This document shows positions 1 to 64,000 of a stretch of 64,000 nucleotides of DNA, one piece after another. Position 1 is the stretch's first letter, and each line of letters opens with the position of its first letter. The DNA is from a virus, in IMG/VR virus record IMGVR_UViG_3300048011_000525, positions 51,583 to 115,582 of that record; one strand, 5' to 3'. A program made the translations under genes and the position numbers. The notes beneath the pieces were generated by a model. That model saw only the letters and a list, made by a program, of their open reading frames with translations. It did no database searches and was not told the origin of the DNA.

Positions 1-729
1 TTCTGCAATAGGTCCGTCTGCATAAAATACTGTTTCATATGCAACAGTCATACTACTTTGTACTGGCTCTGCACTTGCACTATTATCTAAAGTGTCATGT
101 TGCCAGCTTTCTATCATAGGATTAACAAGTGTCATTGTTAGATATTGATGTCTTGCAAGTTGGCTTATTTGGATACTTGTAAAGAATGGTTCGTAACTAT
201 CGTTGTCAAAACCAAATCTATATCCGTTTTGTTCTCTTCCTTTATAGGAATTAAATCTATCGTATGCTCTATCTGTTTGATTAGGGGCGCCAGCGCCGTC
301 TCTACTACCGTATGTTCCATCTGCATAATAATAGTTATAATAAGCAGTCCATAGTTGAGTAACAATACTGTTGCTGTCATCATGAAATGTAATATTTACA
401 GGGCTGTAATCAATTCTAGTTTGTAAATTTTTCTTACGATTGTATTTGTTTTTAGTTTCTAAACTAATATCAAACTTAGGCATTGTTACTGCTTTTACAA
501 GCATATTAACTTCGTTAGTGTGTCTTTGTACCCATTGAGGTAATATCTTATTAACTACATTATCATTTAAGTTAAGAGTTACATGATATAGAAATTTTTG
601 TTTTGGAGATAGGCGAAACTCGTTATCAGTGAACAAACGAGCCGCATGAGCGTAGTCAGCCATATTGCCTTTAGGGCTTAATGCTCCATTTACTACGTTA
701 TCTAAGAAACCATTGAATATACTTGCCAT
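1..729 (-). CDS. Tail-tube-like virion protein, truncated by the window edge
   Basis: The frame is open from an ATG at 729 to base 1 (243 codons, no stop), so the C-terminus lies outside the window. The middle of the protein (about residues 75-140) has a stretch rich in MPKFDIS, YSPVNITFHDD and LWTAYYNYYYADG. This resembles the tube-fold proteins of T4-like phages, such as gp19 or the tube initiator gp54. It follows the gp19 tube gene on the same strand, separated by a terminator and a late promoter. A role in the tail tube or baseplate tube is inferred from the motif and position; I cannot decide between a second gp19-like protein and a gp54-like initiator. The late promoter ends only 5 nt before the ATG, so the mRNA may be leaderless. 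Confidence 0.7.
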   Translation of the reverse strand, partial: MASIFNGFLDNVVNGALSPKGNMADYAHAARLFTDNEFRLSPKQKFLYHVTLNLNDNVVNKILPQWVQRHTNEVNMLVKAVTMPKFDISLETKNKYNRKKNLQTRIDYSPVNITFHDDSNSIVTQLWTAYYNYYYADGTYGSRDGAGAPNQTDRAYDRFNSYKGREQNGYRFGFDNDSYEPFFTSIQISQLARHQYLTMTLVNPMIESWQHDTLDNSASAEPVQSSMTVAYETVFYADGPIAE

Positions 730-734
730 ACTAA

Positions 735-742
735 TATTTATC
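735..742 (-). promoter_or_regulatory. T4-type late promoter (GATAAATA)
   Basis: GATAAATA on the minus strand ends 5 nt before the ATG at 729. With T4 late spacing, transcription would start at the A of that ATG. Confidence 0.6.
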
Positions 743-769
743 CAATGTAATAAAGTACGTACATAAAGA

Positions 770-793
770 AAAAGGGAGCATTGCTCCCCTTTT
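770..793 (-). terminator. Intrinsic terminator after gp19
   Basis: GGGAGC-ATT-GCTCCC stem (774-779 with 783-788), flanked by A and T runs. On the minus strand it is followed by a T-rich tract. It lies 28 nt past the gp19 stop. Confidence 0.75.
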
Positions 794-820
794 CAGTCGA
801 CTGTTTGACTAGTTTAGTTT

Positions 821-1459
821 TTAACTTGTACCTGTTGTTGATGCAATAGCTGCTACGCTTCTGCCAATAGCAGTACCAACTCCGCCGCCTGATGCGCCTT
901 GAGTTTGGATTGCATTATCGTACTTAACTGTAAGTGCAACAGTTACTGGCTCGTTAGCAGAATATGCTAGTGAGTTGTAATTTGCACTTTCTAAGTAACA
1001 ACCGTATAGTTCAAAAGTTTCTAATACTTCTGGTGCATAGTTACCGTTACCACCGTCTAGAATTTCAATTCTAGTTACAAACTTGTAATCAATACCTGAT
1101 GCTGCACTTGACTGTTCCATAAAGTCGAACTGTCTTTGTAGTTGTTCACCAACTAGTTTTTGTACTGCACCTGTTGCATCGTCACGTAAGTTTAATGTAA
1201 TAGCTTCCCAGGTATGTTTACCTGCAAGATAAACTCTTGAGTTATATACGTCAACAGTCATTGTCTCGAAGCTTACGTTAGGTCTAGTAACATCAACCAC
1301 CTGTTTTGTTAGTTCAGTAACTTCGCCTGCACTTACACCAAAGTTTTCCAAGCTCACTCTAAAGCGATATTGGAGTTTTGGCATAAGCAACCCTTGTGTA
1401 GAGTTGCTTGCATCCGAAGCTAATGGAACTGTGATTTTTGATAATGATGAAATAGCCAT
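821..1459 (-). CDS. gp19: Tail tube protein gp19
   Basis: This 212-aa protein has the sequence character of the T4 gp19 tube monomer, which polymerises into the inner tail tube through which DNA passes. Visible features are an N-terminal segment around MPKLQYRFRVSLENFG, a central GKHTWEAITLNLRDD, and a C-terminal ELYGCYLES...VTVALTVKYDNA strand typical of tube-fold proteins. It is longer than T4 gp19 (about 163 aa), with a Gly/Ser/Ala-rich C-terminal tail. The start is supported by an AGGAG 8 nt upstream. It is directly downstream of gp18 on the same strand, the usual sheath-tube order, and has its own late promoter and a terminator after the stop. Confidence 0.88.
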   Translation of the reverse strand: MAISSLSKITVPLASDASNSTQGLLMPKLQYRFRVSLENFGVSAGEVTELTKQVVDVTRPNVSFETMTVDVYNSRVYLAGKHTWEAITLNLRDDATGAVQKLVGEQLQRQFDFMEQSSAASGIDYKFVTRIEILDGGNGNYAPEVLETFELYGCYLESANYNSLAYSANEPVTVALTVKYDNAIQTQGASGGGVGTAIGRSVAAIASTTGTS

Positions 1460-1485
1460 TTAATTTGCTCCTAATTTGTTATATG

Positions 1486-1493
1486 TATTTATC
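1486..1493 (-). promoter_or_regulatory. Late promoter of gp19 (GATAAATA)
   Basis: GATAAATACATAT on the minus strand lies about 27 nt upstream of the gp19 ATG, just before the end of gp18. The short leader contains the ribosome-binding site. Confidence 0.7.
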
Positions 1494-1496
1494 AAT

Positions 1497-4400
1497 TTAC
1501 AGTCCTGCTATCTCACCAGTGTTTTTCAAGCGTAGTGGAACGTAAATAAATTCAACTGCTTTCACTGGTTCAATTGCTATATCTAAATACAGCTCGTTTC
1601 TATCGATACGTGCCGGTGTGTTATTGCTTTCGTCACATACTACTAAGAAGTCGTATAGTGCTCTAGCGCCAACTAGCTCTAGACATAAACTCTCTGCTGC
1701 CTGTTTGATTTGATCACGTGTAATCTTATCGTTTGGCTCAAAGATGTAAGGTTTAGCAAGTTTGTTAAGTTGGCTACGTAAGTAGATAACCAAACGTGCT
1801 ACGTTAATTCTATCTAAAGAACTAGCACCTCTTGCACGAGTCTTTTGACCGTAGTTAACAAGTCCTGCTCCGTTGATAAATGTAATCGGGTTAACGTTAA
1901 CACTGTATAGCGTATCACGCTGTCCTTCGTTTAGTGCAACACTTGTAAATTCGCCTTCGGCATTAATATAACCTGTTGCTGTTGCGTTAGTAACTCCACC
2001 GCGTCTTGTACCTGCTGGTGCAAACCATGGATAAGAAACTTGATCGCTTAGTGCAATAGTGCGTAGCATCATGTGACTTGGTGGAACAACTACGTTGTTA
2101 CCTGCGTTATCACTTGTGAAGCCTGCTGGGTAGAAGATACCTAAGTATTCATCTCTACTAACTAAGCCGTCATCGTTATCTTCAACTGCTAGTGCAACGT
2201 TCTGACCCCACTCATTAAGTGAAGTAGCGTCTGACGCTAATCTAAATGGACTGTCGCCTACAATAAATGCACTTAGTCCTCTATCATAGTTTAGGCTTAC
2301 CATTTCGCCAATTAGCTCTGGATAACCTGGTGTTGCCATTATGTTAAACACTCTTGATTCGTCATCTCTGATTTCATCGTTGCTGTTAACCATTGATTGT
2401 AGCTGCTGTACAACAACCTTACGCTGTGCATGACGTCCAAAACTACCTGATCCATCTTCTTGGTTAGCTGATTCAGTAACCCAACGGTCAGTTCCGTATC
2501 CACTCATGCTTACGTCACCCATTCTGCCGTTATCAGCAGTTGTATCAATGTAGTTACGTACATATTTCTTAACGTTGAATCCGCTACGTCTCATGTTCCA
2601 TAGCAACATACCTTGTGGATATAGTGCTGGATCTGGAGCATCTGGATCTAAGAAGTCGCTTGCGGCTAATTCTGCAATAGTTGCTTCTGTGCCGCTTCCG
2701 TCTGTACTCCAACGTGCATCTGCAAATAGTACACCGTCTTCTGTGGTTTGATCTGATTTATCAACTAAATCCCACTGTGTAGTGCCGCCGTTGTAACGAT
2801 AAATTGTTGGATAATTTTCTAAGTCAGCTGTGCTTACCCAAATGTCTTGATCAGTTGGGCTGCTTGGCTCAGTTGCTGCTGTAGTAACACCTGCTAACGG
2901 ATGTAGAGTGTTGTATCCTACCCATGTAGTACCATTGTGTACCATCATGTCAACTTCGTCAACAACTGAACTATACCATAGTGTACCGTCTGCTGTTGTT
3001 GAGGTCGGAGCATCTGCTGATGCTGTAAATGTATCTAGTACTGCCCAGTTACTAACACCGTTTGTTGGAGTTATACCAATAGCTGCTAATGCGCCATCAG
3101 TATCAGCCATTTCAATGTCGCCGCCCAACTTGTGTGAAATAGTAACTTTATCGTTTGCATCTACTGAAGCAACAATATTAGTAAATCCTGAACTATTAAT
3201 GGCATCGGCCATGTCATCAGCATCTGATGCTGCGCCTGCTGCTGTAAATGTTATAGTTCTTGTGCTTACTGTAGCATTTCCTACAAGTGTTTCTGATAAA
3301 TTAAAGCTAACTGAACCAGCACTAATTTGTGTTGCTACTGCATTTGATGTAACAGAACTTGCACCTGCTGCACTTCTTCTAAATACTTTAAATTCAGCTA
3401 GTGGGCTTGCTGCTTCTGTCCAGTTAGACTGTACATACAAGTCACCAATTGGTAAGTTAACTCCGCCGCCTGTTTTGTCTAATGCTACAAGTGCTGCTTC
3501 ATTATCAGCATAAATTGGTGCGCTTACTAAGTCCCATAGTGCAGTATCAGCATTCCAAGTTTTAATTCTCCAACGTGCGCCGCCATTTGGTTCTGTTGTT
3601 TTAACCCATACACTACCTGTTGGGCGTGTGTCGGTTCCTGAAGATTTGTACTGCGGTACACTTGTATGAGGTGCAATAGCTAGTTTTGGAACTGCATAAT
3701 TGCCAATTGTAATACCTAGTGTGCCTTCTAAATCGTTGTTTCCTGCTTTTACTTCAAGCGTTGTAGCAACAGTTCCGTCATTTAAAATAGCAAGTTGATC
3801 GTCAATATTTGCTAATGAAACGCCAGTACTTGTTAGTACACTATTACCGTTTGAAACAATATCAGCCAATGTAGTTGCTGCGCCGCCTGATGCTGCTGCT
3901 GTAATTGTGTAATCACTACCAGAAACATTAATAATAAATGTATCTGTATCAAGTAGTCCACTTGTAACTGCTTCAGTTCCTAATACGCTCGGAGTAGAAC
4001 CTACCCAGTCATCTGATCCAACTTTAACCCATGTACCTAAATAATTTTTCTTGTACACTGCATATGATGTAGTTTGTCCTGCAACAATAGCATAATCGCC
4101 AATTGCGCCTACTGATCCTTTTGGAGCTCCGCCGCTGAGTTTGTCAGCATCAGTAATAATCATTGGACTTTGTACAGAGAAACTTTGTCCGCCTGCTGTG
4201 GTTGCTGCTTCGCCATTCCACTCAAAAATGCCAAATGCTGTAGAAGCTGTGTCTACCCAATAAGCGCCATCTGCTGGATCGCCTGTTGGTGCATCTGCTG
4301 TTGCTTGTAGTGCGCCTAAGTCTACATCTGCTCTTACAATCCAAGCTCTATTACTTACACCTAATAGTGAGTAAGCTGCTTGTAGTCCGTATTCATTAAG

Positions 4401-4664
4401 TTCACCTGCATGAATTGGATTGTTATTGTTATCAGTGTAAAAAATTGGATCGCCGAATGTTTCAGTTAGATCGCGCTGCGATGTAAGCAAGTAAGGTTTG
4501 CCTGCGTTTGCTGCGGTTGTACCCGGAGCAATACCTGTGCCAGCGCCATTTGTTTTGTTTTCGGCGGTGGCTACAAAAATCATTGGAACTGTACCTGGTT
4601 CAGCGGGTGTGTAAAAACTTTCGTCTACTACGCTTACCTGTACGCCTGGTGATGTTAGTGCCAT
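1497..4664 (-). CDS. gp18: Contractile tail sheath protein gp18, enlarged
   Basis: The N-terminus (MALTSPGVQVSVVDES...PMIFVATAENK) and the last 350 residues (ESRVFNIMATPGYPEL; PPSHMMLRTIALSD; YPWFAPAGTRRG; NPITFINGAGLVNYGQ; RINVARLVIYLRSQL; VEFIYVPLRLKNTGEI) match T4-family sheath protein, which contracts to drive the tube into the cell. At 1055 aa it is far longer than T4 gp18 (659 aa). The extra sequence lies between about residues 115 and 680. It contains repeated short modules such as DGAYWVDT...FEWNG, TGSVWVKT...W, DGTLWYSS...HNGTTWVGY and DQDIWVST...YNGGTTQWDL. These probably form surface domains on the sheath. AGGAG precedes the ATG, and a late promoter lies about 40 nt upstream. Confidence 0.92.
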   Translation of the reverse strand: MALTSPGVQVSVVDESFYTPAEPGTVPMIFVATAENKTNGAGTGIAPGTTAANAGKPYLLTSQRDLTETFGDPIFYTDNNNNPIHAGELNEYGLQAAYSLLGVSNRAWIVRADVDLGALQATADAPTGDPADGAYWVDTASTAFGIFEWNGEAATTAGGQSFSVQSPMIITDADKLSGGAPKGSVGAIGDYAIVAGQTTSYAVYKKNYLGTWVKVGSDDWVGSTPSVLGTEAVTSGLLDTDTFIINVSGSDYTITAAASGGAATTLADIVSNGNSVLTSTGVSLANIDDQLAILNDGTVATTLEVKAGNNDLEGTLGITIGNYAVPKLAIAPHTSVPQYKSSGTDTRPTGSVWVKTTEPNGGARWRIKTWNADTALWDLVSAPIYADNEAALVALDKTGGGVNLPIGDLYVQSNWTEAASPLAEFKVFRRSAAGASSVTSNAVATQISAGSVSFNLSETLVGNATVSTRTITFTAAGAASDADDMADAINSSGFTNIVASVDANDKVTISHKLGGDIEMADTDGALAAIGITPTNGVSNWAVLDTFTASADAPTSTTADGTLWYSSVVDEVDMMVHNGTTWVGYNTLHPLAGVTTAATEPSSPTDQDIWVSTADLENYPTIYRYNGGTTQWDLVDKSDQTTEDGVLFADARWSTDGSGTEATIAELAASDFLDPDAPDPALYPQGMLLWNMRRSGFNVKKYVRNYIDTTADNGRMGDVSMSGYGTDRWVTESANQEDGSGSFGRHAQRKVVVQQLQSMVNSNDEIRDDESRVFNIMATPGYPELIGEMVSLNYDRGLSAFIVGDSPFRLASDATSLNEWGQNVALAVEDNDDGLVSRDEYLGIFYPAGFTSDNAGNNVVVPPSHMMLRTIALSDQVSYPWFAPAGTRRGGVTNATATGYINAEGEFTSVALNEGQRDTLYSVNVNPITFINGAGLVNYGQKTRARGASSLDRINVARLVIYLRSQLNKLAKPYIFEPNDKITRDQIKQAAESLCLELVGARALYDFLVVCDESNNTPARIDRNELYLDIAIEPVKAVEFIYVPLRLKNTGEIAGL

Positions 4665-4704
4665 TATAAATCTCCTATAATAATGTTTGAGCGTTTGTTA
4701 TAGT

Positions 4705-4712
4705 TATTTAGC
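4705..4712 (-). promoter_or_regulatory. Late promoter of gp18 (GCTAAATA)
   Basis: GCTAAATAACTATAA on the minus strand, about 40 nt upstream of the gp18 ATG. It faces away from the plus-strand late promoter at 4768. Confidence 0.65.
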
Positions 4713-4767
4713 AGAGTTTCAATAATTCACTGCTTATAACACCATAAAAAAGGTACCGAAAAGGTGA

Positions 4768-4775
4768 GCTAAATA
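4768..4775 (+). promoter_or_regulatory. Late promoter of the HNH-like gene (GCTAAATA)
   Basis: GCTAAATACAAT runs straight into the ATG at 4780 with a 4-nt gap, so any transcript would have almost no leader. Confidence 0.5.
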
Positions 4776-4779
4776 CAAT

Positions 4780-5115
4780 ATGAGACCATTATGCACATGC
4801 GGACAGCGTCCTGCTGCAATAAACTACAAAAAAGGTAATAAAACCTATTATAGAAAGCTATGCGAACGTTGTTTACGTAACGGACTAGGACACGGCATTC
4901 CTAAGTGGAAACAACGAGGATATAAGAAAAAAGATGTTTGTGAAAAGTGTGGTTATAAGTCTAAACATCCTGAACAGTTTAATGTATTTCATATAGACGG
5001 GGATTTAAATAATTGCCGGCCAGGCAACTTAAAAACTATATGTGCTAACTGTCAGCGTATTCTTCAAAAAGATGGAGTTGTGTGGAAGCAGGGAGACTTA
5101 GTCCCTGATTTTTAA
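4780..5115 (+). CDS. Small HNH-endonuclease-like Zn-binding protein, degenerate
   Basis: The 111-aa protein has two pairs of cysteines (CTC near the start, CERC about residues 29-32) and then a treble-clef-like HNH region: CEKCGY, VFHIDGDLNNCRPGNLKTIC, CANCQR. Active HNH nucleases usually have HH where this has FH, and NCH(R/K) where this has NCQR, so at least one key histidine is replaced. It could be an inactive relative used for DNA or RNA binding. The last 71 bp overlap the 3' end of the opposing kinase-like gene. It is the only plus-strand gene between gp18 and gp13. Confidence 0.65.
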   Translation: MRPLCTCGQRPAAINYKKGNKTYYRKLCERCLRNGLGHGIPKWKQRGYKKKDVCEKCGYKSKHPEQFNVFHIDGDLNNCRPGNLKTICANCQRILQKDGVVWKQGDLVPDF

Positions 5116-5605
5116 AGATAGTTTTAATTAGTATTTCTACGTTCTTTTCAAGTCTTGCTAAATCGCCATTGTTGTCAATAGTATAATCACACATCCATTG
5201 TTCAATGCTCATCGAGTCAGGATCTTCTTTAGGCAAATGATCTGTACGATCAACCCAAATAGCATAATCAAAAATTTCTTCGTTCTGCATTGCAAAGAAC
5301 TCGCGCTTGTTACGTAGCCCACAATAGATATCGTGTTTTGCAAACAAGTTACGCCCTAGACGTGCTAAATCATCTTTGCAGTAATTATGAATCATGTTGT
5401 ACCATAGCACACGATGATGGTGTCTATCTATATAACACTGTTCTTCGTCAGCATATCCGTACTCGTGTTTTAGTTCTTCAAATATAAAAAGCTCTGAACA
5501 GAACTTAGAACTTGATTGAAATGTATATCCGTACTTCTCTAACATTTCACAGACAGTATCTTTGCCGTGCCTGCCGTGTCCAACAATTAATAATTTAGGT
5601 AACAT
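5045..5605 (-). CDS. Deoxynucleotide monophosphate kinase-like P-loop protein
   Basis: The protein starts with a P-loop, VGHGRHGKDTV (residues 8-18). The GKDT ending is typical of dNMP-kinase-type proteins such as T4 gp1. A later Asp/Arg-rich region (ARLGRNLFAKHD, IWVDRTDHL) fits a nucleoside-monophosphate-kinase lid. The likely role is making dNTP precursors for phage DNA synthesis; the exact substrate is not visible. A clear RBS (AGAGGAG) precedes the ATG, and a strong sigma-70-type promoter lies just upstream, so expression is probably early, unlike the late virion genes on both sides. Its 3' end overlaps the HNH-like gene in antisense by 71 bp. Confidence 0.7.
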   Translation of the reverse strand: MLPKLLIVGHGRHGKDTVCEMLEKYGYTFQSSSKFCSELFIFEELKHEYGYADEEQCYIDRHHHRVLWYNMIHNYCKDDLARLGRNLFAKHDIYCGLRNKREFFAMQNEEIFDYAIWVDRTDHLPKEDPDSMSIEQWMCDYTIDNNGDLARLEKNVEILIKTIFKNQGLSLPASTQLHLFEEYADS

Positions 5606-5629
5606 ACAAACTCCTCTAAGAATATGTAT

Positions 5630-5657
5630 ATTATAGCATCTTAGTTTACGTTGTCAA
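5630..5657 (-). promoter_or_regulatory. Host-type sigma-70 promoter of the kinase-like gene
   Basis: TTGACA (5652-5657), a 16-nt spacer, and TATAAT (5630-5635) preceded by TGC (extended -10), all on the minus strand. The predicted start is near 5623, leaving a leader of about 18 nt that carries the RBS. Confidence 0.8.
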
Positions 5658-5664
5658 GAAGTTT

Positions 5665-6648
5665 TTAGCCAATAGTGAAGCCGTAGCCTACACCGCCTGC
5701 CATTTGAGTTGAAACCTCTGCTTCAAGTTTTTCCATTTCGGCTTGTGCTTCTGCTTTGAGTGCGTCACCGTTAAGTGCTGATCCGCCTTGTGGTCCTGCA
5801 ATAGTAGCAAACTTACTACGTGCTTCGCCTAACATAAATTTACATGCAGCAAGTGTGTAGTCTTTAATCCATTGACTTGCTAGGTAGTCGTTTAACAACT
5901 CGCTGTCTGGTCGATAGTTGTAGCAATATAATAAAATAGTTTCGTTTGCTCTAGGACGCTGAAGCAGTGTTAGCTTTTTGCTTGTAGTGTTCCATTTAAA
6001 TTCAATAAAGCTACCAAACATTCTACCTACCAGTTCTTGGTATTGACTAAACATATCGTATGTTGCTAGTCCTCCTAAGTTAGAACTTGATAGCAAGTAT
6101 GCGTTTGTGTATGCTAAACTAAAAGGATCAAATAAACTTCCGCCGCCATTTTCGCCACTATCATAAAGTTTTACATTTACAACATCTCCAGTAGTTAACC
6201 CTGTGTTGAATGTAATAGTTCTTGCATTATAATCAGTAGAATAATCTGTAGTAACTGCACCGTTAACTGTTACTACAATAGATTGCACTATTCCTAAATT
6301 GTAATTTACATTAAAAACTTGTTGAGATGCTGTTGATATTAACGTAGTTGAATATAATGCTGGTCCTGAGACTGAAGTACTTGGGCGTGAGCCAATGCTT
6401 CTGCGAAATGTTTTACGAACTTCTACAACTTCGTTAGGCAATGTATATTCGCTTTGATCAACTATAGTATCCATAAACAAATAGCTTTCTTCTACGCTAT
6501 TGTCACTACGCTGTCTAAATTTAGAAAATGCTTTTTTAAGTGCAGTTTCGTAGTGGATAGGATCTAGTTCAACATCTACCATGCCTCCGCCAAGGAAGGC
6601 ATTTACATAGTCGAATACTTCTTGCTTTTGTGTTTGTGCTACTGCCAT
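5665..6648 (-). CDS. gp13: Neck protein gp13
   Basis: This 327-aa protein is close in size to T4 gp13 (309 aa), which forms the head-tail neck with gp14. Recognisable segments are EVFDYVNAFLGGGMVDVELD near the N-terminus, TLPNEVVEVRKTFRR around residues 75-90, and a C-terminal block (ASQWIKDYTLAACKFMLGEAR; GPQGGSALNGDALKAEAQAE) typical of marine T4-like gp13. A GGAG RBS precedes the ATG. It is transcribed from the minus-strand half of a divergent late promoter, whereas gp14 and gp15 go the other way; the three are more often co-directional. Confidence 0.85.
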   Translation of the reverse strand: MAVAQTQKQEVFDYVNAFLGGGMVDVELDPIHYETALKKAFSKFRQRSDNSVEESYLFMDTIVDQSEYTLPNEVVEVRKTFRRSIGSRPSTSVSGPALYSTTLISTASQQVFNVNYNLGIVQSIVVTVNGAVTTDYSTDYNARTITFNTGLTTGDVVNVKLYDSGENGGGSLFDPFSLAYTNAYLLSSSNLGGLATYDMFSQYQELVGRMFGSFIEFKWNTTSKKLTLLQRPRANETILLYCYNYRPDSELLNDYLASQWIKDYTLAACKFMLGEARSKFATIAGPQGGSALNGDALKAEAQAEMEKLEAEVSTQMAGGVGYGFTIG

Positions 6649-6667
6649 TTACATTTCTCCGTCATAG

Positions 6668-6687
6668 TATTTATCTTTCGATAAATA
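6668..6687. promoter_or_regulatory. Palindromic divergent late promoter pair between gp13 and gp14
   Basis: TATTTATCTTTCGATAAATA is an 8-bp inverted repeat with a 4-bp spacer. The minus-strand GATAAATA (6668-6675) serves gp13 and the plus-strand GATAAATA (6680-6687) serves gp14. The plus-strand start is predicted at the A of the ATG at 6693. Confidence 0.7.
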
Positions 6688-6692
6688 TGTGT

Positions 6693-8060
6693 ATGCCAAG
6701 ACTTAGTTTATATAAACCAGAGCGCGGTGCAGACTTTAAATTTCTGGATCGACAAATTAACGAAATGTTCACAATAGGTGGTACAGACCTGTTTGTCCAC
6801 AAATATATCGGTACGAATGACGGTACAACTGAAAAGGATCATACACAAATCCAAGATATGTTGTTCTTAGAAAATCGCGATAGAAAATATGATTCAGACA
6901 TATACACCATACGTGGTATTTACAATGTACAAGACATTGACTTTGATTTAAGTCAATTTGGTTTGTTCCTTAGTAATGACACACTGTTTATGACTGTGCA
7001 TATTAGTAGTTCTGTAGATGCTATAGGACGCAAACTAATGCCAGGTGATGTAATTGAATTACCACATTTGAAAGACGAGTATGCACTAAATGATTTTAGT
7101 GTAGCACTTAAACGTTTTTATGTTATTGAAGATATCAACAGAGCAGCTGAGGGATTTAGTCCTACTTGGTATCCGCACTTATATAGACTAAAACTTAAAC
7201 AGATTGTTGATTCGCAAGAATACAAAGATATACTCGACTTACCTGCAAGTGAAGATTATCCAGAAGACGGAACACTGCGTGATGTATTAAGTACATTTGA
7301 AGCGGAGATGAATGTTAACAATGCAGTAGTTGCAGAAGCAGAAGCAAACACGCCTAAGAGCGGCTATGATGTTGACGACAATTATTACACACTTGCTGTG
7401 GACGAAAACACAGGTAGGAAAAAAGTTCAACAAGTTGCACAAGATGGTAGTACTATTACAGATAGTGCAACACCTACAACCCACGGATATAAGGGTGTAC
7501 TAATTGGTGACGAATTTGCTCCTAACGGTAGTAACTTTAGTAGCGGGATTAGTTTTCCACTAGACAGTACCGAAGGTGACTACTTTTTACGCACAGACTT
7601 TTTGCCACAACGTATGTTCCGCTATGACGGTAGACGTTGGCTGAAAGCACATGATGTTAAGAGAGCTCCAATGAATAACGATACAACACAGACACTACGT
7701 GGTTCGTTTATTAATGATATAGATTCGTTTATTTACGACAGACACATTGCACAAGACTTTGTACGTTTAGATGTTGGAGATACTGTTATTAATACTGAGA
7801 TTGCATATATGACTGCAAAGTATGTACAACTAGAATATACTAGTGATACAGGAGATGGTGCTCTAAGATTAAATTATGTTGTTGCTGACAATGCAGGCAT
7901 GCTAACAAGTTATGACGACAGCGGCACAGATAGAGTACGTATTACTTTACCAGCAGGTGCAATTAAAGACGAAGGATTGTATAGTTTAACACTACACAAT
8001 GAAAGAACACAACAACGTCAAGCACTATCACAAGTGCTAAAACCTAAGGCAGACAACTAA
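6693..8060 (+). CDS. gp14: Neck protein gp14
   Basis: The N-terminus (MPRLSLYKPERGADFKFLDR; MFTIGGTDLFVHKYIG) and the following region (KYDSDIYTIRGIYNVQDIDFDLSQFGLFLSND; LMPGDVIELPHLKDEYAL) match the gp14 neck protein of marine T4-like phages. gp14 joins gp13 in the neck that closes the filled head and receives the tail. At about 456 aa it is longer than T4 gp14 (256 aa). The extra C-terminal half includes a QRMFRYDGRRWLKAHD module like those in the sheath. I chose the ATG at 6693 over the in-frame ATG at 6687, because 6687 is the last base of the promoter motif and 6693 is the expected transcription start. The stop overlaps the gp15 start (TAATG). Confidence 0.82.
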   Translation: MPRLSLYKPERGADFKFLDRQINEMFTIGGTDLFVHKYIGTNDGTTEKDHTQIQDMLFLENRDRKYDSDIYTIRGIYNVQDIDFDLSQFGLFLSNDTLFMTVHISSSVDAIGRKLMPGDVIELPHLKDEYALNDFSVALKRFYVIEDINRAAEGFSPTWYPHLYRLKLKQIVDSQEYKDILDLPASEDYPEDGTLRDVLSTFEAEMNVNNAVVAEAEANTPKSGYDVDDNYYTLAVDENTGRKKVQQVAQDGSTITDSATPTTHGYKGVLIGDEFAPNGSNFSSGISFPLDSTEGDYFLRTDFLPQRMFRYDGRRWLKAHDVKRAPMNNDTTQTLRGSFINDIDSFIYDRHIAQDFVRLDVGDTVINTEIAYMTAKYVQLEYTSDTGDGALRLNYVVADNAGMLTSYDDSGTDRVRITLPAGAIKDEGLYSLTLHNERTQQRQALSQVLKPKADN

Positions 8061-9574
8061 TGGCTGAACACTTTTATGACGGACAAATAAGAAAATATCT
8101 CGTACAGATGATGCGGTTGTTTAGTAATTTTAGTTACCAAACAGGCGACGGTACTGAAAAACAAGTACCTGTTTTGTATGGAGACTTAACACGCCAAGTA
8201 GGAAGTATTTTAAGAGACAATTCTGAAAATAAAATTCCAAGTGCTCCTCGCATGGCAGTTTATATTACAGGCTTAGAACTTGATAGAGATAGAACTAGTG
8301 ATGCTAGTTATGTAAACAAGCGTCATGTAAGAGAACGTGCTAAAGATTCAAACGGTGATTATACCGATGAACAAGGACGTCAATATACAGTTGAGCGTTT
8401 AATGCCTACACCATATAAACTAACTATAAATGTTGACATATGGAGTACAAATACAGATATGAAACTACAGATTATGGAGCAAATATTAATGCTGTTTAAT
8501 CCTAGTTTAGACATCCAAACCACAGACAACTATTTAGACTGGACAAGTTTAACAACAGTAATGCTAGACAGTGTAAACTTTAGCTCACGTTCAATTCCAG
8601 TTGGAGTCGATAGTGAAATTGATGTAGGACAAATGACATTTAGCACACCAATTTATATTAGTCCTCCTGCTAAAGTTAAACGTCTTGGTGTTGTTACTAA
8701 TATTGTTACTAGCATATTTGACGGTGACGGATATTATGACTTTGAAAAAATGCTTGAAGGTACTAACTTGTTTAGTATAGGCGGAGCAACTGCACCTTAT
8801 GAAAAGGGTAGCGAGCAAAACGAAGTTGTTGATACAGGTGCCATGCCCAATGACGGTGATGGTGTTCTTACTCCTAGAAAACAAATTACAAGAACTGTTA
8901 AACCTATTATTAAAAATCCATTACAACATCGCATACTGATACTTAATGGACAAATTCAGTTGCTTGATAACGGCTTACCTAGCAACACTGCATGGTCTGA
9001 GTATTTTGAAGAAATTCAAGGTACTTATAAGCCGGGGTTAAGCATAATGTATTTTAGAAAGCCGGACATAAGCGGACTAGTTGCAGGACGTATTACAATC
9101 AATCCATTAGACGAAACTAAACTGTCAATTGCTTGGGATAGAGATACATTGCCAAGCAATGATACAATACAAGGCCCTGCTCGTAATGCTAATCAATATT
9201 CAAGTGTAGATTATATTGTAGATCCGTTGCGTTATGATCCGCAATCAGATACTTCAAAAGCAGGAGTACGATTGCTTATACTTGGTGCAATAGGTGATGC
9301 AGATAATGTAGATGGTGCTGATGCTTGGAAAAATACTGACAACACAGATTTTGTAGCAGGTGATAATGACATTATCGAATATGATGGCGCTAATTGGCAT
9401 ATTGTATTTGATGCAAGCAAAGACTACCTTCCGTACAATGACGAAACTATTACAACCTTATACACTACAAACTTAAATACCGGTGTACAATACTACTGGG
9501 ATGGCGATCAGTGGTTATTAAGCGTAGACGGCGAATATGCCAAAGGTGACTGGGTAATTGAGCTAGACGGCTAA
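8060..9574 (+). CDS. gp15: Tail completion and sheath stabiliser protein gp15
   Basis: The first 230 residues carry the gp15 pattern: YDGQIRKYLVQMMRLFSNFSYQTGDG, VPVLYGDLTRQVGSIL, SAPRMAVYITGLELDRDR, TPYKLTINVDIWSTNTDMKLQIMEQIL, and FNPSLDIQ. In T4 this protein caps the tail and holds the sheath end at the neck. At 504 aa it is nearly twice T4 gp15 (272 aa). The C-terminal half is an addition ending in YDGANWHIVF and YYWDGDQWLLSVDG modules similar to those in gp14 and gp18. It starts on the gp14 stop codon, so the two are translationally coupled. Confidence 0.85.
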   Translation: MAEHFYDGQIRKYLVQMMRLFSNFSYQTGDGTEKQVPVLYGDLTRQVGSILRDNSENKIPSAPRMAVYITGLELDRDRTSDASYVNKRHVRERAKDSNGDYTDEQGRQYTVERLMPTPYKLTINVDIWSTNTDMKLQIMEQILMLFNPSLDIQTTDNYLDWTSLTTVMLDSVNFSSRSIPVGVDSEIDVGQMTFSTPIYISPPAKVKRLGVVTNIVTSIFDGDGYYDFEKMLEGTNLFSIGGATAPYEKGSEQNEVVDTGAMPNDGDGVLTPRKQITRTVKPIIKNPLQHRILILNGQIQLLDNGLPSNTAWSEYFEEIQGTYKPGLSIMYFRKPDISGLVAGRITINPLDETKLSIAWDRDTLPSNDTIQGPARNANQYSSVDYIVDPLRYDPQSDTSKAGVRLLILGAIGDADNVDGADAWKNTDNTDFVAGDNDIIEYDGANWHIVFDASKDYLPYNDETITTLYTTNLNTGVQYYWDGDQWLLSVDGEYAKGDWVIELDG

Positions 9575-9582
9575 TTACTAGT

Positions 9583-10020
9583 ATGAACAAGATAGTTTGC
9601 AGTGGTGCTCTCTTTTACGCACTCAATACAAAACGTTTTTTATTTTTACACAGAGCTGGCGGCAAGACTTCTGGCACTTGGGGACTTGTAGGTGGCGGCA
9701 ACGAAGAAGGTGAAACACCTTTTGAAGGACTTACACGTGAAATACAAGAAGAAGTAGGAAAACTACCTAAGTTTGTAAAAACAATACCTTTAGAAACGTT
9801 TGTATCAAATGATGAAAAGTTTAACTTTCACACATACCTTGTTGTAATAAAAGAAGAATTTTTACCTACACTAAATCATGAACACAACGGGTATGCTTGG
9901 ACTACATTTGGTAATTGGCCTAAAACCCTACACCAGGGATTGCGCAACACACTACAAAATAAAACTAATCTTACAAAGTTAGAAACTGTATTTCAAGTAA
10001 TAGACTTACTTGACAATTAA
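9583..10020 (+). CDS. Nudix hydrolase
   Basis: The 145-aa protein contains a Nudix box at about residues 38-60 (GGNEEGETPFEGLTREIQEE followed by VGK), with the catalytic REIQEE glutamates. Nudix enzymes hydrolyse nucleoside diphosphates linked to another group; the substrate cannot be told here. FLHRAGGKTSGTWGLVGGG before the box is the usual substrate-side strand. No strong RBS is visible. It lies 8 nt after gp15 and could be read from the late gp14-gp15 transcript. Its last codons contain the -35 box of the hldE promoter. Given its neighbours, a nucleotide-sugar such as ADP-heptose is one possible substrate, but this is only inference. Confidence 0.85.
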   Translation: MNKIVCSGALFYALNTKRFLFLHRAGGKTSGTWGLVGGGNEEGETPFEGLTREIQEEVGKLPKFVKTIPLETFVSNDEKFNFHTYLVVIKEEFLPTLNHEHNGYAWTTFGNWPKTLHQGLRNTLQNKTNLTKLETVFQVIDLLDN

Positions 10021-10038
10021 CTCAAAAGACTGTATAAT
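10010..10038 (+). promoter_or_regulatory. Consensus sigma-70 promoter of the heptose operon
   Basis: TTGACA (10010-10015), exactly 17 nt, TATAAT (10033-10038): a perfect consensus. The start seven bases after the -10 box is 10045, the A of an in-frame ATG, so the mRNA is predicted to be leaderless. Confidence 0.88.
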
Positions 10039-10044
10039 ATGAGT

Positions 10045-11181
10045 ATGAAAGTTTTAGTTCTCGGTGACATCATTGTCGACAAATATATCTACGGTACATC
10101 AACACGCATTAGCCCAGAAGCGCCAGTGCCTGTTGTAACATATCAGCGTGAAGTTGAGACTGTAGGTGGTGCCGGACTTGTTTACGAAAATCTTAAAAGT
10201 CTAGGTGTAGATGTTACTCTGTTTGTAATGCCTGGAAAGCCAAGCGTTAAAACACGAGTTATATGTGACGGACATTATATAACACGCATCGACAACGATG
10301 TACACACAAACGGATTAGATGTATTAAAACGTGTATTAACTACCGACTTTACAGTATATGATTATGTTATTTTAAGTGATTACAATAAAGGTACACTAGA
10401 CGAAAGTATTGAAATAATCAAACACATTAATACATACGGATGTCGTATTATTGTTGATCCTAAAGAACACTCTAGTCACTATGAAGGTGCTTGGTTAGTA
10501 AAACCCAACGAAAAAGAATTTCAAGAATACTTTATCAACTGGCACGGTAACATTATTACAACTAGAGCAGATAAAAGCGTTGTTGCTAACATTGACAATG
10601 AAGTATTTGAAATAGATGTGGAGCCGGTTGAGGTATCGGATGTAACAGGAGCAGGAGATTGTTTCTTAGCAGCATTTGTATATGGTCTTACTAAAGGTTA
10701 TGATTACAAACATGCAATTGAACTAGCAGTTAAAGGCTCTACAGAAAGTGTTAAGCATGTAGGCACATACACGCTACAACAGCGCGATTTAGAAGAAAGA
10801 GTAGTCTTTACTAATGGAGTATTTGATATACTGCACAAGGGTCATTTTGAGCTCTTAAAAGAAGCTAAATTTCTCGGTGCTAAACTAATTGTAGGTATTA
10901 ATAGCGATGCTAGTGTAAAACGTCTTAAAGGCGAAACACGCCCAATTAATAATCAAATGAAGCGTATTAGTCAGTTAGAAATTTTACCGTGGGTAGATCA
11001 AGTAGTTGTATTTGATGAAGATACCCCATACGAATTAATTAAAAAAATTAAGCCGCATGTAATAGTTAAGGGCGGCGACTATACAGTAGAAACCGTAGTA
11101 GGACACGATTTAGCCGAGGTGCATCTTGTACCTACTGTTGAAGGCTACAGCACTACAGAAATTATAGAGGCAAGCAAATGA
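10045..11181 (+). CDS. hldE: Compact bifunctional heptose-7-P kinase / heptose-1-P adenylyltransferase
   Basis: HldE phosphorylates D-glycero-D-manno-heptose 7-phosphate at C1 and later transfers AMP to make ADP-heptose. The N-terminal ribokinase-type domain (residues 1 to about 245) shows VLGDIIVDKYIYG, RISPEAPVPVV, VGGAGLVYENL, SDYNKGTL, DPKE, LVKPNEKEF and the catalytic DVTGAGD. The C-terminal nucleotidyltransferase (about 250-378) shows FTNGVFDILHKGHFELL, INSDASVKRLKG and the closing YSTTEII. Both active sites look intact. At 378 aa it is shorter than E. coli HldE (477 aa), mostly in the kinase domain. The ATG at 10045 is preferred over the in-frame one at 10039 because it sits at the predicted transcription start. 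The stop overlaps hldD (ATGA). Confidence 0.88.
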   Translation: MKVLVLGDIIVDKYIYGTSTRISPEAPVPVVTYQREVETVGGAGLVYENLKSLGVDVTLFVMPGKPSVKTRVICDGHYITRIDNDVHTNGLDVLKRVLTTDFTVYDYVILSDYNKGTLDESIEIIKHINTYGCRIIVDPKEHSSHYEGAWLVKPNEKEFQEYFINWHGNIITTRADKSVVANIDNEVFEIDVEPVEVSDVTGAGDCFLAAFVYGLTKGYDYKHAIELAVKGSTESVKHVGTYTLQQRDLEERVVFTNGVFDILHKGHFELLKEAKFLGAKLIVGINSDASVKRLKGETRPINNQMKRISQLEILPWVDQVVVFDEDTPYELIKKIKPHVIVKGGDYTVETVVGHDLAEVHLVPTVEGYSTTEIIEASK

Positions 11182-11996
11182 AAATTTTAATTACTGGCCA
11201 TAAAGGATTTATTGGACAAAATCTAACCCTGTTCTTACAAAACGAACACGAACTATTTGGATACGAATGGCAAGAAGATAGCTTACCAGAAGTTGAAGGT
11301 TTTGATTGGGTTATACATACTGGAGCGATTAGCAGCACTACAGAAACAGATGTAGATAAAGTAATGTTGCAAAATTACGAGTTTAGTAAATGGTTATATA
11401 ACGAATGTAATACTAAAGGTGTTAATTTGCAATATGCATCAAGTGCAAGTGTTTACGGAACAAATACAGAGTTTAGCGAAGATGCTCCTAAACAGCCACA
11501 GAGCCCTTATGCTTGGAGCAAGTATTTGTTTGATCGCTGGGTTTGGGGTTTAAGTTCTCATAATATTATTGTACAAGGTTTCCGTTACTTTAATGTATAC
11601 GGTCCATTTGAGGATCATAAAGGTAATCAGGCAAGTCCAGTTACTAAGTTTACTGAACAAGCAATTAAGACTGGTAGAATAAAACTATTTGAAAACAGTG
11701 ATAAGTACTTACGTGATTTTATATTTGTAGGCGATGTGTGCGAAGCACATAAACAATTGTTAGAAAATAAAACAGCAGGTCTGTATAATATAGGTACTGG
11801 TAACACAACTAGTTTTAAAGAAGTAGCAGAAGTAATTGCTAAAAAATATAATGCTGAAATTACAGAAATACCAATGCCAAAAAACTTAAAAGGACAATAT
11901 CAAGAATATACTTGTGCAGACACAAATAAATTAAGTACAGTAACAGATATTGATTTTGCAACAGTAAAGGAGTATGTAAATGAGTCAACCAACTAG
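11178..11996 (+). CDS. hldD: ADP-L-glycero-D-manno-heptose 6-epimerase
   Basis: This extended short-chain dehydrogenase begins with a Rossmann motif (ILITGHKGFIGQNL). It has the catalytic YAWSK (Tyr111, Lys115) with upstream serines in ASSASVYG, and the HldD-like GFRYFNVYGPFEDHKGNQASPV. HldD inverts C6 of ADP-D,D-heptose to give ADP-L,D-heptose, the donor for LPS inner-core heptosyltransferases. The 272-aa length is a little below E. coli HldD (310 aa). It overlaps hldE by 4 nt and the cupin gene by 17 nt, so the operon is tightly coupled. A related UDP-sugar epimerase is less likely given the HKGNQASPV segment and the neighbouring hldE. Confidence 0.85.
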   Translation: MKILITGHKGFIGQNLTLFLQNEHELFGYEWQEDSLPEVEGFDWVIHTGAISSTTETDVDKVMLQNYEFSKWLYNECNTKGVNLQYASSASVYGTNTEFSEDAPKQPQSPYAWSKYLFDRWVWGLSSHNIIVQGFRYFNVYGPFEDHKGNQASPVTKFTEQAIKTGRIKLFENSDKYLRDFIFVGDVCEAHKQLLENKTAGLYNIGTGNTTSFKEVAEVIAKKYNAEITEIPMPKNLKGQYQEYTCADTNKLSTVTDIDFATVKEYVNESTN

Positions 11997-12399
11997 AAAA
12001 ACAGGCGTAGATCAAAAAGGCTGGGGATACGAGATGATTTGGGCTACTAACGACAAATACTGTGGCAAGATTATGGCCTTTACTAGAGAAGGTGCAACAA
12101 CAAGTATGCACTTCCACAGAGAAAAAGACGAAACTTGGTTTGTTAATAACGGACGGTTTAAAGTGCGATATATTGATACATCTAATAGTATGTTGTACGA
12201 AAGAGATTTAAAAGAAGGTGATGTATGGCATAATCCGCCATTGCAGCCGCATCAATTAGTCTGTCTTTCTAAAGAAGGTAGTATTACAGAAGTAAGTACA
12301 CCCGACAGTGTTGAAGATAACTTCCGTATTGGCCCTGGAGACAGTCAAATAGCCGAAAAAACTCAAGACCAATTGCAAACTCAAACAACAGGAAAGTAA
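11980..12399 (+). CDS. Cupin-fold protein, sugar-phosphate isomerase-like
   Basis: This single-domain cupin of 139 aa has the metal-binding set His44, His46 and Glu51 (MHFHREKDETW) and His91 (NPPLQPHQL). The start (KGWGYEMIWATNDKYCGKIM) is the type found in small mannose-6-phosphate-isomerase-like cupins of polysaccharide loci. An AGGAG lies before the ATG inside hldD. Function is not certain. It may isomerise or epimerise a sugar phosphate or nucleotide sugar in the same pathway. GmhA, the first ADP-heptose pathway enzyme, is not in the window, but nothing shows that the cupin replaces it. Confidence 0.7.
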   Translation: MSQPTRKTGVDQKGWGYEMIWATNDKYCGKIMAFTREGATTSMHFHREKDETWFVNNGRFKVRYIDTSNSMLYERDLKEGDVWHNPPLQPHQLVCLSKEGSITEVSTPDSVEDNFRIGPGDSQIAEKTQDQLQTQTTGK

Positions 12400-12402
12400 C
12401 AA

Positions 12403-13026
12403 ATGACATTTGAAGAAAATGTTATAGAACTTCCATTCCTGTCAGAAGACGAATGTAAAGACATAGCAGAGTGGGCATTTGATTTTGAGCAGCAGCTTAT
12501 TAATGCAGGGTATGGCGATAACAAACCTTCACCAGAGCACTTTGATAATGTAACAACTTCAAATTATCAAAACTATAACTTTTTTAATTATTTTCCAGAA
12601 TTAGCTGATAGATTAGTAGAATGTTTGTTCCACGTAAACAAAGATTTAGAGTGGCCAATTATATGTCAAGCATGGATAAACATCTATAGAAAAGGTCAAG
12701 GAATAAATTGGCATAACCATCAAGGTCGAATGGGTAAAAGTTTTAGTTGTAATGTGTTTATTGCAGGCGATACTACTCCCGGAATAACATATAAACCGTT
12801 TGGTGAGAAAGGTATGGTACGAGAAAATAAAGTAGGATATTTACACTTGTTCCCTTGTGAACTATTTCATTATGTTCCGCCTATCGAAACAGACACTCCT
12901 AGAATTACATTAGGAATGACAGTGCATAGTAGCTCGGATATAAATATTAACATTATGAACCAATTAGCATTTAATAGTAAAATGCCTCAAGATTCAGTAA
13001 TACTTACTAAGGATCATTATGAGTAA
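12403..13026 (+). CDS. 2OG-Fe(II) oxygenase-like protein, plus arm
   Basis: The 207-aa jelly-roll protein has the metal triad of 2-oxoglutarate/Fe(II) dioxygenases: His104 and His106 (NWHNHQG), then His156 (FPCELFHYVPP), with Arg167 (TPRITLGMTV) in the place of the 2OG-binding residue. Such enzymes hydroxylate or oxidise a substrate using O2 and 2-oxoglutarate. The substrate is unknown. It is the only one of the seven 2OG-like genes on the plus strand, and it follows the cupin by 3 nt, with an AGGAAAG RBS. Its last 8 nt overlap the parvulin gene. Confidence 0.72.
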   Translation: MTFEENVIELPFLSEDECKDIAEWAFDFEQQLINAGYGDNKPSPEHFDNVTTSNYQNYNFFNYFPELADRLVECLFHVNKDLEWPIICQAWINIYRKGQGINWHNHQGRMGKSFSCNVFIAGDTTPGITYKPFGEKGMVRENKVGYLHLFPCELFHYVPPIETDTPRITLGMTVHSSSDININIMNQLAFNSKMPQDSVILTKDHYE

Positions 13027-13363
13027 AGAAATTCTACCAAAAGTTAGATGTAGTCATATATTGCTAAGTTATGACAAAGCAATTGAATCAACACATACTA
13101 GAGAGTTGTATTACGCAATATGGGACGCTAAACAAATAATTGCAGAGTTAAAAGGCGGTGGAGTTTCCTGGGCATCTGCTGTTAAAGAACACAGCGCATG
13201 TCCACATAGCTGGTATAGAGATGGTGATTTAGGATGGTTTGATCTAAATGATGGAGTTGTACCGGAACTATATCTTTCAGTCAGAGCAGCGCCAAAAGAT
13301 CAATTATTAGAAGAACCGATACAAACTCCGTATGGTATTCATATCATAGTACGAACTGGTTAG
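13019..13363 (+). CDS. Parvulin-type peptidyl-prolyl cis-trans isomerase
   Basis: The 114-aa protein is a single parvulin (rotamase) domain. It shows VRCSHILLSY with His13, EHSACPHSWYRDGDLGWFD with Cys61, VVPEL in the substrate groove, and the closing PIQTPYGIHIIVRTG with His108. The two histidines and the cysteine match the parvulin active site. There is no signal peptide, so it should act in the cytoplasm, probably on folding of a phage or host protein. It is the last gene of the plus arm. Its stop codon overlaps the stop of the opposing minus operon by 4 nt (13,360-13,363). Confidence 0.88.
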   Translation: MSKEILPKVRCSHILLSYDKAIESTHTRELYYAIWDAKQIIAELKGGGVSWASAVKEHSACPHSWYRDGDLGWFDLNDGVVPELYLSVRAAPKDQLLEEPIQTPYGIHIIVRTG

Positions 13364-13695
13364 TCGTCTAATTCGCCGTCAATTGTAAAGGTTGTTAATT
13401 TCCCTACAAGTTCTTCATTGTCTTTATTACGATAACTTCTTACACCGTTATGGGTATTAGGGTCATCTGCTAGACGCTCTTTTTCTATAAGCTCTTCTTC
13501 AGTTTGTGCAGCTTCTAGCTGAATTTCTACAATTTCACAACCTTTGTTTGGGTGATTTTCGTCAATCCATTTCTGAGCGTTTTCTCTTACTACAAACTTT
13601 CTAACTTCTTCATAGCCGTCGCCGTCTGGATCCCAAGTATGCCAAATTTTGACATTTGAATGCTGCGGGTGTGGTTTCTTAATTGCAAATGGCAT
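13360..13695 (-). CDS. Hypothetical acidic protein at the operon junction
   Basis: This 111-aa protein is not recognised. The N-terminal half has aromatic residues (VKIWHTWDPDGDGYEEVRKF) and a KWIDENHP segment. The C-terminal half is Glu-rich (AAQTEEELIEKERLADDP) and ends in acidic residues. It is the last gene of the minus arm and overlaps the parvulin stop tail-to-tail. An RBS (AGGAGATAAAAA) precedes the ATG. No transmembrane segment or signal peptide is visible. Confidence 0.6.
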   Translation of the reverse strand: MPFAIKKPHPQHSNVKIWHTWDPDGDGYEEVRKFVVRENAQKWIDENHPNKGCEIVEIQLEAAQTEEELIEKERLADDPNTHNGVRSYRNKDNEELVGKLTTFTIDGELDD

Positions 13696-13705
13696 TTTTT
13701 ATCTC

Positions 13706-14263
13706 CTATATATTTTCTGCAAATTCTTGCAGTGAATCAAAAACGTATGTTGTACGCTTAATGCTTTTATATGTATATTTATCTAAGTCTCTTTCTGTTT
13801 GCTCTCCATAACCTGTTCTCACTAGTACAGGTCGAGCTCCTACTTTTGATGCTGCTTTCAAGTCTTTCATCTTATCACCTACATAAAAACTATTTTTCCA
13901 ATTTAAACCAGAAATCTGTTGTTGACTCATCTTAAACATACCAGTATTTGGTTTGGCATACAAATCTTTCTTATTACTGCTTTCGCTGTAATAAATCCCG
14001 TCAATATCAGTACACCCGGCTTGACCAAGTAAGTTTAACATATGTTCGTGTATATTGTCAACATCATCGGCTGTCATTATACCTTTTTCTATTCCGCCTT
14101 GATTAGTAATAATAACAATTCTGTAACCTTTTCTTCTTAGTTCTGCCATAGCTTCCAAACTGCCTGGAATAGGCTCAAAGTCCTTAGGATGCGTAACATA
14201 TGTACCTAAGTCTCTATTAATTACTCCGTCTCTGTCCAAACCTATAAAGATTTCTTTACTCAT
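13706..14263 (-). CDS. gmhB: Heptose-1,7-bisphosphate 7-phosphatase-like HAD protein
   Basis: GmhB removes the 7-phosphate from D-glycero-D-manno-heptose 1,7-bisphosphate, between the two HldE reactions. The HAD motifs are clear: Asp10/Asp12 in LDRDGVIN, ITNQGG (Thr53), KPNTGM (Lys104) and VGDKMKDLKAA (Asp130, Asp134). PGSLEAMAELRRKGYR is also typical of the family. The Cys/His zinc-binding loop of many GmhB proteins is absent: the corresponding stretch (YYSESSNKKDLYAKP) has no cysteine. A related histidinol- or sugar-phosphatase is possible, but hldE and hldD nearby favour GmhB. The start overlaps the previous gene by 8 nt. Confidence 0.78.
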   Translation of the reverse strand: MSKEIFIGLDRDGVINRDLGTYVTHPKDFEPIPGSLEAMAELRRKGYRIVIITNQGGIEKGIMTADDVDNIHEHMLNLLGQAGCTDIDGIYYSESSNKKDLYAKPNTGMFKMSQQQISGLNWKNSFYVGDKMKDLKAASKVGARPVLVRTGYGEQTERDLDKYTYKSIKRTTYVFDSLQEFAENI

Positions 14264-14837
14264 CGTATGTGTACCAGCCAGTGATAATATATTTGTAGCC
14301 TTTATAAATTGGATTACCTCTATGCGGATATATAAAGTTAGTAGGAAAAAATACTACTTTGCCTTGTTCTGGTTTAAGTTTTACACCTTGGTATAAGAAT
14401 TCAGTTTCGCCGCCTTCTTCAATATCGTTCAAGTAAAGCATATAATTAATAACTCTAGTGCTACTGCTTTGGTCAGATGCCTCTGCATGCCAAGCGTGAT
14501 AGCCTTCGTGTGGGCCTGTTCTTTGAAGGCTCATTCCTTTCGGGCTATGTTGTGCTCCGTGCTTTAACATAGAATATTTTTCAACATACTGATTTAAATA
14601 TAGATCATTAATTTTTTCATAAAAATGATCGCAAAGATTGTAGTCGTAGTGATATACTTTTTGAGTATGTGCCCAGTCAAACACAATTCGGTTATCTGTT
14701 ACAAATCCGTGTCCTCTATTATTAGGCTTAACAACATCTCTGCGAGCCATTACTTCAAAATGCTTAATAATTTCTTCGCAATACTCTGGTTCAAATGCGT
14801 TAGGATATTCTTCAATTCCTGAATAAGTGTTAGTCAT
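14256..14837 (-). CDS. Prolyl-4-hydroxylase-like 2OG-Fe(II) oxygenase
   Basis: The 193-aa protein has the P4H arrangement: His117-x-Glu119 (YHAWHAEASD), the strand VINYMLYLNDIEEGGETEF, then His172 (YPHRGNPI) and Lys182 (KGYKYIITGW), the lysine usually binding 2-oxoglutarate. Glu replaces the more common Asp in the HxD motif. Family members hydroxylate prolines in proteins or free amino acids; the substrate here is unknown. It overlaps both neighbours by a few bases and is co-translated with them. Confidence 0.82.
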   Translation of the reverse strand: MTNTYSGIEEYPNAFEPEYCEEIIKHFEVMARRDVVKPNNRGHGFVTDNRIVFDWAHTQKVYHYDYNLCDHFYEKINDLYLNQYVEKYSMLKHGAQHSPKGMSLQRTGPHEGYHAWHAEASDQSSSTRVINYMLYLNDIEEGGETEFLYQGVKLKPEQGKVVFFPTNFIYPHRGNPIYKGYKYIITGWYTYDE

Positions 14838-15643
14838 TTGTTCTCCTTTAAAAACGGTATGTAATCTTTTGCGATGAGACCGTGTATATAGTAATTATAG
14901 TGTTCGCCGTCTAAAGTTTCGCAATCAAGACTTTTATCGGTTTTATGTTGTAAAAAGTTTATTGCATCAACTTTTGAAAATGTAGTTTGTGTCAAATTAG
15001 TATAAAATCCATCAACACTATTTGGTATAAAACATCTATCATTAATGTTCCAGACATACAATGGTATGTCTTTATCTCGACATAGCATGTCCATAAATGT
15101 TATATCTTTGATATAATCTTGTTGCTCTAAATGCGTTTGACTATAGTGATACATTCTTAAATACATATAAGACAATCGCCTTACATCTGGCTCTGCTTCA
15201 AACGGAATAGCATTTATGTAAGGAAATGCTTTATAATCAAAAGGTTCTGGTTTTAAATACTGTTCTAAGTATGTTTTATTTTGACACAGTCCTAAACTAT
15301 ATCGAGTTAGCTCATCTGTTTGCAAATCATTTTCTATAAAAAAATCTAACGGCAATATTTCTTTTTCATTTAGTGTTGGATTAATGGCTACTGGAAATCT
15401 ACTCCAGTAAGTAGACTGTACAAATACTTCTTCAATGTCATCGTGTTGCTTTAGTGCATGTGCTAAAAAGTTAGGATATGCTCTATTAGCAGTTCCGCCG
15501 CTTGCCATTACTATTACAGATTTATTGTTTTCCTTGCCATATATTTCAGCATAATTATTATCTTGCCAAATTTTTGCACCTTCTGTTTTATGACCATAAT
15601 ACCCCATTGTATGACTACAACCGATAAAAAGTGTTTTACCCAT
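14834..15643 (-). CDS. SGNH-fold hydrolase-like protein
   Basis: The 269-aa protein shows the four SGNH blocks: the block I serine in FIGCSHTMGY (Ser10), glycines and asparagine in ASGGTANRAYP (Gly49, Gly50, Asn53), and a C-terminal DGEHYNYYIHG in which Asp245-x-x-His248 makes the catalytic pair. SGNH enzymes are esterases or acetyltransferase partners acting on sugars or lipids. With sugar-pathway and carbamoyl genes nearby, a role in adding or removing an O-acyl group on a glycan is plausible but not shown. Overlaps by 4-8 nt tie it into the minus operon. Confidence 0.65.
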   Translation of the reverse strand: MGKTLFIGCSHTMGYYGHKTEGAKIWQDNNYAEIYGKENNKSVIVMASGGTANRAYPNFLAHALKQHDDIEEVFVQSTYWSRFPVAINPTLNEKEILPLDFFIENDLQTDELTRYSLGLCQNKTYLEQYLKPEPFDYKAFPYINAIPFEAEPDVRRLSYMYLRMYHYSQTHLEQQDYIKDITFMDMLCRDKDIPLYVWNINDRCFIPNSVDGFYTNLTQTTFSKVDAINFLQHKTDKSLDCETLDGEHYNYYIHGLIAKDYIPFLKENK

Positions 15644-16187
15644 TCCAGGTTACCTCGAAGTCAAATACCATTACTCTACGTTCGTCTATTGTAGGATACG
15701 CTCCGTGCCAAATTTGAGAATCCATAATTAAAAGTTTTCCTTGTTTTGGTTGCCACCATTCAACATGTGTCTCTCCAAGTTTATCTTGTAATATGGCATA
15801 AAATGCGCCTTCGTCATTTGGCTGATCTTCTATGTCGTCAAAATATAATACTGCGGTACATCCTGTGTTACCCTTTGCATGATTATGCAACCCTTTCCAT
15901 CCACCAGGATAATATTTAATGCTCCAAGTTTGTATATGCTGTTGTAGCTTGCATAAAACGTTGCCGTCTTGTAATACACTATTTGTTTTTTCTATAATAA
16001 AGTCGGCAATTCCTTTAGTTTCAGCAAGTGTGTGCGGAATTTGGTATCCGTTAACTGTAGTACTTTTTCCTGGCTCTACCAAGTTAGGATGATCAGCGTC
16101 AAATAAATGTTCATATTCTTTCCACATTGGTGCGTGTGTTTCTACAATCCATTGATTATTTGCAATATATAATATATCATCCATCAT
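15636..16187 (-). CDS. 2OG-Fe(II) oxygenase-like protein
   Basis: 183 aa. The triad is His101/His103 (GLHNHAKGN) and His161 (SQIWHGAYPT), with arginines 170-171 (DERRVMVFDFEV) for 2-oxoglutarate. The strand before the last histidine (PKQGKLLIMD) is typical of the double-stranded beta-helix. HxH replaces HxD. It overlaps the SGNH gene downstream by 8 nt and the next oxygenase upstream by 11 nt. Substrate unknown. Confidence 0.72.
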   Translation of the reverse strand: MMDDILYIANNQWIVETHAPMWKEYEHLFDADHPNLVEPGKSTTVNGYQIPHTLAETKGIADFIIEKTNSVLQDGNVLCKLQQHIQTWSIKYYPGGWKGLHNHAKGNTGCTAVLYFDDIEDQPNDEGAFYAILQDKLGETHVEWWQPKQGKLLIMDSQIWHGAYPTIDERRVMVFDFEVTWNG

Positions 16188-16782
16188 TTTGTGCCGGTGT
16201 TATTACAAAGTTTGCTGCAATACTTGCTCTTAATTTATCTGACTTATTAGGTAAGACATAATGAGAAATCCAGCTAGGGAATAAAATTAATGTTCCCCGC
16301 TCCATTTGAGGAGTAATGTGCTGATAGTTGTATGCATTAAAAATTCTATCTAGTCCAGAACCCCTAACCATTTGAAAGTTAGGACATTCAAATACAATTT
16401 GTCCGCCGGCATCCTCTTCATTGGGATATTCTAACAAATATATTAGACTTAGTCCTCTTCCTGGAAATGCATGGTCATGCGGTTCTTGATAATCAGTTTT
16501 ATTATATACGTTTAGCCAATGTTCATCGCACATGATATTATAAGAAACTTGAGGTTCTAACGATTCTAAAAAGCTATTTACATGTGGTTCAACAGTCTTA
16601 AAGAAAGAATCCCACGGCAATGAATCATTTTTGTTACTTCTAATACTAGTTTTAGCTTGCGCCATTGACCAGTCACTTTTCATAACCATTTCAGAGTCGT
16701 CAAAGTATGGTGCCCATTCTTTTAGCATTTCGTCGCAGTTGTCAAGTTTGGCTGAATAAAAGTGTGTTCCCCATATGTGCAT
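16177..16782 (-). CDS. 2OG-Fe(II) oxygenase-like protein
   Basis: 201 aa. The motif is His102-x-His104 (QEPHDHAFPG), then ERGTLILFPSWISHYVLPN with His174, and Arg185 (DKLRASIAANF). This layout (FPSWxxHxVxPN...R.SIA.NF) is typical of the putative 2OG oxygenase family common in marine T4-like phages. Its start shares one base with the stop of the next gene upstream. Substrate unknown. Confidence 0.8.
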   Translation of the reverse strand: MHIWGTHFYSAKLDNCDEMLKEWAPYFDDSEMVMKSDWSMAQAKTSIRSNKNDSLPWDSFFKTVEPHVNSFLESLEPQVSYNIMCDEHWLNVYNKTDYQEPHDHAFPGRGLSLIYLLEYPNEEDAGGQIVFECPNFQMVRGSGLDRIFNAYNYQHITPQMERGTLILFPSWISHYVLPNKSDKLRASIAANFVITPAQNDG

Positions 16783-17285
16783 TATATCATTCCTTGTATA
16801 GTCGATTCTGCATTAAAAAAGAATACTTGTGTTAGCCTTCCGGTTTCTGGAGAGTTACCAAATCCCGGGACCATGCTAGAGTGATTAATATTTCCTTTGT
16901 ATAATATCAGTCTATTATAAACATTACTAATAGTTGTAATTGGATTGTTATCTTCGTCGTATAGTGCAGTACCTGAATCTAACATTGCATTAGGAGTAAG
17001 GTATAATACTCCTGCCCAGTCGCAACCGTCTTTATGAATCCAGGTCTTGGCGCCTTCGTATACTAACTGAAAACAAAAACTGTCGTACACAAATTCTTTT
17101 ACTCTTACATTTAAAATTTCAGTAATTCGTTGTTGAAAAAATTGTTGATAGTTACCGTCTGCTGCATCGCTGCGCATACCTGGATATTCGCCTTCGTGTT
17201 CGTGAAACGGTAGTTGTATAACCTGTTCTCTTACTAGATCAGGATTAGGTAGAAAGTCGTCAATTATTACAGTAGTTGTATCCAT
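16782..17285 (-). CDS. 2OG-Fe(II) oxygenase-like protein (DUF6445 type)
   Basis: 167 aa. It begins with VIIDDFLPNPDLVREQVI. The triad is His84-x-Asp86 (TWIHKDGCDWAGVLYL), then LILYKGNINHSSMVPGFG with His135, and Arg150 (GRLTQVFFFN). It is the only copy here besides 17822 with the canonical HxD. The pattern resembles a family of short 2OG-like proteins annotated DUF6445. Start and stop each share one base with a neighbour. Confidence 0.75.
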   Translation of the reverse strand: MDTTTVIIDDFLPNPDLVREQVIQLPFHEHEGEYPGMRSDAADGNYQQFFQQRITEILNVRVKEFVYDSFCFQLVYEGAKTWIHKDGCDWAGVLYLTPNAMLDSGTALYDEDNNPITTISNVYNRLILYKGNINHSSMVPGFGNSPETGRLTQVFFFNAESTIQGMI

Positions 17286-17803
17286 TACATAAAATCCATA
17301 TAAATATTTCCAGAAATAGTTGTTCCTTCATTTCCGGGCCTAACAAAGTGTTCGATAAAACTAGGAAAGAATATAATATCTCCTTTTTTGCATTCAGGTC
17401 TAAAATCTAACGGAAACTCACTTACATTTGTTCCAAATTGATTTTGTACATCTTTAAATATTGGGCTCATAAATACGGTCTTTGAAGAATCAACTGTTTC
17501 GTATATTACAAAACTCCAACTTGATCTAGGATGAATGTGAATATCTTGCCAATCGTTTTTATCGTATTTGTTCCTCCAAATCTCACCAAATCTAGGATTA
17601 TTTCCAATTAAATCTGGTCCTAAATTTTTAGAAACAACTTCAATAAGGTATTCGTAAGTGGAATCGGGTATGTTGTGTTGCTGCCCTAATGTTGAATTCG
17701 TTTCACTTAGCCATATTTTTTCATACGGTGCTTCGCCAATATCTATTTTACTTAAATCCACGCTGTCTATAAAAAACGGTACATGAAACATATTGTACTT
17801 CAT
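17285..17803 (-). CDS. 2OG-Fe(II) oxygenase-like protein
   Basis: 172 aa. The triad is His89-x-His91 (QDIHIHPRSSWSFVIY), then KKGDIIFFPSFIEHFVRPG with His152. The residue where an Arg or Lys would bind 2-oxoglutarate appears to be Thr (EGTTISGNIY), so co-substrate binding may differ. An AAGGAC RBS precedes the ATG. It is separated from the next upstream gene by 18 nt, the only real gap among the oxygenase genes of this arm. Confidence 0.68.
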   Translation of the reverse strand: MKYNMFHVPFFIDSVDLSKIDIGEAPYEKIWLSETNSTLGQQHNIPDSTYEYLIEVVSKNLGPDLIGNNPRFGEIWRNKYDKNDWQDIHIHPRSSWSFVIYETVDSSKTVFMSPIFKDVQNQFGTNVSEFPLDFRPECKKGDIIFFPSFIEHFVRPGNEGTTISGNIYMDFM

Positions 17804-17821
17804 TATTATGTCCTTTGTATA

Positions 17822-18457
17822 TTATTTAAAGGGTGTTGGCGGCAAAGGTACTGCTCGCATAGCCTTATAAACTAACGTAGCACGTAGTCCTTTATAGTTT
17901 TCATTAGGCGGAAGACCATGATGAGGAATATTTCCTTTAAACAAAAATATTCTTCCAGGTTTAGGGTAAACTTTTTCCCATTTGCCATTAAGTTTAATAA
18001 CTGTTTCGCCGGCCCACTCTTCTTTCCATTCTCGGTTTACGTAATAAATCCAACTAATACCGTTGTCGCACTGACAATCAGTATGTTCAATAGTATTGTG
18101 TATCCACTGTTGTCCATTAACAAGTATTTCACCAACTTCAAGTTCAAATGGTATTAGTTGTGCAACGGCATTGTACACCATGTTCCATGCACTATCATGT
18201 GCATTAGGACTATTAGGAGGATAAATTTGTTGCTTAAATGCAGGAACTTCTGGCCAGTTTGGATCTGCTCCTATATCGTACTTAGGGTCTTCGGGATAGT
18301 TGCTAGTATGGCCATAAGTCCAGCTATACGACTTAAATACTAAGTCATGTATATGCTCTATCATCCAGTTAGGAAAAAGATCATCAATAACAATCATTTG
18401 ATCTTTTGCTAAATCATAATCGTATAAGTTGTCTTTTATTTCGCCGTTTACAATCAT
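17822..18457 (-). CDS. 2OG-Fe(II) oxygenase-like protein
   Basis: 211 aa. The triad is His125-x-Asp127 (NTIEHTDCQCDNGISWIYYV), then KPGRIFLFKGNIPHHGLPP with His179/180, and Arg192 (GLRATLVYKA). The strand WAGETVIKLNGKWEKVYP is typical of the fold. The start overlaps the carbamoyltransferase stop by 4 nt (ATGA). Substrate unknown; the tight coupling suggests the oxygenase and carbamoyltransferase products act together. Confidence 0.78.
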   Translation of the reverse strand: MIVNGEIKDNLYDYDLAKDQMIVIDDLFPNWMIEHIHDLVFKSYSWTYGHTSNYPEDPKYDIGADPNWPEVPAFKQQIYPPNSPNAHDSAWNMVYNAVAQLIPFELEVGEILVNGQQWIHNTIEHTDCQCDNGISWIYYVNREWKEEWAGETVIKLNGKWEKVYPKPGRIFLFKGNIPHHGLPPNENYKGLRATLVYKAMRAVPLPPTPFK

Positions 18458-20274
18458 GTATTTTCAACTTTCAATATCTTTTTGTGCTCTGGCAAATATA
18501 CATACTCAATGTCGCTATTTGCAAGAGTGCGCAATGCATCGTCTAGTGTTTCAACTAATGGCTCACCGCCTAAGTTAAAACTAGTATTAAAAATAATCGG
18601 AACGCCTGTCTGATTATAGAACTCGTTAATTACTGCATAATAATTTTCATTTTGTTCTTCTTTAACTGTCTGAATACGACAAGTACCGTCTACATGGATA
18701 ATACTAGGAATCTTTTCAGCAACACCTTCTTGACAATTCATAGCATACATCATGTGTGGGGATTCTTCTAATCCTCGCATATCAAACCATTCGTGTGCGT
18801 GTTCTGCGAGAATTGATCCTGCAAACGGACGGAAGTATTCTCTACGTTTTACCTGGTTAACAAAGTCTTTTCCGTCTTCCATTGTTGGGTCAAACATCAA
18901 ACTTCTGTTACCTAATGCTCTAGGACCTGCTTCCGATCTTCCTTGAAACATTGCAACAATGTTTCGGTCTCGAATTAATGATACAACATCTTTATGATCT
19001 GCTTCACTAATAGTTGCATTATACTTTTTAGCAACTTCATTAATATCGTCAGTTGTATATTCTTTTGGCGGACCTAAATATAAACTTTCTCCAAATGGTT
19101 TAGTTTCGCTATCTCTTGACGATTGATGCCAGGCGAGCATTGCTGCTCCAAGTGCTGTGCCTGCATCGGAACTAATAGGTTCTACATATAAATTAATTCC
19201 ATACTTATTAAGCTCGTCGAGATAATGATAGTTTGCTACACAGTTAAGCCCGTATCCGCCTGACAAAACAATATTCTTTTTGCCAGTCATTTCGTGTGCT
19301 TTTAAAATTAATTTTAAAATTTGCGCTTGACTTTCTTGCTGCAACGCATATGCTAAGTCTCTTCTGTTTTCTAATTTAGTTACATCATTGAGAGATCCGT
19401 CTTCATTATGGTATTCAGCAGGGGTATACAAATACTCATAAAACCCTTCGTTAATTATAGAACTGTTTGGATATGTAGGTATTACTAAATGCCTATTGGC
19501 TACAGTCCAATCGCCGCCTGCTTCAACATACAATGGTGGAATTTTATCATTAGGTTTACCGTATGGTGAAAGTCCCATTGTTTTACCAGCTTCAATTGCC
19601 TGAAAGCCGCAATAGTTAGTTACTGCTTCGTACACTTTGGTTATGCCTGCTCCGTCGTCAATAACACACTCGTGTGTACCGTATTCGTCAAATCTATCAC
19701 TAGGCATGTCTTTAGTATATGACGATCTAAATGGACCGTTACCTCCAAGATGTTTCCACAATGTTTTTATATCAAATGGATAGTCACAATCAAATATTGT
19801 TTCTAGTTCAAATAACATTTCTGTTTTTCCTGGTTCTATTTCAGCAGGAATAAATGTGCCGGCTCCGTCTACAATAACTGCGGCTGCTGAATCAAATCCC
19901 GAACGATAAAACGCACACGCTGCATGTAGTTTGTGATGTACATGTGCTAAGTCAACTACCTGAGGGTGATTATAAATATCAATTTTAGGGCTATTATCAA
20001 TTAATCCAAGTTTCCGTGCAAGGCCAGTATACACATCGTCGCCAGTAAAGTCAACACGTCCGGCTGTTTCAGCAAGTGGTTGCGTATGTGCAATAACAAG
20101 ATAATCTAATTTATCAGTGTATTCTAAAATCTTAACCATTCCTGCAAAAGGGCCACCGTCGTATTTTTGACGACTTAGTCTTTCTTCTTCAACTGAAAAT
20201 ACAATTTCGCCGTCCTTAAGAAGACATACTGCACCGTTATGTCCTCGTGTTATTGCTGCTATCCATTTAGCCAT
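18454..20274 (-). CDS. NodU/CmcH/TobZ-family O-carbamoyltransferase
   Basis: The 606-aa protein is full length for the family and has both domains. The N-terminal ASKHA-type domain (1 to about 390) shows AITRGHNGAVCLLKDGEIVF, VEEERLSRQKYDGG, VHHKLHAACAFYRSGF, VIVDGAGT, MGLSPYGKPN and IVLSGGYGLNCVANY. The C-terminal YrdC-like domain (about 420-606) shows QGRSEAGPRALGNRSLM, RREYFRPFAGSI and FNTSFNLGGEPLV. Family members form carbamoyl-AMP from carbamoyl phosphate and ATP and pass the carbamoyl group to a hydroxyl, often on a sugar. Relatives in marine phages have been linked to carbamoylation of 5-hydroxymethylcytosine, so a sugar or a base are both possible acceptors. The ATG lies 1 nt after the GT9 stop. 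Confidence 0.9.
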   Translation of the reverse strand: MAKWIAAITRGHNGAVCLLKDGEIVFSVEEERLSRQKYDGGPFAGMVKILEYTDKLDYLVIAHTQPLAETAGRVDFTGDDVYTGLARKLGLIDNSPKIDIYNHPQVVDLAHVHHKLHAACAFYRSGFDSAAAVIVDGAGTFIPAEIEPGKTEMLFELETIFDCDYPFDIKTLWKHLGGNGPFRSSYTKDMPSDRFDEYGTHECVIDDGAGITKVYEAVTNYCGFQAIEAGKTMGLSPYGKPNDKIPPLYVEAGGDWTVANRHLVIPTYPNSSIINEGFYEYLYTPAEYHNEDGSLNDVTKLENRRDLAYALQQESQAQILKLILKAHEMTGKKNIVLSGGYGLNCVANYHYLDELNKYGINLYVEPISSDAGTALGAAMLAWHQSSRDSETKPFGESLYLGPPKEYTTDDINEVAKKYNATISEADHKDVVSLIRDRNIVAMFQGRSEAGPRALGNRSLMFDPTMEDGKDFVNQVKRREYFRPFAGSILAEHAHEWFDMRGLEESPHMMYAMNCQEGVAEKIPSIIHVDGTCRIQTVKEEQNENYYAVINEFYNQTGVPIIFNTSFNLGGEPLVETLDDALRTLANSDIEYVYLPEHKKILKVENT

Positions 20275-20275
20275 A

Positions 20276-21319
20276 TTATTTTTCTCCGATGCGTTTAATA
20301 GTAGTGTTTCCAGGAATAAGTTTAGGCTTATTTGATTTTTTAGCTTCTAAGGCTGGAGACTTTAATGGTTGAGGTTTATTTGTAGGTCCAAGACGTGTTC
20401 TTACACTTTTTAAAATACTATCAATTTGTTTTTGATCAAGTTCCATAACTTCGTCATTTAATCGATCTTGTTCTTCTTCCATCGTAATTCTAATCGGTGA
20501 ATAGACACGTTTCCCTTCGCCTACATCAATTATATCAAAGTTTGTATCATCTACATAAGAAATATTAACAGGATAAGTTGATCCAGTCACGATAGTAGCT
20601 GTCTTTCCTAGTGCTTTTACAATATGTTGACCTACACTATCACAACCTAAAAAGTGATCTGCTACGTCAATAATTCCGGCCCAAACACGCATATCTGGAA
20701 TTTCTGGCTGTGCAACTGGAAACTTTGTATTAGGATTGTCATCTACTACTACAGGATGTTCACTCATAATAATGACACCGTATTCTTTTTTAAGTTCATT
20801 AATGATATCAATGATATTATTTAATTGGAAACTTCTTGAGGTTGTGTCTACTAAAAACTCTCCAATACTTTCTACAGTCCTTCCAAAAGGCTGTACTACC
20901 AAAACTTTGTCAAATCCAGTTACTGTTTTAACTTCTTCAACAACATTAGCCGCACTTACAATTTCTTGTTTATTTAAAGCTAAAGTTGGCTTATCTAAAG
21001 ATCTTACGCCTTTATTGTTGATTTCAATATCAAACGCTTGTGACAAGCTACACTGTTGATTGTAGTATTCCCAAATTCTATAAGGTTCTGGACTTATGCA
21101 GTTTCGATCTTTAATTTTTTCTTCAAACAAACCTTTATGCCAATTATCGTATGCTCGCTTAGATAGTGTCGGATGGCCTTTAAAAAAGTCAGTTCCTCCT
21201 TCACATACAATAATAAAATCGTTATTTGGATTTTCCTTTTCAAATAATTCAAATGCAGGAATACTGGCAATTACTCTCCCTGCTCCGCCGTTAATAAAAA
21301 ATGCTGTTGATCTTGACAA
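20276..21319 (-). CDS. GT9-type (heptosyltransferase-like) glycosyltransferase
   Basis: The N-terminus (INGGAGRVIASIPAFELFEKENP; DFIIVCEGG) resembles the acceptor half of family GT9 enzymes. A C-terminal block around residues 225-262 (DVADHFLGCDSVGQHIVKAL; GKTATIVTGSTYPVN) matches the conserved GT9 nucleotide-sugar segment (in typical members D-x-G-x-x-H-x-A-A-L-G-K-P). GT9 contains ADP-heptose:LPS heptosyltransferases, which fits the ADP-heptose genes in the same island. The last 45 residues are a Pro/Lys-rich tail not expected of GT9. The start is TTG, supported by an AGGAG 9 nt upstream. It heads the minus arm, behind a sigma-70 promoter and a late promoter. Confidence 0.65.
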   Translation of the reverse strand: MSRSTAFFINGGAGRVIASIPAFELFEKENPNNDFIIVCEGGTDFFKGHPTLSKRAYDNWHKGLFEEKIKDRNCISPEPYRIWEYYNQQCSLSQAFDIEINNKGVRSLDKPTLALNKQEIVSAANVVEEVKTVTGFDKVLVVQPFGRTVESIGEFLVDTTSRSFQLNNIIDIINELKKEYGVIIMSEHPVVVDDNPNTKFPVAQPEIPDMRVWAGIIDVADHFLGCDSVGQHIVKALGKTATIVTGSTYPVNISYVDDTNFDIIDVGEGKRVYSPIRITMEEEQDRLNDEVMELDQKQIDSILKSVRTRLGPTNKPQPLKSPALEAKKSNKPKLIPGNTTIKRIGEK

Positions 21320-21341
21320 AATGTTACTCCTATATAGTATT

Positions 21342-21370
21342 ATTATAGCACCATATTACATCGATTGCAA
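21342..21370 (-). promoter_or_regulatory. Sigma-70 promoter of the GT9-carbamoyltransferase operon
   Basis: TTGCAA (21365-21370), a 17-nt spacer, TATAAT (21342-21347) with TGC before it (extended -10), on the minus strand. The predicted start is near 21335, giving a leader of about 16 nt with the RBS. Confidence 0.8.
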
Positions 21371-21372
21371 GA

Positions 21373-21380
21373 TATTTATT
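21373..21380 (-). promoter_or_regulatory. Late promoter (AATAAATA) upstream of the same operon
   Basis: AATAAATATC directly follows the terminator at 21393-21419 and precedes the sigma-70 promoter, so the operon may be read both early and late. Confidence 0.55.
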
Positions 21381-21392
21381 GAGGTACAGACA

Positions 21393-21419
21393 AAAAATGC
21401 GCCATTGTGGCGCATTTTT
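21393..21419 (-). terminator. Strong intrinsic terminator after the fibre-chaperone gene
   Basis: AAAAATGCGCC-ATTGT-GGCGCATTTTT: an 11-bp perfect stem with a T run on the minus strand. It ends the long fibre operon. Confidence 0.88.
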
Positions 21420-21442
21420 CATTTGACATTTTAGTTGAGTAA

Positions 21443-22156
21443 TTACATTACAATTATATCACCAGTTAGCGGATCTTCTTCACTTGCAGGATCAATTGGT
21501 TCCATATTATAAGCAATCCAAGCTGGTATACCTGCGTCTTGCATTGTAGCGGGCCAATCTCTTAAACGCTGTCTATAATCTAACCATTTAGCTTTTAGGT
21601 CAGTAGGCATATCGTCAACTACTTCGCTATCACTGTTGGATAGTAACTGCATTCGTTTAGCTCGTACATCATCCCAATCCGGAAGTCTGTCTCCTGACCC
21701 CATAACTGCCCAAGGTATTGTCCTTGCTTGTACTGTTATGTTGTCATCTTCGTCTACATGTATTGAGTCGGGTTCGTATACGTCAAGTGGACGTAACGGT
21801 GTTTGATACGTAAATGTATTGTGTCCTTCCATATCCATGCCGCCCGGAGGATGCGTGAAGCTAGTATAATCTTCGTCCATCTCGTCTAATATAGGACCTT
21901 TCAGTTCGCATATTAACGGATTAGATATACAATCTACTTCTACATATCTACAACCTTTCGGAACTGGTCTGCCATCTGCCTTTTCAAGCTCTGTTACAGG
22001 TCCTAAATGTTCTTTACCTGTATCGTTTTCGATAATCAAGTATAACTTATCCGGACCGTCGTATACGCAAGTTCTTGTATGACCATCAGTAAAACTGTGA
22101 TCAACCATATATTCGTTAGGTAATTTCATTGTCCATTCAAATTCTACCATTGCCAT
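21443..22156 (-). CDS. Tail-fibre assembly chaperone-like protein
   Basis: The C-terminal 75 residues contain the pattern of phage tail-assembly-chaperone domains: WDDVRAKRMQLLSNSDSEV, then VDDMPTDLKAKWLDYRQRLRD and WPATMQ. Relatives have R-x-x-R-x-x-L-L-x-x-S-D...YRQALRD. The first 160 residues (TRTCVYDGPDKLYLIIEND; RPVPKGCRYVEVDC; TFTYQTPLRPLDVY) are unrecognised and acidic. Such chaperones help fold or attach distal fibre proteins and are normally encoded right after their fibre gene. Here the upstream genes are the three Cys-rich proteins, making them the likely clients. GAAGGAG precedes the ATG, and a late promoter lies 22 nt upstream. Confidence 0.72.
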   Translation of the reverse strand: MAMVEFEWTMKLPNEYMVDHSFTDGHTRTCVYDGPDKLYLIIENDTGKEHLGPVTELEKADGRPVPKGCRYVEVDCISNPLICELKGPILDEMDEDYTSFTHPPGGMDMEGHNTFTYQTPLRPLDVYEPDSIHVDEDDNITVQARTIPWAVMGSGDRLPDWDDVRAKRMQLLSNSDSEVVDDMPTDLKAKWLDYRQRLRDWPATMQDAGIPAWIAYNMEPIDPASEEDPLTGDIIVM

Positions 22157-22177
22157 AATCTAATATCTCCTTCTGAG

Positions 22178-22185
22178 TATTTATA
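22178..22185 (-). promoter_or_regulatory. Consensus late promoter TATAAATA before the chaperone gene
   Basis: TATAAATACTCAG on the minus strand matches the T4 late consensus exactly. It lies close to the 3' end of the third Cys-rich gene. Confidence 0.75.
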
Positions 22186-22189
22186 TTTT

Positions 22190-23002
22190 TTAAAAAAATG
22201 TTACTTTAACAACGCCACCGCCGCCGGTGCCACCTTGCCCGCAACAACGTCCACAATAGTTCGATGTTGCACTTTGTCCTCCTGCGCCGTAAGGAACAAT
22301 CCAACAGCCGCATCTAATCCAACAATAGTTGGAGTTTTGTTCGTACCAGTTGTCACTTAAATTTGGTGCACCTGTTGAGTGGCCGTTGTGTTTCCAACAG
22401 TGACATGCGTTACCTGGATAAAAGTATCCAGACTGTGCTTGGAAGTTACCACCGTGTGTATAACTTGCCCAATCACCGCTTGCGCTTGTTCCTACGCAGC
22501 CTGGACGCACACAGTAAGGCATAGATGAATAACACATGTCTGTCCACGAGCTATTAGTACACCCTCTTTGTCCGCCACATGCACAAAGGTTACTTAAATT
22601 ATATCCATTAACATAAGTAGTACACCCGTTACAGCCATTACACTCACGACTTAGGCATCTGTATACACCAGCTGCACATACACTGTATGTACATCCTGAA
22701 TTAGTAGTTACACTTTTTGAAGTATATGCACCGCCGCCTGCTGGGCCAGTATGTTGGCATCGTTGACAACTACATGCACCTGCACCATTGCCACCTGCGC
22801 CCCATAGTTCCCAATTTAAACGTCTAGTACAGCTAGGTACAGTCCAGTTACAACAACAACCTGAACTACATCTACAACTAATTCCGTAAAACCATTTAAC
22901 ACAAAAGTTGTCTCTTACACCGCCTGTCAAATTATTATAATCAACAACACTATCAGTTAACTGATCTGAGCGCACTTTTTTGTAATCTGTATAATTTGCC
23001 AT
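22190..23002 (-). CDS. Cys-rich, Gly-rich adhesin-like protein, copy 3
   Basis: 270 aa with 30 cysteines (about 11%). It shares its layout with the two genes upstream: an N-terminal TDYKKVRSDQL stretch, a CRCSSGCCCNWTVP cluster, RRLNWELWGAGGNGAGACSC, GPAGGGAY, YSVCAAGVYRCLSREC, YVNGYNLS, NYCWIRCGCWIVPYGAGGQS and the closing CCGQGGTGGGGVVKVTF. The Gly-rich blocks (WELWGAGGNG, GGGAY, GGTGGGGVV) resemble receptor-binding tips of phage fibres. No signal peptide or membrane segment. A role as a receptor-binding or tip protein is inferred from composition and from the adjacent fibre and chaperone genes. The middle third (about 140-215) differs most between copies, as expected for a binding surface. 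Confidence 0.75.
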   Translation of the reverse strand: MANYTDYKKVRSDQLTDSVVDYNNLTGGVRDNFCVKWFYGISCRCSSGCCCNWTVPSCTRRLNWELWGAGGNGAGACSCQRCQHTGPAGGGAYTSKSVTTNSGCTYSVCAAGVYRCLSRECNGCNGCTTYVNGYNLSNLCACGGQRGCTNSSWTDMCYSSMPYCVRPGCVGTSASGDWASYTHGGNFQAQSGYFYPGNACHCWKHNGHSTGAPNLSDNWYEQNSNYCWIRCGCWIVPYGAGGQSATSNYCGRCCGQGGTGGGGVVKVTFF

Positions 23003-24455
23003 CTTTAATCCTTAAATATATGTCACTCGTACAAGTCCGCCGCCGCCAGTGCCGCTTTGTCCGCAACAATTATTACCACAGAATGTGTTCATTGCACTTT
23101 GTCCACCACTGCCATATGGCACACTCCAGCATCCGCATTTAATCCAACACTGTCTAAGTCCTTGTGTTGATCCGCCAGCTATTCTAAATCCCTGACCTTG
23201 ATGTATTTCTTGTGGGTGACAGTGACAGTATCCTGAAGCAGTGGAGAAACCTTGTGTTGTTCCTCCGATAGCAAAGTCACTACCTGTTGTAGTTGGCGCA
23301 AGGCAATAATAGTTTGTGCCAAAACAACCTGTTGACCAAGATGTATTTGCTTCTGCTCTATGGCCTCCACAAGCACAAAAATCACTTAGGTTGTATCCGT
23401 TTACATAACTAGAGCATCCATAACACCCTACACATTCACGATTTAAACATCTGTATACTCCAGCTGCACATACAGTGTATGTACACCCGGGATTAGTTGC
23501 AACCGTCTTTTGTGCAAAGGCGCCGCCTGATGCAGCTCTAAAATGGTGACATCTCTGATTACTACATGCACCACTTCCGTTGCCTCCTGCTCCCCACAAT
23601 TCCCAAGTAAGTCTTTTTACTTGGCTAGGTACAGTCCAGTTACAACAACAACCTGCACTACATCTACACGGAACACCATAAAACCACTTAACACCAAAGT
23701 TGTTTAGTGTATTTGGATTAATCATATTATCATCTAACCCACCGTCGGGTAATTGCGATCCGTTTACTTTTTTATAACTTGAATACGTTGCCATTTAATG
23801 TTCCCTATGCAAAAGTTATCTTTACTACGCCTGGGCCACCAGTGCCGCCTTGTCCACAACAACGTCCGCAATATGATGTCATTGCGCCCTGACCGCCATG
23901 ACCTGGAGGTGCAATCCAACAACCGCAACGTATCCAACAAACGTTGTTGGCCATAGCTACGTTGCCGCCTAAGAAAGGAGCTGCTGTTGGTCTAACATAT
24001 TGATGGTGACAGTGACAGTTAAAAATTCCACTAAAGTGGCCAGCGTGGCTGCTCATTCCGAAATCTCCGTTGTTAGCAGTTGGGCCTAAACAACAAGACC
24101 AACAACTAAAACAATATTGTGTCCAGTCAGTATTGGCTCTGCCGCATCCGCCTCCAACTGCGCAGAAATCTGAAAGATTATATCCGTTTACATATGTCGA
24201 ACATCCTGTGCATCCGATACACTCGCGACTTAGGCATCTGTATACACCAGCTGCACACATTGTGTATGTACAGCCAGGGTTAGTTGAAATCATTTTAGAA
24301 TTATATGCACCGCCGCCTGCGCCTTGATAGTGATGACATCTGTTACATGAACATGCACCACTTCCGTTGCCTCCTGCTCCCCATAGTTCAAAAAACACTC
24401 GTCTAGTACATCCAGGTACAGTCCAGTTACAACAACATCCTGCACTACATCTACA
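22835..24455. repeat. Three 42-bp direct DNA repeats, one per Cys-rich gene
   Basis: Nearly identical 42-bp blocks at 22835-22876, 23637-23678 and 24414-24455 (one or two differences) encode the CRCSxGCCCNWTVP region. A second conserved block encodes the AAGVYRC region near 22650, 23435 and 24230. Spacing equals gene length, as expected for tandem duplication. Such blocks could allow recombination between copies. Confidence 0.85.
23012..23794 (-). CDS. Cys-rich, Gly-rich adhesin-like protein, copy 2
   Basis: 260 aa with 25 cysteines. It keeps the framework CRCSAGCCCNWTVP, LTWELWGAGGNGSGACSNQRC, YTVCAAGVYRC, YVNGYNLSDFCACGG, QCWIKCGCWSVPYGSGGQS and CCGQSGTGGGGLVRVT. It has lost a few cysteines present in copies 1 and 3 (for example PSQVKR instead of PSCTRR). 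The variable segment (about 145-210) contains a CHCHPQE motif. Only 9 nt separate it from copy 3. The N-terminus ATYSSYKKVNGSQLPDGGLDDN resembles fibre-tip leader segments. Confidence 0.75.
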   Translation of the reverse strand: MATYSSYKKVNGSQLPDGGLDDNMINPNTLNNFGVKWFYGVPCRCSAGCCCNWTVPSQVKRLTWELWGAGGNGSGACSNQRCHHFRAASGGAFAQKTVATNPGCTYTVCAAGVYRCLNRECVGCYGCSSYVNGYNLSDFCACGGHRAEANTSWSTGCFGTNYYCLAPTTTGSDFAIGGTTQGFSTASGYCHCHPQEIHQGQGFRIAGGSTQGLRQCWIKCGCWSVPYGSGGQSAMNTFCGNNCCGQSGTGGGGLVRVTYI

Positions 24456-24581
24456 AGCATTGCCAATTAGCCATTTAGTACATAAACGGTGTCGAGTATC
24501 AGTACCGAATTTATTTTCAGTAACTGTTCCATCGATAATTTGCGGATTGTAAATTTTCTTATAACTTGAATATGTTGCCAT
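23805..24581 (-). CDS. Cys-rich, Gly-rich adhesin-like protein, copy 1
   Basis: 258 aa with 30 cysteines; the first of the tandem trio in transcription order. It has the shared framework (ACRCSAGCCCNWTVP, ELWGAGGNGSGACSCNRC, GAGGGAYNSKM, YTMCAAGVYRCLSREC, YVNGYNLSDFC, VCWIRCGCWIAPPGHGGQG, CGRCCGQGGTGG). Its variable centre carries CFSCWSCCLGP and CHCHHQY. The Cys-x-Cys and CCC clusters could form disulfides outside the cell or bind metal. The trio lies between a 666-aa fibre protein and a fibre chaperone, so a place at the tip of the tail fibre is likely but unproven. Confidence 0.75.
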   Translation of the reverse strand: MATYSSYKKIYNPQIIDGTVTENKFGTDTRHRLCTKWLIGNACRCSAGCCCNWTVPGCTRRVFFELWGAGGNGSGACSCNRCHHYQGAGGGAYNSKMISTNPGCTYTMCAAGVYRCLSRECIGCTGCSTYVNGYNLSDFCAVGGGCGRANTDWTQYCFSCWSCCLGPTANNGDFGMSSHAGHFSGIFNCHCHHQYVRPTAAPFLGGNVAMANNVCWIRCGCWIAPPGHGGQGAMTSYCGRCCGQGGTGGPGVVKITFA

Positions 24582-24599
24582 CTATTTCGTTATCCTCTA

Positions 24600-26600
24600 T
24601 TAGATTGAGAAGATTCTCCATCCATAACTATCACTGTGCCATACAAGCTCAAATGCTGCGCCTTCGGTGTTAACGGTTAAGTTTGAAGTATCACCTTGGA
24701 TTCTTTTACTATTTCTTGCAACTGTTAGTGCATTTGAATCAAATGTTTTTCTTAAATCAAAGAATCTAATAGTGTCGCCTTTAATTAATCCTGAATTTGG
24801 TAATGTAATTGTTCTTGCTCCGCCGTTTGTATCAACAAAGTAACAGTTCCATACACTAGCTGTAATATTTGAACTTACATCACTGTACAAGAATCCTGGA
24901 CCTAATGAACGCCAAGTTGCACCATCACTAAATTCAATACAGTCAATACTATTATTGTAGCGAATATAACCGTCAACACCTGTTGGACGTTGTGCAGTTG
25001 TACCACGTGCAATACGTGTGGCACCTGTTGAGTTGTGGTTAAATCCGTTGTCAACAGTTAAGCTACCATTAACATCAACACTATCACTTGTAGCGTTACC
25101 TAGTGTAACGTTGCCATTTACAGTTAATGTACCACTAACACTTGCATTACTTGTTGCGGTTAATCCTGTAAATCTACCAGTGCTTGCAGTAGTAGCACCG
25201 ATTGACATGTTGTTAATTGAGCCGCCGCCTGCTGGTGACAATGTAACTGTACCTGATCCTGTTGGACTTAGTGTTACGTTAGCACCCGGGCTAAGTGTGA
25301 CTGTTGAGTTTGCTGTTAGTGTTGTAAATGCACCTGTGCTTCTTGATATGTTACCAATTGCGCCTTGGAAACCACCGCCTGCATAAACACGTTTAGCAAT
25401 ACTTGCGCCGCCTTCAACACGAAGTGTACCTGTATCACCAGTTGCGTCTGTTGCTTCAGTTGTAGCAGTAAAGTCTACAGTTGAGTTTGATGTAAGTGTT
25501 GTAAATGCACCTGATGAACGTGTTGAACTACCAATTGGAGTATTTTGTATTCCAGCTGCATGTAATGCGCCTGCAATACCAACGCCGCCGCTTACTACTA
25601 GTGTACCAGTAGTGGTGTTAGTTGATGCTACGTTTTTAGTAAGTGTTACATCACCATCTGATGTTAAATTAGTAAATGCACCAGTGCTTGCAGTGCCGCC
25701 GCCAATTGGGCCGTTAATTCCGCCTGCATAAATGTCGCCACTAATACCAGCACCGCCAGTTACAATAATTGTACCGCTTGTAGTACTAGTTGATGCTGCA
25801 TTGGCTGTAAATGTAGCCGAGCCACCTGCTGTTAAACTTGTAAATGCACCTGTACTTGGATTACTACTACCAATTGACATATTAGTAATTGTACCAAGTG
25901 TACTAGATGCAATTGTTAATTGTCCGCCTGCGTCAATAGTAGTATCGCCACCTGGATTAATAGTAACACTACCTGTTCCAGTTGGTGACATATTAATTGT
26001 TTGATTATTTGCTGTAAACTCTAGATTACCAGGGAATGCTGTAGGTTTTCCTGCTTCACCTAATGTAATTGTTCCTGATGCTGATGCTAGTGTTAGATCT
26101 CCTACTGGACGAAGAGTTGCCTGTGCCCCTGGCTGAATAGATACGGAAGATTGAGGGCTAATGTCAACTAAGCCTGTTCCAGTAGGTTTAATTTCTACAT
26201 TGTTGTCTAGCGGATTAAGTTCTACTTTTGCATCGGCATTTAGTACATCGTTAAATGTAACAGGAAGTTCAAATATTGTAGTACCTGCTAATGCACTTGT
26301 TAGTACATAGTTTGTGCCGTCTGATGTTAGCTGATACGTTGAGTTAGTTGGAATATCAATTGAAGTTCCAAGTGTAACGCCGTTACCAGTAATTTGTCCT
26401 GCTGCTGTTTCAATAGTAATCATATCCGCAGTAGCATTATAAAATGTTTGTCTACTACCTGGGAAAAACACCGGACTTACCATTGTTACAGTATAACCTG
26501 GTGTGCCAGTTAAACTAATAATTCCGCCTGTAAACGCATAGGTGAATTCTGTTTCGCCTGTCACTTCCAGTGTTTGTGGTGCTGTATTATAACGTGCCAT
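24600..26600 (-). CDS. Tail fibre-like virion protein
   Basis: 666 aa with low-complexity beta-repeats. About residues 140-230 carry GTGxVxISPxxxxxIxP units. Residues 230-500 carry repeats of the form ASTSTTSGTxxVxGGxGIxGxxYAGGI followed by GAFTxLTxxxxxTFT. The C-terminal 110 residues are a globular domain (WRSLGPGFLYSD; NGGARTITLPNSGL; GDTIRFFDLRKTF; FELVWHSDSYGWRIFSI) seen at the ends of fibres in marine T4-like phages. The repeats should form a trimeric beta-structured shaft. It lies directly upstream of the Cys-rich trio, which may sit at its tip. Confidence 0.75.
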   Translation of the reverse strand: MARYNTAPQTLEVTGETEFTYAFTGGIISLTGTPGYTVTMVSPVFFPGSRQTFYNATADMITIETAAGQITGNGVTLGTSIDIPTNSTYQLTSDGTNYVLTSALAGTTIFELPVTFNDVLNADAKVELNPLDNNVEIKPTGTGLVDISPQSSVSIQPGAQATLRPVGDLTLASASGTITLGEAGKPTAFPGNLEFTANNQTINMSPTGTGSVTINPGGDTTIDAGGQLTIASSTLGTITNMSIGSSNPSTGAFTSLTAGGSATFTANAASTSTTSGTIIVTGGAGISGDIYAGGINGPIGGGTASTGAFTNLTSDGDVTLTKNVASTNTTTGTLVVSGGVGIAGALHAAGIQNTPIGSSTRSSGAFTTLTSNSTVDFTATTEATDATGDTGTLRVEGGASIAKRVYAGGGFQGAIGNISRSTGAFTTLTANSTVTLSPGANVTLSPTGSGTVTLSPAGGGSINNMSIGATTASTGRFTGLTATSNASVSGTLTVNGNVTLGNATSDSVDVNGSLTVDNGFNHNSTGATRIARGTTAQRPTGVDGYIRYNNSIDCIEFSDGATWRSLGPGFLYSDVSSNITASVWNCYFVDTNGGARTITLPNSGLIKGDTIRFFDLRKTFDSNALTVARNSKRIQGDTSNLTVNTEGAAFELVWHSDSYGWRIFSI

Positions 26601-26620
26601 TCTTTGTTTCCTCTATCAAG

Positions 26621-26941
26621 TTACGTAGTTGATGTTTCAATGCCGTACACAGTTACACCAACGTTGGCTTGATTTGCTCTTGCTACTATATTTAGTCCGC
26701 CTTGCATTACAAGTCCTGTGCGCTCAAAGACTCCGTTTGGAATAATTACAGTTTCATATTCTATAAATTCCTGCGGGTCTGGTGTAGACGTTGTTGCCAT
26801 CGCCAGTCTCAATGTAATTGAGGTTTGATTTCTATTTGTTACAGACACATTTGCGACTGCATACGTGCCTACGGGAACAGTGTACACAGTAGTATCTGTG
26901 TCTGCTGTTAAATCCGTTACTCCTAATCTTCCTGTTGCCAT
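26621..26941 (-). CDS. Small beta-sandwich virion protein A
   Basis: The 106-aa protein shows the pattern TTVYTVPVGTYAVANVSVTN, FIEYETVIIPNGV, GLNIVARANQANVGVTVYG. Similar short proteins occur at 47409 and 59359. The pattern (VPxGTxAxVxxxxxxN ... IPxG ... L..GD/NxxVxA) suggests a small beta-sandwich found beside tail fibres of T4-like phages. It lies between the 4021-aa and 666-aa fibre genes and probably forms a joint or collar. No other function is visible. Confidence 0.6.
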   Translation of the reverse strand: MATGRLGVTDLTADTDTTVYTVPVGTYAVANVSVTNRNQTSITLRLAMATTSTPDPQEFIEYETVIIPNGVFERTGLVMQGGLNIVARANQANVGVTVYGIETSTT

Positions 26942-26955
26942 TTTATTTTTCTCCG

Positions 26956-29900
26956 TTATCTGCTTAAGAAGTAGCCTAGTGCTACTGGTGCACCATCAAC
27001 ACCACCTGTGAAGTTCATCTTCGCTTTAATATTTAGCTGTCCTCCGCTGGTTGTTGTAATTTCATCGCCTGCAATGAATACTGTACCAGCAGTAAGTGTG
27101 TTAACATTCAAGCTAGACTGACCGCCACCAATCTGTGCTGTAATATAGCTTCTAATTGCACGTTGTGTTGGTACAATGTTATCACTATTTTCAGTAAAGA
27201 ATGGATCTGTACTGAACTGTGTAATAATCGCTGAGCCAATACCTAGTCCAAGACCGTTAATTTGTAGTGACTGTAGTCCTGCTAAGTTAAATGCATCAGC
27301 ATCTAGTGTCGCTGTACCAGTCGACTGTTGAACACCAAACAATCCGCCAACATTAAAGTTACCATCTTGGTCAGTACTTGTGTAGAACACTCGTCCTCCA
27401 CCACTACTTAATTGTTGTGCTTCAATGTATGCTGACGTAATATCAACAAACGGATAGTTAGTTTTTGCTTTATTACCAGTACCAATATACAAGAAGTCAT
27501 GTCCTGTTAGACGTACTTGCGAGTACTTGTTAGTAGTTGTAATTACTGTACCGTCTTTTGGTGCATTTAGTACATCTAGTCCTGGACTAATTTGGAATGT
27601 TGCTGTGTAGCTACCTTCTTGTCCAATAACATTACTAATTGTAACTAGTTTGTAATATTTTTCAGGAATATTTGCAAACTCAACATTTGATCCAGGTTCT
27701 GGCAGTTCAAACAAGTTACGCACAGCAATAAATGTACTTGGTTGATACAAGTCTGCACTACCGTCGCCGCCTAGTTCTGATGTTGCACTAGTATATCCTG
27801 AACCTCTGTTAGTAAACGTTGGTTGTCCTAGAACACCGTTTCTAATTCTTGGATTAATGTTAGCATCAACTGTTGAACTTGGGTCAGTAATAGTAACTAG
27901 CGGTCCTGCTTGGAATGTTGAACCTACCATGTCTTGCGTTACAATAGATTCAATATTGTAGCTTGGGCCGCCGCTTAATAAACTTACTTCAATAGTACTA
28001 CCAGTTACGTCTGATACATAATATAGTATTTCACTGTTAAGTGCTGCTGTTTCTAAGTCTGCGCCCTCAAATGTGATCGGTTGTCCTACATACATATTAT
28101 CTGTTGAATCTAATTCAATAGTGTGTGGTGATGTAAATGATACAATGTCACCAACTGGATATCCTGAACCCGGTTCTAACAATGTAGTAGCAATAAGTGT
28201 ACCATCATCTGCATAACATCTACCATGTGCTCTTGCACCAGTTTTAATTTTGTTAGCAGTTGTATTAGCATCACTTGTTAATGCAACCCAGGTCGGAACG
28301 TTATTTGGGTTACCAAATATTGGTGTTGACCAGCTTGCTGTTCCACTTAGGTCACCTTCGTTCCAAATTAAACCATCTGAACTAATTGCACAGCTAGAAG
28401 CACCGTCGCACACTGCTACGAACAAGCCTTGTCCGTATGCTACTCTTGTCCAACCAGTTGCACTAATGTTGTTTAGTGTTGTACCTTCGCTGTACCAATT
28501 TGCGCCAAAGTCATAGCTGATTGCATATTCGCCGGCATCTGAAATTGCAACAAAGCGTCCGTTACCCCATGCAAGACTTGTCCAGTCTCCGATTGCACTT
28601 GGCATATTGCCGCCGGCTTCCCATAGAATACCGTTTGAACTAACTGCTGTGTAACCGTCTGTATTAATTGCAACAAACTTTCCTGCTCCGTAGCGCACCG
28701 CACTAAACGTTCCGCTTGCAGGTGTTGTCATTGTACGCGGTGTCCAATTAGACCCGTTTGTTGACGTTTGTGCTGCGTCTACGCCGCCGACACTACCTAC
28801 TGTAACAAACGTTCCTGCACCGTATGCAATTCCTACATAGTGTGATTGACTAAACACATCGCCTGCTGTCCAGTTAGTATTTGCTTCGTCAATTGTCGGT
28901 AAGTATGCATTTGTAGTTGATCCGTTTGCAACAGCTACCCATTTAGCTTCGGTGTCAACAATCTCAACAGTTGGTGTAGTTGTATATCCTTCACCAAACA
29001 ACGGATTGTCATCAACATCAACATCTAGTCTAATAGCTATTACACCTTCGTTTTCTAAATTTGCAATTACTTGTGCTTGTGTGCTTGCGCCGCCTCCTGA
29101 AATAGTTACAGTTGGCGTGTTTAGGTATCCACTACCGCGTGTTTCAACAATTACTTCTGTAAGTTTATCTGTTGCTGCTGCAACAGTTGGTGCTTGTGCA
29201 TAACCAGCACCTGTACTTGTAATAATAATATTTTGAATAGCACCGTCTTTAACAGTTGCTACAGCAGTTGCACCGCCGCCACCTAGTGTTGATGTAAACA
29301 CAATAGTTGGAGGCGTAGTATAACCAGTACCACCTGCAACTACATTTACTCTAGCAATCTGTGTAGGTCCTGGTAAACCAATACTGTTTAGTTCGCCTAG
29401 TTCTGCTTCTAGTACTGCGCCAGTACCTCCAAGTCCGCCAACTACTGCTCTTGCAGTTGCACCCTGGCCTCCGCCGTATGCAACATCGCTCCAGTTAGCA
29501 CTTGCAGGTAATGCTCCACCTGTTGTCCAATTTTCGCCATCTAGTGAGTAATTTGTAGATGCTCCTGCTCCTCCTTCGAGTGCAATGAATCTACCATCAG
29601 CAAATATACCTGGACCAAAGTCTATTGCATCAGCTGTGCTTACACTGCTTGAGGTAAATCCTGGCTTAGCATAAACAATTGCAGGTTCAACAGTATAACC
29701 AGTTGTTAAGTCTAGTGAAGCTTCGCTAGGTTTTCCTGGAATAATGTTATCAAAACCTGCTGCATATATTGTTGCACTAGTAGTGTCATTGGTTAATACT
29801 TCAGTTACACCGCCTACTTCTGTGCTTACAGTAAATTGACCTCCGCTTACAATATTATTTACATAGTAAACATCGCTTGGACTATCACCTCTGCTTAGAC

Positions 29901-32900
29901 CACCTACGTCTTCACTAAAATATATTGGCATATCAACATAAAGTGTAGTAGTATCATCAACAGTAATTACGTTATTGATTGAACTAGTTGCTGTTACAAA
30001 TAAGTTGTCAAAACTTGGTTTGTAAACAGTACAGTTCTTAGTACCGTTGTTAAAGTTCAATACTTTACCGTATTGCCCAACACCTGTACCTGCTGTAATT
30101 TGTACTCTCATGCCGTTGTATGCATCACCTAGTGCAAAGTCTGTTGCAGCTAATGTAATGTGTACTGGATCGCCGCCCTGAGCAACGTTCTGTGCAATAA
30201 CAAAATCTTCGCCGCCAACAGTTGTGCCGTCATCAACGTCAATAATACGTGCTTCAACAACTGCTTGATCACGGAATTCATCTCCAACTGTAGCTGCATT
30301 AAATCCTGATCCACTAATTGCATATTGTACATTAGTGTAACCTGTACCAGCATTGCTGTATTCCATTGCAAGCACTTCTTCTTCACCGTCAGTTGATACA
30401 CTATAAACTAGTGCGTTCTGTGATAAGTTATCTGCATCTGCAACAATTGGTTCTTCACCTAAGTCTGTACCTTCAGCAATAACACCAAATGTACCATATG
30501 AGCTGTTACCGTTTGTAGCACGAATACGTCCGCCAAAGTCTGCAATATATCCTGCATAGTTGTAGTAAGCAAACACAGATACAAGTTCTGTTAGTGAGTT
30601 ATTACCGCTACACCAAACACCAATGCCATCACTTAAGATTTGTGTAAAGTCGTTACTAACAACAGATCTGTTTCCGCCGGCATGTAAAGAACCATCAATC
30701 TTATTACCAATACATCCTGTACCAAATGTTGATACGTTTTGTACATAACATGATTTATTAGTTACCCATGCTTCTGTATCCCATGGTCCAAATCCTGGAT
30801 CAAGCGATACATATGCGCCGCCAGTTGGTCGTCTTGTACCAAACTCGTTCTTTTCGCTTAGGTTACCGCGTAGTCCGTTAAATGTCATATTACGTGCGCC
30901 AGTTGCGTTACGTACATAGAACATATCTGAGTATTCAGAACCTTCTACAGCATTAACATATAGTCTTGCTGCTCGTAGTGAGTGATAATTACCTGGATAT
31001 TGTAAATCATATATCATAGCATCAATGTATGATGACATGTCACGCTTACATGCAGTTTCGTCAAAGTCGTAACTTGCAGTCATTGTTCCTGTGCCGCCTG
31101 TAAACGTATTAATACTTTCTCCGTCTACTTCGTCTGTAACTTCAATTTCAGTTGCAGAAACTACATTTGAAACATAGTAAGTAGTAGCAAGTTCAATGCC
31201 TCCAAACACTGTTCCAGTAAACACAATAGGATCGTTAAGTTGTAGATTGTGCGCACTTGTAAATGTAAGTGTTCCTGGAGATCCTCCTAGATCTGTAACA
31301 GTTCCTCCGTAGCTTGCTTTAATCCAAGCTGTTGCTTCTTCGCCCAAAAAGTCTTTGTTAACTTTTAGAGCATCAACTGCATTAATTGTTTCTCTATCAT
31401 TAAAGTATGTTGTAGTACCTTGGAATTCTGGAGTTACTTTATCACCGTTTTTAACTACATTAATAACAATATCCATCAAGTTATTAATACGTACTTTTGC
31501 TTTGGTGTTATCGTTACGTCCACCGTAAGCATTTGTAGTTCCTTCGCCTGTAACATATGTAGTAATATAGTTTTTAAGTTCTCTATATGCTTGTACAGTT
31601 ACTAAACGCTGTTCTTTAATCACTACATCAGCCTGTGTGCCTCTGTAATATGACAGTGCTGCTATAGTTGTTAGATAGTTAGTATCAAGTAACATATCTT
31701 TACCTACAGCATCAATAATGAGTCCTACATCTCTTTCGCACTTAGCTTGATCGTAAACTAGTGTTGGGAATTTTTCACGTATATAATCTGTAACATCTTC
31801 AACTATTGCTGATTTAGAACCCTGAATGTTTGTAAACTGTTGTTTTAAATTAGCAGTTACATTACTATAGTCAGGCCCTGGAATAAACTGCCATTCCTCT
31901 GTAAAGCTCCCTAATTCGGATTCAGGAAGTGTAAGTTCTGGTCCATTGAAGTACGCTGATACAGTAAATGTATTAACTGCTGGGACACTCTTAATGTAAT
32001 ATGTTCCTGCACTAACATCGCTAAATCCGTTTTCAAAATATAGTTCACTACCAACAGTTAGACCGTGGTTAACTGCTGTTGTTACTACATTTGATGAAAT
32101 TTCTATAACTTCAATACGTTTTCTAAATGCACCATCACCTAATGAATTATAAAACAGTGTCATTAGATCTTCAACTCTAGTAACAGTTCCTGAATCGCCA
32201 ATTAGTTGCGATTCATCTCTAAGGGTAGGTTCAACTTTTGTCTGTAATGCACCCGGACTAGACACACTATTTACTGCTAGACCCATTGCAATAAACTTGA
32301 TATAGTCAAATGCTGCTAATGTTGCTTCTAATTCGTTATCGCCAAGTTGAATATTGTTAGTTGCATCGTAGTAGTAATCTACTGCTCTGCGCATACCTGA
32401 TTCGCCACCGAACGTTAAGTCATAACGCAATGCATCTATAACATATTTGATATCTCTACGACATTTAGCTTCATTATAATCTAGATCTGGATAAGTTTGT
32501 GCAATATATTCAACAGTTTCTTCTTGAATGTACGCTGTGTTTTCCCAGATAGTAGAAGCACCCACAATGTCGGGTGTATCTTCTAAGTTAGTGTCAACCC
32601 ACTTTGGAGTAGGTAATGATCCGCCGTCAATGTAGCTAGTAATATCAGTTATTAGTTGTTTAATAGCTTCATTTGGTGCAGTTAATGCAACACGTCTTAC
32701 TTTCTCAGCTAAGAAGTTCATTGCGCCTACTGTTGCTGATTGTTCAAAACGTAAAGTTTTAAGTGCTGACGGAACAGCTCTGTAATATGCCATGCCTGCT
32801 TTAATTGTTGCAAAGTTAGAACCTGTAATAATATCACGTGCAAGTGCGTCAACAATTAATCCCGCATCTCTGCGACAAGTTGCTTGATTGTATTCTAAAT

Positions 32901-35900
32901 CTTGATGATATTTTTCTACCCAAAACACAACATCGTCTACAATTTCGTCTTTACGATCTTTAATTCTTTCATATGCTGTAGTAAGTTCTGTTAACTGCCA
33001 TTCTGTTGCAACTTCTGTCTGTGTTTCAAAAGTTGAGTTGTTTAGCCAATATGTAATATCATCTACACGTTCTTGTGCAAATTCAATTGATGCTGCATTA
33101 CCTACTGTACCGCTAGTATCTTGTGTTTCGGTAACACCTGGGCTAGTTGTAACACTAGTTTCAGCAACAATTTCGCCAATGATTTCACGCAGTCTTGCAT
33201 AAGATGCAAGTGTTGCTTGTAATTCGTTGTTTTGAATTGTTAGTACAAAGTTTGAGAAGTAAGCTGCTCCTGCAACGTTGGTTTGCGTATTACCACCGTA
33301 AGTTAAATCGTAACGGATAGCATCAACAATAAACTGTGCGTCACGGATGCAACGTTCTTGTGCATTTGGCGATAATCCTCCCCAAATATCGTCGTATCCG
33401 TTTGCTGGATCAACTAACCACTGTTGTAGTTCGTCTGCAATAAAGTCTCTATTAGCTAACAATTGATCTGCTGCATTGCCGTAAGTACTACTATCACCAG
33501 TAGTATTAGTAGTTGTAGCATACGCTGTATCAATTAATGCATCAGTATTGTATCCTGTTGGCGTTGGTAGTTTAATTGGAGGTACACTGTTTAGACCGTT
33601 TTGTATAACAGTTGTCATATCCTTAACAAGTTTAAATGCTTCATTTGCAGCATTTGCTTGTCCAATTGTTGTATCAACACCGATTGTTAATTCAGTTAGC
33701 GATTCGTTAATATAATCAATAGTGTCAACTGTTGCGCCTAACTGGTTTGCTAGTACTAATTCAGTTGAAGTAATGCCTCTTTGATATGACTTGCCTGCTG
33801 TAATACTACGGAAGTTGCTATCAAAAATTACATCGTATGCAATAGCATCAATCATGTATCCTACATCACGAGCACACTTAGTTTCGTCGTAATCTAATGC
33901 TGGATGCACTTTGTTAATATAATCAATTGCTCCAGCTTGGATCAGTGATCTACGTGCATCTACTACAGCTTTAAACTCTTGTAAGCCAGTATCTACCCAA
34001 GCAATACTTGGATTAATTATAGCTGGCAACACTCCAGTATCGACTGTATCTTTAATTTCTGTAAGACGATCAACTGCAAATGCTGCTGCACCTGCTGAGC
34101 CAACAGTTCCAGCTGTATCTTGCGATGTAATATTGCCTGCACTTGGTGTAATACTTACACCAGTTGCAATATCGTCAATTATTGTTGCAAGGTGTGTTGC
34201 TAAATCAACTCTTGCAGTTTTTTGATTTGATGGATGAACTAGCACACCGTCTACATAGTTAGCTCTTGCAATAACAACAGACTCTATGTTTCCTCGATAT
34301 GTTAGATCATAACGTAATGCATCAACTAATTCATCTATTCCGTCAAGCCACGTGTTTTGTTCATCTAAAGTCAGTGCTGTCCATACTGCGTTGTGATTAG
34401 TATTTAGGTATGCTGCTGCTTCGTCTAATATAAACTGTTTGTTAGCAACAACAAGTCTTCTTGCGTTAAAGAACCCTGTATCATATCCAGTAGGATCAGT
34501 AATTGTATAAGATCCAGGAACATTATTGTTAACTACAATATCTTTAATTGTTGTACTATTAGAAACAAGTTTATCAGTGCCACTAGTAATATCTCTAATC
34601 TCTCTTCTCAAGTGATCAACAGCACCTAGTGTTGCTTCTAGTTGTTCGTCAATAACAACTTCGGCGGAACTTATAGCTCTACGATATGCCATTCCTGATT
34701 TTGTACCATTAAATTTAGAATCAAACAGCATGTCGTAAACTAGTCCGTCAATAATGTATCCAGTATCTCTAGAACATTTAGTATGATTGTATACAAATCC
34801 AGTATAGTTATTTGTAATGTATTGTAATAAATCTGGAACAACTGTTGTGTCGTCTAAAGTTGCCTCAGCATCGGTTTGAATTGCAGCAGTTACCCATGTA
34901 ATAACCGGATATACTGTTGTTGGTAATGCAATTGTGTCGCCTGCATTAACAACATCTGAAATAATCTGTACTAATGTTGCAACTTCTGCTTCTTCAGTTG
35001 CTCCAGACATATAAGTTGCTGCAATTACTGCGATTTGCTCAATAGCAGCAGCAGTTCTTTCACGCTGTGCTCCTGGTAGTACTTCAATATAGCCATTAAA
35101 GTATGCTTTAGCTGCTTCAACGCTTGCGCTGTTACCACCGTACTGTACGTCATAAGATACAGCATCAATAATGTAACCAGTGTCTCTTTCACACAATGTT
35201 TGATCATATGTAAAGTTAGGGTAATTAGTATTAATCCAAGTAATTACATCTGTAATAATTGTTGCTCGATTAGTTTGAAGTTCTGTACGAGCAGTAGTTT
35301 TATCTACATCGCCTGATCCGCCGCTCCAAGTAATTGCATTAGGTGTATTGTTCTCAACAATGTCAAGTACTTCGTCCCAATAAGTATTGCTTCTAGTAAT
35401 AGCAGTAGGATCGCTCATCAATGCAGCAACTAATGATTTCTGTTCAGTAATTGCACCAAGTGTTTCCGTAATCTGTTCTTCAAGAACTTTTTCGCCTGCA
35501 TAACTTCTTCTATAAGCCAATCCGTTACGAATAGAGTTATAGTTTGTTTCTAATGCAACGTCATACGCTGCGCCAGTTTGTAAAATTCCTGCATCTCTAC
35601 GACAGCTAGAACTGTTATAAACGAATTTACCATAGTTTGTATTAATAAAATCAATTACAGAATTTTGTAAAGTTGTTTTTTCAGTAGTAATGTCGTCAGT
35701 AATTGAAACTAATGAAGTTGATACCCAACTAGTATCTGGAGTAATTGGTGTAGGTAACGTACCATCAGTATCAATTGTATCAAAAATTTCTTGAATACGA
35801 TCGTCAGCAAAAGTTTCTGCTGCTGCACTACCAGGTGATCCAGCAGTATCTTGTGCTTCACCATTGCCGGAAGTTGGTGTAATTGCTGTTTCAGTAATTA

Positions 35901-38900
35901 CATCGCCTATAATTGATTTTAGATGTGTATATGTTGCAAGTGTTTCTTCTTTCTTGCCTGTACCGTATACTGGATTACCGTCTACAAAATAACTTCTAGC
36001 TGCAACAGTAGTTTGGAAGTTGCCGCCGTAAGTTAAATCATAACGTAGCGCATTTAAGATGTAACGTGTATCTCTTTCACAGTTTGCAGTATCAAATGTA
36101 AAGTCTGCTGCAAACGGTGCAATTACACCATCAACTTGTGCTTGAATCCATGCAGTTTGTTCTGCAACAATAAAGTCAATGTTTGCTTCAATTTGTGCAA
36201 TAGCATTTGCAAAGCCGCTGTCGCTTGCATTATTTGATCCACTTGTTGGTGTTACACCAACATCTGGAACTAACGCAACATCTTCAATGCCATTTTCTAA
36301 GATATCAAGAGTTTTAACAATTGACATATCTAAACGCTGTGTTGATTCAGTTGCTCCGCCATATCCATTTAAATATCTTTGTGAAGCTGTATTACCGCTA
36401 GTAGCATCAATAGTAATGTTTTGAATTACTTGCTCTGATACGTCTTTAATTCTGTTCAGTGCGCTTGTAGTTTTATCTTTGTCGTTAGCAAGTAGTGGAA
36501 TTGCAGGTTGCGGTTGAATAACTGATGTACGCAATTCGTCACCAACAATAGCAGTATATTCTGGAATAATAATTGGAAGTATTTCGTTATATGTACCAGT
36601 TTTAATGAATATTGTTGTGTTTGGTAATTGCGGAAGTGCAATAGCCGTATTTGATTCTGCTTCTAATCCAACAGTTACAATATCAATTAATGTACCTGCT
36701 TTTGCCTTACCGCTATCTTCTGCAACCAAGGTTAAATCAATAAATTGTGCTGCACGTTCTTCAATTGCAATTCCCATTAGCGACTGATAGCTAACTGGTT
36801 TTTCGTTGTTTAATACTTTTGCTACTAACGATTTTAACTGCTCGTATGCTTCGATAGTTTGTGTACGCTGATATCCAAACACATCGGTGATGTATTCATT
36901 CCCAGCTTCTGTATAGTATGACTTAGCAGCTTCAGTAGTTCTTAGTGTGCCGCCGCGGCCAATATCGTAGTACAATGCATCAATAATGTAGCCGGTGTCT
37001 CTTTCGCATTTTGCTGAATTATAAGAAAGTTTACCAGTCATAACGCCAGTTGCATCAGTTGGGATAAAGGAAATTCCGCCTTGTGTTTCTGAAATTCTAA
37101 ATGTAGTTGAGCTTATAATACTATCAACATAATAAGTTTGTCCTTCTACTACACCTCCAAATATGTCTACGCCGTCAAATTCAATTGGCATTCCGTCTTT
37201 TAAATTACTAGTGTCGTAAGTAGTAAACAAGCGCGATGCAGCCACTGTTTCGGTTACTATAACAGAATAAGTATAGTCTAACCAAGAAGTAATTTCTTTC
37301 TTAAAGAACTGTTTGTTGTTTTGTAAAATTTGTTTTGTTTGAGGATTTAAGTAGCCGTCACGTACTTGCTCTAGTGCATAACGTACACTTCTCCAAGGTT
37401 TGTCAATAGATAGACCTGAACGTGGAGCTGGCTCGTTTTCGCCTAGTGGTCCTACATAAACAACGTTATCAACTAGACCATAGTTTGCCCAGTCTGGCTT
37501 ACCATCTGTAGCACGTAAAATCTGACCGTCAACGCCGATTGGAAGTCTAGTTGGTCCTTGATTTCCGTAATACACCATGTCGCCTTCAGTAGTAAGAGCA
37601 AGTGCTTCACTACCAAGTGTTAATAGGTTCCAGTAATCTGCTTCTAAATCGTTATCTGGACGATTTGCATTTTCTGATGTATGGGTTGCTGTAGCAATAA
37701 ACGAACTTGCACCGTAAATAACAACATCGCCAACAACATAATCTGTAGCTGGTGTCCAAGTAGATGAATAACCTACATGTGAAACTGTATCAACTGCTCC
37801 TCCTGTTACACCTGTTACTGTTACAACAATGTCGTTAGCAGGAGTAGTACCGCCTACACTGTTACCGGCAACTAAAATAGTATCATCTTCTGCATATCCA
37901 GTACCAGCAAATCCAGTTGAAACATTTACTGTGTATACTGTTTTAGATTTAGTAACGTCAAATCGTACTCCAGAACCAGATCCTTCTACATTAGTACCTT
38001 GTACTTGTAGGAAGGTTTGTGTACTGTTAGTCCAGTTAATTCCTGAGTTTAGTTTACTCCAGTAAATATCATTTGGTGGAGTAACGTCTGTACTATCAGC
38101 AACAGACACATAAGTTGTTCCGCCTAAGCGAACAACATCACCTACTTTATATGAGTCTAATGAGCTCCAGTCTCCTTGAAAGCTAAAGCCAGTTGTAAAT
38201 ACTTCCCAGTCATTTGGGCTGGCAGTTGGTTGTGCAGCAGTGTTATTAGTTTTAGCAACATAAACATAACCACCGTATGTTACAGTGTCGCCAATTTGAT
38301 AAACTGTTGAACTATTCCAGCTGTCTTCAAACTGGAAGCCTTCAATAAATACGTCCCAGTTTGTTTCGTCAGTTAAGAAATCATCTGAAGTGTGCGGAGC
38401 AACACAAATGAATACGTTGCCGCCAAATTTAACAACATCGTTAACTTTGTAACGTGTAGCAGTTTGCCATTCACCTAAGTAAACAAGTCCGTCACTAAAT
38501 AGTTCCCAGTTACCTTGGTTTGCTTCTAGGCCAAGTGTTGCTGTAGCAGCAGAAATGTGTGCAGTGGTACATAGATATACAAAGCCGCCGTAGCGTACTA
38601 GGTCGTTAATTTTAAAACGTGTATCAGTTGTCCAATCACCTTTCCAATCAAACGATGTAGCAAACGGAGTCCAATTATCAAGATTTTCTTCTAAACCTAA
38701 AAAGTCAGGTGCTTCAAATGTAGCCGACGTGTGTCCTGTTTCAGCAATATACACTAATGAACCGTATTTAACAACGTCACCTGGTGCGTATTCTACTTCG
38801 GGCTCCCAAAGTCCTCTCCATTTAGTACCATCTGAAACTACTTCCCATTTTGGAATTTCATTACTAAAATCAGTATTAAATGCTTCTGATGATGTATGGT

Positions 38901-39021
38901 TTTTAATACAAATATATGATTTACCACCAAAGCTCACTACATCATCTGCAACATATGTTGCGGCTGATGACCATTCGCCCTGCCATACAAACCTAATTCG
39001 TCCTAGTTTAAACTCTGCCAT
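26956..39021 (-). CDS. Giant tail fibre/adhesin protein, 4021 aa
   Basis: The largest gene. From the N-terminus: seven tandem modules of the type WxGxWxxxxxYxxGDVVxYGGxxYxC (about residues 10-480), resembling carbohydrate-binding CBM5/12-like repeats; a beta-helix start (YVGPLGENEPAPRSG; FIKTGTYNEILPIIIP; IVGDELRTSVIQPQ); an array of 12 repeats (about 660-2700) containing CERDTGYIIDAVSYDVQYGG-like units; the rest of the beta-helix (RNMTFNGLRG; RRPTGGAYVSLDPGFGP; RIRATNGNSSYGTFG); Gly-rich GxGYxxxPTV repeats (about 3200-3360); a beta-propeller-like region (YGxGxFVAV...SxDGxxW, about 3160-3590); and a C-terminal domain with STDQDGNFNVGGLF and IVPTQRAIRSYI. It is probably a side or long tail fibre that binds surface glycans. 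It has its own late promoter. Confidence 0.85.
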   Translation of the reverse strand: MAEFKLGRIRFVWQGEWSSAATYVADDVVSFGGKSYICIKNHTSSEAFNTDFSNEIPKWEVVSDGTKWRGLWEPEVEYAPGDVVKYGSLVYIAETGHTSATFEAPDFLGLEENLDNWTPFATSFDWKGDWTTDTRFKINDLVRYGGFVYLCTTAHISAATATLGLEANQGNWELFSDGLVYLGEWQTATRYKVNDVVKFGGNVFICVAPHTSDDFLTDETNWDVFIEGFQFEDSWNSSTVYQIGDTVTYGGYVYVAKTNNTAAQPTASPNDWEVFTTGFSFQGDWSSLDSYKVGDVVRLGGTTYVSVADSTDVTPPNDIYWSKLNSGINWTNSTQTFLQVQGTNVEGSGSGVRFDVTKSKTVYTVNVSTGFAGTGYAEDDTILVAGNSVGGTTPANDIVVTVTGVTGGAVDTVSHVGYSSTWTPATDYVVGDVVIYGASSFIATATHTSENANRPDNDLEADYWNLLTLGSEALALTTEGDMVYYGNQGPTRLPIGVDGQILRATDGKPDWANYGLVDNVVYVGPLGENEPAPRSGLSIDKPWRSVRYALEQVRDGYLNPQTKQILQNNKQFFKKEITSWLDYTYSVIVTETVAASRLFTTYDTSNLKDGMPIEFDGVDIFGGVVEGQTYYVDSIISSTTFRISETQGGISFIPTDATGVMTGKLSYNSAKCERDTGYIIDALYYDIGRGGTLRTTEAAKSYYTEAGNEYITDVFGYQRTQTIEAYEQLKSLVAKVLNNEKPVSYQSLMGIAIEERAAQFIDLTLVAEDSGKAKAGTLIDIVTVGLEAESNTAIALPQLPNTTIFIKTGTYNEILPIIIPEYTAIVGDELRTSVIQPQPAIPLLANDKDKTTSALNRIKDVSEQVIQNITIDATSGNTASQRYLNGYGGATESTQRLDMSIVKTLDILENGIEDVALVPDVGVTPTSGSNNASDSGFANAIAQIEANIDFIVAEQTAWIQAQVDGVIAPFAADFTFDTANCERDTRYILNALRYDLTYGGNFQTTVAARSYFVDGNPVYGTGKKEETLATYTHLKSIIGDVITETAITPTSGNGEAQDTAGSPGSAAAETFADDRIQEIFDTIDTDGTLPTPITPDTSWVSTSLVSITDDITTEKTTLQNSVIDFINTNYGKFVYNSSSCRRDAGILQTGAAYDVALETNYNSIRNGLAYRRSYAGEKVLEEQITETLGAITEQKSLVAALMSDPTAITRSNTYWDEVLDIVENNTPNAITWSGGSGDVDKTTARTELQTNRATIITDVITWINTNYPNFTYDQTLCERDTGYIIDAVSYDVQYGGNSASVEAAKAYFNGYIEVLPGAQRERTAAAIEQIAVIAATYMSGATEEAEVATLVQIISDVVNAGDTIALPTTVYPVITWVTAAIQTDAEATLDDTTVVPDLLQYITNNYTGFVYNHTKCSRDTGYIIDGLVYDMLFDSKFNGTKSGMAYRRAISSAEVVIDEQLEATLGAVDHLRREIRDITSGTDKLVSNSTTIKDIVVNNNVPGSYTITDPTGYDTGFFNARRLVVANKQFILDEAAAYLNTNHNAVWTALTLDEQNTWLDGIDELVDALRYDLTYRGNIESVVIARANYVDGVLVHPSNQKTARVDLATHLATIIDDIATGVSITPSAGNITSQDTAGTVGSAGAAAFAVDRLTEIKDTVDTGVLPAIINPSIAWVDTGLQEFKAVVDARRSLIQAGAIDYINKVHPALDYDETKCARDVGYMIDAIAYDVIFDSNFRSITAGKSYQRGITSTELVLANQLGATVDTIDYINESLTELTIGVDTTIGQANAANEAFKLVKDMTTVIQNGLNSVPPIKLPTPTGYNTDALIDTAYATTTNTTGDSSTYGNAADQLLANRDFIADELQQWLVDPANGYDDIWGGLSPNAQERCIRDAQFIVDAIRYDLTYGGNTQTNVAGAAYFSNFVLTIQNNELQATLASYARLREIIGEIVAETSVTTSPGVTETQDTSGTVGNAASIEFAQERVDDITYWLNNSTFETQTEVATEWQLTELTTAYERIKDRKDEIVDDVVFWVEKYHQDLEYNQATCRRDAGLIVDALARDIITGSNFATIKAGMAYYRAVPSALKTLRFEQSATVGAMNFLAEKVRRVALTAPNEAIKQLITDITSYIDGGSLPTPKWVDTNLEDTPDIVGASTIWENTAYIQEETVEYIAQTYPDLDYNEAKCRRDIKYVIDALRYDLTFGGESGMRRAVDYYYDATNNIQLGDNELEATLAAFDYIKFIAMGLAVNSVSSPGALQTKVEPTLRDESQLIGDSGTVTRVEDLMTLFYNSLGDGAFRKRIEVIEISSNVVTTAVNHGLTVGSELYFENGFSDVSAGTYYIKSVPAVNTFTVSAYFNGPELTLPESELGSFTEEWQFIPGPDYSNVTANLKQQFTNIQGSKSAIVEDVTDYIREKFPTLVYDQAKCERDVGLIIDAVGKDMLLDTNYLTTIAALSYYRGTQADVVIKEQRLVTVQAYRELKNYITTYVTGEGTTNAYGGRNDNTKAKVRINNLMDIVINVVKNGDKVTPEFQGTTTYFNDRETINAVDALKVNKDFLGEEATAWIKASYGGTVTDLGGSPGTLTFTSAHNLQLNDPIVFTGTVFGGIELATTYYVSNVVSATEIEVTDEVDGESINTFTGGTGTMTASYDFDETACKRDMSSYIDAMIYDLQYPGNYHSLRAARLYVNAVEGSEYSDMFYVRNATGARNMTFNGLRGNLSEKNEFGTRRPTGGAYVSLDPGFGPWDTEAWVTNKSCYVQNVSTFGTGCIGNKIDGSLHAGGNRSVVSNDFTQILSDGIGVWCSGNNSLTELVSVFAYYNYAGYIADFGGRIRATNGNSSYGTFGVIAEGTDLGEEPIVADADNLSQNALVYSVSTDGEEEVLAMEYSNAGTGYTNVQYAISGSGFNAATVGDEFRDQAVVEARIIDVDDGTTVGGEDFVIAQNVAQGGDPVHITLAATDFALGDAYNGMRVQITAGTGVGQYGKVLNFNNGTKNCTVYKPSFDNLFVTATSSINNVITVDDTTTLYVDMPIYFSEDVGGLSRGDSPSDVYYVNNIVSGGQFTVSTEVGGVTEVLTNDTTSATIYAAGFDNIIPGKPSEASLDLTTGYTVEPAIVYAKPGFTSSSVSTADAIDFGPGIFADGRFIALEGGAGASTNYSLDGENWTTGGALPASANWSDVAYGGGQGATARAVVGGLGGTGAVLEAELGELNSIGLPGPTQIARVNVVAGGTGYTTPPTIVFTSTLGGGGATAVATVKDGAIQNIIITSTGAGYAQAPTVAAATDKLTEVIVETRGSGYLNTPTVTISGGGASTQAQVIANLENEGVIAIRLDVDVDDNPLFGEGYTTTPTVEIVDTEAKWVAVANGSTTNAYLPTIDEANTNWTAGDVFSQSHYVGIAYGAGTFVTVGSVGGVDAAQTSTNGSNWTPRTMTTPASGTFSAVRYGAGKFVAINTDGYTAVSSNGILWEAGGNMPSAIGDWTSLAWGNGRFVAISDAGEYAISYDFGANWYSEGTTLNNISATGWTRVAYGQGLFVAVCDGASSCAISSDGLIWNEGDLSGTASWSTPIFGNPNNVPTWVALTSDANTTANKIKTGARAHGRCYADDGTLIATTLLEPGSGYPVGDIVSFTSPHTIELDSTDNMYVGQPITFEGADLETAALNSEILYYVSDVTGSTIEVSLLSGGPSYNIESIVTQDMVGSTFQAGPLVTITDPSSTVDANINPRIRNGVLGQPTFTNRGSGYTSATSELGGDGSADLYQPSTFIAVRNLFELPEPGSNVEFANIPEKYYKLVTISNVIGQEGSYTATFQISPGLDVLNAPKDGTVITTTNKYSQVRLTGHDFLYIGTGNKAKTNYPFVDITSAYIEAQQLSSGGGRVFYTSTDQDGNFNVGGLFGVQQSTGTATLDADAFNLAGLQSLQINGLGLGIGSAIITQFSTDPFFTENSDNIVPTQRAIRSYITAQIGGGQSSLNVNTLTAGTVFIAGDEITTTSGGQLNIKAKMNFTGGVDGAPVALGYFLSR
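30900..37060 (-). repeat. Array of 12 protein repeats in the giant fibre gene
   Basis: Each unit of about 140-240 aa contains a helix-rich core (C-x-R-D-x-x-Y-x-I-D-A-x-x-Y-D). Centres lie near 36990, 36085, 35605, 35190, 34770, 34320, 33875, 33345, 32865, 32455, 31725 and 31050. From the second unit on, two types alternate: one with YDLTYGGN...AAxxYF and one with (D/G/E)(S/T)(N/K)(F/Y)...AGxxYxRA. Confidence 0.85.
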
Positions 39022-39048
39022 TTTTGTTATAACTCCGTCTTGTTCATG

Positions 39049-39056
39049 TATTTATC
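39049..39056 (-). promoter_or_regulatory. Late promoter of the 4021-aa fibre gene (GATAAATA)
   Basis: GATAAATACATG on the minus strand, 27 nt upstream of the ATG and next to the preceding stop codon. The five genes between here and 22,190 show no obvious promoter of their own. Confidence 0.7.
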
Positions 39057-42000
39057 TTATTGTTGTCCGCCGCGTGTAGGATCGACAAGCGTCTTAAAGA
39101 AATATGCCATTGCTAATCCATCTCCGGCCCATCCACTGTTACCAAATGGTCCATCAAAATTAGTAAGTGTTGGCATTTTAACTTGCCATCCTTCTCCGCC
39201 TTCTTGTACTGAAGATGTAATAATATCAGGTCCACCTACTTTAACAGTACCTGCTTGTAGCAAGCCTGTAAACGTATCTGCACCACCTTGTGACAATCTA
39301 CTTGCCAAATATGTTCTAATTGCTCTCTGTGTTGGAATCAAGTTGTTCGAGTTAGCAACGAACGTTCCGTCTGTTGAGAAAGCATTAATTGTTACCGGTG
39401 ATCCGCCAAGTGCAACACCGCCAATTGCTAGTTCTGTTAGCCCGTCTAGTCCAAATTCATCTGCACTCAATGTAACAATACCAGTTGCCTGTTCAACAGC
39501 AAACAAGTCACCAACTCTAAAGTTACCGTCTTGGTCTGTACTTGAATAGAACACACGCCCGTTGTTTGTTTCTTGAATTTCGTCTTGCGGTTCTAAGTTT
39601 GTATTTTCAGGTAAGTCGGGATAGTTAGACTGCTGTTCGTTACCAAAACCAATATTTAGGAAGTCATGGTTTGTTAGACGTACTTGGCTAAATTTACTAC
39701 GAATAGTAAATGGTGTATTGTGTGCCGGAGAGTCTGCTTGATCAACTTGCGGACTTAATTGAATTACTGCTTCTAAGTTTGGTATAGATGTGCCTCTTAG
39801 CGCAGTTGCAGTTGCAACACGGTATATTTCAGAATTACCTTCAAATTGTAAGTTGTCACCTGGTGCCGGAAAGCGTGTAATATCTTTTGCAATTATTCTT
39901 AGACCTTCTTGAAACTGATCTGAAAATCCGCTGCCTCGTAGTGCAATACCAGTAGATGTTGTGTTATACCCACTACCAAAATCTACAAAGCTAGGTGCAC
40001 CTAGTGTACCGTTGCCTATACGTAAATCTGTAACTGCTTCTTCTGAGTTGTTAGGATCAATAATTTTAATTGTTGGACCAAAGCTGTCATCAGTATAACC
40101 TGATCCAGGTTCAAACATATTAATATCTGTTAGTGACTGACTTGTTACGCTTGCAAATGCTTGTGCCCTAGCACCTGCTGAAATTTTATTTGCTATCTGT
40201 CCTGTGCTATCCATTGTTAAGAACCAGCCCTGTTTAGTGTCTGCATTGAACGTGAATCCAATTACACTATACAAAGACTGGTTAATTATAGGCTGTACAT
40301 CCCACTGTAAACCGTCAAAGGATGTGCAACAAATTCCAGACTCGTTGTTAATAACAACAAATACGCCTTGTCCGTATTCTAATACAGTTCCTTTTACATT
40401 TGTAGTTGACTCATACCAAGTTACACCGTCGAAACTGTATGCTGCTGTCCTGTCGTCTGTCGAGACTGCAACAAAACGTCCGTTACCGTACTTAATCGAG
40501 CGCCAGTTGTTAACTGTAGAATCTTGTGCAGTATCTAAGCTGCCCACTGTCCAGTTATCAAGCGCATCGCCAGGGCCGTTTGATAACACTTCGTGGCTTG
40601 ATCCGTTAATGATAACAAAAGTACCTTTACCGTATGCAATATCAACTTGATCGTTATCTGATACAATAGAGTTAAAAGATGTAATACTAGTCCAAGTTGC
40701 ACAATTGTCTGTAGAATAGTAAGCTTCTCCGGCGCCCCTTGTGATTGCTATAAATATGCCGTTGCCGTATTGTACTTTTTGATAAGTTCCTTGCGACAAT
40801 GTTGGCAAATCAACACTTAGCCAAGTTAATCCATTTGATACTGAATATAAACAATTTTTTCCAGTCTCTGAAAGTATAAACCAGCATCCGTTACCGTATG
40901 TTCCGTCTATCCAACCATTGTTTTCATTCGGATTGTCAACATCAATTGCTTGACCATATTGAGGAAGTGTAATTTTAGTATCCCATGCTGTATAGTCACT
41001 AGTTGTATACACTTCATTTCCATATCTTGGAATAACTATCGGAAAAAATCCATTTGAAATTATAGTTTGCGGAACTAAGTCTTCATTTACAAATCCTGTC
41101 ATCCCTTCTTGATAAAATGGAGGTGTGTCAAATTCTATTCTTGGTGAAACTTCATAAACTGATGTTGAGTCAAATGCACTAGTTGGTGGCGTCCCAGGAT
41201 TAATATGATCCCATCCTACTGCATTAATTTGCATTGACCCTGTTTCATCATCTAATGCAAATTCAACAACGCCGCCGTCAGTGTCTGTTAGTGTTAACTC
41301 AAAAGTTGAACCAAGATCGGTTGCTTGGAGTACATAGTAATTTGTACCTGATTGCACGCCGCCAAATATTTCAGTAAAGAAGGAAGCCTCCATTAAATCT
41401 CGTCCTGCTTCAAGTTCTTCTTTTCCGCCTGGCAAAGTACCTACAACTGAACCATTTTCAGTTGTAAGAATAACTTCGTCTAGTACTGTTCTTACAATTA
41501 CTTCACCTGTTGCTGTAGTTAGCGGTACTGCTGCGCCGCCTTCTGTAGCGGAAATTGTAAACGAGGTAGCATCGTTAATAACTTGAATAAAATAAACTGT
41601 ATCGTTTGCAATTTCGCCAAACGTAATACCAGTAAACATAATCGGACTGCCAACAGTAAATCCAGCAGTACTATCAACTGTAATTAGGTTTGTAATTGCT
41701 TCAGTAGCAGTCGAAGTTCTTGTAATTACATCACTTGCTATACTAAACTTAGTACCGTCAATGATGTCGTTAACATAATATCTTGTTTTTTCTTGTATGC
41801 CACCAAGTGTGCCTGACTTAAAAATAATTGCATCAAGTGGTGTTAGTACAGAAGTATCTGAAGTTAGTAAAGAATTGTCTGATGCACTAGTGTCTGTCAC
41901 TGTTATATTTCGAAGTGCTGTTGAAACTGAGAATTTATTATTTTCATAAACATCGTGAATGTAATAAGTATCGCCTAATTCAATTCCTCCAATACTTCTG

Positions 42001-45000
42001 CCAGTAAATTGAATTGGCAGTGTAACTTGCATATTATCAGTTGAACTTGCTTCTAAGAAACTAGTACCGTCTGGATAGTTTAGTGTAAACTGTTCAAACC
42101 CTTGGAATTCGTCAACTGCATCTTCAACGTTAACATTAATTAATGGCCATACAGCGCCACCAAATACTGTTGAAATTTGTATGCTAGTATCGTCAATTAC
42201 ATCGATAATATAATAATCAAAGTTAGTAATAACTCCACCGAAAACCGGGCCACTAAAGTTAATTTTTTGTCCTACACGAAGTCTTTCAGTACTTTCAACA
42301 ATCATGCGATTGTTTTGATCACCAAGAGTACCAACAACTGCTACTTGACTTTGTGAACTTGATAGAACATCAATATCGTAAACTGTTGGAGTAAATGTAA
42401 TAACTTGATTTTGATAAAGTCTATGAAAATCTGCTCCGGATCCTAATGTTAATACATTATCAACAGCCCTAGCTGCAACAACTTCTTGTTGCCCAAATGA
42501 TTCTTTGGTTATATTAGCAAATTTAGTTATTGGATCATAGCTAGAAATAATACCGTATTGTCCAGCGCCTTTACCGGACGATACGCTTAAACGCATACCT
42601 TCGTATTCTGCTGCTGTTGAAACTTCTGACTGCGCTAGTACTAGATATTCGGTGTTTCCGCCCTGTGCATTGTTTGATTGAAAGTTATAACCTAAGCCGC
42701 CTTTTCTAATAATATTACTTTCTAACAATCTAGTTTGATATATAGATCCAGAACGTAACTCATCTGCAACTATTCTTGCATCTTGACCAGCACCTTGTAC
42801 ATTTATATTTGCATAAGATGTAGGCATATCGGCAAATGTTTCTAAGAAGAAATTCATAGTGTCACCAATTTCAATCTGTGTTCCGTAAAAGTTAGTATAT
42901 CCTGTAATACCGTCGACGCCTCGAGGATACAATCTAAATTGTAAATTTGTATTTTGTGCAGTTTCGTCATATACTGTATACTGTATTCTCCACCAACCAT
43001 CTGATAGGAAATTAGCTTTGATATTAGTTGGAGTTGTTTCGCTGTCAGTTAACACTTGAGTCGATACATCCTGTGATTCAAAGTTAAATCTTACATAGGA
43101 AGTCCTAGTTTCAAACCCACTAAAAATATTATAAAAATCTACATAGTTTGTGTCACCTTGTTTTACGTGTACACTAACTGTATACGGTAATGCACTTCCA
43201 GTTGGCACTGTTCCTACACTATCAAATGACTGAATTGCTGTAATACTCAATTCTTGTACTGTAATTACAATATCATTTACGTCATCTCTGCCGCCAAAGT
43301 TTGTACCTGCAAGAGTAATCTGGTTACCAACAACGTAGCCGCTGCCACTGTTGTTTAATGTAACTTCATAAAACTCACTAGTTACTGTAACATCAAATGT
43401 TGCGTCTATACCAGAACCTGAAATGTTTGTACCTGCAATATTAGTATATGTTCTACCTTGCGGAGATATAGTAACATCTTGATAAACGTATGCGCTATCT
43501 GACAGTGAAGTGTTTGCTGTTATTTTCCAGGCAAATTCACCATCGTACGGTGTTGTGTTTGCTCTAACAATTGAAATATTACCGTCTGTTTGCCAATATT
43601 CGTCTGGTAAATTATTACTTAATAAGCTATTTGAATGTTTTAATAAATTAGTTGTAGAAGTAAAATAATCTTCGCCAGCGTGTTTATATTCTAATTTTAG
43701 TACTTCTGAGTTAGCACCTAGTGCAGATACTGGCAGTGCAATAGCATCGTTGTCTCTGTTGTTAACTGTGCCTGTTGCAGGTACTTCTGCAACGTCAAAT
43801 CCTTCAGCAACACAACCAAATGTACCATATGAACTGTTACCGTTTGTAGCACGAATACGTCCACCGTCTTCCGCAAAATATCCTGCATAGTTATAGTATG
43901 AAAACACAGAAACACACTCTGTTAATGAGTCGCCACCTGTACACCAAATTCCAATACCGTCTGATATAATTTGTGTAAAGTCATTTGAAACCATTGAGCG
44001 GTTGCCACCGTTATGTAGCGTACTATCAATTTTACATCCAGTACATCCTTTGCCAAAGTTAGTAACATTTTGGATATAAGGAGAACGTGCTGTAATCCAT
44101 ACACTAGTATCATCCGGTCCGGTGCCTGGATCAAAACCTACATATGCGCCGCCAGTTGGTCGTCTTGTTAAAAATTCGTTTTCTACAGACAATGTTCCTA
44201 ATAATCCTTTAAGTGTCATATTACGGACACCGCAGTCATTAGTTACTTGAATCATATCTCCAAGTGCTTCGCCGCCATATACATACATTGCTCCAATGTT
44301 AGTTGTTATTTCGACTTGATCACCGTCGGGTTCTTCTGACACACTAAATCTGTCAGATTCAATTGAACTACCAATTACATAATAAGTTTTACCAGGAATT
44401 ACATCGCCAATAACTGTACTAATTTCTTCAACTGGATTTAGTGATACAAACTGTACAGGAGTATTATGCTCCATATTAATTGTTGAACCAACAATGAATT
44501 GATTAATAAATCCAAACGTTCTTGTACATAATGTATTAACAGGTGCTGCTGGCTGTACAGTTGTGCCACGCAACTCGTCGCCGTTTAATGCTGTATTAGG
44601 TGGCATCTTAATAGGCAGGCGCTCATTATAAGTGCCTGATTTAATATTAATTGTTGAGTATGTGCCTTGGTTTTCTGGCGGGATGCTCTTAGGAGATCCG
44701 TCTAAGAATGGCTGTACTAATATTTTTTCTAATGCTCCTACAAAAGTAAGTGCATCGTCTTCGAGTACTAATCCATTATTAAAATACTGTGGTATTGGAT
44801 TTTGAACATTTTCTAACACTCGATAATCTTGTGCTGGTGCAGTGTTTGTAAGTGCTAATTCAATATTATTAAATAACTCTACAAAGAATTCTGCAAAAAA
44901 TTCTGCTTGTTCTGCAACAGTGTCATTTGTAAATCTATTTGTACTTTCGGTATTAAAGTATGATAGTGCTGCTCTAACAGTTTGTGCATTGCCGCCGCGT

Positions 45001-46919
45001 TTTAGATCGCGAATTACACCGTCAATAACAAGTTGTGCATCTCGAATTGTTTTATCATTATCAAAATTATAAGAACTATCAAACGGTTCGATGTTTTGAT
45101 TTTGTTGATATAAAAACCAATTGTATGTTTGTTCAACAATCCAATCTTTATTGTTTTCAAGTAATACTTTTGCATTTTGACGCAATGTGCCTAGTTTAAC
45201 TCTCTCACAAGCATATTTAATTGTTTTCCAAGCAGTATCCGGTGTAGTACCGTTAGTTGATAAATCTTCGCCATTTGTTGCAACATAATACACGTTCGGA
45301 GTAAAGTCAATGTCGCTCCAGGTTGGAAGTCCATTAACAACTTTAAGTACGTTACCGTTACTGCCAGTTTCTAATGGTGAATTGTTTTCTCCGTCGAAAA
45401 CAATTGTTTGTCCGAAATCAGTTAGACTATTTCTTTGATCGTGTTGTAAATATATTACCCAATATGTATTTTGTAAATCGTTATCTGGTCTAGATACTAA
45501 AGACGAAGTGTGTTCTAGTACACATTTATACGTTGCATTTTTCCAATAAGTTATATCATCGAGATTGTAAAGAGTGCTTTCACTCCATTTACCTTCCCAA
45601 TTAAATCCTGGAATTAATAGTTCCCAAATGCCTGCTTTTGCACCTGAAAAAGTTAATACTGCTTCGTCTGATATAGGTCCGTCTGGTGCTTCGTTAAGGA
45701 TAACTGTAGCGTACATAGACGCATTTGATGAGTCGTCGTCATAGCTTACTTCTCTAACTGTTTGTCCTCTACCAAAACCTTCGCCAGTAACAGTCATACC
45801 AACAGTAATTAAGTCTGATGCAACTGAGTCTGCTAAGTTAACTTGAATGCGTGTGCCAGCGGAGTTTTCTGCTTCGTAAGGTGCTTGTACTGTAAAATTG
45901 CCCGGATTTTCATTTATACTATCAACTAGTGCAACATATAAGTCGCCTCCGTGTCTAACTACATTACCAACTTTGTACTCGCTATTAGAAGACCATTGTC
46001 CTGAAATTTCATATGCTTCTGTAATTAATTCCCAAGCATCGGTTGAATCATCACCAAAAGTTGTACTTGGTGTGTTGCCAATATTGTTAATAATTTTAGA
46101 CTGGAATAAGTATCCGCCATATTGTACAACGTCACCTGGTTGATAAATTGCATTTAAATCATAAACTCCGTCAAAGTCTAAACCAGGAAGCCATTCTTCC
46201 CAATATGCTGATATAAAAGTTTCATAAAGTTCAGTTGAGTCAGCAAAGTCAACAAATTCTGCACTCGGAGCATGTCCCCAAATACATCTATATAGGCTTG
46301 GACCGTATTTTACAATATCATTTAGTTTATACCTTACTTGCGAACTATCTTGATTTGACGTTACATATTCGCCTTTCCAAGATACACCGTACTGCAACAG
46401 TTTCCAGTATTTCTCTGTACTATCTTCTACATCAGTATAATCTACTTCTAAACCTTCTAAATCTGTTGCTGCTGATACATGTGATACAATACATTCGTAA
46501 ACTGAGCCGCCGTAGTTTACAATATCACCTACACCATATGTAGTACTTGATGTCCATTCGCTTGCCCAAGTTTTAGACTCCGCATAAACGTCCCACTTGT
46601 CAATATCTAAATCAAGCACTGCTCCACTTAAATGCTGTTCGTTACATTTGTAAACAATACCACCAAAAATTACAATGTTATCTAGCGCATACTGAGTTAA
46701 TGGTTCCCATGGACCTTTCCAGGTCTGCCCAGTCATCATCAATTCCCACTTAGGTTCAGCTGCTCCTATGTCGTTGTAAAACTCATTTGATGTGTGCGGA
46801 ATCAAGCAAACATATGCTTTACCGTTAAACTGAACAATTTCATCTTTGTTGAAAAAGGTTTGGTCTCTCCATGGGCCTGCCCAACTAAAGCGTAATCTAC
46901 TAATTTTAAATTCTGACAT
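39057..46919 (-). CDS. Giant tail fibre/adhesin protein, 2620 aa (paralogue of the 4021-aa protein)
   Basis: The layout matches the 4021-aa protein but with one copy of the helix-rich repeat (IRDAQLVIDGVIRDLKRGGN, about residue 640). In order: seven WxGxWxxxxxYxxxDIVxYGGxxYxC modules (about 10-480); beta-helix (IKSGTYNERLPIKMPPNTAL; RNMTLKGLLGTL; RRPTGGAYVGFDPGTGP; RIRATNGNSSYGTFG, about 740-1040); a jelly-roll-like domain starting LLKHSNSLLSNNLPDEYWQ (about 1090-1370) with another domain nested in it; repeated disordered-to-beta segments each ending in FSVS or ISTVFGG (about 1450-1900); a propeller-like region (YGNGxFxA...SxDGxxW, about 1970-2220); and the C-terminal STDQDGNFRVGDLF and IPTQRAIRTYLASR. 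Role: tail fibre, probably glycan binding. Confidence 0.85.
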   Translation of the reverse strand: MSEFKISRLRFSWAGPWRDQTFFNKDEIVQFNGKAYVCLIPHTSNEFYNDIGAAEPKWELMMTGQTWKGPWEPLTQYALDNIVIFGGIVYKCNEQHLSGAVLDLDIDKWDVYAESKTWASEWTSSTTYGVGDIVNYGGSVYECIVSHVSAATDLEGLEVDYTDVEDSTEKYWKLLQYGVSWKGEYVTSNQDSSQVRYKLNDIVKYGPSLYRCIWGHAPSAEFVDFADSTELYETFISAYWEEWLPGLDFDGVYDLNAIYQPGDVVQYGGYLFQSKIINNIGNTPSTTFGDDSTDAWELITEAYEISGQWSSNSEYKVGNVVRHGGDLYVALVDSINENPGNFTVQAPYEAENSAGTRIQVNLADSVASDLITVGMTVTGEGFGRGQTVREVSYDDDSSNASMYATVILNEAPDGPISDEAVLTFSGAKAGIWELLIPGFNWEGKWSESTLYNLDDITYWKNATYKCVLEHTSSLVSRPDNDLQNTYWVIYLQHDQRNSLTDFGQTIVFDGENNSPLETGSNGNVLKVVNGLPTWSDIDFTPNVYYVATNGEDLSTNGTTPDTAWKTIKYACERVKLGTLRQNAKVLLENNKDWIVEQTYNWFLYQQNQNIEPFDSSYNFDNDKTIRDAQLVIDGVIRDLKRGGNAQTVRAALSYFNTESTNRFTNDTVAEQAEFFAEFFVELFNNIELALTNTAPAQDYRVLENVQNPIPQYFNNGLVLEDDALTFVGALEKILVQPFLDGSPKSIPPENQGTYSTINIKSGTYNERLPIKMPPNTALNGDELRGTTVQPAAPVNTLCTRTFGFINQFIVGSTINMEHNTPVQFVSLNPVEEISTVIGDVIPGKTYYVIGSSIESDRFSVSEEPDGDQVEITTNIGAMYVYGGEALGDMIQVTNDCGVRNMTLKGLLGTLSVENEFLTRRPTGGAYVGFDPGTGPDDTSVWITARSPYIQNVTNFGKGCTGCKIDSTLHNGGNRSMVSNDFTQIISDGIGIWCTGGDSLTECVSVFSYYNYAGYFAEDGGRIRATNGNSSYGTFGCVAEGFDVAEVPATGTVNNRDNDAIALPVSALGANSEVLKLEYKHAGEDYFTSTTNLLKHSNSLLSNNLPDEYWQTDGNISIVRANTTPYDGEFAWKITANTSLSDSAYVYQDVTISPQGRTYTNIAGTNISGSGIDATFDVTVTSEFYEVTLNNSGSGYVVGNQITLAGTNFGGRDDVNDIVITVQELSITAIQSFDSVGTVPTGSALPYTVSVHVKQGDTNYVDFYNIFSGFETRTSYVRFNFESQDVSTQVLTDSETTPTNIKANFLSDGWWRIQYTVYDETAQNTNLQFRLYPRGVDGITGYTNFYGTQIEIGDTMNFFLETFADMPTSYANINVQGAGQDARIVADELRSGSIYQTRLLESNIIRKGGLGYNFQSNNAQGGNTEYLVLAQSEVSTAAEYEGMRLSVSSGKGAGQYGIISSYDPITKFANITKESFGQQEVVAARAVDNVLTLGSGADFHRLYQNQVITFTPTVYDIDVLSSSQSQVAVVGTLGDQNNRMIVESTERLRVGQKINFSGPVFGGVITNFDYYIIDVIDDTSIQISTVFGGAVWPLINVNVEDAVDEFQGFEQFTLNYPDGTSFLEASSTDNMQVTLPIQFTGRSIGGIELGDTYYIHDVYENNKFSVSTALRNITVTDTSASDNSLLTSDTSVLTPLDAIIFKSGTLGGIQEKTRYYVNDIIDGTKFSIASDVITRTSTATEAITNLITVDSTAGFTVGSPIMFTGITFGEIANDTVYFIQVINDATSFTISATEGGAAVPLTTATGEVIVRTVLDEVILTTENGSVVGTLPGGKEELEAGRDLMEASFFTEIFGGVQSGTNYYVLQATDLGSTFELTLTDTDGGVVEFALDDETGSMQINAVGWDHINPGTPPTSAFDSTSVYEVSPRIEFDTPPFYQEGMTGFVNEDLVPQTIISNGFFPIVIPRYGNEVYTTSDYTAWDTKITLPQYGQAIDVDNPNENNGWIDGTYGNGCWFILSETGKNCLYSVSNGLTWLSVDLPTLSQGTYQKVQYGNGIFIAITRGAGEAYYSTDNCATWTSITSFNSIVSDNDQVDIAYGKGTFVIINGSSHEVLSNGPGDALDNWTVGSLDTAQDSTVNNWRSIKYGNGRFVAVSTDDRTAAYSFDGVTWYESTTNVKGTVLEYGQGVFVVINNESGICCTSFDGLQWDVQPIINQSLYSVIGFTFNADTKQGWFLTMDSTGQIANKISAGARAQAFASVTSQSLTDINMFEPGSGYTDDSFGPTIKIIDPNNSEEAVTDLRIGNGTLGAPSFVDFGSGYNTTSTGIALRGSGFSDQFQEGLRIIAKDITRFPAPGDNLQFEGNSEIYRVATATALRGTSIPNLEAVIQLSPQVDQADSPAHNTPFTIRSKFSQVRLTNHDFLNIGFGNEQQSNYPDLPENTNLEPQDEIQETNNGRVFYSSTDQDGNFRVGDLFAVEQATGIVTLSADEFGLDGLTELAIGGVALGGSPVTINAFSTDGTFVANSNNLIPTQRAIRTYLASRLSQGGADTFTGLLQAGTVKVGGPDIITSSVQEGGEGWQVKMPTLTNFDGPFGNSGWAGDGLAMAYFFKTLVDPTRGGQQ

Positions 46920-46945
46920 CTATGCGGTTCCTTAATTATCTAACG

Positions 46946-46953
46946 TATTTATT
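46946..46953 (-). promoter_or_regulatory. Late promoter of the 2620-aa fibre gene (AATAAATA)
   Basis: AATAAATACGTTAG on the minus strand, 26 nt before the ATG, abutting the stop codon of the upstream gene. Confidence 0.65.
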
Positions 46954-47397
46954 TTAATAGCCGCCGCCATTAATATTTCCGTTGTTAACATCTGCTTGTG
47001 TTTCTCCTGTTTTCGAATTTACAACTATTTGTGTAGGATCGTAAGTAAGAGATTGATTAATTCTAACTACAAGTTCGCCTTCTTCGTTAACATAGTAATA
47101 CATGTTTTTATTATCCCAACGATATTGGTCCCATTGTAAGTTTGTAAATGGACGACTATGGTCTTCTTCTAAACGGCCGTCAAAAAAGTTAACGCCGTAT
47201 TCAAATTCAGTAAAGTCATCTGCTGAGGAGCCTGGATTGTTTACTGTGATTGCATCAACGTCTTTTAACTGATCAATTTTTGCAAAAAATAATGTACCTT
47301 CGTCAGTTCTTCTTAATGCATAGAAATATCTAGGCTGTCCTGTGCCTAAAAGTTCGTTAATGCTAGGTGTTTGTCCTACGTAGTGTGTTGATGCCAT
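46954..47397 (-). CDS. Small virion structural protein, fibre-associated
   Basis: 147 aa, not firmly recognised. It contains RYFYALRRTDEGTLFFAKID, TVNNPGSSADDFTEFEYGVN, YYYVNEEGELVVRINQSLTY and a flexible Gly/Asn tail. The EYGVNFFDGRLEED and YRWDNKNMYYYVNEEG segments recall the short decorated modules of this phage's sheath and neck proteins. It lies between two fibre genes with a good RBS (AAGGAGATATAAG), so a fibre-joint or baseplate-attachment role is likely. Confidence 0.6.
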   Translation of the reverse strand: MASTHYVGQTPSINELLGTGQPRYFYALRRTDEGTLFFAKIDQLKDVDAITVNNPGSSADDFTEFEYGVNFFDGRLEEDHSRPFTNLQWDQYRWDNKNMYYYVNEEGELVVRINQSLTYDPTQIVVNSKTGETQADVNNGNINGGGY

Positions 47398-47408
47398 CTT
47401 ATATCTCC

Positions 47409-47738
47409 TTAAACAATTTCTACTGTACTAAGAACACAGTCTAAACTGTCACTTACATTTGAAGAAACATACAAGTTATTATTTGGTGCTAAAATTAGTT
47501 TTTCGCCGCCGTTTAGGACACGTAAACTAGTATTGGGGGGTACAATTAATTCTCTTGCATAATATCCTGTTGTACTTGTGTCGTCACGTAACTCTACATC
47601 GACAAGTACAACACCTTCAGTTAAGTTTGCTAAACTAAACCCGACTACAGTAATTCTTGCATTATCATTAGTTGCCAAAACTTCAGTTTGTTCTGTACCA
47701 ATGTTCGCTACTACTTTATTTTTAAATGTTGTTGCCAT
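47409..47738 (-). CDS. Small beta-sandwich virion protein B
   Basis: 109 aa, similar in pattern to the proteins at 26621 and 59359: EQTEVLATNDNARITVVGFSLAN, VLVDVELRDDTSTTGYY, ELIVPPNTSLRV, EKLILAPNNNLYVSSN. This suggests the same small beta-sandwich fold. It follows the 1739-aa fibre gene on the minus strand. AGGA lies 8-9 nt before the ATG. Confidence 0.6.
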   Translation of the reverse strand: MATTFKNKVVANIGTEQTEVLATNDNARITVVGFSLANLTEGVVLVDVELRDDTSTTGYYARELIVPPNTSLRVLNGGEKLILAPNNNLYVSSNVSDSLDCVLSTVEIV

Positions 47739-47739
47739 A

Positions 47740-47747
47740 TATTTATC
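47740..47747 (-). promoter_or_regulatory. Possible late promoter (GATAAATA), doubtful
   Basis: GATAAATA ends one base before the ATG at 47738 and overlaps an AGGA Shine-Dalgarno sequence. A transcript from it would start inside the gene, so it may be a chance match within the RBS. Confidence 0.25.
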
Positions 47748-50700
47748 CTAAAACTAGCACCGTTGAAAGTGCAATCTCCTCTGCTTCATTTCTTGTAATA
47801 CCAGACGAACTACCTGCTACTGATACCCAGTTTTCACCGTCCCAAATTTCAACACGACTGTCGTCTGTATTAAATCTTGTTTGACCTAATTCTGTAAATT
47901 CAACTGGTGGTCTTTGGCCACTTGGTCCTGTAGGAAGTACAACTCCGTAAGTACCATCAAATTTAACATACCCAGCACCGGCATTTTCAAATGTTGTTAA
48001 ACTATTAGCTAACGTGTTTCTAATAGTACTACCATTAAATGAGATGTTATCAAATTTTACACTGCCTGTACCGTTTGCTCTTAGAGCAAGATCCTTGTTT
48101 GCATTAGTAGTTTCAATTATATTACTATCAATACTAATATCGTCCACTTCAACTTTAGGAGCAGTAAGGCCGTCACTATCAATAGTAGCAACTGTTGATC
48201 CAGCAACATCAAATCTAATTGTATTGTCGTTGGTTCCTTCTGATAATTCAGCAGTAATTTTAGTATCGCCGTCAAGGTCTTCAACGCCTTTTAAGTTGAT
48301 CCAATTAGTTCCATTATATCCTTCGAATCTTTCTAGATCAGTGTTATATCTAATTTGTCCAGTTGCTACAGTTGGACGCTCTAGTGTAGTTCCTGTTGGA
48401 ATTTTAAGGGCGCCAGTTGCGGAAATATTTACTACACCGCTTCCTGGAGAAATAGTAAAGTCGCCAGCTGTAGTAATAGTACTTCCACTAAATGAGATAG
48501 CATCAAATACCACGCTACCAGTTCCGTTTGCACGAAGCTCTAAATCACTGTTTGACTGGGTTGTTGTAATGAAGTTATCATCAATTAAAATGTCCCCAGT
48601 ACTAAAACTGTTAGCAGTAATTTTACCACTACTTACAATGTTACCTACAGTAATAGTTCCGTTAACTATTAAATTTTGATCTACTATAAGATCATTACTA
48701 GGTATATAAATTTTTCCTGTGCCGTTTGCACGTAGTTCAAGATTTGAATCTGTTTCAGTAGTTGTAATTTTATTGCCGCTAACTTGAATGTCTTCAAATT
48801 GAACAACTGTTGCGCTAATAATTACATCGCCTTCAACATCTAAGTTACCTGTTAATGTAATATCACCTTCTTGTATTACATTGCCTGTATGCGTAATATT
48901 ACCAACAATATTTGTATTGCTTAGGACAGTATTTCCAGCAACAGTTAAGTTGTTGTCAATAACAACATTATTATTTGGAACATAGACTTCTCCAGTTCCA
49001 TTTGCACGTAGTTCTAAATTTGAATTACTTTGTGTAGTAGTAACAAAATTATCGTCGAGTAACAAATCACCAGTTGTAAAAGTATTTGTTGTAATATTTT
49101 CACTAACATTAATAGTCGTTAAGGTAGTTGTGCCTATAACATTTAAGTTGTTGTTTATTTCTACATTGTTATTAGGAATACTAATAATACCGTACTCAGT
49201 AGCACGTAAATCTAAGTCACTGTTTGATTGAGTAGTAGTAATAAAGTTATCATCAATTTTAATATTTTCAAACTGTGCTGTTCCTGTAGCAGATAAACTT
49301 CCAGTAATAGTATGATTACCAGTAATATTATGATTACCAGTTTGTACTGTATTGCCGGTTTGTGTTACATCGCCGTCTATATTAATATCTTGCAAACTTG
49401 TTGTTCCGGCAACGGTTAGATCGTTATCAATAACAACATTATTATTTGGAATATAAACTTTTCCAGTTCCGTTTGCACGTAAATCTAAATTACTATTTGA
49501 CTGAGTAGTTTCGATAAAGTTTTCATCGATTAGAATATTACTTGTACTAAACCTATGAGCTGTAATTAGTCCTGTAGTAAGTAAATTACTAGAAATATTA
49601 ATATTTCCGTCTACTGTTAAATCGTTAACAATTTTTACATCATTATTTGGTATTAAGATTTCACCAGTACCTGATGCACGTAATTCTAAGTCTGCATTTG
49701 ATGTAGTTGTAGTAATAAAATTATCGTCAACTAATATCTCTTCAAACTGTGCTGAACCGGTTACATCTAAATCTTGAGTTACAATAACATTACCTGTTAT
49801 AGAAGTGTCACCAGTTTGTATGTAGTCACCGATATGTGTAATTACACCTGTAACTGTAACGTCATCGTTGAATGTAGTTGTTCCATCTACTGTTAGATCA
49901 TTATTAATTTGTACATTGTTATTTGGTATTAGTATTTCACCTGTACCACTAGCACGTAAATCTAAATCCGAATTACTATCTGTAGTTTGAATTACATTTC
50001 CAGCAATATCGATATTACCATTACTAATTGCGCCTGCAATATCAAAATTGCCGGTTTGTATATAATTGCCAGTATGAGTAACTAAACCGTTTATAGTTGT
50101 GTTTTGTAAGTCTGTTGCACCGCTTACTGTTAGTGCTTGACTAAATGTAACATCATTAGTTGGTATGTTTATAGTACCAGTGCCTGCTGCACGTAACTCT
50201 AAATCACTATTAGTATCGGTTGTTTCAATAGTGCTGCCATCAATTTGAATATTGCCATTTGTAAACGATCCAGTAATTGTATAATTACCAGTTTGTGTAG
50301 TATTACCTATGTGCGAAATAGTACCTGTTACAGTAGTACCTTGTAAGTTAGTTGCACCACTAACAGTTAAATTATTGTCTATTTGTACATCATTATTTGG
50401 AACATAAATCTCACCAGTTCCGCTTGCACGTAACTCTAAATCACTGTTTGACGATGTTGTTGTAATTACATTACCAGCAATATCAATATTGCCATTACTA
50501 ATTGAACCTGCAATATCAAAGTTACCAGTTTGTATATAATCGCCAATGTGAGTAATTGTTCCAGTAATATTAGTATTAGCTAGTGTTGTTACGCCGCTAA
50601 CAGTTAAATTATTGTCTATTTGTACATTATTATTTGGAACATAAATTTCACCAGTGCCGTTAGCACGTAGTTCTAAGTCACTGTTTGACGCAGTTGTAGT

Positions 50701-52962
50701 AATGTAGTTGTCAGTAATTGTAATGTTATCTAAATTAATTGTATCAACAAATAAGTTTTTCCAAGTCTTAACACTTGTACCTAAATTGTATGTACTTGCA
50801 ACTTTAGGGTTAATATCTGAATCAATGCCTGCTACAATTTCAATAGTGTCAGTTGCTTCGTCACCAATAGTAATATTTCCGCCAATTGTTACATTACCAG
50901 TTACATCTAAACTTCCTGTTACATTTACGTTAGAATTTAAATTAACAGTGCCGCTGCCAGCAGTAAAGTTAGCATCTTGTGTTAATGTTTCAATAGTATT
51001 TCCGCTAATGCGCCAGTCACCGGTTTCAATTTTAGTGCCATCAACAAATGTAGTATCGCTTCCAGTATTAAATGTAACGCCGTTTTCTGTATTAATTTCA
51101 AAATCACTTACAGCAAAAGTTACATTGCCAGTTTCTTGGTTAACGTAAAACAGGTCGCCGACTCTAAAGTCACCTTTATGGTCTACTGAATTATAACGTA
51201 TTCTTGCACCTGCAGATTCTACAATTTCATTTGCTTGTATAACTGTGTTTGGATCGTTATCAACTTCTTTTCCATTACCTATATATGCAACGTTGTGTCC
51301 AATAGCGTACATGATAACGCCTGGGCCTTCGCCAACAAGTCCAAAGTTACCATAAACACTTGCTGATGCAATAAGTCTAACTTCTGCACCAAACTCGCGT
51401 AAATCAAAACTATCTATAGTTGTTGCTGTGGCTGTACCGTCTGTAATACTCTGCGGAGTTAAATCAAATCCGTCTAAATCTAAATAACTGCTTATGTAAA
51501 CATCATTGCCATCTACACTATCAATGGTGCCTGTAAGCACTGTAGAAGCGTCAGCACTGGTGATAGTTAAAATATTACCCTGTGCAAAGGTTCCTGTAAT
51601 ACCGCTTAGTGTTAGCTTAGTTTTACCTGCGCCTCTGCGTCCTGTTGTTCCATCGTAAGCATACATACTACGATTAGCAAAGTATGTAAAGCTGTTTAGC
51701 CATTCAACCCTTGCACCGTTAGTTAATACTACTGCATCAACACCCGGAGTAATAAACGTTACTGAATGGAATAGTAGTGCTGTATTAACTGATGTACTCG
51801 ATGCTACTGCACCGTCTAAGAATACACCTTTACCTGCGTCACCGTCGTTAAATCCTCTAGGATCACCTGGTAGATTTGTTTGTGATGCAACACTTGATCC
51901 GTTTGTAATTACAGTTGTATTTCTAATGTAAGGGCTTCTGCTAGTTGCAGTATATCCAGTTGCATACTTAAATGCATAACCCGGACTGTAAAATCCTGTA
52001 ACAGTTAGTTCTTCAACAGTTGTTTCACCATTAAGTAGAAATGCATCATTTGTGTTTGTTGCCAATGTTGGTTCTATTGTTACAGAACGAATTCCTTCAC
52101 CTTTAACTGTAACACCTGCTGGAACTGTTAATGGAAATTCTTCTGTATAAACACCCGGACTAATAAGGATAGTGTCTCCAGCAACAGCTACACTTAGAGC
52201 GTGTTTAACACTTGCAAATGGATCAAAGAAGTGATCGCCTAACTGTCCGTCATTGCCATTTTCTGCAACATAATATGTATTACCATGTGTAAGATTAAAA
52301 TCAATTGTGCCTACGTCTAAACTGTCACTAATAATAAGACTCGAAGCACGTAAGTTATTAACATATACATCGTTCCATCTGTTGCCGCCTTGATCAGGAT
52401 CGCTACCTAAAGTATAAAAGTCGTCTATGTCTGGAATAATGTTTGATGCAACATCTGCATTAAACACAAGATTATCAGTATTCTCGTCACCTAGTGTAAT
52501 ATTACCATCTGCTGTAATATTACCGCTTGCATAAATGTTTCCGTCGACATTTAGATCGCTATGTACATCTACACTGCCGGTTCCATTTGGACGAAATTCT
52601 AAGTTTGCGTTTGAATCGTTTGTTGTAATAGCATTGCCTTCAATGTCAATACTATCAATTCTAATTTTGTTAAGTGCAACAACAGTGTCAAGTGTTGCTA
52701 AGTTTAAGTAAGGTTGAGTAGAACTAATAGTATTACCTTGAACAGTAATATCTGCTAAATCTGCTCTATTAGAAACTCTTAAATCTGTAGTACGTGTAGT
52801 ACCTGTGATGTCTAATTCGTATTGAGGTGTTGCGTTCTTGATACCGATGCGTTGATTATTAACATCAAGATATAATAAATCCGTCTCGAAAGCTAAATCG
52901 ATTCCATTACGAATCAAATTCGACTTTAAGAGCGGACCGCTAATACGACCGATGGCGCTCAT
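47743..52962 (-). CDS. Tail fibre protein with DLELRANGTG repeats, 1739 aa
   Basis: The N-terminus (ISGPLLKSNLIRNGIDLAFE) and YLDVNNQRIGIKNATPQYEL mark the attachment region. Residues about 225-560 form a beta-helix (TYYVAENGNDGQLGDHFFDP; LISPGVYTEEFPLTVPAGVT; EWLNSFTYFANRSMYAYD) followed by YNSVDHKGDFRVGDLFYV. From about 670 to 1640 come some twelve repeats of about 75 aa with SNSDLELRANGTGEIYVPNN and DNNLTVSGxTxLxxTxIxGxITHxGxxxQTGN, which should form a long beta-structured shaft. The C-terminus has RFNTDDSRVEIWDGENWVSV modules. It is a paralogue of the 1894-aa protein upstream. It has its own late promoter, a long leader and GAGGAG before the ATG. Confidence 0.82.
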   Translation of the reverse strand: MSAIGRISGPLLKSNLIRNGIDLAFETDLLYLDVNNQRIGIKNATPQYELDITGTTRTTDLRVSNRADLADITVQGNTISSTQPYLNLATLDTVVALNKIRIDSIDIEGNAITTNDSNANLEFRPNGTGSVDVHSDLNVDGNIYASGNITADGNITLGDENTDNLVFNADVASNIIPDIDDFYTLGSDPDQGGNRWNDVYVNNLRASSLIISDSLDVGTIDFNLTHGNTYYVAENGNDGQLGDHFFDPFASVKHALSVAVAGDTILISPGVYTEEFPLTVPAGVTVKGEGIRSVTIEPTLATNTNDAFLLNGETTVEELTVTGFYSPGYAFKYATGYTATSRSPYIRNTTVITNGSSVASQTNLPGDPRGFNDGDAGKGVFLDGAVASSTSVNTALLFHSVTFITPGVDAVVLTNGARVEWLNSFTYFANRSMYAYDGTTGRRGAGKTKLTLSGITGTFAQGNILTITSADASTVLTGTIDSVDGNDVYISSYLDLDGFDLTPQSITDGTATATTIDSFDLREFGAEVRLIASASVYGNFGLVGEGPGVIMYAIGHNVAYIGNGKEVDNDPNTVIQANEIVESAGARIRYNSVDHKGDFRVGDLFYVNQETGNVTFAVSDFEINTENGVTFNTGSDTTFVDGTKIETGDWRISGNTIETLTQDANFTAGSGTVNLNSNVNVTGSLDVTGNVTIGGNITIGDEATDTIEIVAGIDSDINPKVASTYNLGTSVKTWKNLFVDTINLDNITITDNYITTTASNSDLELRANGTGEIYVPNNNVQIDNNLTVSGVTTLANTNITGTITHIGDYIQTGNFDIAGSISNGNIDIAGNVITTTSSNSDLELRASGTGEIYVPNNDVQIDNNLTVSGATNLQGTTVTGTISHIGNTTQTGNYTITGSFTNGNIQIDGSTIETTDTNSDLELRAAGTGTINIPTNDVTFSQALTVSGATDLQNTTINGLVTHTGNYIQTGNFDIAGAISNGNIDIAGNVIQTTDSNSDLDLRASGTGEILIPNNNVQINNDLTVDGTTTFNDDVTVTGVITHIGDYIQTGDTSITGNVIVTQDLDVTGSAQFEEILVDDNFITTTTSNADLELRASGTGEILIPNNDVKIVNDLTVDGNINISSNLLTTGLITAHRFSTSNILIDENFIETTQSNSNLDLRANGTGKVYIPNNNVVIDNDLTVAGTTSLQDINIDGDVTQTGNTVQTGNHNITGNHTITGSLSATGTAQFENIKIDDNFITTTQSNSDLDLRATEYGIISIPNNNVEINNNLNVIGTTTLTTINVSENITTNTFTTGDLLLDDNFVTTTQSNSNLELRANGTGEVYVPNNNVVIDNNLTVAGNTVLSNTNIVGNITHTGNVIQEGDITLTGNLDVEGDVIISATVVQFEDIQVSGNKITTTETDSNLELRANGTGKIYIPSNDLIVDQNLIVNGTITVGNIVSSGKITANSFSTGDILIDDNFITTTQSNSDLELRANGTGSVVFDAISFSGSTITTAGDFTISPGSGVVNISATGALKIPTGTTLERPTVATGQIRYNTDLERFEGYNGTNWINLKGVEDLDGDTKITAELSEGTNDNTIRFDVAGSTVATIDSDGLTAPKVEVDDISIDSNIIETTNANKDLALRANGTGSVKFDNISFNGSTIRNTLANSLTTFENAGAGYVKFDGTYGVVLPTGPSGQRPPVEFTELGQTRFNTDDSRVEIWDGENWVSVAGSSSGITRNEAEEIALSTVLVLG

Positions 52963-53091
52963 CTTTTCTCCTCAATACGGGGATCCTGTCCCTCTACCCT
53001 AAATTTTCAGCTTTCGCTCTTTGCCGGATAACCACAGTTAGTCCTGCTCAGCTTATAGATATGTTGGTCTACAATGGTCTTGCTTTGCATT
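52963..53091 (-). promoter_or_regulatory. Long structured 5' leader of the 1739-aa fibre gene
   Basis: About 129 nt separate the predicted late start (near 53091) from the ATG, far more than for other late genes here. The RNA contains GGA(C)UAAC-UGUG-GUUAUCC (7 bp with one bulge), AGC-GAAA-GCU with a GNRA loop, and GGGA-CAGGA-UCCC just before the Shine-Dalgarno. I do not recognise the class. No tRNA or known riboswitch core was found. Confidence 0.5.
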
Positions 53092-53096
53092 AATAG

Positions 53097-53104
53097 TATT
53101 TATG
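53097..53104 (-). promoter_or_regulatory. Late promoter of the 1739-aa fibre gene (CATAAATA)
   Basis: CATAAATACTATTA on the minus strand, about 135 nt upstream of the ATG. The bases after the motif match the T4 late pattern well. Confidence 0.65.
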
Positions 53105-53126
53105 CTTTTATGATAAAAGGGCTGGA

Positions 53127-56100
53127 TTAGCCAAAGATTAGCGTATATTCTAAAAGTAAATCATCGAATTCTGCTGCGCTAATTGATTGCTGAATCCCGG
53201 CAGAAGTAACAAACTGAGTGCCGTCCCATACTTCTAATACGTCTTGGTCAGTATTCCAACGTGTTGTACCTACTTCAGGAGTTACTGGACGTTCAGATGA
53301 CGTACCGTATGGTATAACAACAGAGTTTCCGTTAAATTTAACTGCGCCGTATAAGTTATTTTCAAATGTTAATACTGCATTAGAATTATTTGAAATAGTT
53401 CCTTGTGATATTGTAATATCATCTAATAATAGTTCACCAGTTCCGTTTGCACGTAAGACTAAGTCAGTGTTAAGTGTTGAAATAATATTATTTTCTAGTT
53501 TTATATCATCAATATTTAATTTAGTAACATTAAGTCCAAATTCGTCAATTGACGCAGTTTGTACACCGTTGGTATTAAATATTAACGTATTATTTGTAGG
53601 ACTAGCTAACACACTTGTAAGTTTGTTACTAGAATAAATACCGGCAAACGTAACTAAATTATTATTTTTGTATGCTTGAAAAAGATTATCAGTAGAATTA
53701 AAGCGCAATCCGCTATCAATAAGTTGATCTTCAGACGCTGTGCCAACTGGTATTACAACAGCTCCATTACTATCAAATGTAAGATTATTATTAACATCAA
53801 GTGTAATATCAACACTGATAGTACTCAATGTGTCTGCATTTAAGAACAAATCTTGTAAAACAATATTGCTGCCTTCACTAGGACGCAATTCTAAATTACT
53901 GTTACTATCTGTTGTTGTAATAACGTTATCAAATAATTGTATGTTTGAACTTAGTTCAAAGTCTTCAAAGGTAAATGATGTATCAATTTTAATATTAGAT
54001 GCATTAAGTATTTCTGTTGTTACATCATTGTCTACTTGCATGTCGGTACCAACTACTTCGACTACTCCGGCGCCTTGTGCTGATAATTCTAAATTAGAAT
54101 TACTGTCTTGTGAACTAATAACATTTGCATCGAACAACACATCCTCTAACTGTAAATCGTCTTGGATATTTGATGTGCTAACAGTTACCGTACCTACAAC
54201 ACTCATATTACCTACTTGTGTTCTGTTGCCAGTTTGTGTAATATTACCTACAATGTTAGTATTATCAATGTTAGTTGTTCCATTTACTGTTATATTATTA
54301 TCAATGTTAACATTGTTAGACGGAACATATACTAATTTGTTTTCAAATGCTCTTAATTCTAAATTAGCATTTGATAATGTAGTAGAAATATAGTTATCAT
54401 CGAGCGTTGTTGTATTTGAAGCTGTTAAGCTAGGTGCAATAATAGTAGATGAAATTAAGCTAGATAATGTTGTGTTTCCTATGACATTTACATCATTAGT
54501 TATACTTACATCAGTATTTGAAAATAATACACTGCTAGTTCCATTTGCACGTAATTCTAAATTAGGATCAAAATAGTCTCCGTCAAATAATAAGCTATTA
54601 AAATATCCAGGTGTTGCTGTTTCTATATCTATAATTTCATCTAATACAGATTTAATAAAGTTGTCTAGTGCAGTATTTCCTGTAGTCCCATTTGCAATAT
54701 ACTGCAAGTAAGAAATATAATCGCTAGTAGTGTTTGTTCCGCTTTGATTCACGTCGACGTAGTTATTATCTATAAAGAAGTTAACGAGATTCTTTTCAGT
54801 CTGACCTATAAAGTCGACTGCTGTAAATCCATTAATAATAGATTGCACAATACTAGGAATACTCTCTGCTTCATTACTTGCATTTGACGGGCGTAATCCT
54901 TCTCCAAAGTTACGAATTATGTTTTCATCAATATTAATGTTGCCGCCGGACATTTCATTACTTACTAATAAATCGCCAGTAATGTCAACGTTACCTGTTT
55001 GTGTATTATTACCTATTTGTGTAGTTTGGCCTGTTTGTGTAACAGAGTTAAAACTAGCCTCTATTGGATTAACTTCGGTTACAATTCCTATATCTTCAAT
55101 TGTAGATACTGTATCCCATTCAACAATGGTATTTACAGCTCTAAAAATAATATCAATAGTATTACCTTGTGGAACAAATGAAGCTGTTAATACTTGATCG
55201 TCAAATAATCCACTAGACTCATTCCACTCGTAAAGTGTACCAACACCTGATTCAAATACTCTTAGATAAAAGGAATTAGAGTTAGAAACACTTTTAAATC
55301 TTGCTTGAAAATCATAAGTACTTCCTGGCGTAACTGTTATTTCTTGAGATACGTTACGTGCTGCACCTGTTGCATTTATTTGCAATCTACTGTTTATACT
55401 TCTTGCACTTCCGCCGCCTGATTGATCCCAGTTATTTAAATTAGTATCAAAAGTTCCATTAATTACAAGTTCTGGACCGTATTTGTAAAATGTTCTACTG
55501 TTTCTTAAATTTGTAAATCCATTTATATCAAGAGTGTTGTCAATCAGCATAGTGTCTTCAACATATACACTGCCGGTTCCGTTTGCACGTAATTCTAAAT
55601 CTAAATTACCATTATTAGTAGTAATATAATTCTGAGTTATTGTAAGGTCGCCTACTAATGCTTCATTAAACTGTGTTTGAGACGTGACATTAATATTACC
55701 GTTGTTGGTAATATTATTAACAGCTAAGTTATTATTAATTTTTACATCATTATTTGGAACAAGTATTTCACCAGTACCCGAAGCACGAAGTTCTAAGTCT
55801 GTGTTTGTACTTGTAGTTGTAATGACGTTGCCGTCAAACAATATTTCTTCAAACCGTGCTTGACTACCAATATCAATATCTCCAGGGACACTATAGTTGG
55901 TAAGAGTATAATCACCAATTTGAACTCTATCGCTAATATATCTTAGTAATCCAGTAACATTTGTATCTCGTAAGTTTGTTGTTCCGTCAACTGTTAGATT
56001 ATTGTTAATTTGAACATTATTGTTAGGAACAAGTATTTTACCAGTTGCACGAAGTTCTAGATCACTGTTAGAAGTTGTAGTTGATATAAAGTTATCTTCA

Positions 56101-58811
56101 ATTGAAATATCACCGTTTGATATTTCTCCAGCAATATCTAAGTTGCCAGTTTGTGTTCTATCACCAGTGTGTGTTACAGTTCCAGTAATTGTAGTATCTT
56201 GTAAACTAGTTGCGCCACTTACAGTTAAATCCTGTGTAATTTCAACATCGTTAGCGTCAACGTTAATGTCGCCTGTTGCACTTAATGTTAAATTACCTGT
56301 AGTAGTAATAAAGTTATCTTCAATATAAAGATTGCCGTTTGTCCATTCACCATTTAGCGTAACATTACCTGTTTGTACAGTGTCACCAATGTGTGTTAGT
56401 TCGCCAGTAATTGTAGTACCTTGTAAATCAGTATCGGTGCTAACTGTTAAATTGTTATCAATCTGTACATTGTTGTTAGGTACTAATATCTCTCCTGTGC
56501 CACTAGCACGTAATTCTAAGTCTGAATTGCTATCAGTACTAGTTATGAAGTTATCTTCAATAAGAATATTGCCATTACTAATTTCACCAGCAATGATATA
56601 GTTGCCAGTTTGTGTTCTATTACCTACATAAGTTATTGTGCCTGACAGTGCAGTACCTTGCATATCTAGTGTGCCGGCAACTGTTAAATTGTTATCAATT
56701 TGTACATCATTGTTAGGTACATAAATCCTATTTGTAGAACGTAAATCTAAATTTGCATTACTAATGTCAGTAGTAATGTAATTTTCGTCAATTGTAATAT
56801 CATCAATTTCTGCACGATCTACATTAATGTTTGCCCAAGGGCGTACTTCTTCACCTAAATTGTGTGTTAGGGTAACGTGCGGTTTAAAATCTTGTTCTAA
56901 GTCTACATTAAAAGTTAATGTATCAGCAGCAGTATCTCTTCCTGGTTGATTACCTGCGATGTTTAATGTGCCGCCAAAACTAAAATCATCTCTAATATCA
57001 AGACTACCAAATATATTAGTATTGTTATTAATATTCATAGTATCAGTAGCAGATACTAAATTTAGATCTCCTGTCGGGGTGCTAATAGCGTTATTAGCAA
57101 TTGTAATATTACCAGTAGTAACTTCTGTACTTGAAATAACTGTAGTATCGCCGCCGGGGCTAACAATTCGTAATCCTTGTAGTGCATCAATATCAGCTGT
57201 ATCGATATTAATACTAGAATTTCCTGACTCTAAATCTACAAAGAAATTGTCTCCAACTCTGAAGTTACCTTTTTGATCTGTACTAACAAAGTGTATTTGT
57301 CCTGAGTTTAACTCAACAATTTCATTTGCTTGAATTACATCTTCTTGATCATTGTCGCTTTTATTTCCAGCGCCAATATAACCAAAGTTGTGTTGTATTA
57401 GATACATTAATGTATCTGCACCATCTGCTACAGCGCCGTAAGTACCGTATACGTTTGCTGACCCTATTGAACGTAGTTCTGCGCCGCCGCTTATTCCTGC
57501 AAATGCATAAAGGCCTCTGTTAGCATAATATGTAAACGAGTTAAGCCATTCTACTCTAACATCGTTTGTCATGTTAATTACATCAGCACCAGGACTAATA
57601 AACGTACAACTATGGAACAACATTGATTTGTTAACTGTTGCTGCATTCAATTCATTACCGTCAATCCAAGCACCGCGTCCTGCATCTCCTGCGCCTTGGC
57701 TAGTTTCTTGTGTTATTACAGTTACATTTTGAATGTAAGGGCTTCGTTCGCTCATTACAGCATCAGTAGCAAAACGGAAAGCATAACCTGTATTGTTTAC
57801 ACTATTGTAATAATAGTCTTTGATTGTTAAGTTTGCTATTAATGTTTTATCACTTAAATGAAAGACGTCTTCACTTTGACTACTAGTATCTGCTATAATT
57901 GTTGTGTTGCGTATATCTTGGCCAATAACACTAACATTGTTAGGCACTACTAACGGTAGAGCTTCTTGATAGTCGCCTGCTGCAACTAAAATAGTAAAAG
58001 GCTGATCACTACTTGCTTCTGCACGTGAAAGTGCTTCAGATATTGTTGCTAACGGATCAAAAATATGATCTCCACTATTTGCATCATTACCTTCTTGTGC
58101 AACATAAATTATGCCGCCGTGTTTTGTAAGTAAATCTACTCCATTTAGTTCGTAACCACTAACAGTAACACTAGCACCGTTTACTAAGTTTGTATATAAT
58201 TCTGTCCAGCGTTTTTCTGAAGTTCCTAAACTATATAAATCAGATTGGTCTGGAATAATATTACTGTCAAGATCTGTTTCTAAAGTAACAGTGTCTGTAT
58301 CTGAATCGCCAAATGTAATATTGCCGTCGAACGTAATATTGCCTGGAGTATAAATATCTCCAAATACATTTAAATTACTTAATACTTCAGTAGTACCAGT
58401 GCCGTTTGGAGTTAGATCAATGTTAGCATTAGATAATATTGTACTAACAATATTATCACTAATACGAATAGTTCCATTTTCCATATTAGCCATAACAATA
58501 GCTTCAGATGCATTTAAATAAATGTCGCCTACAAGAACTCTAAACGTGCTATCTGTAATTTCAAAACCCGGAGTAGTTGTTGATAAAGATGCTATTAAAT
58601 TTGTAGTTTGTAAGGTTTGAGAAATTTGCAGTTCACTAGCAGGGGCTTCTAAGTCAACACCTATACGGCCGTTAGCAACATCTACTTTTAATAGAGTTGT
58701 GTCGCTATTAGTATTTTTAAAACTTAAATTTTGTTGGGTATTATTAGCAATGCCTTGTCTTAACAAGTTTGCTTCTAATAACGATCCGGATATTCTACCT
58801 ACTTGTGCCAC
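53127..58811 (-). CDS. Tail fibre protein with DLELRANGTG repeats and an inserted CBM-like domain, 1894 aa
   Basis: It starts at GTG 58811 with AGGAG upstream; the protein begins AQVGRISGSLLEANLLRQG. It contains a beta-helix (IYVAQEGNDANSGDHIFDP; ILVAAGDYQEALPLVVPNNV; EWLNSFTYYANRGLYAFAG, about 230-480) and FVSTDQKGNFRVGDNFFV (about 520). About twelve SNSDLELRASGTGEILVPNN-type repeats follow. A carbohydrate-binding-like domain (GPELVINGTFDTNLNNWD; SQEITVTPGSTYDFQARF, about 1110-1247) sits within the repeats. The end has RWNTDQDVLEVWDGTQFVTS. It is paralogous to the 1739-aa protein. Role: tail fibre with a possible glycan-binding insert. Confidence 0.82.
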   Translation of the reverse strand: MAQVGRISGSLLEANLLRQGIANNTQQNLSFKNTNSDTTLLKVDVANGRIGVDLEAPASELQISQTLQTTNLIASLSTTTPGFEITDSTFRVLVGDIYLNASEAIVMANMENGTIRISDNIVSTILSNANIDLTPNGTGTTEVLSNLNVFGDIYTPGNITFDGNITFGDSDTDTVTLETDLDSNIIPDQSDLYSLGTSEKRWTELYTNLVNGASVTVSGYELNGVDLLTKHGGIIYVAQEGNDANSGDHIFDPLATISEALSRAEASSDQPFTILVAAGDYQEALPLVVPNNVSVIGQDIRNTTIIADTSSQSEDVFHLSDKTLIANLTIKDYYYNSVNNTGYAFRFATDAVMSERSPYIQNVTVITQETSQGAGDAGRGAWIDGNELNAATVNKSMLFHSCTFISPGADVINMTNDVRVEWLNSFTYYANRGLYAFAGISGGAELRSIGSANVYGTYGAVADGADTLMYLIQHNFGYIGAGNKSDNDQEDVIQANEIVELNSGQIHFVSTDQKGNFRVGDNFFVDLESGNSSINIDTADIDALQGLRIVSPGGDTTVISSTEVTTGNITIANNAISTPTGDLNLVSATDTMNINNNTNIFGSLDIRDDFSFGGTLNIAGNQPGRDTAADTLTFNVDLEQDFKPHVTLTHNLGEEVRPWANINVDRAEIDDITIDENYITTDISNANLDLRSTNRIYVPNNDVQIDNNLTVAGTLDMQGTALSGTITYVGNRTQTGNYIIAGEISNGNILIEDNFITSTDSNSDLELRASGTGEILVPNNNVQIDNNLTVSTDTDLQGTTITGELTHIGDTVQTGNVTLNGEWTNGNLYIEDNFITTTGNLTLSATGDINVDANDVEITQDLTVSGATSLQDTTITGTVTHTGDRTQTGNLDIAGEISNGDISIEDNFISTTTSNSDLELRATGKILVPNNNVQINNNLTVDGTTNLRDTNVTGLLRYISDRVQIGDYTLTNYSVPGDIDIGSQARFEEILFDGNVITTTSTNTDLELRASGTGEILVPNNDVKINNNLAVNNITNNGNINVTSQTQFNEALVGDLTITQNYITTNNGNLDLELRANGTGSVYVEDTMLIDNTLDINGFTNLRNSRTFYKYGPELVINGTFDTNLNNWDQSGGGSARSINSRLQINATGAARNVSQEITVTPGSTYDFQARFKSVSNSNSFYLRVFESGVGTLYEWNESSGLFDDQVLTASFVPQGNTIDIIFRAVNTIVEWDTVSTIEDIGIVTEVNPIEASFNSVTQTGQTTQIGNNTQTGNVDITGDLLVSNEMSGGNINIDENIIRNFGEGLRPSNASNEAESIPSIVQSIINGFTAVDFIGQTEKNLVNFFIDNNYVDVNQSGTNTTSDYISYLQYIANGTTGNTALDNFIKSVLDEIIDIETATPGYFNSLLFDGDYFDPNLELRANGTSSVLFSNTDVSITNDVNVIGNTTLSSLISSTIIAPSLTASNTTTLDDNYISTTLSNANLELRAFENKLVYVPSNNVNIDNNITVNGTTNIDNTNIVGNITQTGNRTQVGNMSVVGTVTVSTSNIQDDLQLEDVLFDANVISSQDSNSNLELSAQGAGVVEVVGTDMQVDNDVTTEILNASNIKIDTSFTFEDFELSSNIQLFDNVITTTDSNSNLELRPSEGSNIVLQDLFLNADTLSTISVDITLDVNNNLTFDSNGAVVIPVGTASEDQLIDSGLRFNSTDNLFQAYKNNNLVTFAGIYSSNKLTSVLASPTNNTLIFNTNGVQTASIDEFGLNVTKLNIDDIKLENNIISTLNTDLVLRANGTGELLLDDITISQGTISNNSNAVLTFENNLYGAVKFNGNSVVIPYGTSSERPVTPEVGTTRWNTDQDVLEVWDGTQFVTSAGIQQSISAAEFDDLLLEYTLIFG
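55070..55481 (-). other. CBM4/9-like jelly-roll domain inserted in the fibre repeats
   Basis: ELVINGTFDTNLNNWDQSGG opens like a CBM4/9 or galactose-binding-like domain. RLQINATGAARNVSQEITV and TPGSTYDFQARFKS follow in the usual order. The flanking repeats resume on both sides, and the paralogue at 47743 has no counterpart. Confidence 0.65.
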
Positions 58812-58832
58812 TCACTATTCTCCTTGACACAG

Positions 58833-58840
58833 TATTTATT
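58833..58840 (-). promoter_or_regulatory. Late promoter of the 1894-aa fibre gene (AATAAATA)
   Basis: AATAAATACTGTG on the minus strand, 21 nt upstream of the GTG start, close to the stop of the preceding gene. Confidence 0.6.
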
Positions 58841-58843
58841 GAA

Positions 58844-59359
58844 TTACTTGTCTAGATTGTGTACCACTACAACTGGCTTGCCTGCGTCTATAGGGCTTGC
58901 AAATTCAATATACCATCCAGGAGGTTTTCCTGCTGGATTTTGTACTACATCATAGTTAGTTATTGGAACTTGTACAACATTTTCTACAAATACAAGAATT
59001 TGTTGTGGAGTAGTTGGGTATGGAAAATCTGGATCTTGACTGTTTAACGTTCCAAACACTGTTTCGATTGCATCGCCATTACCTAAGTTTTGCCATATAA
59101 TGCCGGGGTCTCTATTTGGTTCTTTATAACGTATTTGTCTCCATGCATCGTCTTGATACACTTCAAATTCGCTTACATCTGTGTTGTAACGCATATGTCC
59201 ATTTTTTGGAAACTGTGGACGAGTTTCTGTAGGTCCTTTAGGGACAAGAACAACATTTTCACTGTCAAGAATAACTTCTTTATCAACGGCAGTTACGTGT
59301 ACGCCTCTGCCGATACCAAGGCTTCTAGTGTTTGTTGTTTGTCTCTTAATATACTTCAT
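58844..59359 (-). CDS. Virion structural protein, fibre-associated
   Basis: 171 aa. KYIKRQTTNTRSLGIGRGVH begins the protein. A middle YNTDVSEFEVYQDDAWRQI matches the C-terminal modules of the fibre proteins (RFNTDxxxxExWDGxxW). The end (QQILVFVENVVQVPITNYDV; PPGWYIEFASPIDAGKPVVV) resembles a beta domain seen in phage neck or fibre proteins. The ATG overlaps the previous stop (TAATG). The exact place in the virion is unknown. Confidence 0.65.
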   Translation of the reverse strand: MKYIKRQTTNTRSLGIGRGVHVTAVDKEVILDSENVVLVPKGPTETRPQFPKNGHMRYNTDVSEFEVYQDDAWRQIRYKEPNRDPGIIWQNLGNGDAIETVFGTLNSQDPDFPYPTTPQQILVFVENVVQVPITNYDVVQNPAGKPPGWYIEFASPIDAGKPVVVVHNLDK

Positions 59360-59703
59360 TAGACTTCCATATAACTTACGGTTGCTGTAATATTAGTCGG
59401 TGATGTACTTGATGCTCTAATAATATCGCCTGCCTCAAGTATAATTTTTTCTTCGTTAAATGTAAATGTTTCACCTGCAGGAATTGGAATATTGTTTAGT
59501 ACCATATTGTCTACTCCTGCTGCTACACCGCCTGCACAAAAATGCACGTCTAAGTATGAGTCGCCGCCGTCTGTGTATATTTCTTCTTGTGGGTTAACAG
59601 CAACATTACAAAACAACATAGCAGTTACAGCCCAGCTTTTGCCTGCTGGTACTTCTAATATGCTTGTATCTCCGCCGCCAACTTGTGTTGATTGTATTGC
59701 CAT
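59359..59703 (-). CDS. Small beta-sandwich virion protein C
   Basis: 114 aa. TSILEVPAGKSWAVTAMLFCN, NMVLNNIPIPAGETFTFNEE, KIILEAGDIIRAS and NITATVSYMEV show the same strand pattern as the proteins at 26621 and 47409. It is the clearest member, since VPAGKxWxVxxxxxxN and LExGDxIxA are commonly seen in tail-fibre-associated proteins. It is co-translated with the downstream gene through TAATG. Confidence 0.65.
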   Translation of the reverse strand: MAIQSTQVGGGDTSILEVPAGKSWAVTAMLFCNVAVNPQEEIYTDGGDSYLDVHFCAGGVAAGVDNMVLNNIPIPAGETFTFNEEKIILEAGDIIRASSTSPTNITATVSYMEV

Positions 59704-59712
59704 TTTTTCTTC

Positions 59713-60783
59713 CTAAAATATCATCGAAAACAATAATGCTTTCTTTTTACTTACCAATTCGTCTTGTGATCCGTAGCCGTTAACGAAATACAAACTTGTA
59801 CCCCCTACACCTTCTTCTCTACTAAAGATTTTAATGCCGTCTACAGGTGCATCTGGATTTAATTCGTCAGTGTCTTCGCCGAATGCAAACGTACCGCCTG
59901 CTGCGCCGTCATCGCCTTGATAAGGTCCTTCTGGAATATAAAGTACGTCATTAATTTGTACATTTCCTACACCGGGTGCTTTAAGCACTAAGTCAGTATT
60001 ACTTGATGTTGTTTCAATAGTTGTATCTTGTATTCTTAAGTGTTGCAGTTCTGTTCTATCGTTAAAGAAAAATGCTGCTGGATTATTATCAATAGTAAAT
60101 TCAATAGCACTTACTGCGTTGCCGCCGTCTGTGTCATGGACAGCAACATACGTATCATCGTTTTCAATTCTTGACTGGAACTTACCAACAAAGAAACCTT
60201 CAACATAGTCTTCTAATCCTTGTGCATTAATTAATGCATCATCGTATCCTGCTTTGATAATAGGATTAGCTGCAAAGTCTACAATATCGTTAGTCGGATT
60301 AGCTGGATCAGTAGTGTATTCGAATATCTGTTTATGATATTCATTACATCCCTGTACTGTAACTACACCAGTGCCTTGACTTACTAAATTTAAGTCTGCG
60401 CCGCCTGTGTTAATGCTTGTGGTTCTAATTCCTACAATTGCACCAGTTTGTGCGTTGCCGATTCTTCCTACAAATGCACCAGCACCGGGTGCTTGTGTAA
60501 CAATCCCTTCATCAAATGCCCAAAATGCGTCTGAGCCGCCTCTGTCAATTTGTATACCTGCAACATCATTAGTAATTTGGCCGCCGCTAACATTATCTTG
60601 ATTTACAGTAATAAATGGATCGTCAACACTTAGCTGAGTGCTGTTTATAACAGTTTGTTCACCGTCAATTTGTAAGTCGCCCATAATTCTTACTATGCCG
60701 CTGTTACCTGGATCAAGACGAATTTCTCCGCCGTCGGTTACTGTAACTTTATAATCACCACTTACATTTAAATACTTTGACAT
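59713..60783 (-). CDS. Short tail fibre-like virion protein
   Basis: 356 aa. It starts with SKYLNVSGDYKVTVTDGGEI and LDPGNSGIVRIMGDLQIDGE, followed by STQLSVDDPFITVNQDN and IQIDRGGSDAFWAFDE. It then has a globular middle (YHKQIFEYTTDPANPT; IIKAGYDDALINAQGLEDYV) and TIETTSSNTDLVLKAPGVGN, the same repeat type as in the large fibres. The C-terminus is compact (EEGVGGTSLYFVNGYGSQDE; LVSKKKALLFSMIF). It probably forms a short fibre or connector at the start of the fibre operon. Confidence 0.7.
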   Translation of the reverse strand: MSKYLNVSGDYKVTVTDGGEIRLDPGNSGIVRIMGDLQIDGEQTVINSTQLSVDDPFITVNQDNVSGGQITNDVAGIQIDRGGSDAFWAFDEGIVTQAPGAGAFVGRIGNAQTGAIVGIRTTSINTGGADLNLVSQGTGVVTVQGCNEYHKQIFEYTTDPANPTNDIVDFAANPIIKAGYDDALINAQGLEDYVEGFFVGKFQSRIENDDTYVAVHDTDGGNAVSAIEFTIDNNPAAFFFNDRTELQHLRIQDTTIETTSSNTDLVLKAPGVGNVQINDVLYIPEGPYQGDDGAAGGTFAFGEDTDELNPDAPVDGIKIFSREEGVGGTSLYFVNGYGSQDELVSKKKALLFSMIF

Positions 60784-60833
60784 TTATTAATTCCTAAAAA
60801 GTAGTAGGGGATTGCTCCCCTACTATTCTATTC

Positions 60834-61238
60834 TTAGTCAGCTTCGAAATCGTCAGCACCTGTGAATGAATCATCAGTACCAGCTTCTTCCATTTCAACT
60901 GCGCCGTCAGCATTATCATCACTAAAGTTCCAAGCAATACTTGTGCCTGTATCTAGTGTAACTTTACGTCCTGCAATTTTAGTTACTTGACGTGCTGTGC
61001 CGCCATCGTCTTTAACTGTAATAGTCATATCGCCTACTGCTAGAGCACCTTGCGATACATCTGCTAATGTGCAATCTTCTGTGTTTGTGCCGTCTGTGCA
61101 ACGGAACTTTTTGCTTCCTAATTGCTTTACAATCCAACCGTTTGCTTCGGCTTGTCCTGTTGCACGGAAACGTACTTTAATTTCGTTACCGCCAACTGTT
61201 GGCTCTCCGAAAAATCTTTTGTTAATTGGTCTTCCCAT
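60834..61238 (-). CDS. Virion structural protein, function unknown
   Basis: 134 aa. GRPINKRFFGEPTVGGNEIKV and ATGQAEANGWIVKQLGSKKF are followed by CTDGTNTEDCTLADV, a KDDGGTARQVTKIAGRKVTL beta region, and a very acidic C-terminus (EMEEAGTDDSFTGADDFEAD). It is the first gene after the terminator at 61352 and has its own late promoter, a structured leader and AGGAG, so high late expression is likely. A head-surface or fibre-base role is possible but not shown. Confidence 0.6.
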   Translation of the reverse strand: MGRPINKRFFGEPTVGGNEIKVRFRATGQAEANGWIVKQLGSKKFRCTDGTNTEDCTLADVSQGALAVGDMTITVKDDGGTARQVTKIAGRKVTLDTGTSIAWNFSDDNADGAVEMEEAGTDDSFTGADDFEAD

Positions 61239-61328
61239 TTGTTTTCTCCTATAAAAAGTAGTCCTATGCCCGTTCTATGGGCTACGCTGTGGTGCAGCAT
61301 AAGTCCGCCTTGCGGCACACTATCTGAC
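61239..61328 (-). promoter_or_regulatory. Structured 5' leader with three consecutive hairpins
   Basis: Between the predicted late start (near 61328) and the ATG at 61238 lie CCGC-AAG-GCGG, GCUG-CACCA-CAGC and GCCC-AUAGAAC-GGGC in about 50 nt, followed by an AU-rich single-stranded stretch with AGGAG. UAUGC and GCAUA could pair in an alternative fold. The class is not recognised. Confidence 0.5.
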
Positions 61329-61333
61329 ATATG

Positions 61334-61341
61334 TATTTATC
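61334..61341 (-). promoter_or_regulatory. Late promoter (GATAAATA) after the PqqA-unit terminator
   Basis: GATAAATACATAT on the minus strand, 11 nt beyond the terminator stem, driving the gene at 60834. Confidence 0.7.
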
Positions 61342-61351
61342 AAATAAGAAA

Positions 61352-61375
61352 AAAGCCCGCATAGTGGCGGGCTTT
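61352..61375 (-). terminator. Intrinsic terminator of the PqqA/riboswitch unit
   Basis: AAAGCCCGC-ATAGTG-GCGGGCTTT, a 9-bp stem followed on the minus strand by a run of T. It could also work on the plus strand, but no plus-strand gene ends here. Confidence 0.85.
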
Positions 61376-61430
61376 GTTTACTCGCAATCTAATGTTTCTA
61401 TTAGCTTGCTCATATCTATTTTTGATTCTT

Positions 61431-61502
61431 CTACTTGTTCATTACATACATTGTTACTTCGAATCCGAATCTCATCTCTGTTGCTGTTGGTTTTGTCCAC
61501 AT
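61431..61502 (-). CDS. pqqA: PqqA-like peptide, 23 aa (PQQ precursor homologue)
   Basis: The peptide begins MWTKPTATEM and continues RFGFEVTMYVMNK. Bacterial PqqA peptides such as that of Klebsiella have the same length of 23 residues, start MWxKP, and contain R-x-G-x-E-V-T-x-Y. Glu15 and Tyr19 are the residues that PqqE cross-links to make pyrroloquinoline quinone; both are at the same positions here. An AGGAG lies 8 nt before the ATG. It is the last gene before a terminator and downstream of a riboswitch-controlled peptide. No pqqB, C, D or E gene is in the window, so host enzymes would have to process it if PQQ is the product. Chance similarity is very unlikely given length, RBS and motif. 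Confidence 0.8.
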   Translation of the reverse strand: MWTKPTATEMRFGFEVTMYVMNK

Positions 61503-61555
61503 AGTGTACTCCTAAAATTAAGTTAATAAAATTGTACTGCAATACTATTTAAACA

Positions 61556-61563
61556 TATTTAGA
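61556..61563 (-). promoter_or_regulatory. Possible late promoter of the PqqA-like gene (TCTAAATA)
   Basis: TCTAAATATG on the minus strand lies about 53 nt upstream of the PqqA-like ATG, in the gap after the 31-aa peptide. It could allow expression independent of the riboswitch. Confidence 0.4.
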
Positions 61564-61586
61564 GACAAAAATCATCCGTAAAATCA

Positions 61587-61682
61587 TTAAAGATATATAC
61601 GTTTTAATAAAATATCATTTATTTTTTTAATATGGTGCTGTTTGATTAATTGCTTGTAGCACCAAAGGGTATAGTTAGTCAT
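61587..61682 (-). CDS. 31-aa basic peptide downstream of the glutamine riboswitch
   Basis: MTNYTLWCYKQLIKQHHIKK followed by INDILLKRIYL. It has six Lys/Arg residues and one Asp, so it is strongly basic. A GAGGAG lies 7 nt before the ATG. Short ORFs of this kind directly after the 'downstream-peptide' class of glutamine riboswitch are known from cyanobacteria and marine phages. Their function is mostly unknown. In cyanobacteria, glutamine riboswitches also control small glutamine-synthetase inactivating factors, so an effect on host nitrogen metabolism is a reasonable guess. Confidence 0.7.
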   Translation of the reverse strand: MTNYTLWCYKQLIKQHHIKKINDILLKRIYL

Positions 61683-61752
61683 ACACTTCTCCTCGTTAAA
61701 GTTAAAGTGCGTTCCTTCGCAATATGCTACTTCCGTCCCGTAGGATGAACGT
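61683..61752 (-). promoter_or_regulatory. Glutamine riboswitch (glnA / downstream-peptide class)
   Basis: The aptamer core is 61710-61751. P1 is CGUUC with GAACG. Within it lie AUCC-UAC-GGGA (P2), the conserved GACGGAAGUAG, the small hairpin GCA-UAU-UGC (P3) and CGAAGGAACGC. These conserved blocks are the signature of the glnA and downstream-peptide RNAs that bind L-glutamine. After the core, GCACUU can pair with AAGUGU around the Shine-Dalgarno GAGGAG, suggesting control of translation. The late promoter places the transcription start at 61752, directly before P1. Confidence 0.88.
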
Positions 61753-61757
61753 AATAT

Positions 61758-61765
61758 TATTTAGT
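61758..61765 (-). promoter_or_regulatory. Late promoter of the riboswitch unit (ACTAAATA)
   Basis: ACTAAATA-ATATT-A on the minus strand. With 5 nt after the motif the start falls at 61752, one base before the riboswitch P1 stem. Confidence 0.7.
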
Positions 61766-61770
61766 CAAAA

Positions 61771-61794
61771 AAAGGGCGACCTAAGCCGCCCTTT
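61771..61794 (-). terminator. Intrinsic terminator of gp23
   Basis: AAAGGGCG-ACCTAAGC-CGCCCTTT, a perfect 8-bp stem followed by a T run on the minus strand, 25 nt beyond the gp23 stop. Confidence 0.88.
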
Positions 61795-61818
61795 AATGCT
61801 GTTATTACCTAAGTAATA

Positions 61819-62997
61819 TTATGAGAACGTTACGTTACTCATAGTTACTGTACCTAGATAATCCGCTGCGTTACCTAAAGATGACGCAGTGTTGTTTAGC
61901 TCAACATAACCATAACGTGTCATGAAGCTAACAACTGGCTCAAAGCTATCTGGGTCTAGTACTACACCGCTGCTCATCAATGGGATGTATGGGCAGTAGA
62001 ATGCAGCAGCATCTGACTCTGAAGAACCTTTGTAACCAACTAGTACGTTGCTGTCGTCAGCACTGTATGTGTTTACATAGATTTTCATAGCATTGTTCAA
62101 TGTACCAACAAACTTAGTGTTTGTAGGTGCTTCAAACGAACCTTCAGTTGTACGTGCAAACGCTGAAGTAGTTGCTGATTGTAGAACAGTTAGTGCCTGT
62201 GGAGACACAACAGCCCAGTTACCAGCGCCACGACGTGTGCGTTGTGCAATAGTGTTTGCAACACGGTTGATTTGAACAGCTAGTGCAGCATGTTCATCAC
62301 CAACGAATGTAGCTGTACCACTAACACCTGCTTGGTTGTATGCTTCTTGATTTGAAGTTCCTGCTAGTGAGTTAAGTGATCCTAGGACCTCTTGATCAAT
62401 TTCAGCAGTAATTTCTTGTGCTAAAGCAGCCATAATTTCAGCTTCAACATCGATGCCATGCTGTGACTGTGCGTCTTGCGCAGCCTCAAATGTCCAACGA
62501 GCTGATAGCTTACGTGATTTAGCTTCAACAGTTTGCTTCAAGATTTGGATGCTTAGTTTGTTACCAGCATTACCTTCTAGTGAAGCAGTTGAATCTGCTT
62601 TACCAGTTCCAGCACCTGAGTACTGTTCTGCAATCTTGAATGGGCTTAGTGCCTCTTCACCAGATACAGTAGTTTGTGCTGCATCTGCTGAGTTTGTTAC
62701 AGCGTCCGCATAGCGAACACGTAGTGTGTGGATTTGGCCCACTGGACCTGTCATAGGTTGTACACCTACCAATTCGTTTGCAATAACGGTTGGCATTACA
62801 CGTCTAATGACTGGTAAAATAACACGATTAAGTGTTGCGACATTGCCTGCAGAAGTTGCTCCAGCTGTAGCCGACTCTGACAAATACTTACGAGTATTTT
62901 CAAGAGTACTTGCCATTACAGATTTTTTATTACCTGTTAAGCCTTCTAATAGAGCACCTTTAGTCTCCTGCCAGCGACTTTCTAGTAGTTCCGACAT
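61819..62997 (-). CDS. gp23: Major capsid protein gp23
   Basis: The N-terminal half (ENTRKYLSESATAGATSAGN; LNRVILPVIRRVMPTVIANE; LVGVQPMTGPVGQIHTLRVR), the middle (EAKSRKLSARWTFEAAQDAQ; HGIDVEAEIMAALAQEITAE) and the C-terminus (AAAFYCPYIPLMSSGVVLDP; FEPVVSFMTRYGYVEL) match T4-type gp23. A gp21 protease site of the L-x-E type is visible at LSE41. At 392 aa it is shorter than T4 gp23 (521 aa), having lost surface-insert material. AAGGAG precedes the ATG, it follows gp22 by 14 nt, and it is closed by a strong terminator. Confidence 0.95.
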   Translation of the reverse strand: MSELLESRWQETKGALLEGLTGNKKSVMASTLENTRKYLSESATAGATSAGNVATLNRVILPVIRRVMPTVIANELVGVQPMTGPVGQIHTLRVRYADAVTNSADAAQTTVSGEEALSPFKIAEQYSGAGTGKADSTASLEGNAGNKLSIQILKQTVEAKSRKLSARWTFEAAQDAQSQHGIDVEAEIMAALAQEITAEIDQEVLGSLNSLAGTSNQEAYNQAGVSGTATFVGDEHAALAVQINRVANTIAQRTRRGAGNWAVVSPQALTVLQSATTSAFARTTEGSFEAPTNTKFVGTLNNAMKIYVNTYSADDSNVLVGYKGSSESDAAAFYCPYIPLMSSGVVLDPDSFEPVVSFMTRYGYVELNNTASSLGNAADYLGTVTMSNVTFS

Positions 62998-63011
62998 TTT
63001 AATCTCCTTAA

Positions 63012-64000
63012 TTATATTCCAGCAAGACGTTTAAATTCAACCAAGTTGTCTTTTGTTGCGTCTGCTTGTCTACTAACGTTAGTTTGTGAAACTTGTTCAC
63101 GATTGCCTGTGATTTCTTTGCCTTCTGTAATTTTAGCCTTTTTGGCTGGAGTGTTACCGTCAATAACCGCCGGTAGGTACTTGTCAAACGACTTACGTAA
63201 GTTAGCTGTTTGGACAGATTCCAGTAAATCCATCATGATTTCTTTCTGATCATTGTTTAGAGGACCAGTTAGTTCATTAATTACATCTTTGCGCTCTGCT
63301 GCTTCAACTAAACGCTTCTTCTCAGTTGCCTGAGCTTCTGCTAATGTTTTAGCTTTAGATGCAAATGCTTTTGCTTCTGCTAATTGTGCGTCCTTAGCTT
63401 TAAGAACGTTCATTAGTTTGGCTGTTTCTGACTTCTCGTTTAAGTAAGAGCCAGCATATTCAGAAGCAAATGCTTCGAATAGTTTGCGACCGAAGTCGTT
63501 TCTACGTGCTTCTTCAATATCTTCTTTAAGTCCGCCGATTTCACTCTTAAGAGCTTTATCAACTGTCTCAGATACTGCTTTAGCACTTCTTTCGATAAAG
63601 TTAGTTTTAACTTTAGCGAAGTGTGTCTTAGCTTCACGTACTAAACGTACTTTTGTTTCAGCTAAGTCTTTCTTATCTTCATTGAATTCTGCAATTTCTT
63701 TTGCAAGTGCTTCAACAACAAATTCTTCAAGTTTTCCGAAGTTTTCAGCCATTGCTTTTTGATCTTCATGTAGCTCACTAACTTCTTTAGTTAGTTGCTC
63801 CATAACAAATCCTTTTAGTGTTTCAGCATTTTCACGCTGAGCTACTGCATACTTTGCACGGGCTTCTGCTAATTGCTTACGATCTTCAGCAAATTCAGCA
63901 ATTTCTTCTGCTAAACGCTCAGATACTAAAGAATCAATAGCTTCAACCATTGTTCCTTTATCATGCTCGTATTTTTGAGCAAATTCTTCACGTAGTTCAG
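63012..64000 (-). CDS. gp22: Prohead core scaffolding protein gp22, truncated by the window edge
   Basis: The frame stays open to base 64000, so the N-terminus is outside. The visible 329 residues are highly charged and helical with a heptad-like pattern (LAEEIAEFAEDRKQLAEARA; KEVSELHEDQKAMAENF; KEIAEFNEDKKDLAE), i.e. three related segments of about 45 aa. The C-terminal region (NELTGPLNNDQKEIMMDLLE; LRKSFDKYLPAVI) is typical of T4-like gp22 of marine phages. gp22 forms the internal core around which gp23 assembles and is degraded at maturation. It is followed by gp23 in the standard order. Confidence 0.85.
   Translation of the reverse strand, partial: ELREEFAQKYEHDKGTMVEAIDSLVSERLAEEIAEFAEDRKQLAEARAKYAVAQRENAETLKGFVMEQLTKEVSELHEDQKAMAENFGKLEEFVVEALAKEIAEFNEDKKDLAETKVRLVREAKTHFAKVKTNFIERSAKAVSETVDKALKSEIGGLKEDIEEARRNDFGRKLFEAFASEYAGSYLNEKSETAKLMNVLKAKDAQLAEAKAFASKAKTLAEAQATEKKRLVEAAERKDVINELTGPLNNDQKEIMMDLLESVQTANLRKSFDKYLPAVIDGNTPAKKAKITEGKEITGNREQVSQTNVSRQADATKDNLVEFKRLAGI

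Follow-up and report, generated by a model that had tools for sequence, protein, structure and literature searches.

A giant phage tail-fiber protein with putative phycobiliprotein-like units inserted at two turns of a predicted β-helix

Introduction

How does a tail-fiber protein come to hold an array of repeats, about 1,850 residues long, between two segments that its paralog keeps about 110 residues apart, and does this array interrupt one β-helix or link two domains? The question is raised by a 64,000-nucleotide stretch of viral DNA (the window), which belongs to a virus record of 115,582 bp from a phage that is T4-like by its Gp23 capsid, tail sheath, and neck proteins. Its clustered large genes of fiber or baseplate type encode proteins A (4021 aa), B (2620 aa), C (1739 aa), and D (1894 aa). 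All features described here lie on the minus strand, and their coordinates are window positions unless protein residues are named. By ORF call, A occupies 26956..39021 and is a tail-fiber protein (PHROG 9851/4527/5342, tail fiber), and its paralog B occupies 39057..46919. The N-terminal run of A (37507..39021, outer limits approximate) consists of CBM_5_12-like modules (Pfam PF02839, E 5e-33), which match six stretches of the protein; a Pfam search of A and B found nothing beyond CBM_5_12. The same protein in other metagenome assemblies is 3,995–4,040 aa long, and gene A, when searched for near-identical sequences among phage records, gave no match.

We consider it likely, with a probability of about 0.72, that A is a giant β-helix fiber carrying phycobiliprotein-like units at two turns, the array at the second of which grows by pairs of two unit types, a and b.

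Results

Landmarks and the Interrupted β-Helix

The segment GDELRTSVIQP starts at residue 827 of A and RNMTFNGLRG at residue 2710, with 1,872 residues between them; the corresponding landmarks of B start at 780 and 899 and are separated by 108 residues. The spacings given in a preceding sequence-only reading of the window (about 1,850 and about 110) thus held. B is not the empty site: where A has the array (site 2), B carries an insert of ∼97 residues of the TYYV type (44259..44549, from landmark spacing and sequence), a small β domain by sequence. The uninterrupted version of the β-helix is found instead in the neighboring fibers C and D, where the corresponding segments are only 17 residues apart and HMMs from the four proteins cross site 2 with a gap of 5–7 residues. 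In C, the same β-helix has sites 1 and 2 empty (51322..52284; HMM bn 1–76, then bc 1–155, with a 5-residue gap), and in D it contains no insertion (57414..58118; HMM).

The β-helix of A starts with a first strand and cap helix (“bn1,” 37327..37467; HMM bn2 positions 1–45), an element also present in B, C, and D. Insertion site 1 (36631..37326; HMM), upstream of site 2, comprises a small “TYYV” β domain (about 37057–37230, by sequence only) and one helical unit of type a (36646–37053; HMM); B likewise has a single copy of the unit at this site (44718..45161; HMM). Rung 1 (36511..36630; HMM bn2 37–76) ends in GDELRTSVIQP, and the β-helix continues beyond the array as “bc” (SDMFYVRNATGARNMTFNG..., 30463..30930; HMM bc2 1–155). 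The bc segment is 70% identical to that of B and 66% identical to that of a homolog, L038, with which rung 1 shares 60% identity.

The full insert of the window is too long to fold, and L038, which has the shortest site-2 insert, was therefore modeled instead with AlphaFold2 from an alignment of 78 sequences. The model (mean pLDDT 90.9, pTM 0.88) contains one β-helix with two helical inserts, in the order strands, site-1 helices, strands (residues 216–251), site-2 helices (258–427), and a long run of strands (435–583). In VIA-align it matches the single-chain tailspike 6c72_A (Fri1) with Z 17.5 and an rmsd of 2.6 over 195 aligned residues, more than are held after the second insert, and the match covers residues 8–591 of the model, that is, across both inserts. 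The expectation that right-handed β-helix rungs lie on either side of the array is met by this model, by tailspike matches on both flanks, and by the 60%–66% identity to A. A β-helix profile searched against PDB sequences found nothing, and in the window’s own truncated model the part of the β-helix after the insert is poorly predicted (pLDDT 25–50), possibly reflecting the lack of rung 1 in the construct. Considered together, the uninterrupted C and D, the L038 model, and the tailspike matches make it very likely that the flanks of the A array belong to one predicted β-helix. The insertion within a β-helix claimed by the sequence-only reading is accordingly supported; a prediction of flanks outside one β-helix would have refuted it, and the L038 AlphaFold2 model came out for insertion.

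Composition of the Site-2 Insert

An iterated HMM over about 150 loci served to define the units. A scan of A finds 12 of them, one before GDELR (residues 657–792) and eleven after it, in agreement with the earlier count, with the qualification that one of the eleven (1525–1664) has lost its C-x-R-D motif and that the last (2649–2696) is an N-terminal half only. The matching C-terminal half (843–913) lies directly after GDELR. In window coordinates, the C-terminal half of this split and putatively permuted type-a unit is at 36283..36495 (HMM 70–134, 23 bits; as type a, 26.6 versus 7.9 bits), and the N-terminal half, which leads straight into the β-helix, is at 30934..31077 (HMM 22–69, 47.8 bits; as type a, 48.7 versus 32.3 bits).

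Between the halves lie ten full units (31420..36195), alternating between types a and b and supported by HMM scores of 91–146 bits each and an a/b tree, the last units also by AlphaFold2 with a PDB search. The HMM places full units 1, 3, 5, 7, and 9, all of type a, at 35749–36195, 34915–35283, 34030–34449 (the unit without C-x-R-D), 33016–33465, and 32128–32550, and full units 2, 4, 6, 8, and 10, all of type b, at 35323–35694, 34549–34845, 33577–33960, 32593–32964, and 31420–31830. The alternation of two repeat types, also claimed earlier, holds more widely: in a tree, 232 units taken from 40 arrays divide by odd and even position with 6 misplaced, and identity within a protein is 0.33 for a-a and 0.34 for b-b comparisons versus 0.26 for a-b.

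Site 2 of the A-like lineage has the order C-terminal half, n full units, N-terminal half, β-helix, with some half-units below detection. Typing assigned 54 of 57 C-terminal halves to a, and 44 of 57 N-terminal halves to a and 2 to b, the rest being undecided. Because both halves score as type a, we read them together as one circularly permuted a unit, which is likely but inferred from sequence alone. The array’s ungapped DNA repeats are short, none exceeding about 81% identity. The unit scores, these diverged DNA repeats, and the presence of the protein at similar length in other assemblies show that the array is neither a product of chance nor an assembly artifact.

Copy Number across Homologs

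In about 50 A-like homologs, the number n of full units at site 2 is 0, 2, 4, 6, 8, or 10 and never odd. The insert lengthens by about 330 residues per pair, being about 175 residues long at n = 0 and reaching about 1,850 when n = 10. On a tree of 51 sequences, n changed at least 16 times, and sixteen even changes in succession would have a probability of 1.5e-5 were odd and even equally likely; we note that this tree was built on 195 residues and that recombination could inflate the count of changes. The n = 8 arrays of homologs L043 and L024, whose 8-unit arrangement is identical despite their separate placement in the tree, align with n = 10 arrays with one pair absent near the start, and the array of L026 (n = 4) corresponds to the final four units in that of L028 (n = 8). 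Because counts are always even and aligned arrays differ by pairs, the a-b pair is likely to be the unit of gain and loss at site 2 in this lineage, which supports the earlier suggestion that a two-repeat block was duplicated.

Among close relatives, the full units number 10 or 8, and total length agrees to within about 1% where there are 10. The units of A and of homolog L014 correspond one-to-one by position, and because they match in this way, the array is likely to be old and stable in their clade. Comparing repeat number among related phages, a check that the sequence-only reading had suggested, thus gives counts of 0–10 that are without exception even in the A-like lineage and near-fixed in close relatives. 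That near-fixed copy number, like the unit fold, the permuted junction, and the upstream site 1, was absent from the reading.

A rule of even counts at every insertion site was also considered and had to be given up, since odd as well as even counts occur at site 3 and in long site-1 arrays; the arrays at site 3 contain 3, 5, 6, and 8 units. In another homolog, L050, site 2 contains 3 full units, without half-units and in a different phase and arrangement.

Predicted Fold of the Unit

AlphaFold2 modeled the last units of the window array with pLDDT mostly of 80–93. Foldseek ranked phycobiliproteins on top for these units (E 3.7e-3, probability 1.00), and all 50 of 50 rows listed by VIA-align were phycobiliproteins or engineered derivatives, with Z 14.8–15.6 and 121–157 residues aligned (2bv8_B, rmsd 2.2 over 128). 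The site-1 unit of the independent L038 model again retrieved the phycobiliprotein family, with Z up to 14.6. Helical bundles can reach Z 13–14 through a common arrangement, a level that the scores of the window’s units alone barely exceed, and the uniformity of the list is the stronger argument. The models thus predict a globin-like phycobiliprotein fold for the unit, which we regard as likely.

The sequence evidence is uneven. A 65-residue core profile searched against the PDB returned phycocyanin α chains first (E 0.017; 31 of 32 matches), but for a broad unit profile an unrelated pilin ranked first and phycocyanin scored no better than E 0.5, and sequence by itself is therefore no proof of kinship. 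Profile-profile comparison of all-unit profiles with CpcA plus CpcB, or with CpcA alone, gave probabilities of 77%–88% and E values of 2e-5 to 3e-6, which apply to a single comparison, and a score of 35 versus a best of 25.8 among 200 shuffles; the probability was 50%–85% for type a or b alone and <20% against CpcB alone. The comparison set was fetched with a CpcA query and consists of database sequences. The unit C-x-R-D is placed by hhalign on C84-x-R86-D87 of the phycobiliprotein motif, and the likeness is concentrated in about 25 residues. The phycobilisome family PF00502 gave no match in the 115.6-kb record even at E 10; because this test failed, we do not file the units as members of the family, although they are predicted to fold like a phycobiliprotein.

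Over 277 diverse units, the Cys is conserved in 85%, the Arg in 88%, the Asp in 96%, and a later Tyr in 93%. This Tyr is present in 235 of 236 units with the Cys versus 22 of 41 without it (p 4e-17). The Cys is also coupled to the Arg and to the Asp, but not to D40, G49, or N51, and this pattern points to a single pocket or core cluster. The p values ignore shared ancestry.

Bilin Genes and Host

The unit occurs in 182 phage records of the database, of which 181 are cyanophages and one is a marine virus. The capsid protein of the window phage is closest to those of jumbo phages of Vibrio, Sinorhizobium, and Pseudomonas, and the helical units were not found in these phages. Searches of the 115.6-kb record, which is possibly incomplete, found no CpeT, bilin reductase, or heme oxygenase, although a host could supply bilins. 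As to a cyanobacterial host, neither psbA nor NblA was found in that record, and the nearest capsids are those of phages of proteobacteria; psbA was also searched for in the uncultured records, without a match. Given the lack of psbA and the capsid relationship, the host may have no bilins, and the bilin supply of the window phage is doubtful. Reductase and oxygenase occur together in 3 of 45 other uncultured records of the family, and CpeT occurs only in cultured cyanophages (3 of 4).

Discussion

Proposed Architecture

The sequence architecture, the pairwise gain and loss, the single β-helix in a homolog, and the predicted fold are computed results; we combine them in a model in which A is a giant tail-fiber protein built on a right-handed β-helix, with helical units inserted at two turns. 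Site 1 carries one unit. At site 2, a C-terminal type-a half would lead the chain out of the β-helix after rung 1, five a-b pairs would follow, and an N-terminal type-a half would bring the chain directly into the next rung, so that the insert would comprise one permuted a unit together with k pairs, k being 5 in A. The array most likely forms a looped-out side arm or structural spacer on the fiber shaft and may adjust the reach or bulk of the fiber. Pairs may be required because the array must begin and finish at one and the same place on the shaft, one unit reversing or offsetting the chain and the second restoring its direction. These last suggestions are inferred, as are the trimeric state of the fiber, the shape of the array, the packing of a against b, and any role in host contact, for which there is no complex prediction.

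Alternative Explanations

The array might instead be an ordinary linker between flanks that are separate domains, and the poor prediction of the β part after the array in the window’s truncated model could be taken to favor this. It is all but excluded by C and D, which join the two segments with only 17 residues between the landmarks, and by the complete L038 model, with its single β-helix and tailspike matches spanning both sides. Copy number could also act as a fast-evolving length dial that generates fiber variants within a population, and the range of 0–10 full units across the family would suit this; the fixation of close relatives at 10 (or 8), the one-to-one correspondence of units between A and L014, and the absence of near-identical DNA copies from the array make it very unlikely.

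Two further alternatives concern what the units are. They could be true bilin-binding domains, with the Cys or the pocket holding a linear tetrapyrrole and the fiber a pigmented biliprotein. The Cys of C-x-R-D is described as binding bilin covalently, with the other two residues hydrogen bonding it (PMC10151467), and bilin-binding globins are one possible user of phage bilin enzymes, whose purpose is debated (PMC11480375). In favor are the predicted fold, the alignment of C-x-R-D with the attachment motif, the conservation and coupling of its residues, the near restriction of database carriers to cyanophages, and the few unit-bearing contigs that do have heme oxygenase and bilin reductase. Against it, the window phage’s record lacks CpeT, reductase, and oxygenase; CpeT is missing from all 45 other uncultured unit-bearing records, and reductase and oxygenase are missing from 42 of them; the uncultured records have no psbA, and the capsid lies near those of Vibrio, Sinorhizobium, and Pseudomonas phages; the phage Mosig has a bilin cassette yet no units; and some units lack the Cys. 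With no binding data available, we think it unlikely that the fiber units bind pigment. The bolder reading, in which tandem phycobiliprotein-derived domains bind bilin in tail fibers and some virions are biliproteins, is more remote still; were it true, phage bilin reductases, heme oxygenases, and CpeT lyases would serve the particle and not the host antenna. Alternatively, the likeness to phycobiliproteins could be convergent, the unit being a compact helical spacer with Cys-Arg-Asp-Tyr as its structural core and no common descent. The silence of PF00502, the weak result of the broad profile, and the restriction of likeness mostly to about 25 residues speak for this; against it, sequence and structure searches rank the same family first, the profile-profile score exceeds all 200 shuffles, and the unit is almost exclusive to cyanophages among database phages. 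The balance tips slightly away from convergence and toward common descent with phycobiliproteins. Convergence would bear on origin only and is compatible with the proposed fiber architecture.

Under the preferred reading, a phage shaft serves as a docking platform, one turn of its β-helix accepting nothing, a small β domain, or 1–11 helical domains. The always-even rule would be a precise constraint on the evolution of a repeat protein whose two ends return to one point, and a phycobiliprotein-like fold with C-x-R-D, found nearly only in cyanophages among database phages, offers a new angle on why phages carry bilin enzymes.

Relation to Known Systems

Domain insertion in β-helix fibers and giant cyanophage fibers are both known in kind. 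No report of a phycobiliprotein or globin fold in phage fibers was found in the searched literature, from which most subscription journals and bioRxiv preprints were left out; nor did that literature describe the fold assignment, the permuted junction, or the pair rule. Pectate-lyase-like tailspikes (6c72, Fri1 gp49; 7eea, Pam1) share the right-handed β-helix shaft with A but, to our knowledge, no array of domains looped out between rungs. The tail fiber of Pelagibacter phage Mosig (QOI69027) has a related β-helix that is interrupted by an insert of about 84 residues at site 1 and one of about 98 at site 2, but no helical units were found anywhere in its genome. Phycobiliproteins and bilin-binding globins (BBAGs, PF00502) resemble the units in predicted fold and in the position of C-x-R-D, and the a/b alternation recalls their α/β pairs, although no correspondence has been shown; the units differ in having no Pfam match, in standing in tandem within one phage-fiber chain, and in the lack of lyase and bilin-synthesis genes from the record. 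Also among the nearest known systems are the giant “short tail fibre” or structural proteins of T4-like cyanophages (PHROG 4527, 5342, 701), such as S-RSM4 SRSM4_214, S-PM2 p091, and DSL-LC03 WJZ47903, which show lower identity (about 25%), are annotated only as tail fiber or hypothetical, and belong to phages that carry psbA. They have the same helical unit inserted in a related β-helix, with five units at site 3 in S-PM2 and three at site 1 in DSL-LC03, whereas the array of A is at site 2.

Placement of Insertion Modules

The helical C-x-R-D unit, predicted to have a phycobiliprotein-like fold and arrayed at site 2 of the 4021-aa tail-fibre protein (A), is also found at other turns of the homologous β-helix (sites 1 and 3) in DSL-LC03 (L018), S-PM2 (L019), and the homologue loci L078, L085, and L097, where both odd and even unit counts occur. 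In the relatives L047, L061, and L064, ∼27 to 30 tandem units lie downstream of the β-helix, not within it, in ORFs that exceed 5,100 aa and run off the contig end. The small "TYYV" domain, assigned as β by sequence only, is a second insertion module, independent and recurrent. It is present at site 1 of A (window 37057-37230), at site 2 of the 2620-aa paralogue B (window 44259-44549), and inside or adjoining two helical units of A (aa ∼2300-2375 and ∼2570-2650).

Gene Neighborhoods

The window encodes a 1055-aa tail sheath protein (1497-4664), the best match of which is a PHROG profile of 915 positions. Adjoining the fibre cluster are at least six consecutive 2OG-Fe(II) oxygenase-like genes (12403-18457). 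Genes for a NolO-like carbamoyltransferase, a heptose kinase/adenylyltransferase, and a sugar epimerase (18454-20274 and 10039-11996) suggest glycan modification.

In the unit-bearing, uncultured phage contigs of L064, L080, and L098, heme oxygenase adjoins bilin reductase, and psbA is absent from these contigs. In S-RSM4 (L017), the giant fibre gene that encodes the units (9754-23202) has a cpeT lyase gene (8276-8800) ∼1 kb upstream.

Follow-up and report, generated by a model that had tools for sequence, protein, structure and literature searches.

Organization of the locus

The window, i.e., the whole 64-kb stretch of DNA analysed here, comes from a virus record of 115,582 bp, and the features described below lie on its minus strand (Table 1). 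Behind gp23, which encodes the major head protein, and its terminator we found a TAAATA motif, a riboswitch aptamer, a hairpin (P4) enclosing a Shine-Dalgarno site, a 31-aa ORF (referred to here as the W-C peptide), two further TAAATA motifs, pqqA and a second terminator. Terminator-like stems number three in this 700-bp stretch, versus 0.4 expected. That the riboswitch-peptide unit is real is firmly supported by the sequence comparisons given below.

Table 1. Features of the riboswitch-peptide unit and its surroundings in the 64-kb window
Feature	Position	Strand	Evidence or remarks
gp23 major head protein	61819..62997	(-)	phrog_138, E 1.3e-102; neighbour upstream of the switch-peptide unit
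Intrinsic terminator 3' of gp23	61771..61794	(-)	stem of 10 pairs, 6 GC, T tail
TAAATA, T4-type late-promoter core	61758..61763	(-)	sequence; predicted +1 at A61752
RF01739 type-1 glutamine riboswitch aptamer	61706..61753	(-)	P1 = 61751-61747 with 61714-61710
P4, expression-platform hairpin	61684..61709	(-)	CACUUU 61709-61704 with GAAGUG 61689-61684; covarying arms
Shine-Dalgarno GAGGAG, within P4	61689..61694	(-)	sequence
W-C peptide ORF, 31 aa, MTNYTLWCYKQLIKQHHIKKINDILLKRIYL	61587..61682	(-)	pN/pS; family; predicted helix
TAAATA motifs (two) ahead of pqqA	61561-61556, 61551-61546	(-)	sequence
pqqA, PQQ precursor peptide, 23 aa, E15/Y19 present	61431..61502	(-)	PF08042, TIGR02107
Intrinsic terminator at the end of the unit	61352..61375	(-)	stem of 9 pairs, 6 GC, T tail

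The first TAAATA lies 6 nt ahead of C61751, the first base of P1, and we take it to be a late promoter from the T4-type consensus (TATAAATA-like core). Exactly this spacing was seen in 38 of 110 distinct viral aptamer leaders and a spacing of 4-9 nt in 53, whereas shuffled upstream sequences gave 1%, and chance would therefore not account for the late-promoter reading. The sequence-only reading had proposed a late promoter with its start at P1. The core and its spacing are conserved, in support of this proposal, and the start, predicted from sequence only and on the assumption that T4 promoter-start spacing applies, would be A61752, the base preceding P1. As the share of leaders with TAAATA differs by peptide type (29/37 for the window's type, 8/9 for DPRLQ, 1/16 for WxxYC, and 0/15 for YRG), late control belongs to some of these phages and not to all.

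Another RNA lies nearby, a freshwater-2 RNA (RF02980, 66.1 bits, 61319-61236, minus strand) that ends exactly at the ATG of the next ORF (61238-60834, minus strand), as it does in 12 of the 13 related loci searched. The ORF encodes a 134-aa MGRP[LI]NK protein, all-beta by prediction, whose phage relatives are unnamed. The freshwater-2 RNA thus placed appears to be the leader of a late phage gene.

A type-1 glutamine riboswitch

The leader had been described as a "glnA/downstream-peptide" aptamer, and the covariance models separate the two halves of this name. RF01739 (glnA, type-1) matches over its full length (model positions 1-53); the 50.4 bits obtained exceed the gathering cut-off of 35 (E 4.4e-8 for 64 kb), and no second RF01739 match is present elsewhere in the virus record. 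RF01704 (Downstream-peptide) gave no match at E ≤ 1 in 61200-61830, which rules this class out for the window leader. By covariance model, then, the RNA is a type-1 glutamine riboswitch.

Several loci (L215-L235, L269, L273, and L274) carry aptamer variants in which GGCCGGGAGTAG or GCCCGGGAGTAG replaces GGACGGAAGTAG, and a P2 pair changes jointly with a core A to G. Such variants possibly differ in affinity or ligand; that GGCCGGGAGTAG aptamers (e.g., L215-L228) might bind differently is counted against our main reading. Tandem glutamine aptamers precede single small ORFs at nine loci (L118, L127, L139, L142, L155, L166, L170, L179, and L195). Glutamine riboswitches also occur on alphaproteobacterial and gammaproteobacterial, i.e., non-cyanobacterial, contigs (L359, L369, L394, L416, and L426), where the genes downstream resemble, as far as we can judge, those of an ammonium transporter and glutamine synthetase. 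The class is given as confined to cyanobacteria in a 2018 review (PMC6316151).

The aptamer is linked to a family of small basic peptides

The W-C peptides are ca. 30 aa long, basic and helical, with an invariant cysteine adjoining an aromatic residue; W7 and C8 are invariant within the group of the window peptide, and M1 and C8 alone across both groups. The claim of a 31-aa basic peptide was borne out at the level of coding: over 36 distinct relatives the mean pN of the ORF is 0.22 against a pS of 0.66, while the two other frames have pS of 0.18 and 0.28 and pN of 0.31 and 0.26, i.e., by this comparison the ORF is under purifying selection, and in its own frame only. AlphaFold predicts a single helix (residues 3-30, mean pLDDT 91). 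Searches of Pfam, NCBIfam and PHROGs (best E 0.09) placed the window peptide in no named family, and a PDB sequence search gave best E-values of only 1.9 and 2.6. No title or abstract opening naming these peptides came up in a literature search on phage glutamine riboswitches with a peptide target, mostly confined to non-subscription journals. By sequence the family is undescribed.

How tightly peptide and aptamer belong together was apparent from scans that used the peptide alone. Searching IMG/VR with the peptide profile (scan A1) gave 136 pattern matches, of which 72 were kept and 64, failing tblastn, left out; the 72 loci comprise 40 that are distinct in the printed stretch and 32 duplicates. 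The aptamer lies directly upstream in 63 of them by pattern and in eight more as visible variants, and the contig of the last one (L243) starts 19 nt ahead of the ORF, its upstream region being unreadable. A scan for WxxYC relatives (A7) gave 67 pattern matches, 29 of them kept (38 failed tblastn), with the aptamer at 29/29. Both scans thus comprise 101 loci, and at 100 of the 100 readable ones the aptamer immediately precedes the start codon, which also answers the suggestion to look for the peptide behind such RNAs in other phages. The comparison shows an exclusive aptamer-peptide linkage. The unit's location "beside the capsid gene" proved common in the window's lineage but is not general, as the aptamer of phage Melnitz comes after the tmRNA.

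The reverse approach, scanning for the aptamer pattern in viral contigs and in genomes, yields counts that are samples among the matches listed. Among those from viral contigs, other types of short peptides were also found behind the aptamer, and an ORF with a ribosome-binding site follows 115 of 122 distinct aptamer cores, giving 105 distinct peptides. Two sampled YRG peptides scored 26.5 bits (cut-off 25.3) and 19.9 bits (below it) against DUF4278, and a third with a YRG stretch had no match to this profile. At least 80 loci were obtained from genomes, with W-C and GTSG-type peptides on two proteobacterial contigs (L398 and L419).

PqqA and the probable host

The "PqqA-like peptide" of the sequence-only reading can be called PqqA outright, scoring above the cut-offs of both PF08042 (40.7 bits, cut-off 21.1) and TIGR02107 (39.3 bits, cut-off 20), and its Glu-x3-Tyr (E15, Y19) is presumably the residue pair with a role in PQQ. 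Its inclusion in the controlled unit was not supported. The gene starts 84 nt beyond the stop codon of the W-C peptide and has TAAATA motifs of its own, and a translational switch working on the ribosome-binding site ahead of the W-C ORF would leave pqqA outside, probably under its own late promoter and separate from riboswitch control.

A tblastn search with the window PqqA against 50,697 phage records returned 12 matches, ten strong and two weak. Nine of the strong matches come with a named host, and every one of these is a Methylophilales phage (Melnitz x4, Venkman, MEP301, MEP401, MEP402, and P19250A); the tenth is a Manatee Spring contig. The weak matches (E 0.06) belong to Acinetobacter phage bins. 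Given the nine of nine, the host of the window phage was probably a Methylophilales methylotroph. On the other hand, the phages whose gp23 comes nearest (66-69%) are large ones infecting Vibrio, Sinorhizobium, and Pseudomonas.

In Venkman, P19250A, MEP402, MEP301, and Melnitz (L475-L479) pqqA is unannotated or hidden under a reverse-strand ORF. The -1 frame of the window pqqA is open beyond the pqqA stop (61430-61378, minus strand) with a conserved tail, [LI]ETxDCE-stop; 13 of 97 distinct pqqA regions were flagged, most with similar -1-frame tails, the one in L307 being devoid of a start codon. A frameshift or an overlapping gene are possible explanations.

A covarying hairpin masks the ribosome-binding site

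P4 fills the interval between P1 and the start codon, beginning at the base next to P1, and carries the Shine-Dalgarno site either in its loop or in its 3' arm. Of the 101 leaders whose P4 stem has at least four pairs, 96 have it flush with P1. Its arms differ between leaders and yet remain complementary, e.g., CACTTT/GAAGTG, CACTC/GAGTG, CACCT/GGGTG, CATCT/AGATG, and CAATCT/AGATTG. Arms from the same leader form longer stems than permuted ones (mean 5.42 vs 4.54 bp, sd 0.12, 0 of 2000; 57 of 61 chosen leaders). In an alignment of 60 of the 61 leaders (one tandem-aptamer artefact was dropped), 84.7% of P4 cells pair; shuffling brings this down to 76.8% and sliding to 60.4% or less, and 33 cells are double-changed versus 9.8. 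Two of the five measures were unexceptional, namely pairs in which both partners change (matched or exceeded in 97 of 500 shuffles) and further pair types (111 of 500), and the outermost pair is missing in 10 of the 60. P1 is invariant and without covariation, its letters being fixed by the selecting pattern. Cyanobacterial leaders (e.g., L361, L393, and L403) have a matching flush hairpin, CGCCTC..GAGGCG. Together, these comparisons show that P4, the hairpin masking the ribosome-binding site, covaries. An alternative considered by eye for the window, in which the aptamer core pairs with the P4 arm, fails for other arm sequences and was rejected.

Direction of the switch and alternative explanations

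Nearest-neighbour folding alone shows no switch: the mean probability of P4 is 0.87 in the free leader and 0.95 with P1 enforced, and the accessibility of the Shine-Dalgarno site is 0.32 both without and with P1, which would fit either OFF control or no switching at all. The step that would turn expression on requires a tertiary pair outside the scope of the folding program. We take C60 of the solved aptamer to correspond to C61709 of the window, i.e., the first base after P1 and also the first of P4. With the linchpin pair assumed and this base accordingly withheld, each of the 96 leaders shows a computed cost of opening the region from the Shine-Dalgarno site to the AUG that is lower by 2.0-3.1 kcal/mol. 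As glutamine activates expression through both type-1 and type-2 riboswitches (PMC6316151), and the bound aptamer has a G23-C60 linchpin pair at the base of P1 (PMC11477058), the ON direction is favoured, and we infer with fair confidence that glutamine turns translation of the W-C peptide on.

The opposite polarity, in which ligand-stabilised P1 stacks on P4, strengthens it and turns the peptide off, is compatible with the flush arrangement of the two helices and draws on the folding results, where enforcing P1 raises the probability of P4 in 47 of 101 leaders and lowers it in none. We regard it as unlikely, since the characterised relatives have the flush hairpin too and are ON switches (PMC6316151), and C60 is already taken by the linchpin in the bound structure (PMC11477058). 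Less probable still is that PqqA, providing PQQ for host methanol oxidation, is the key product and the 31-aa ORF only serves as its leader or for coupling. Nine contigs resembling short-tailed phages (L102, L106, L124, L125, L147, L162, L180, L181, and L194; L182 is similar) have a pqqA that starts inside the end of a W-C-type ORF just after the aptamer, and because of this overlap that lineage does couple the two; pqqA also adjoins the W-C ORF in the window and in several T4-like relatives. However, viral pqqA is present in at least 593 stretches, and no aptamer lies within 700 nt at any of the best 80 loci, nor is pqqA found at any of the 29 WxxYC loci in the stretches fetched (up to 4 kb each side), which rules out PqqA as a general target of the riboswitch. 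Moreover, pqqA precedes the aptamer in L128, L131, and L213, Venkman, P19250A, MEP301, and MEP402 carry pqqA without an aptamer in the searched stretch, and the W-C peptide is conserved as a protein itself.

There is also a published precedent for control of a neighbouring RNA or gene, with the peptide merely incidental: the glutamine riboswitch of Melnitz is presented as controlling the tmRNA in PMC9004378. The order of elements in this genome (L202) speaks against it. The tmRNA matches end by 4992, the aptamer occupies 5000-5048, i.e., 3' of the tmRNA, and a W-C ORF (MTLYQQWCYLKAQKEYRRRQKILMYFRIRLKG) starts at 5071, its start codon being 22 nt from the aptamer; it is unannotated, and the CDS annotated at this site runs on the opposite strand. 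On this order we reject the tmRNA as the Melnitz target, and with the aptamer directly upstream at every readable peptide locus, we consider regulation of a neighbour highly improbable in general. Among isolates only the four Melnitz records have the W-C ORF; the aptamer of Mosig precedes a 51-aa ORF annotated as hypothetical.

We thus return to ON control of the W-C peptide, and give the whole reading (a late transcript whose type-1 riboswitch turns on translation of the W-C peptide) a probability of about 0.7. A late phage transcript would start at the base of P1, and the riboswitch would control translation of one small protein. Without glutamine, P4, flush on P1, would cover the Shine-Dalgarno site and the spacer ahead of the AUG; once glutamine is bound, C61709 would be drawn into the linchpin pair with G23. 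P4 would then have lost both the pair that closes it and its stacking against P1, which would free translation. What the peptide does can be guessed by analogy with the cyanobacterial factors that inactivate glutamine synthetase: produced on a glutamine-replete signal, it may bind an enzyme or a regulator of the host's nitrogen or energy metabolism. Action on host nitrogen metabolism, as suggested from the sequence earlier, is possible.

Implications and relation to known systems

The phage glutamine riboswitch hereby gains a concrete, testable product and its expression platform has covariation evidence, while the cultured phages Melnitz and Mosig allow direct tests of metabolite sensing in infection. 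The order of elements in Melnitz suggests that its published tmRNA target should be revised. More speculatively, aquatic phages may share glutamine-gated micro-proteins, with one ON-switch leader placed before unrelated basic peptides that are counterparts of the inactivating factors and whose types vary with the host (phages of methylotrophs would have W-C, those of Pelagibacter DPRLQ and GTSG, and others YRG/DUF4278). If this rather doubtful generalization were true, the peptides would switch off the host's glutamine synthetase, or a partner of it, once glutamine abounds in late infection.

Glutamine riboswitches are mentioned for T4-like cyanophages (PMC9602691 and PMC9964418). The aptamers of the Methylophilales phage Melnitz and the Pelagibacter phage Mosig belong to the same class as the window's (PMC9004378). 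Melnitz shares the W-C family peptide, not recognised there, while the peptide of Mosig is of another type; and where Melnitz was published as a case of tmRNA control, the window aptamer precedes a gp23-linked late peptide. The type-2 riboswitch (RF01704; PMC2864571) is likewise a glutamine leader ahead of short ORFs, but its model has no match in the window leader. Phage-borne PqqA and an inferred methylotroph host are also reported for the Baikal phage population VP_266 (PMC7678222), from which the window differs by the riboswitch neighbouring its pqqA and in that no PQQ_2 (PF13360) enzyme was found in its 115.6-kb record. Another close parallel is the cyanobacterial type-1 riboswitch of gifB/IF17, where, as in the window, the aptamer is followed by a flush hairpin masking the Shine-Dalgarno site and by a small basic protein. 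The window differs from it by its predicted phage late promoter and by a W-C peptide that is neither an inactivating factor (IF7/IF17) nor DUF4278 by sequence (the window peptide has no Pfam match). The unit is of a known kind, i.e., a type-1 glutamine riboswitch with a small basic protein, here from an undescribed peptide family.
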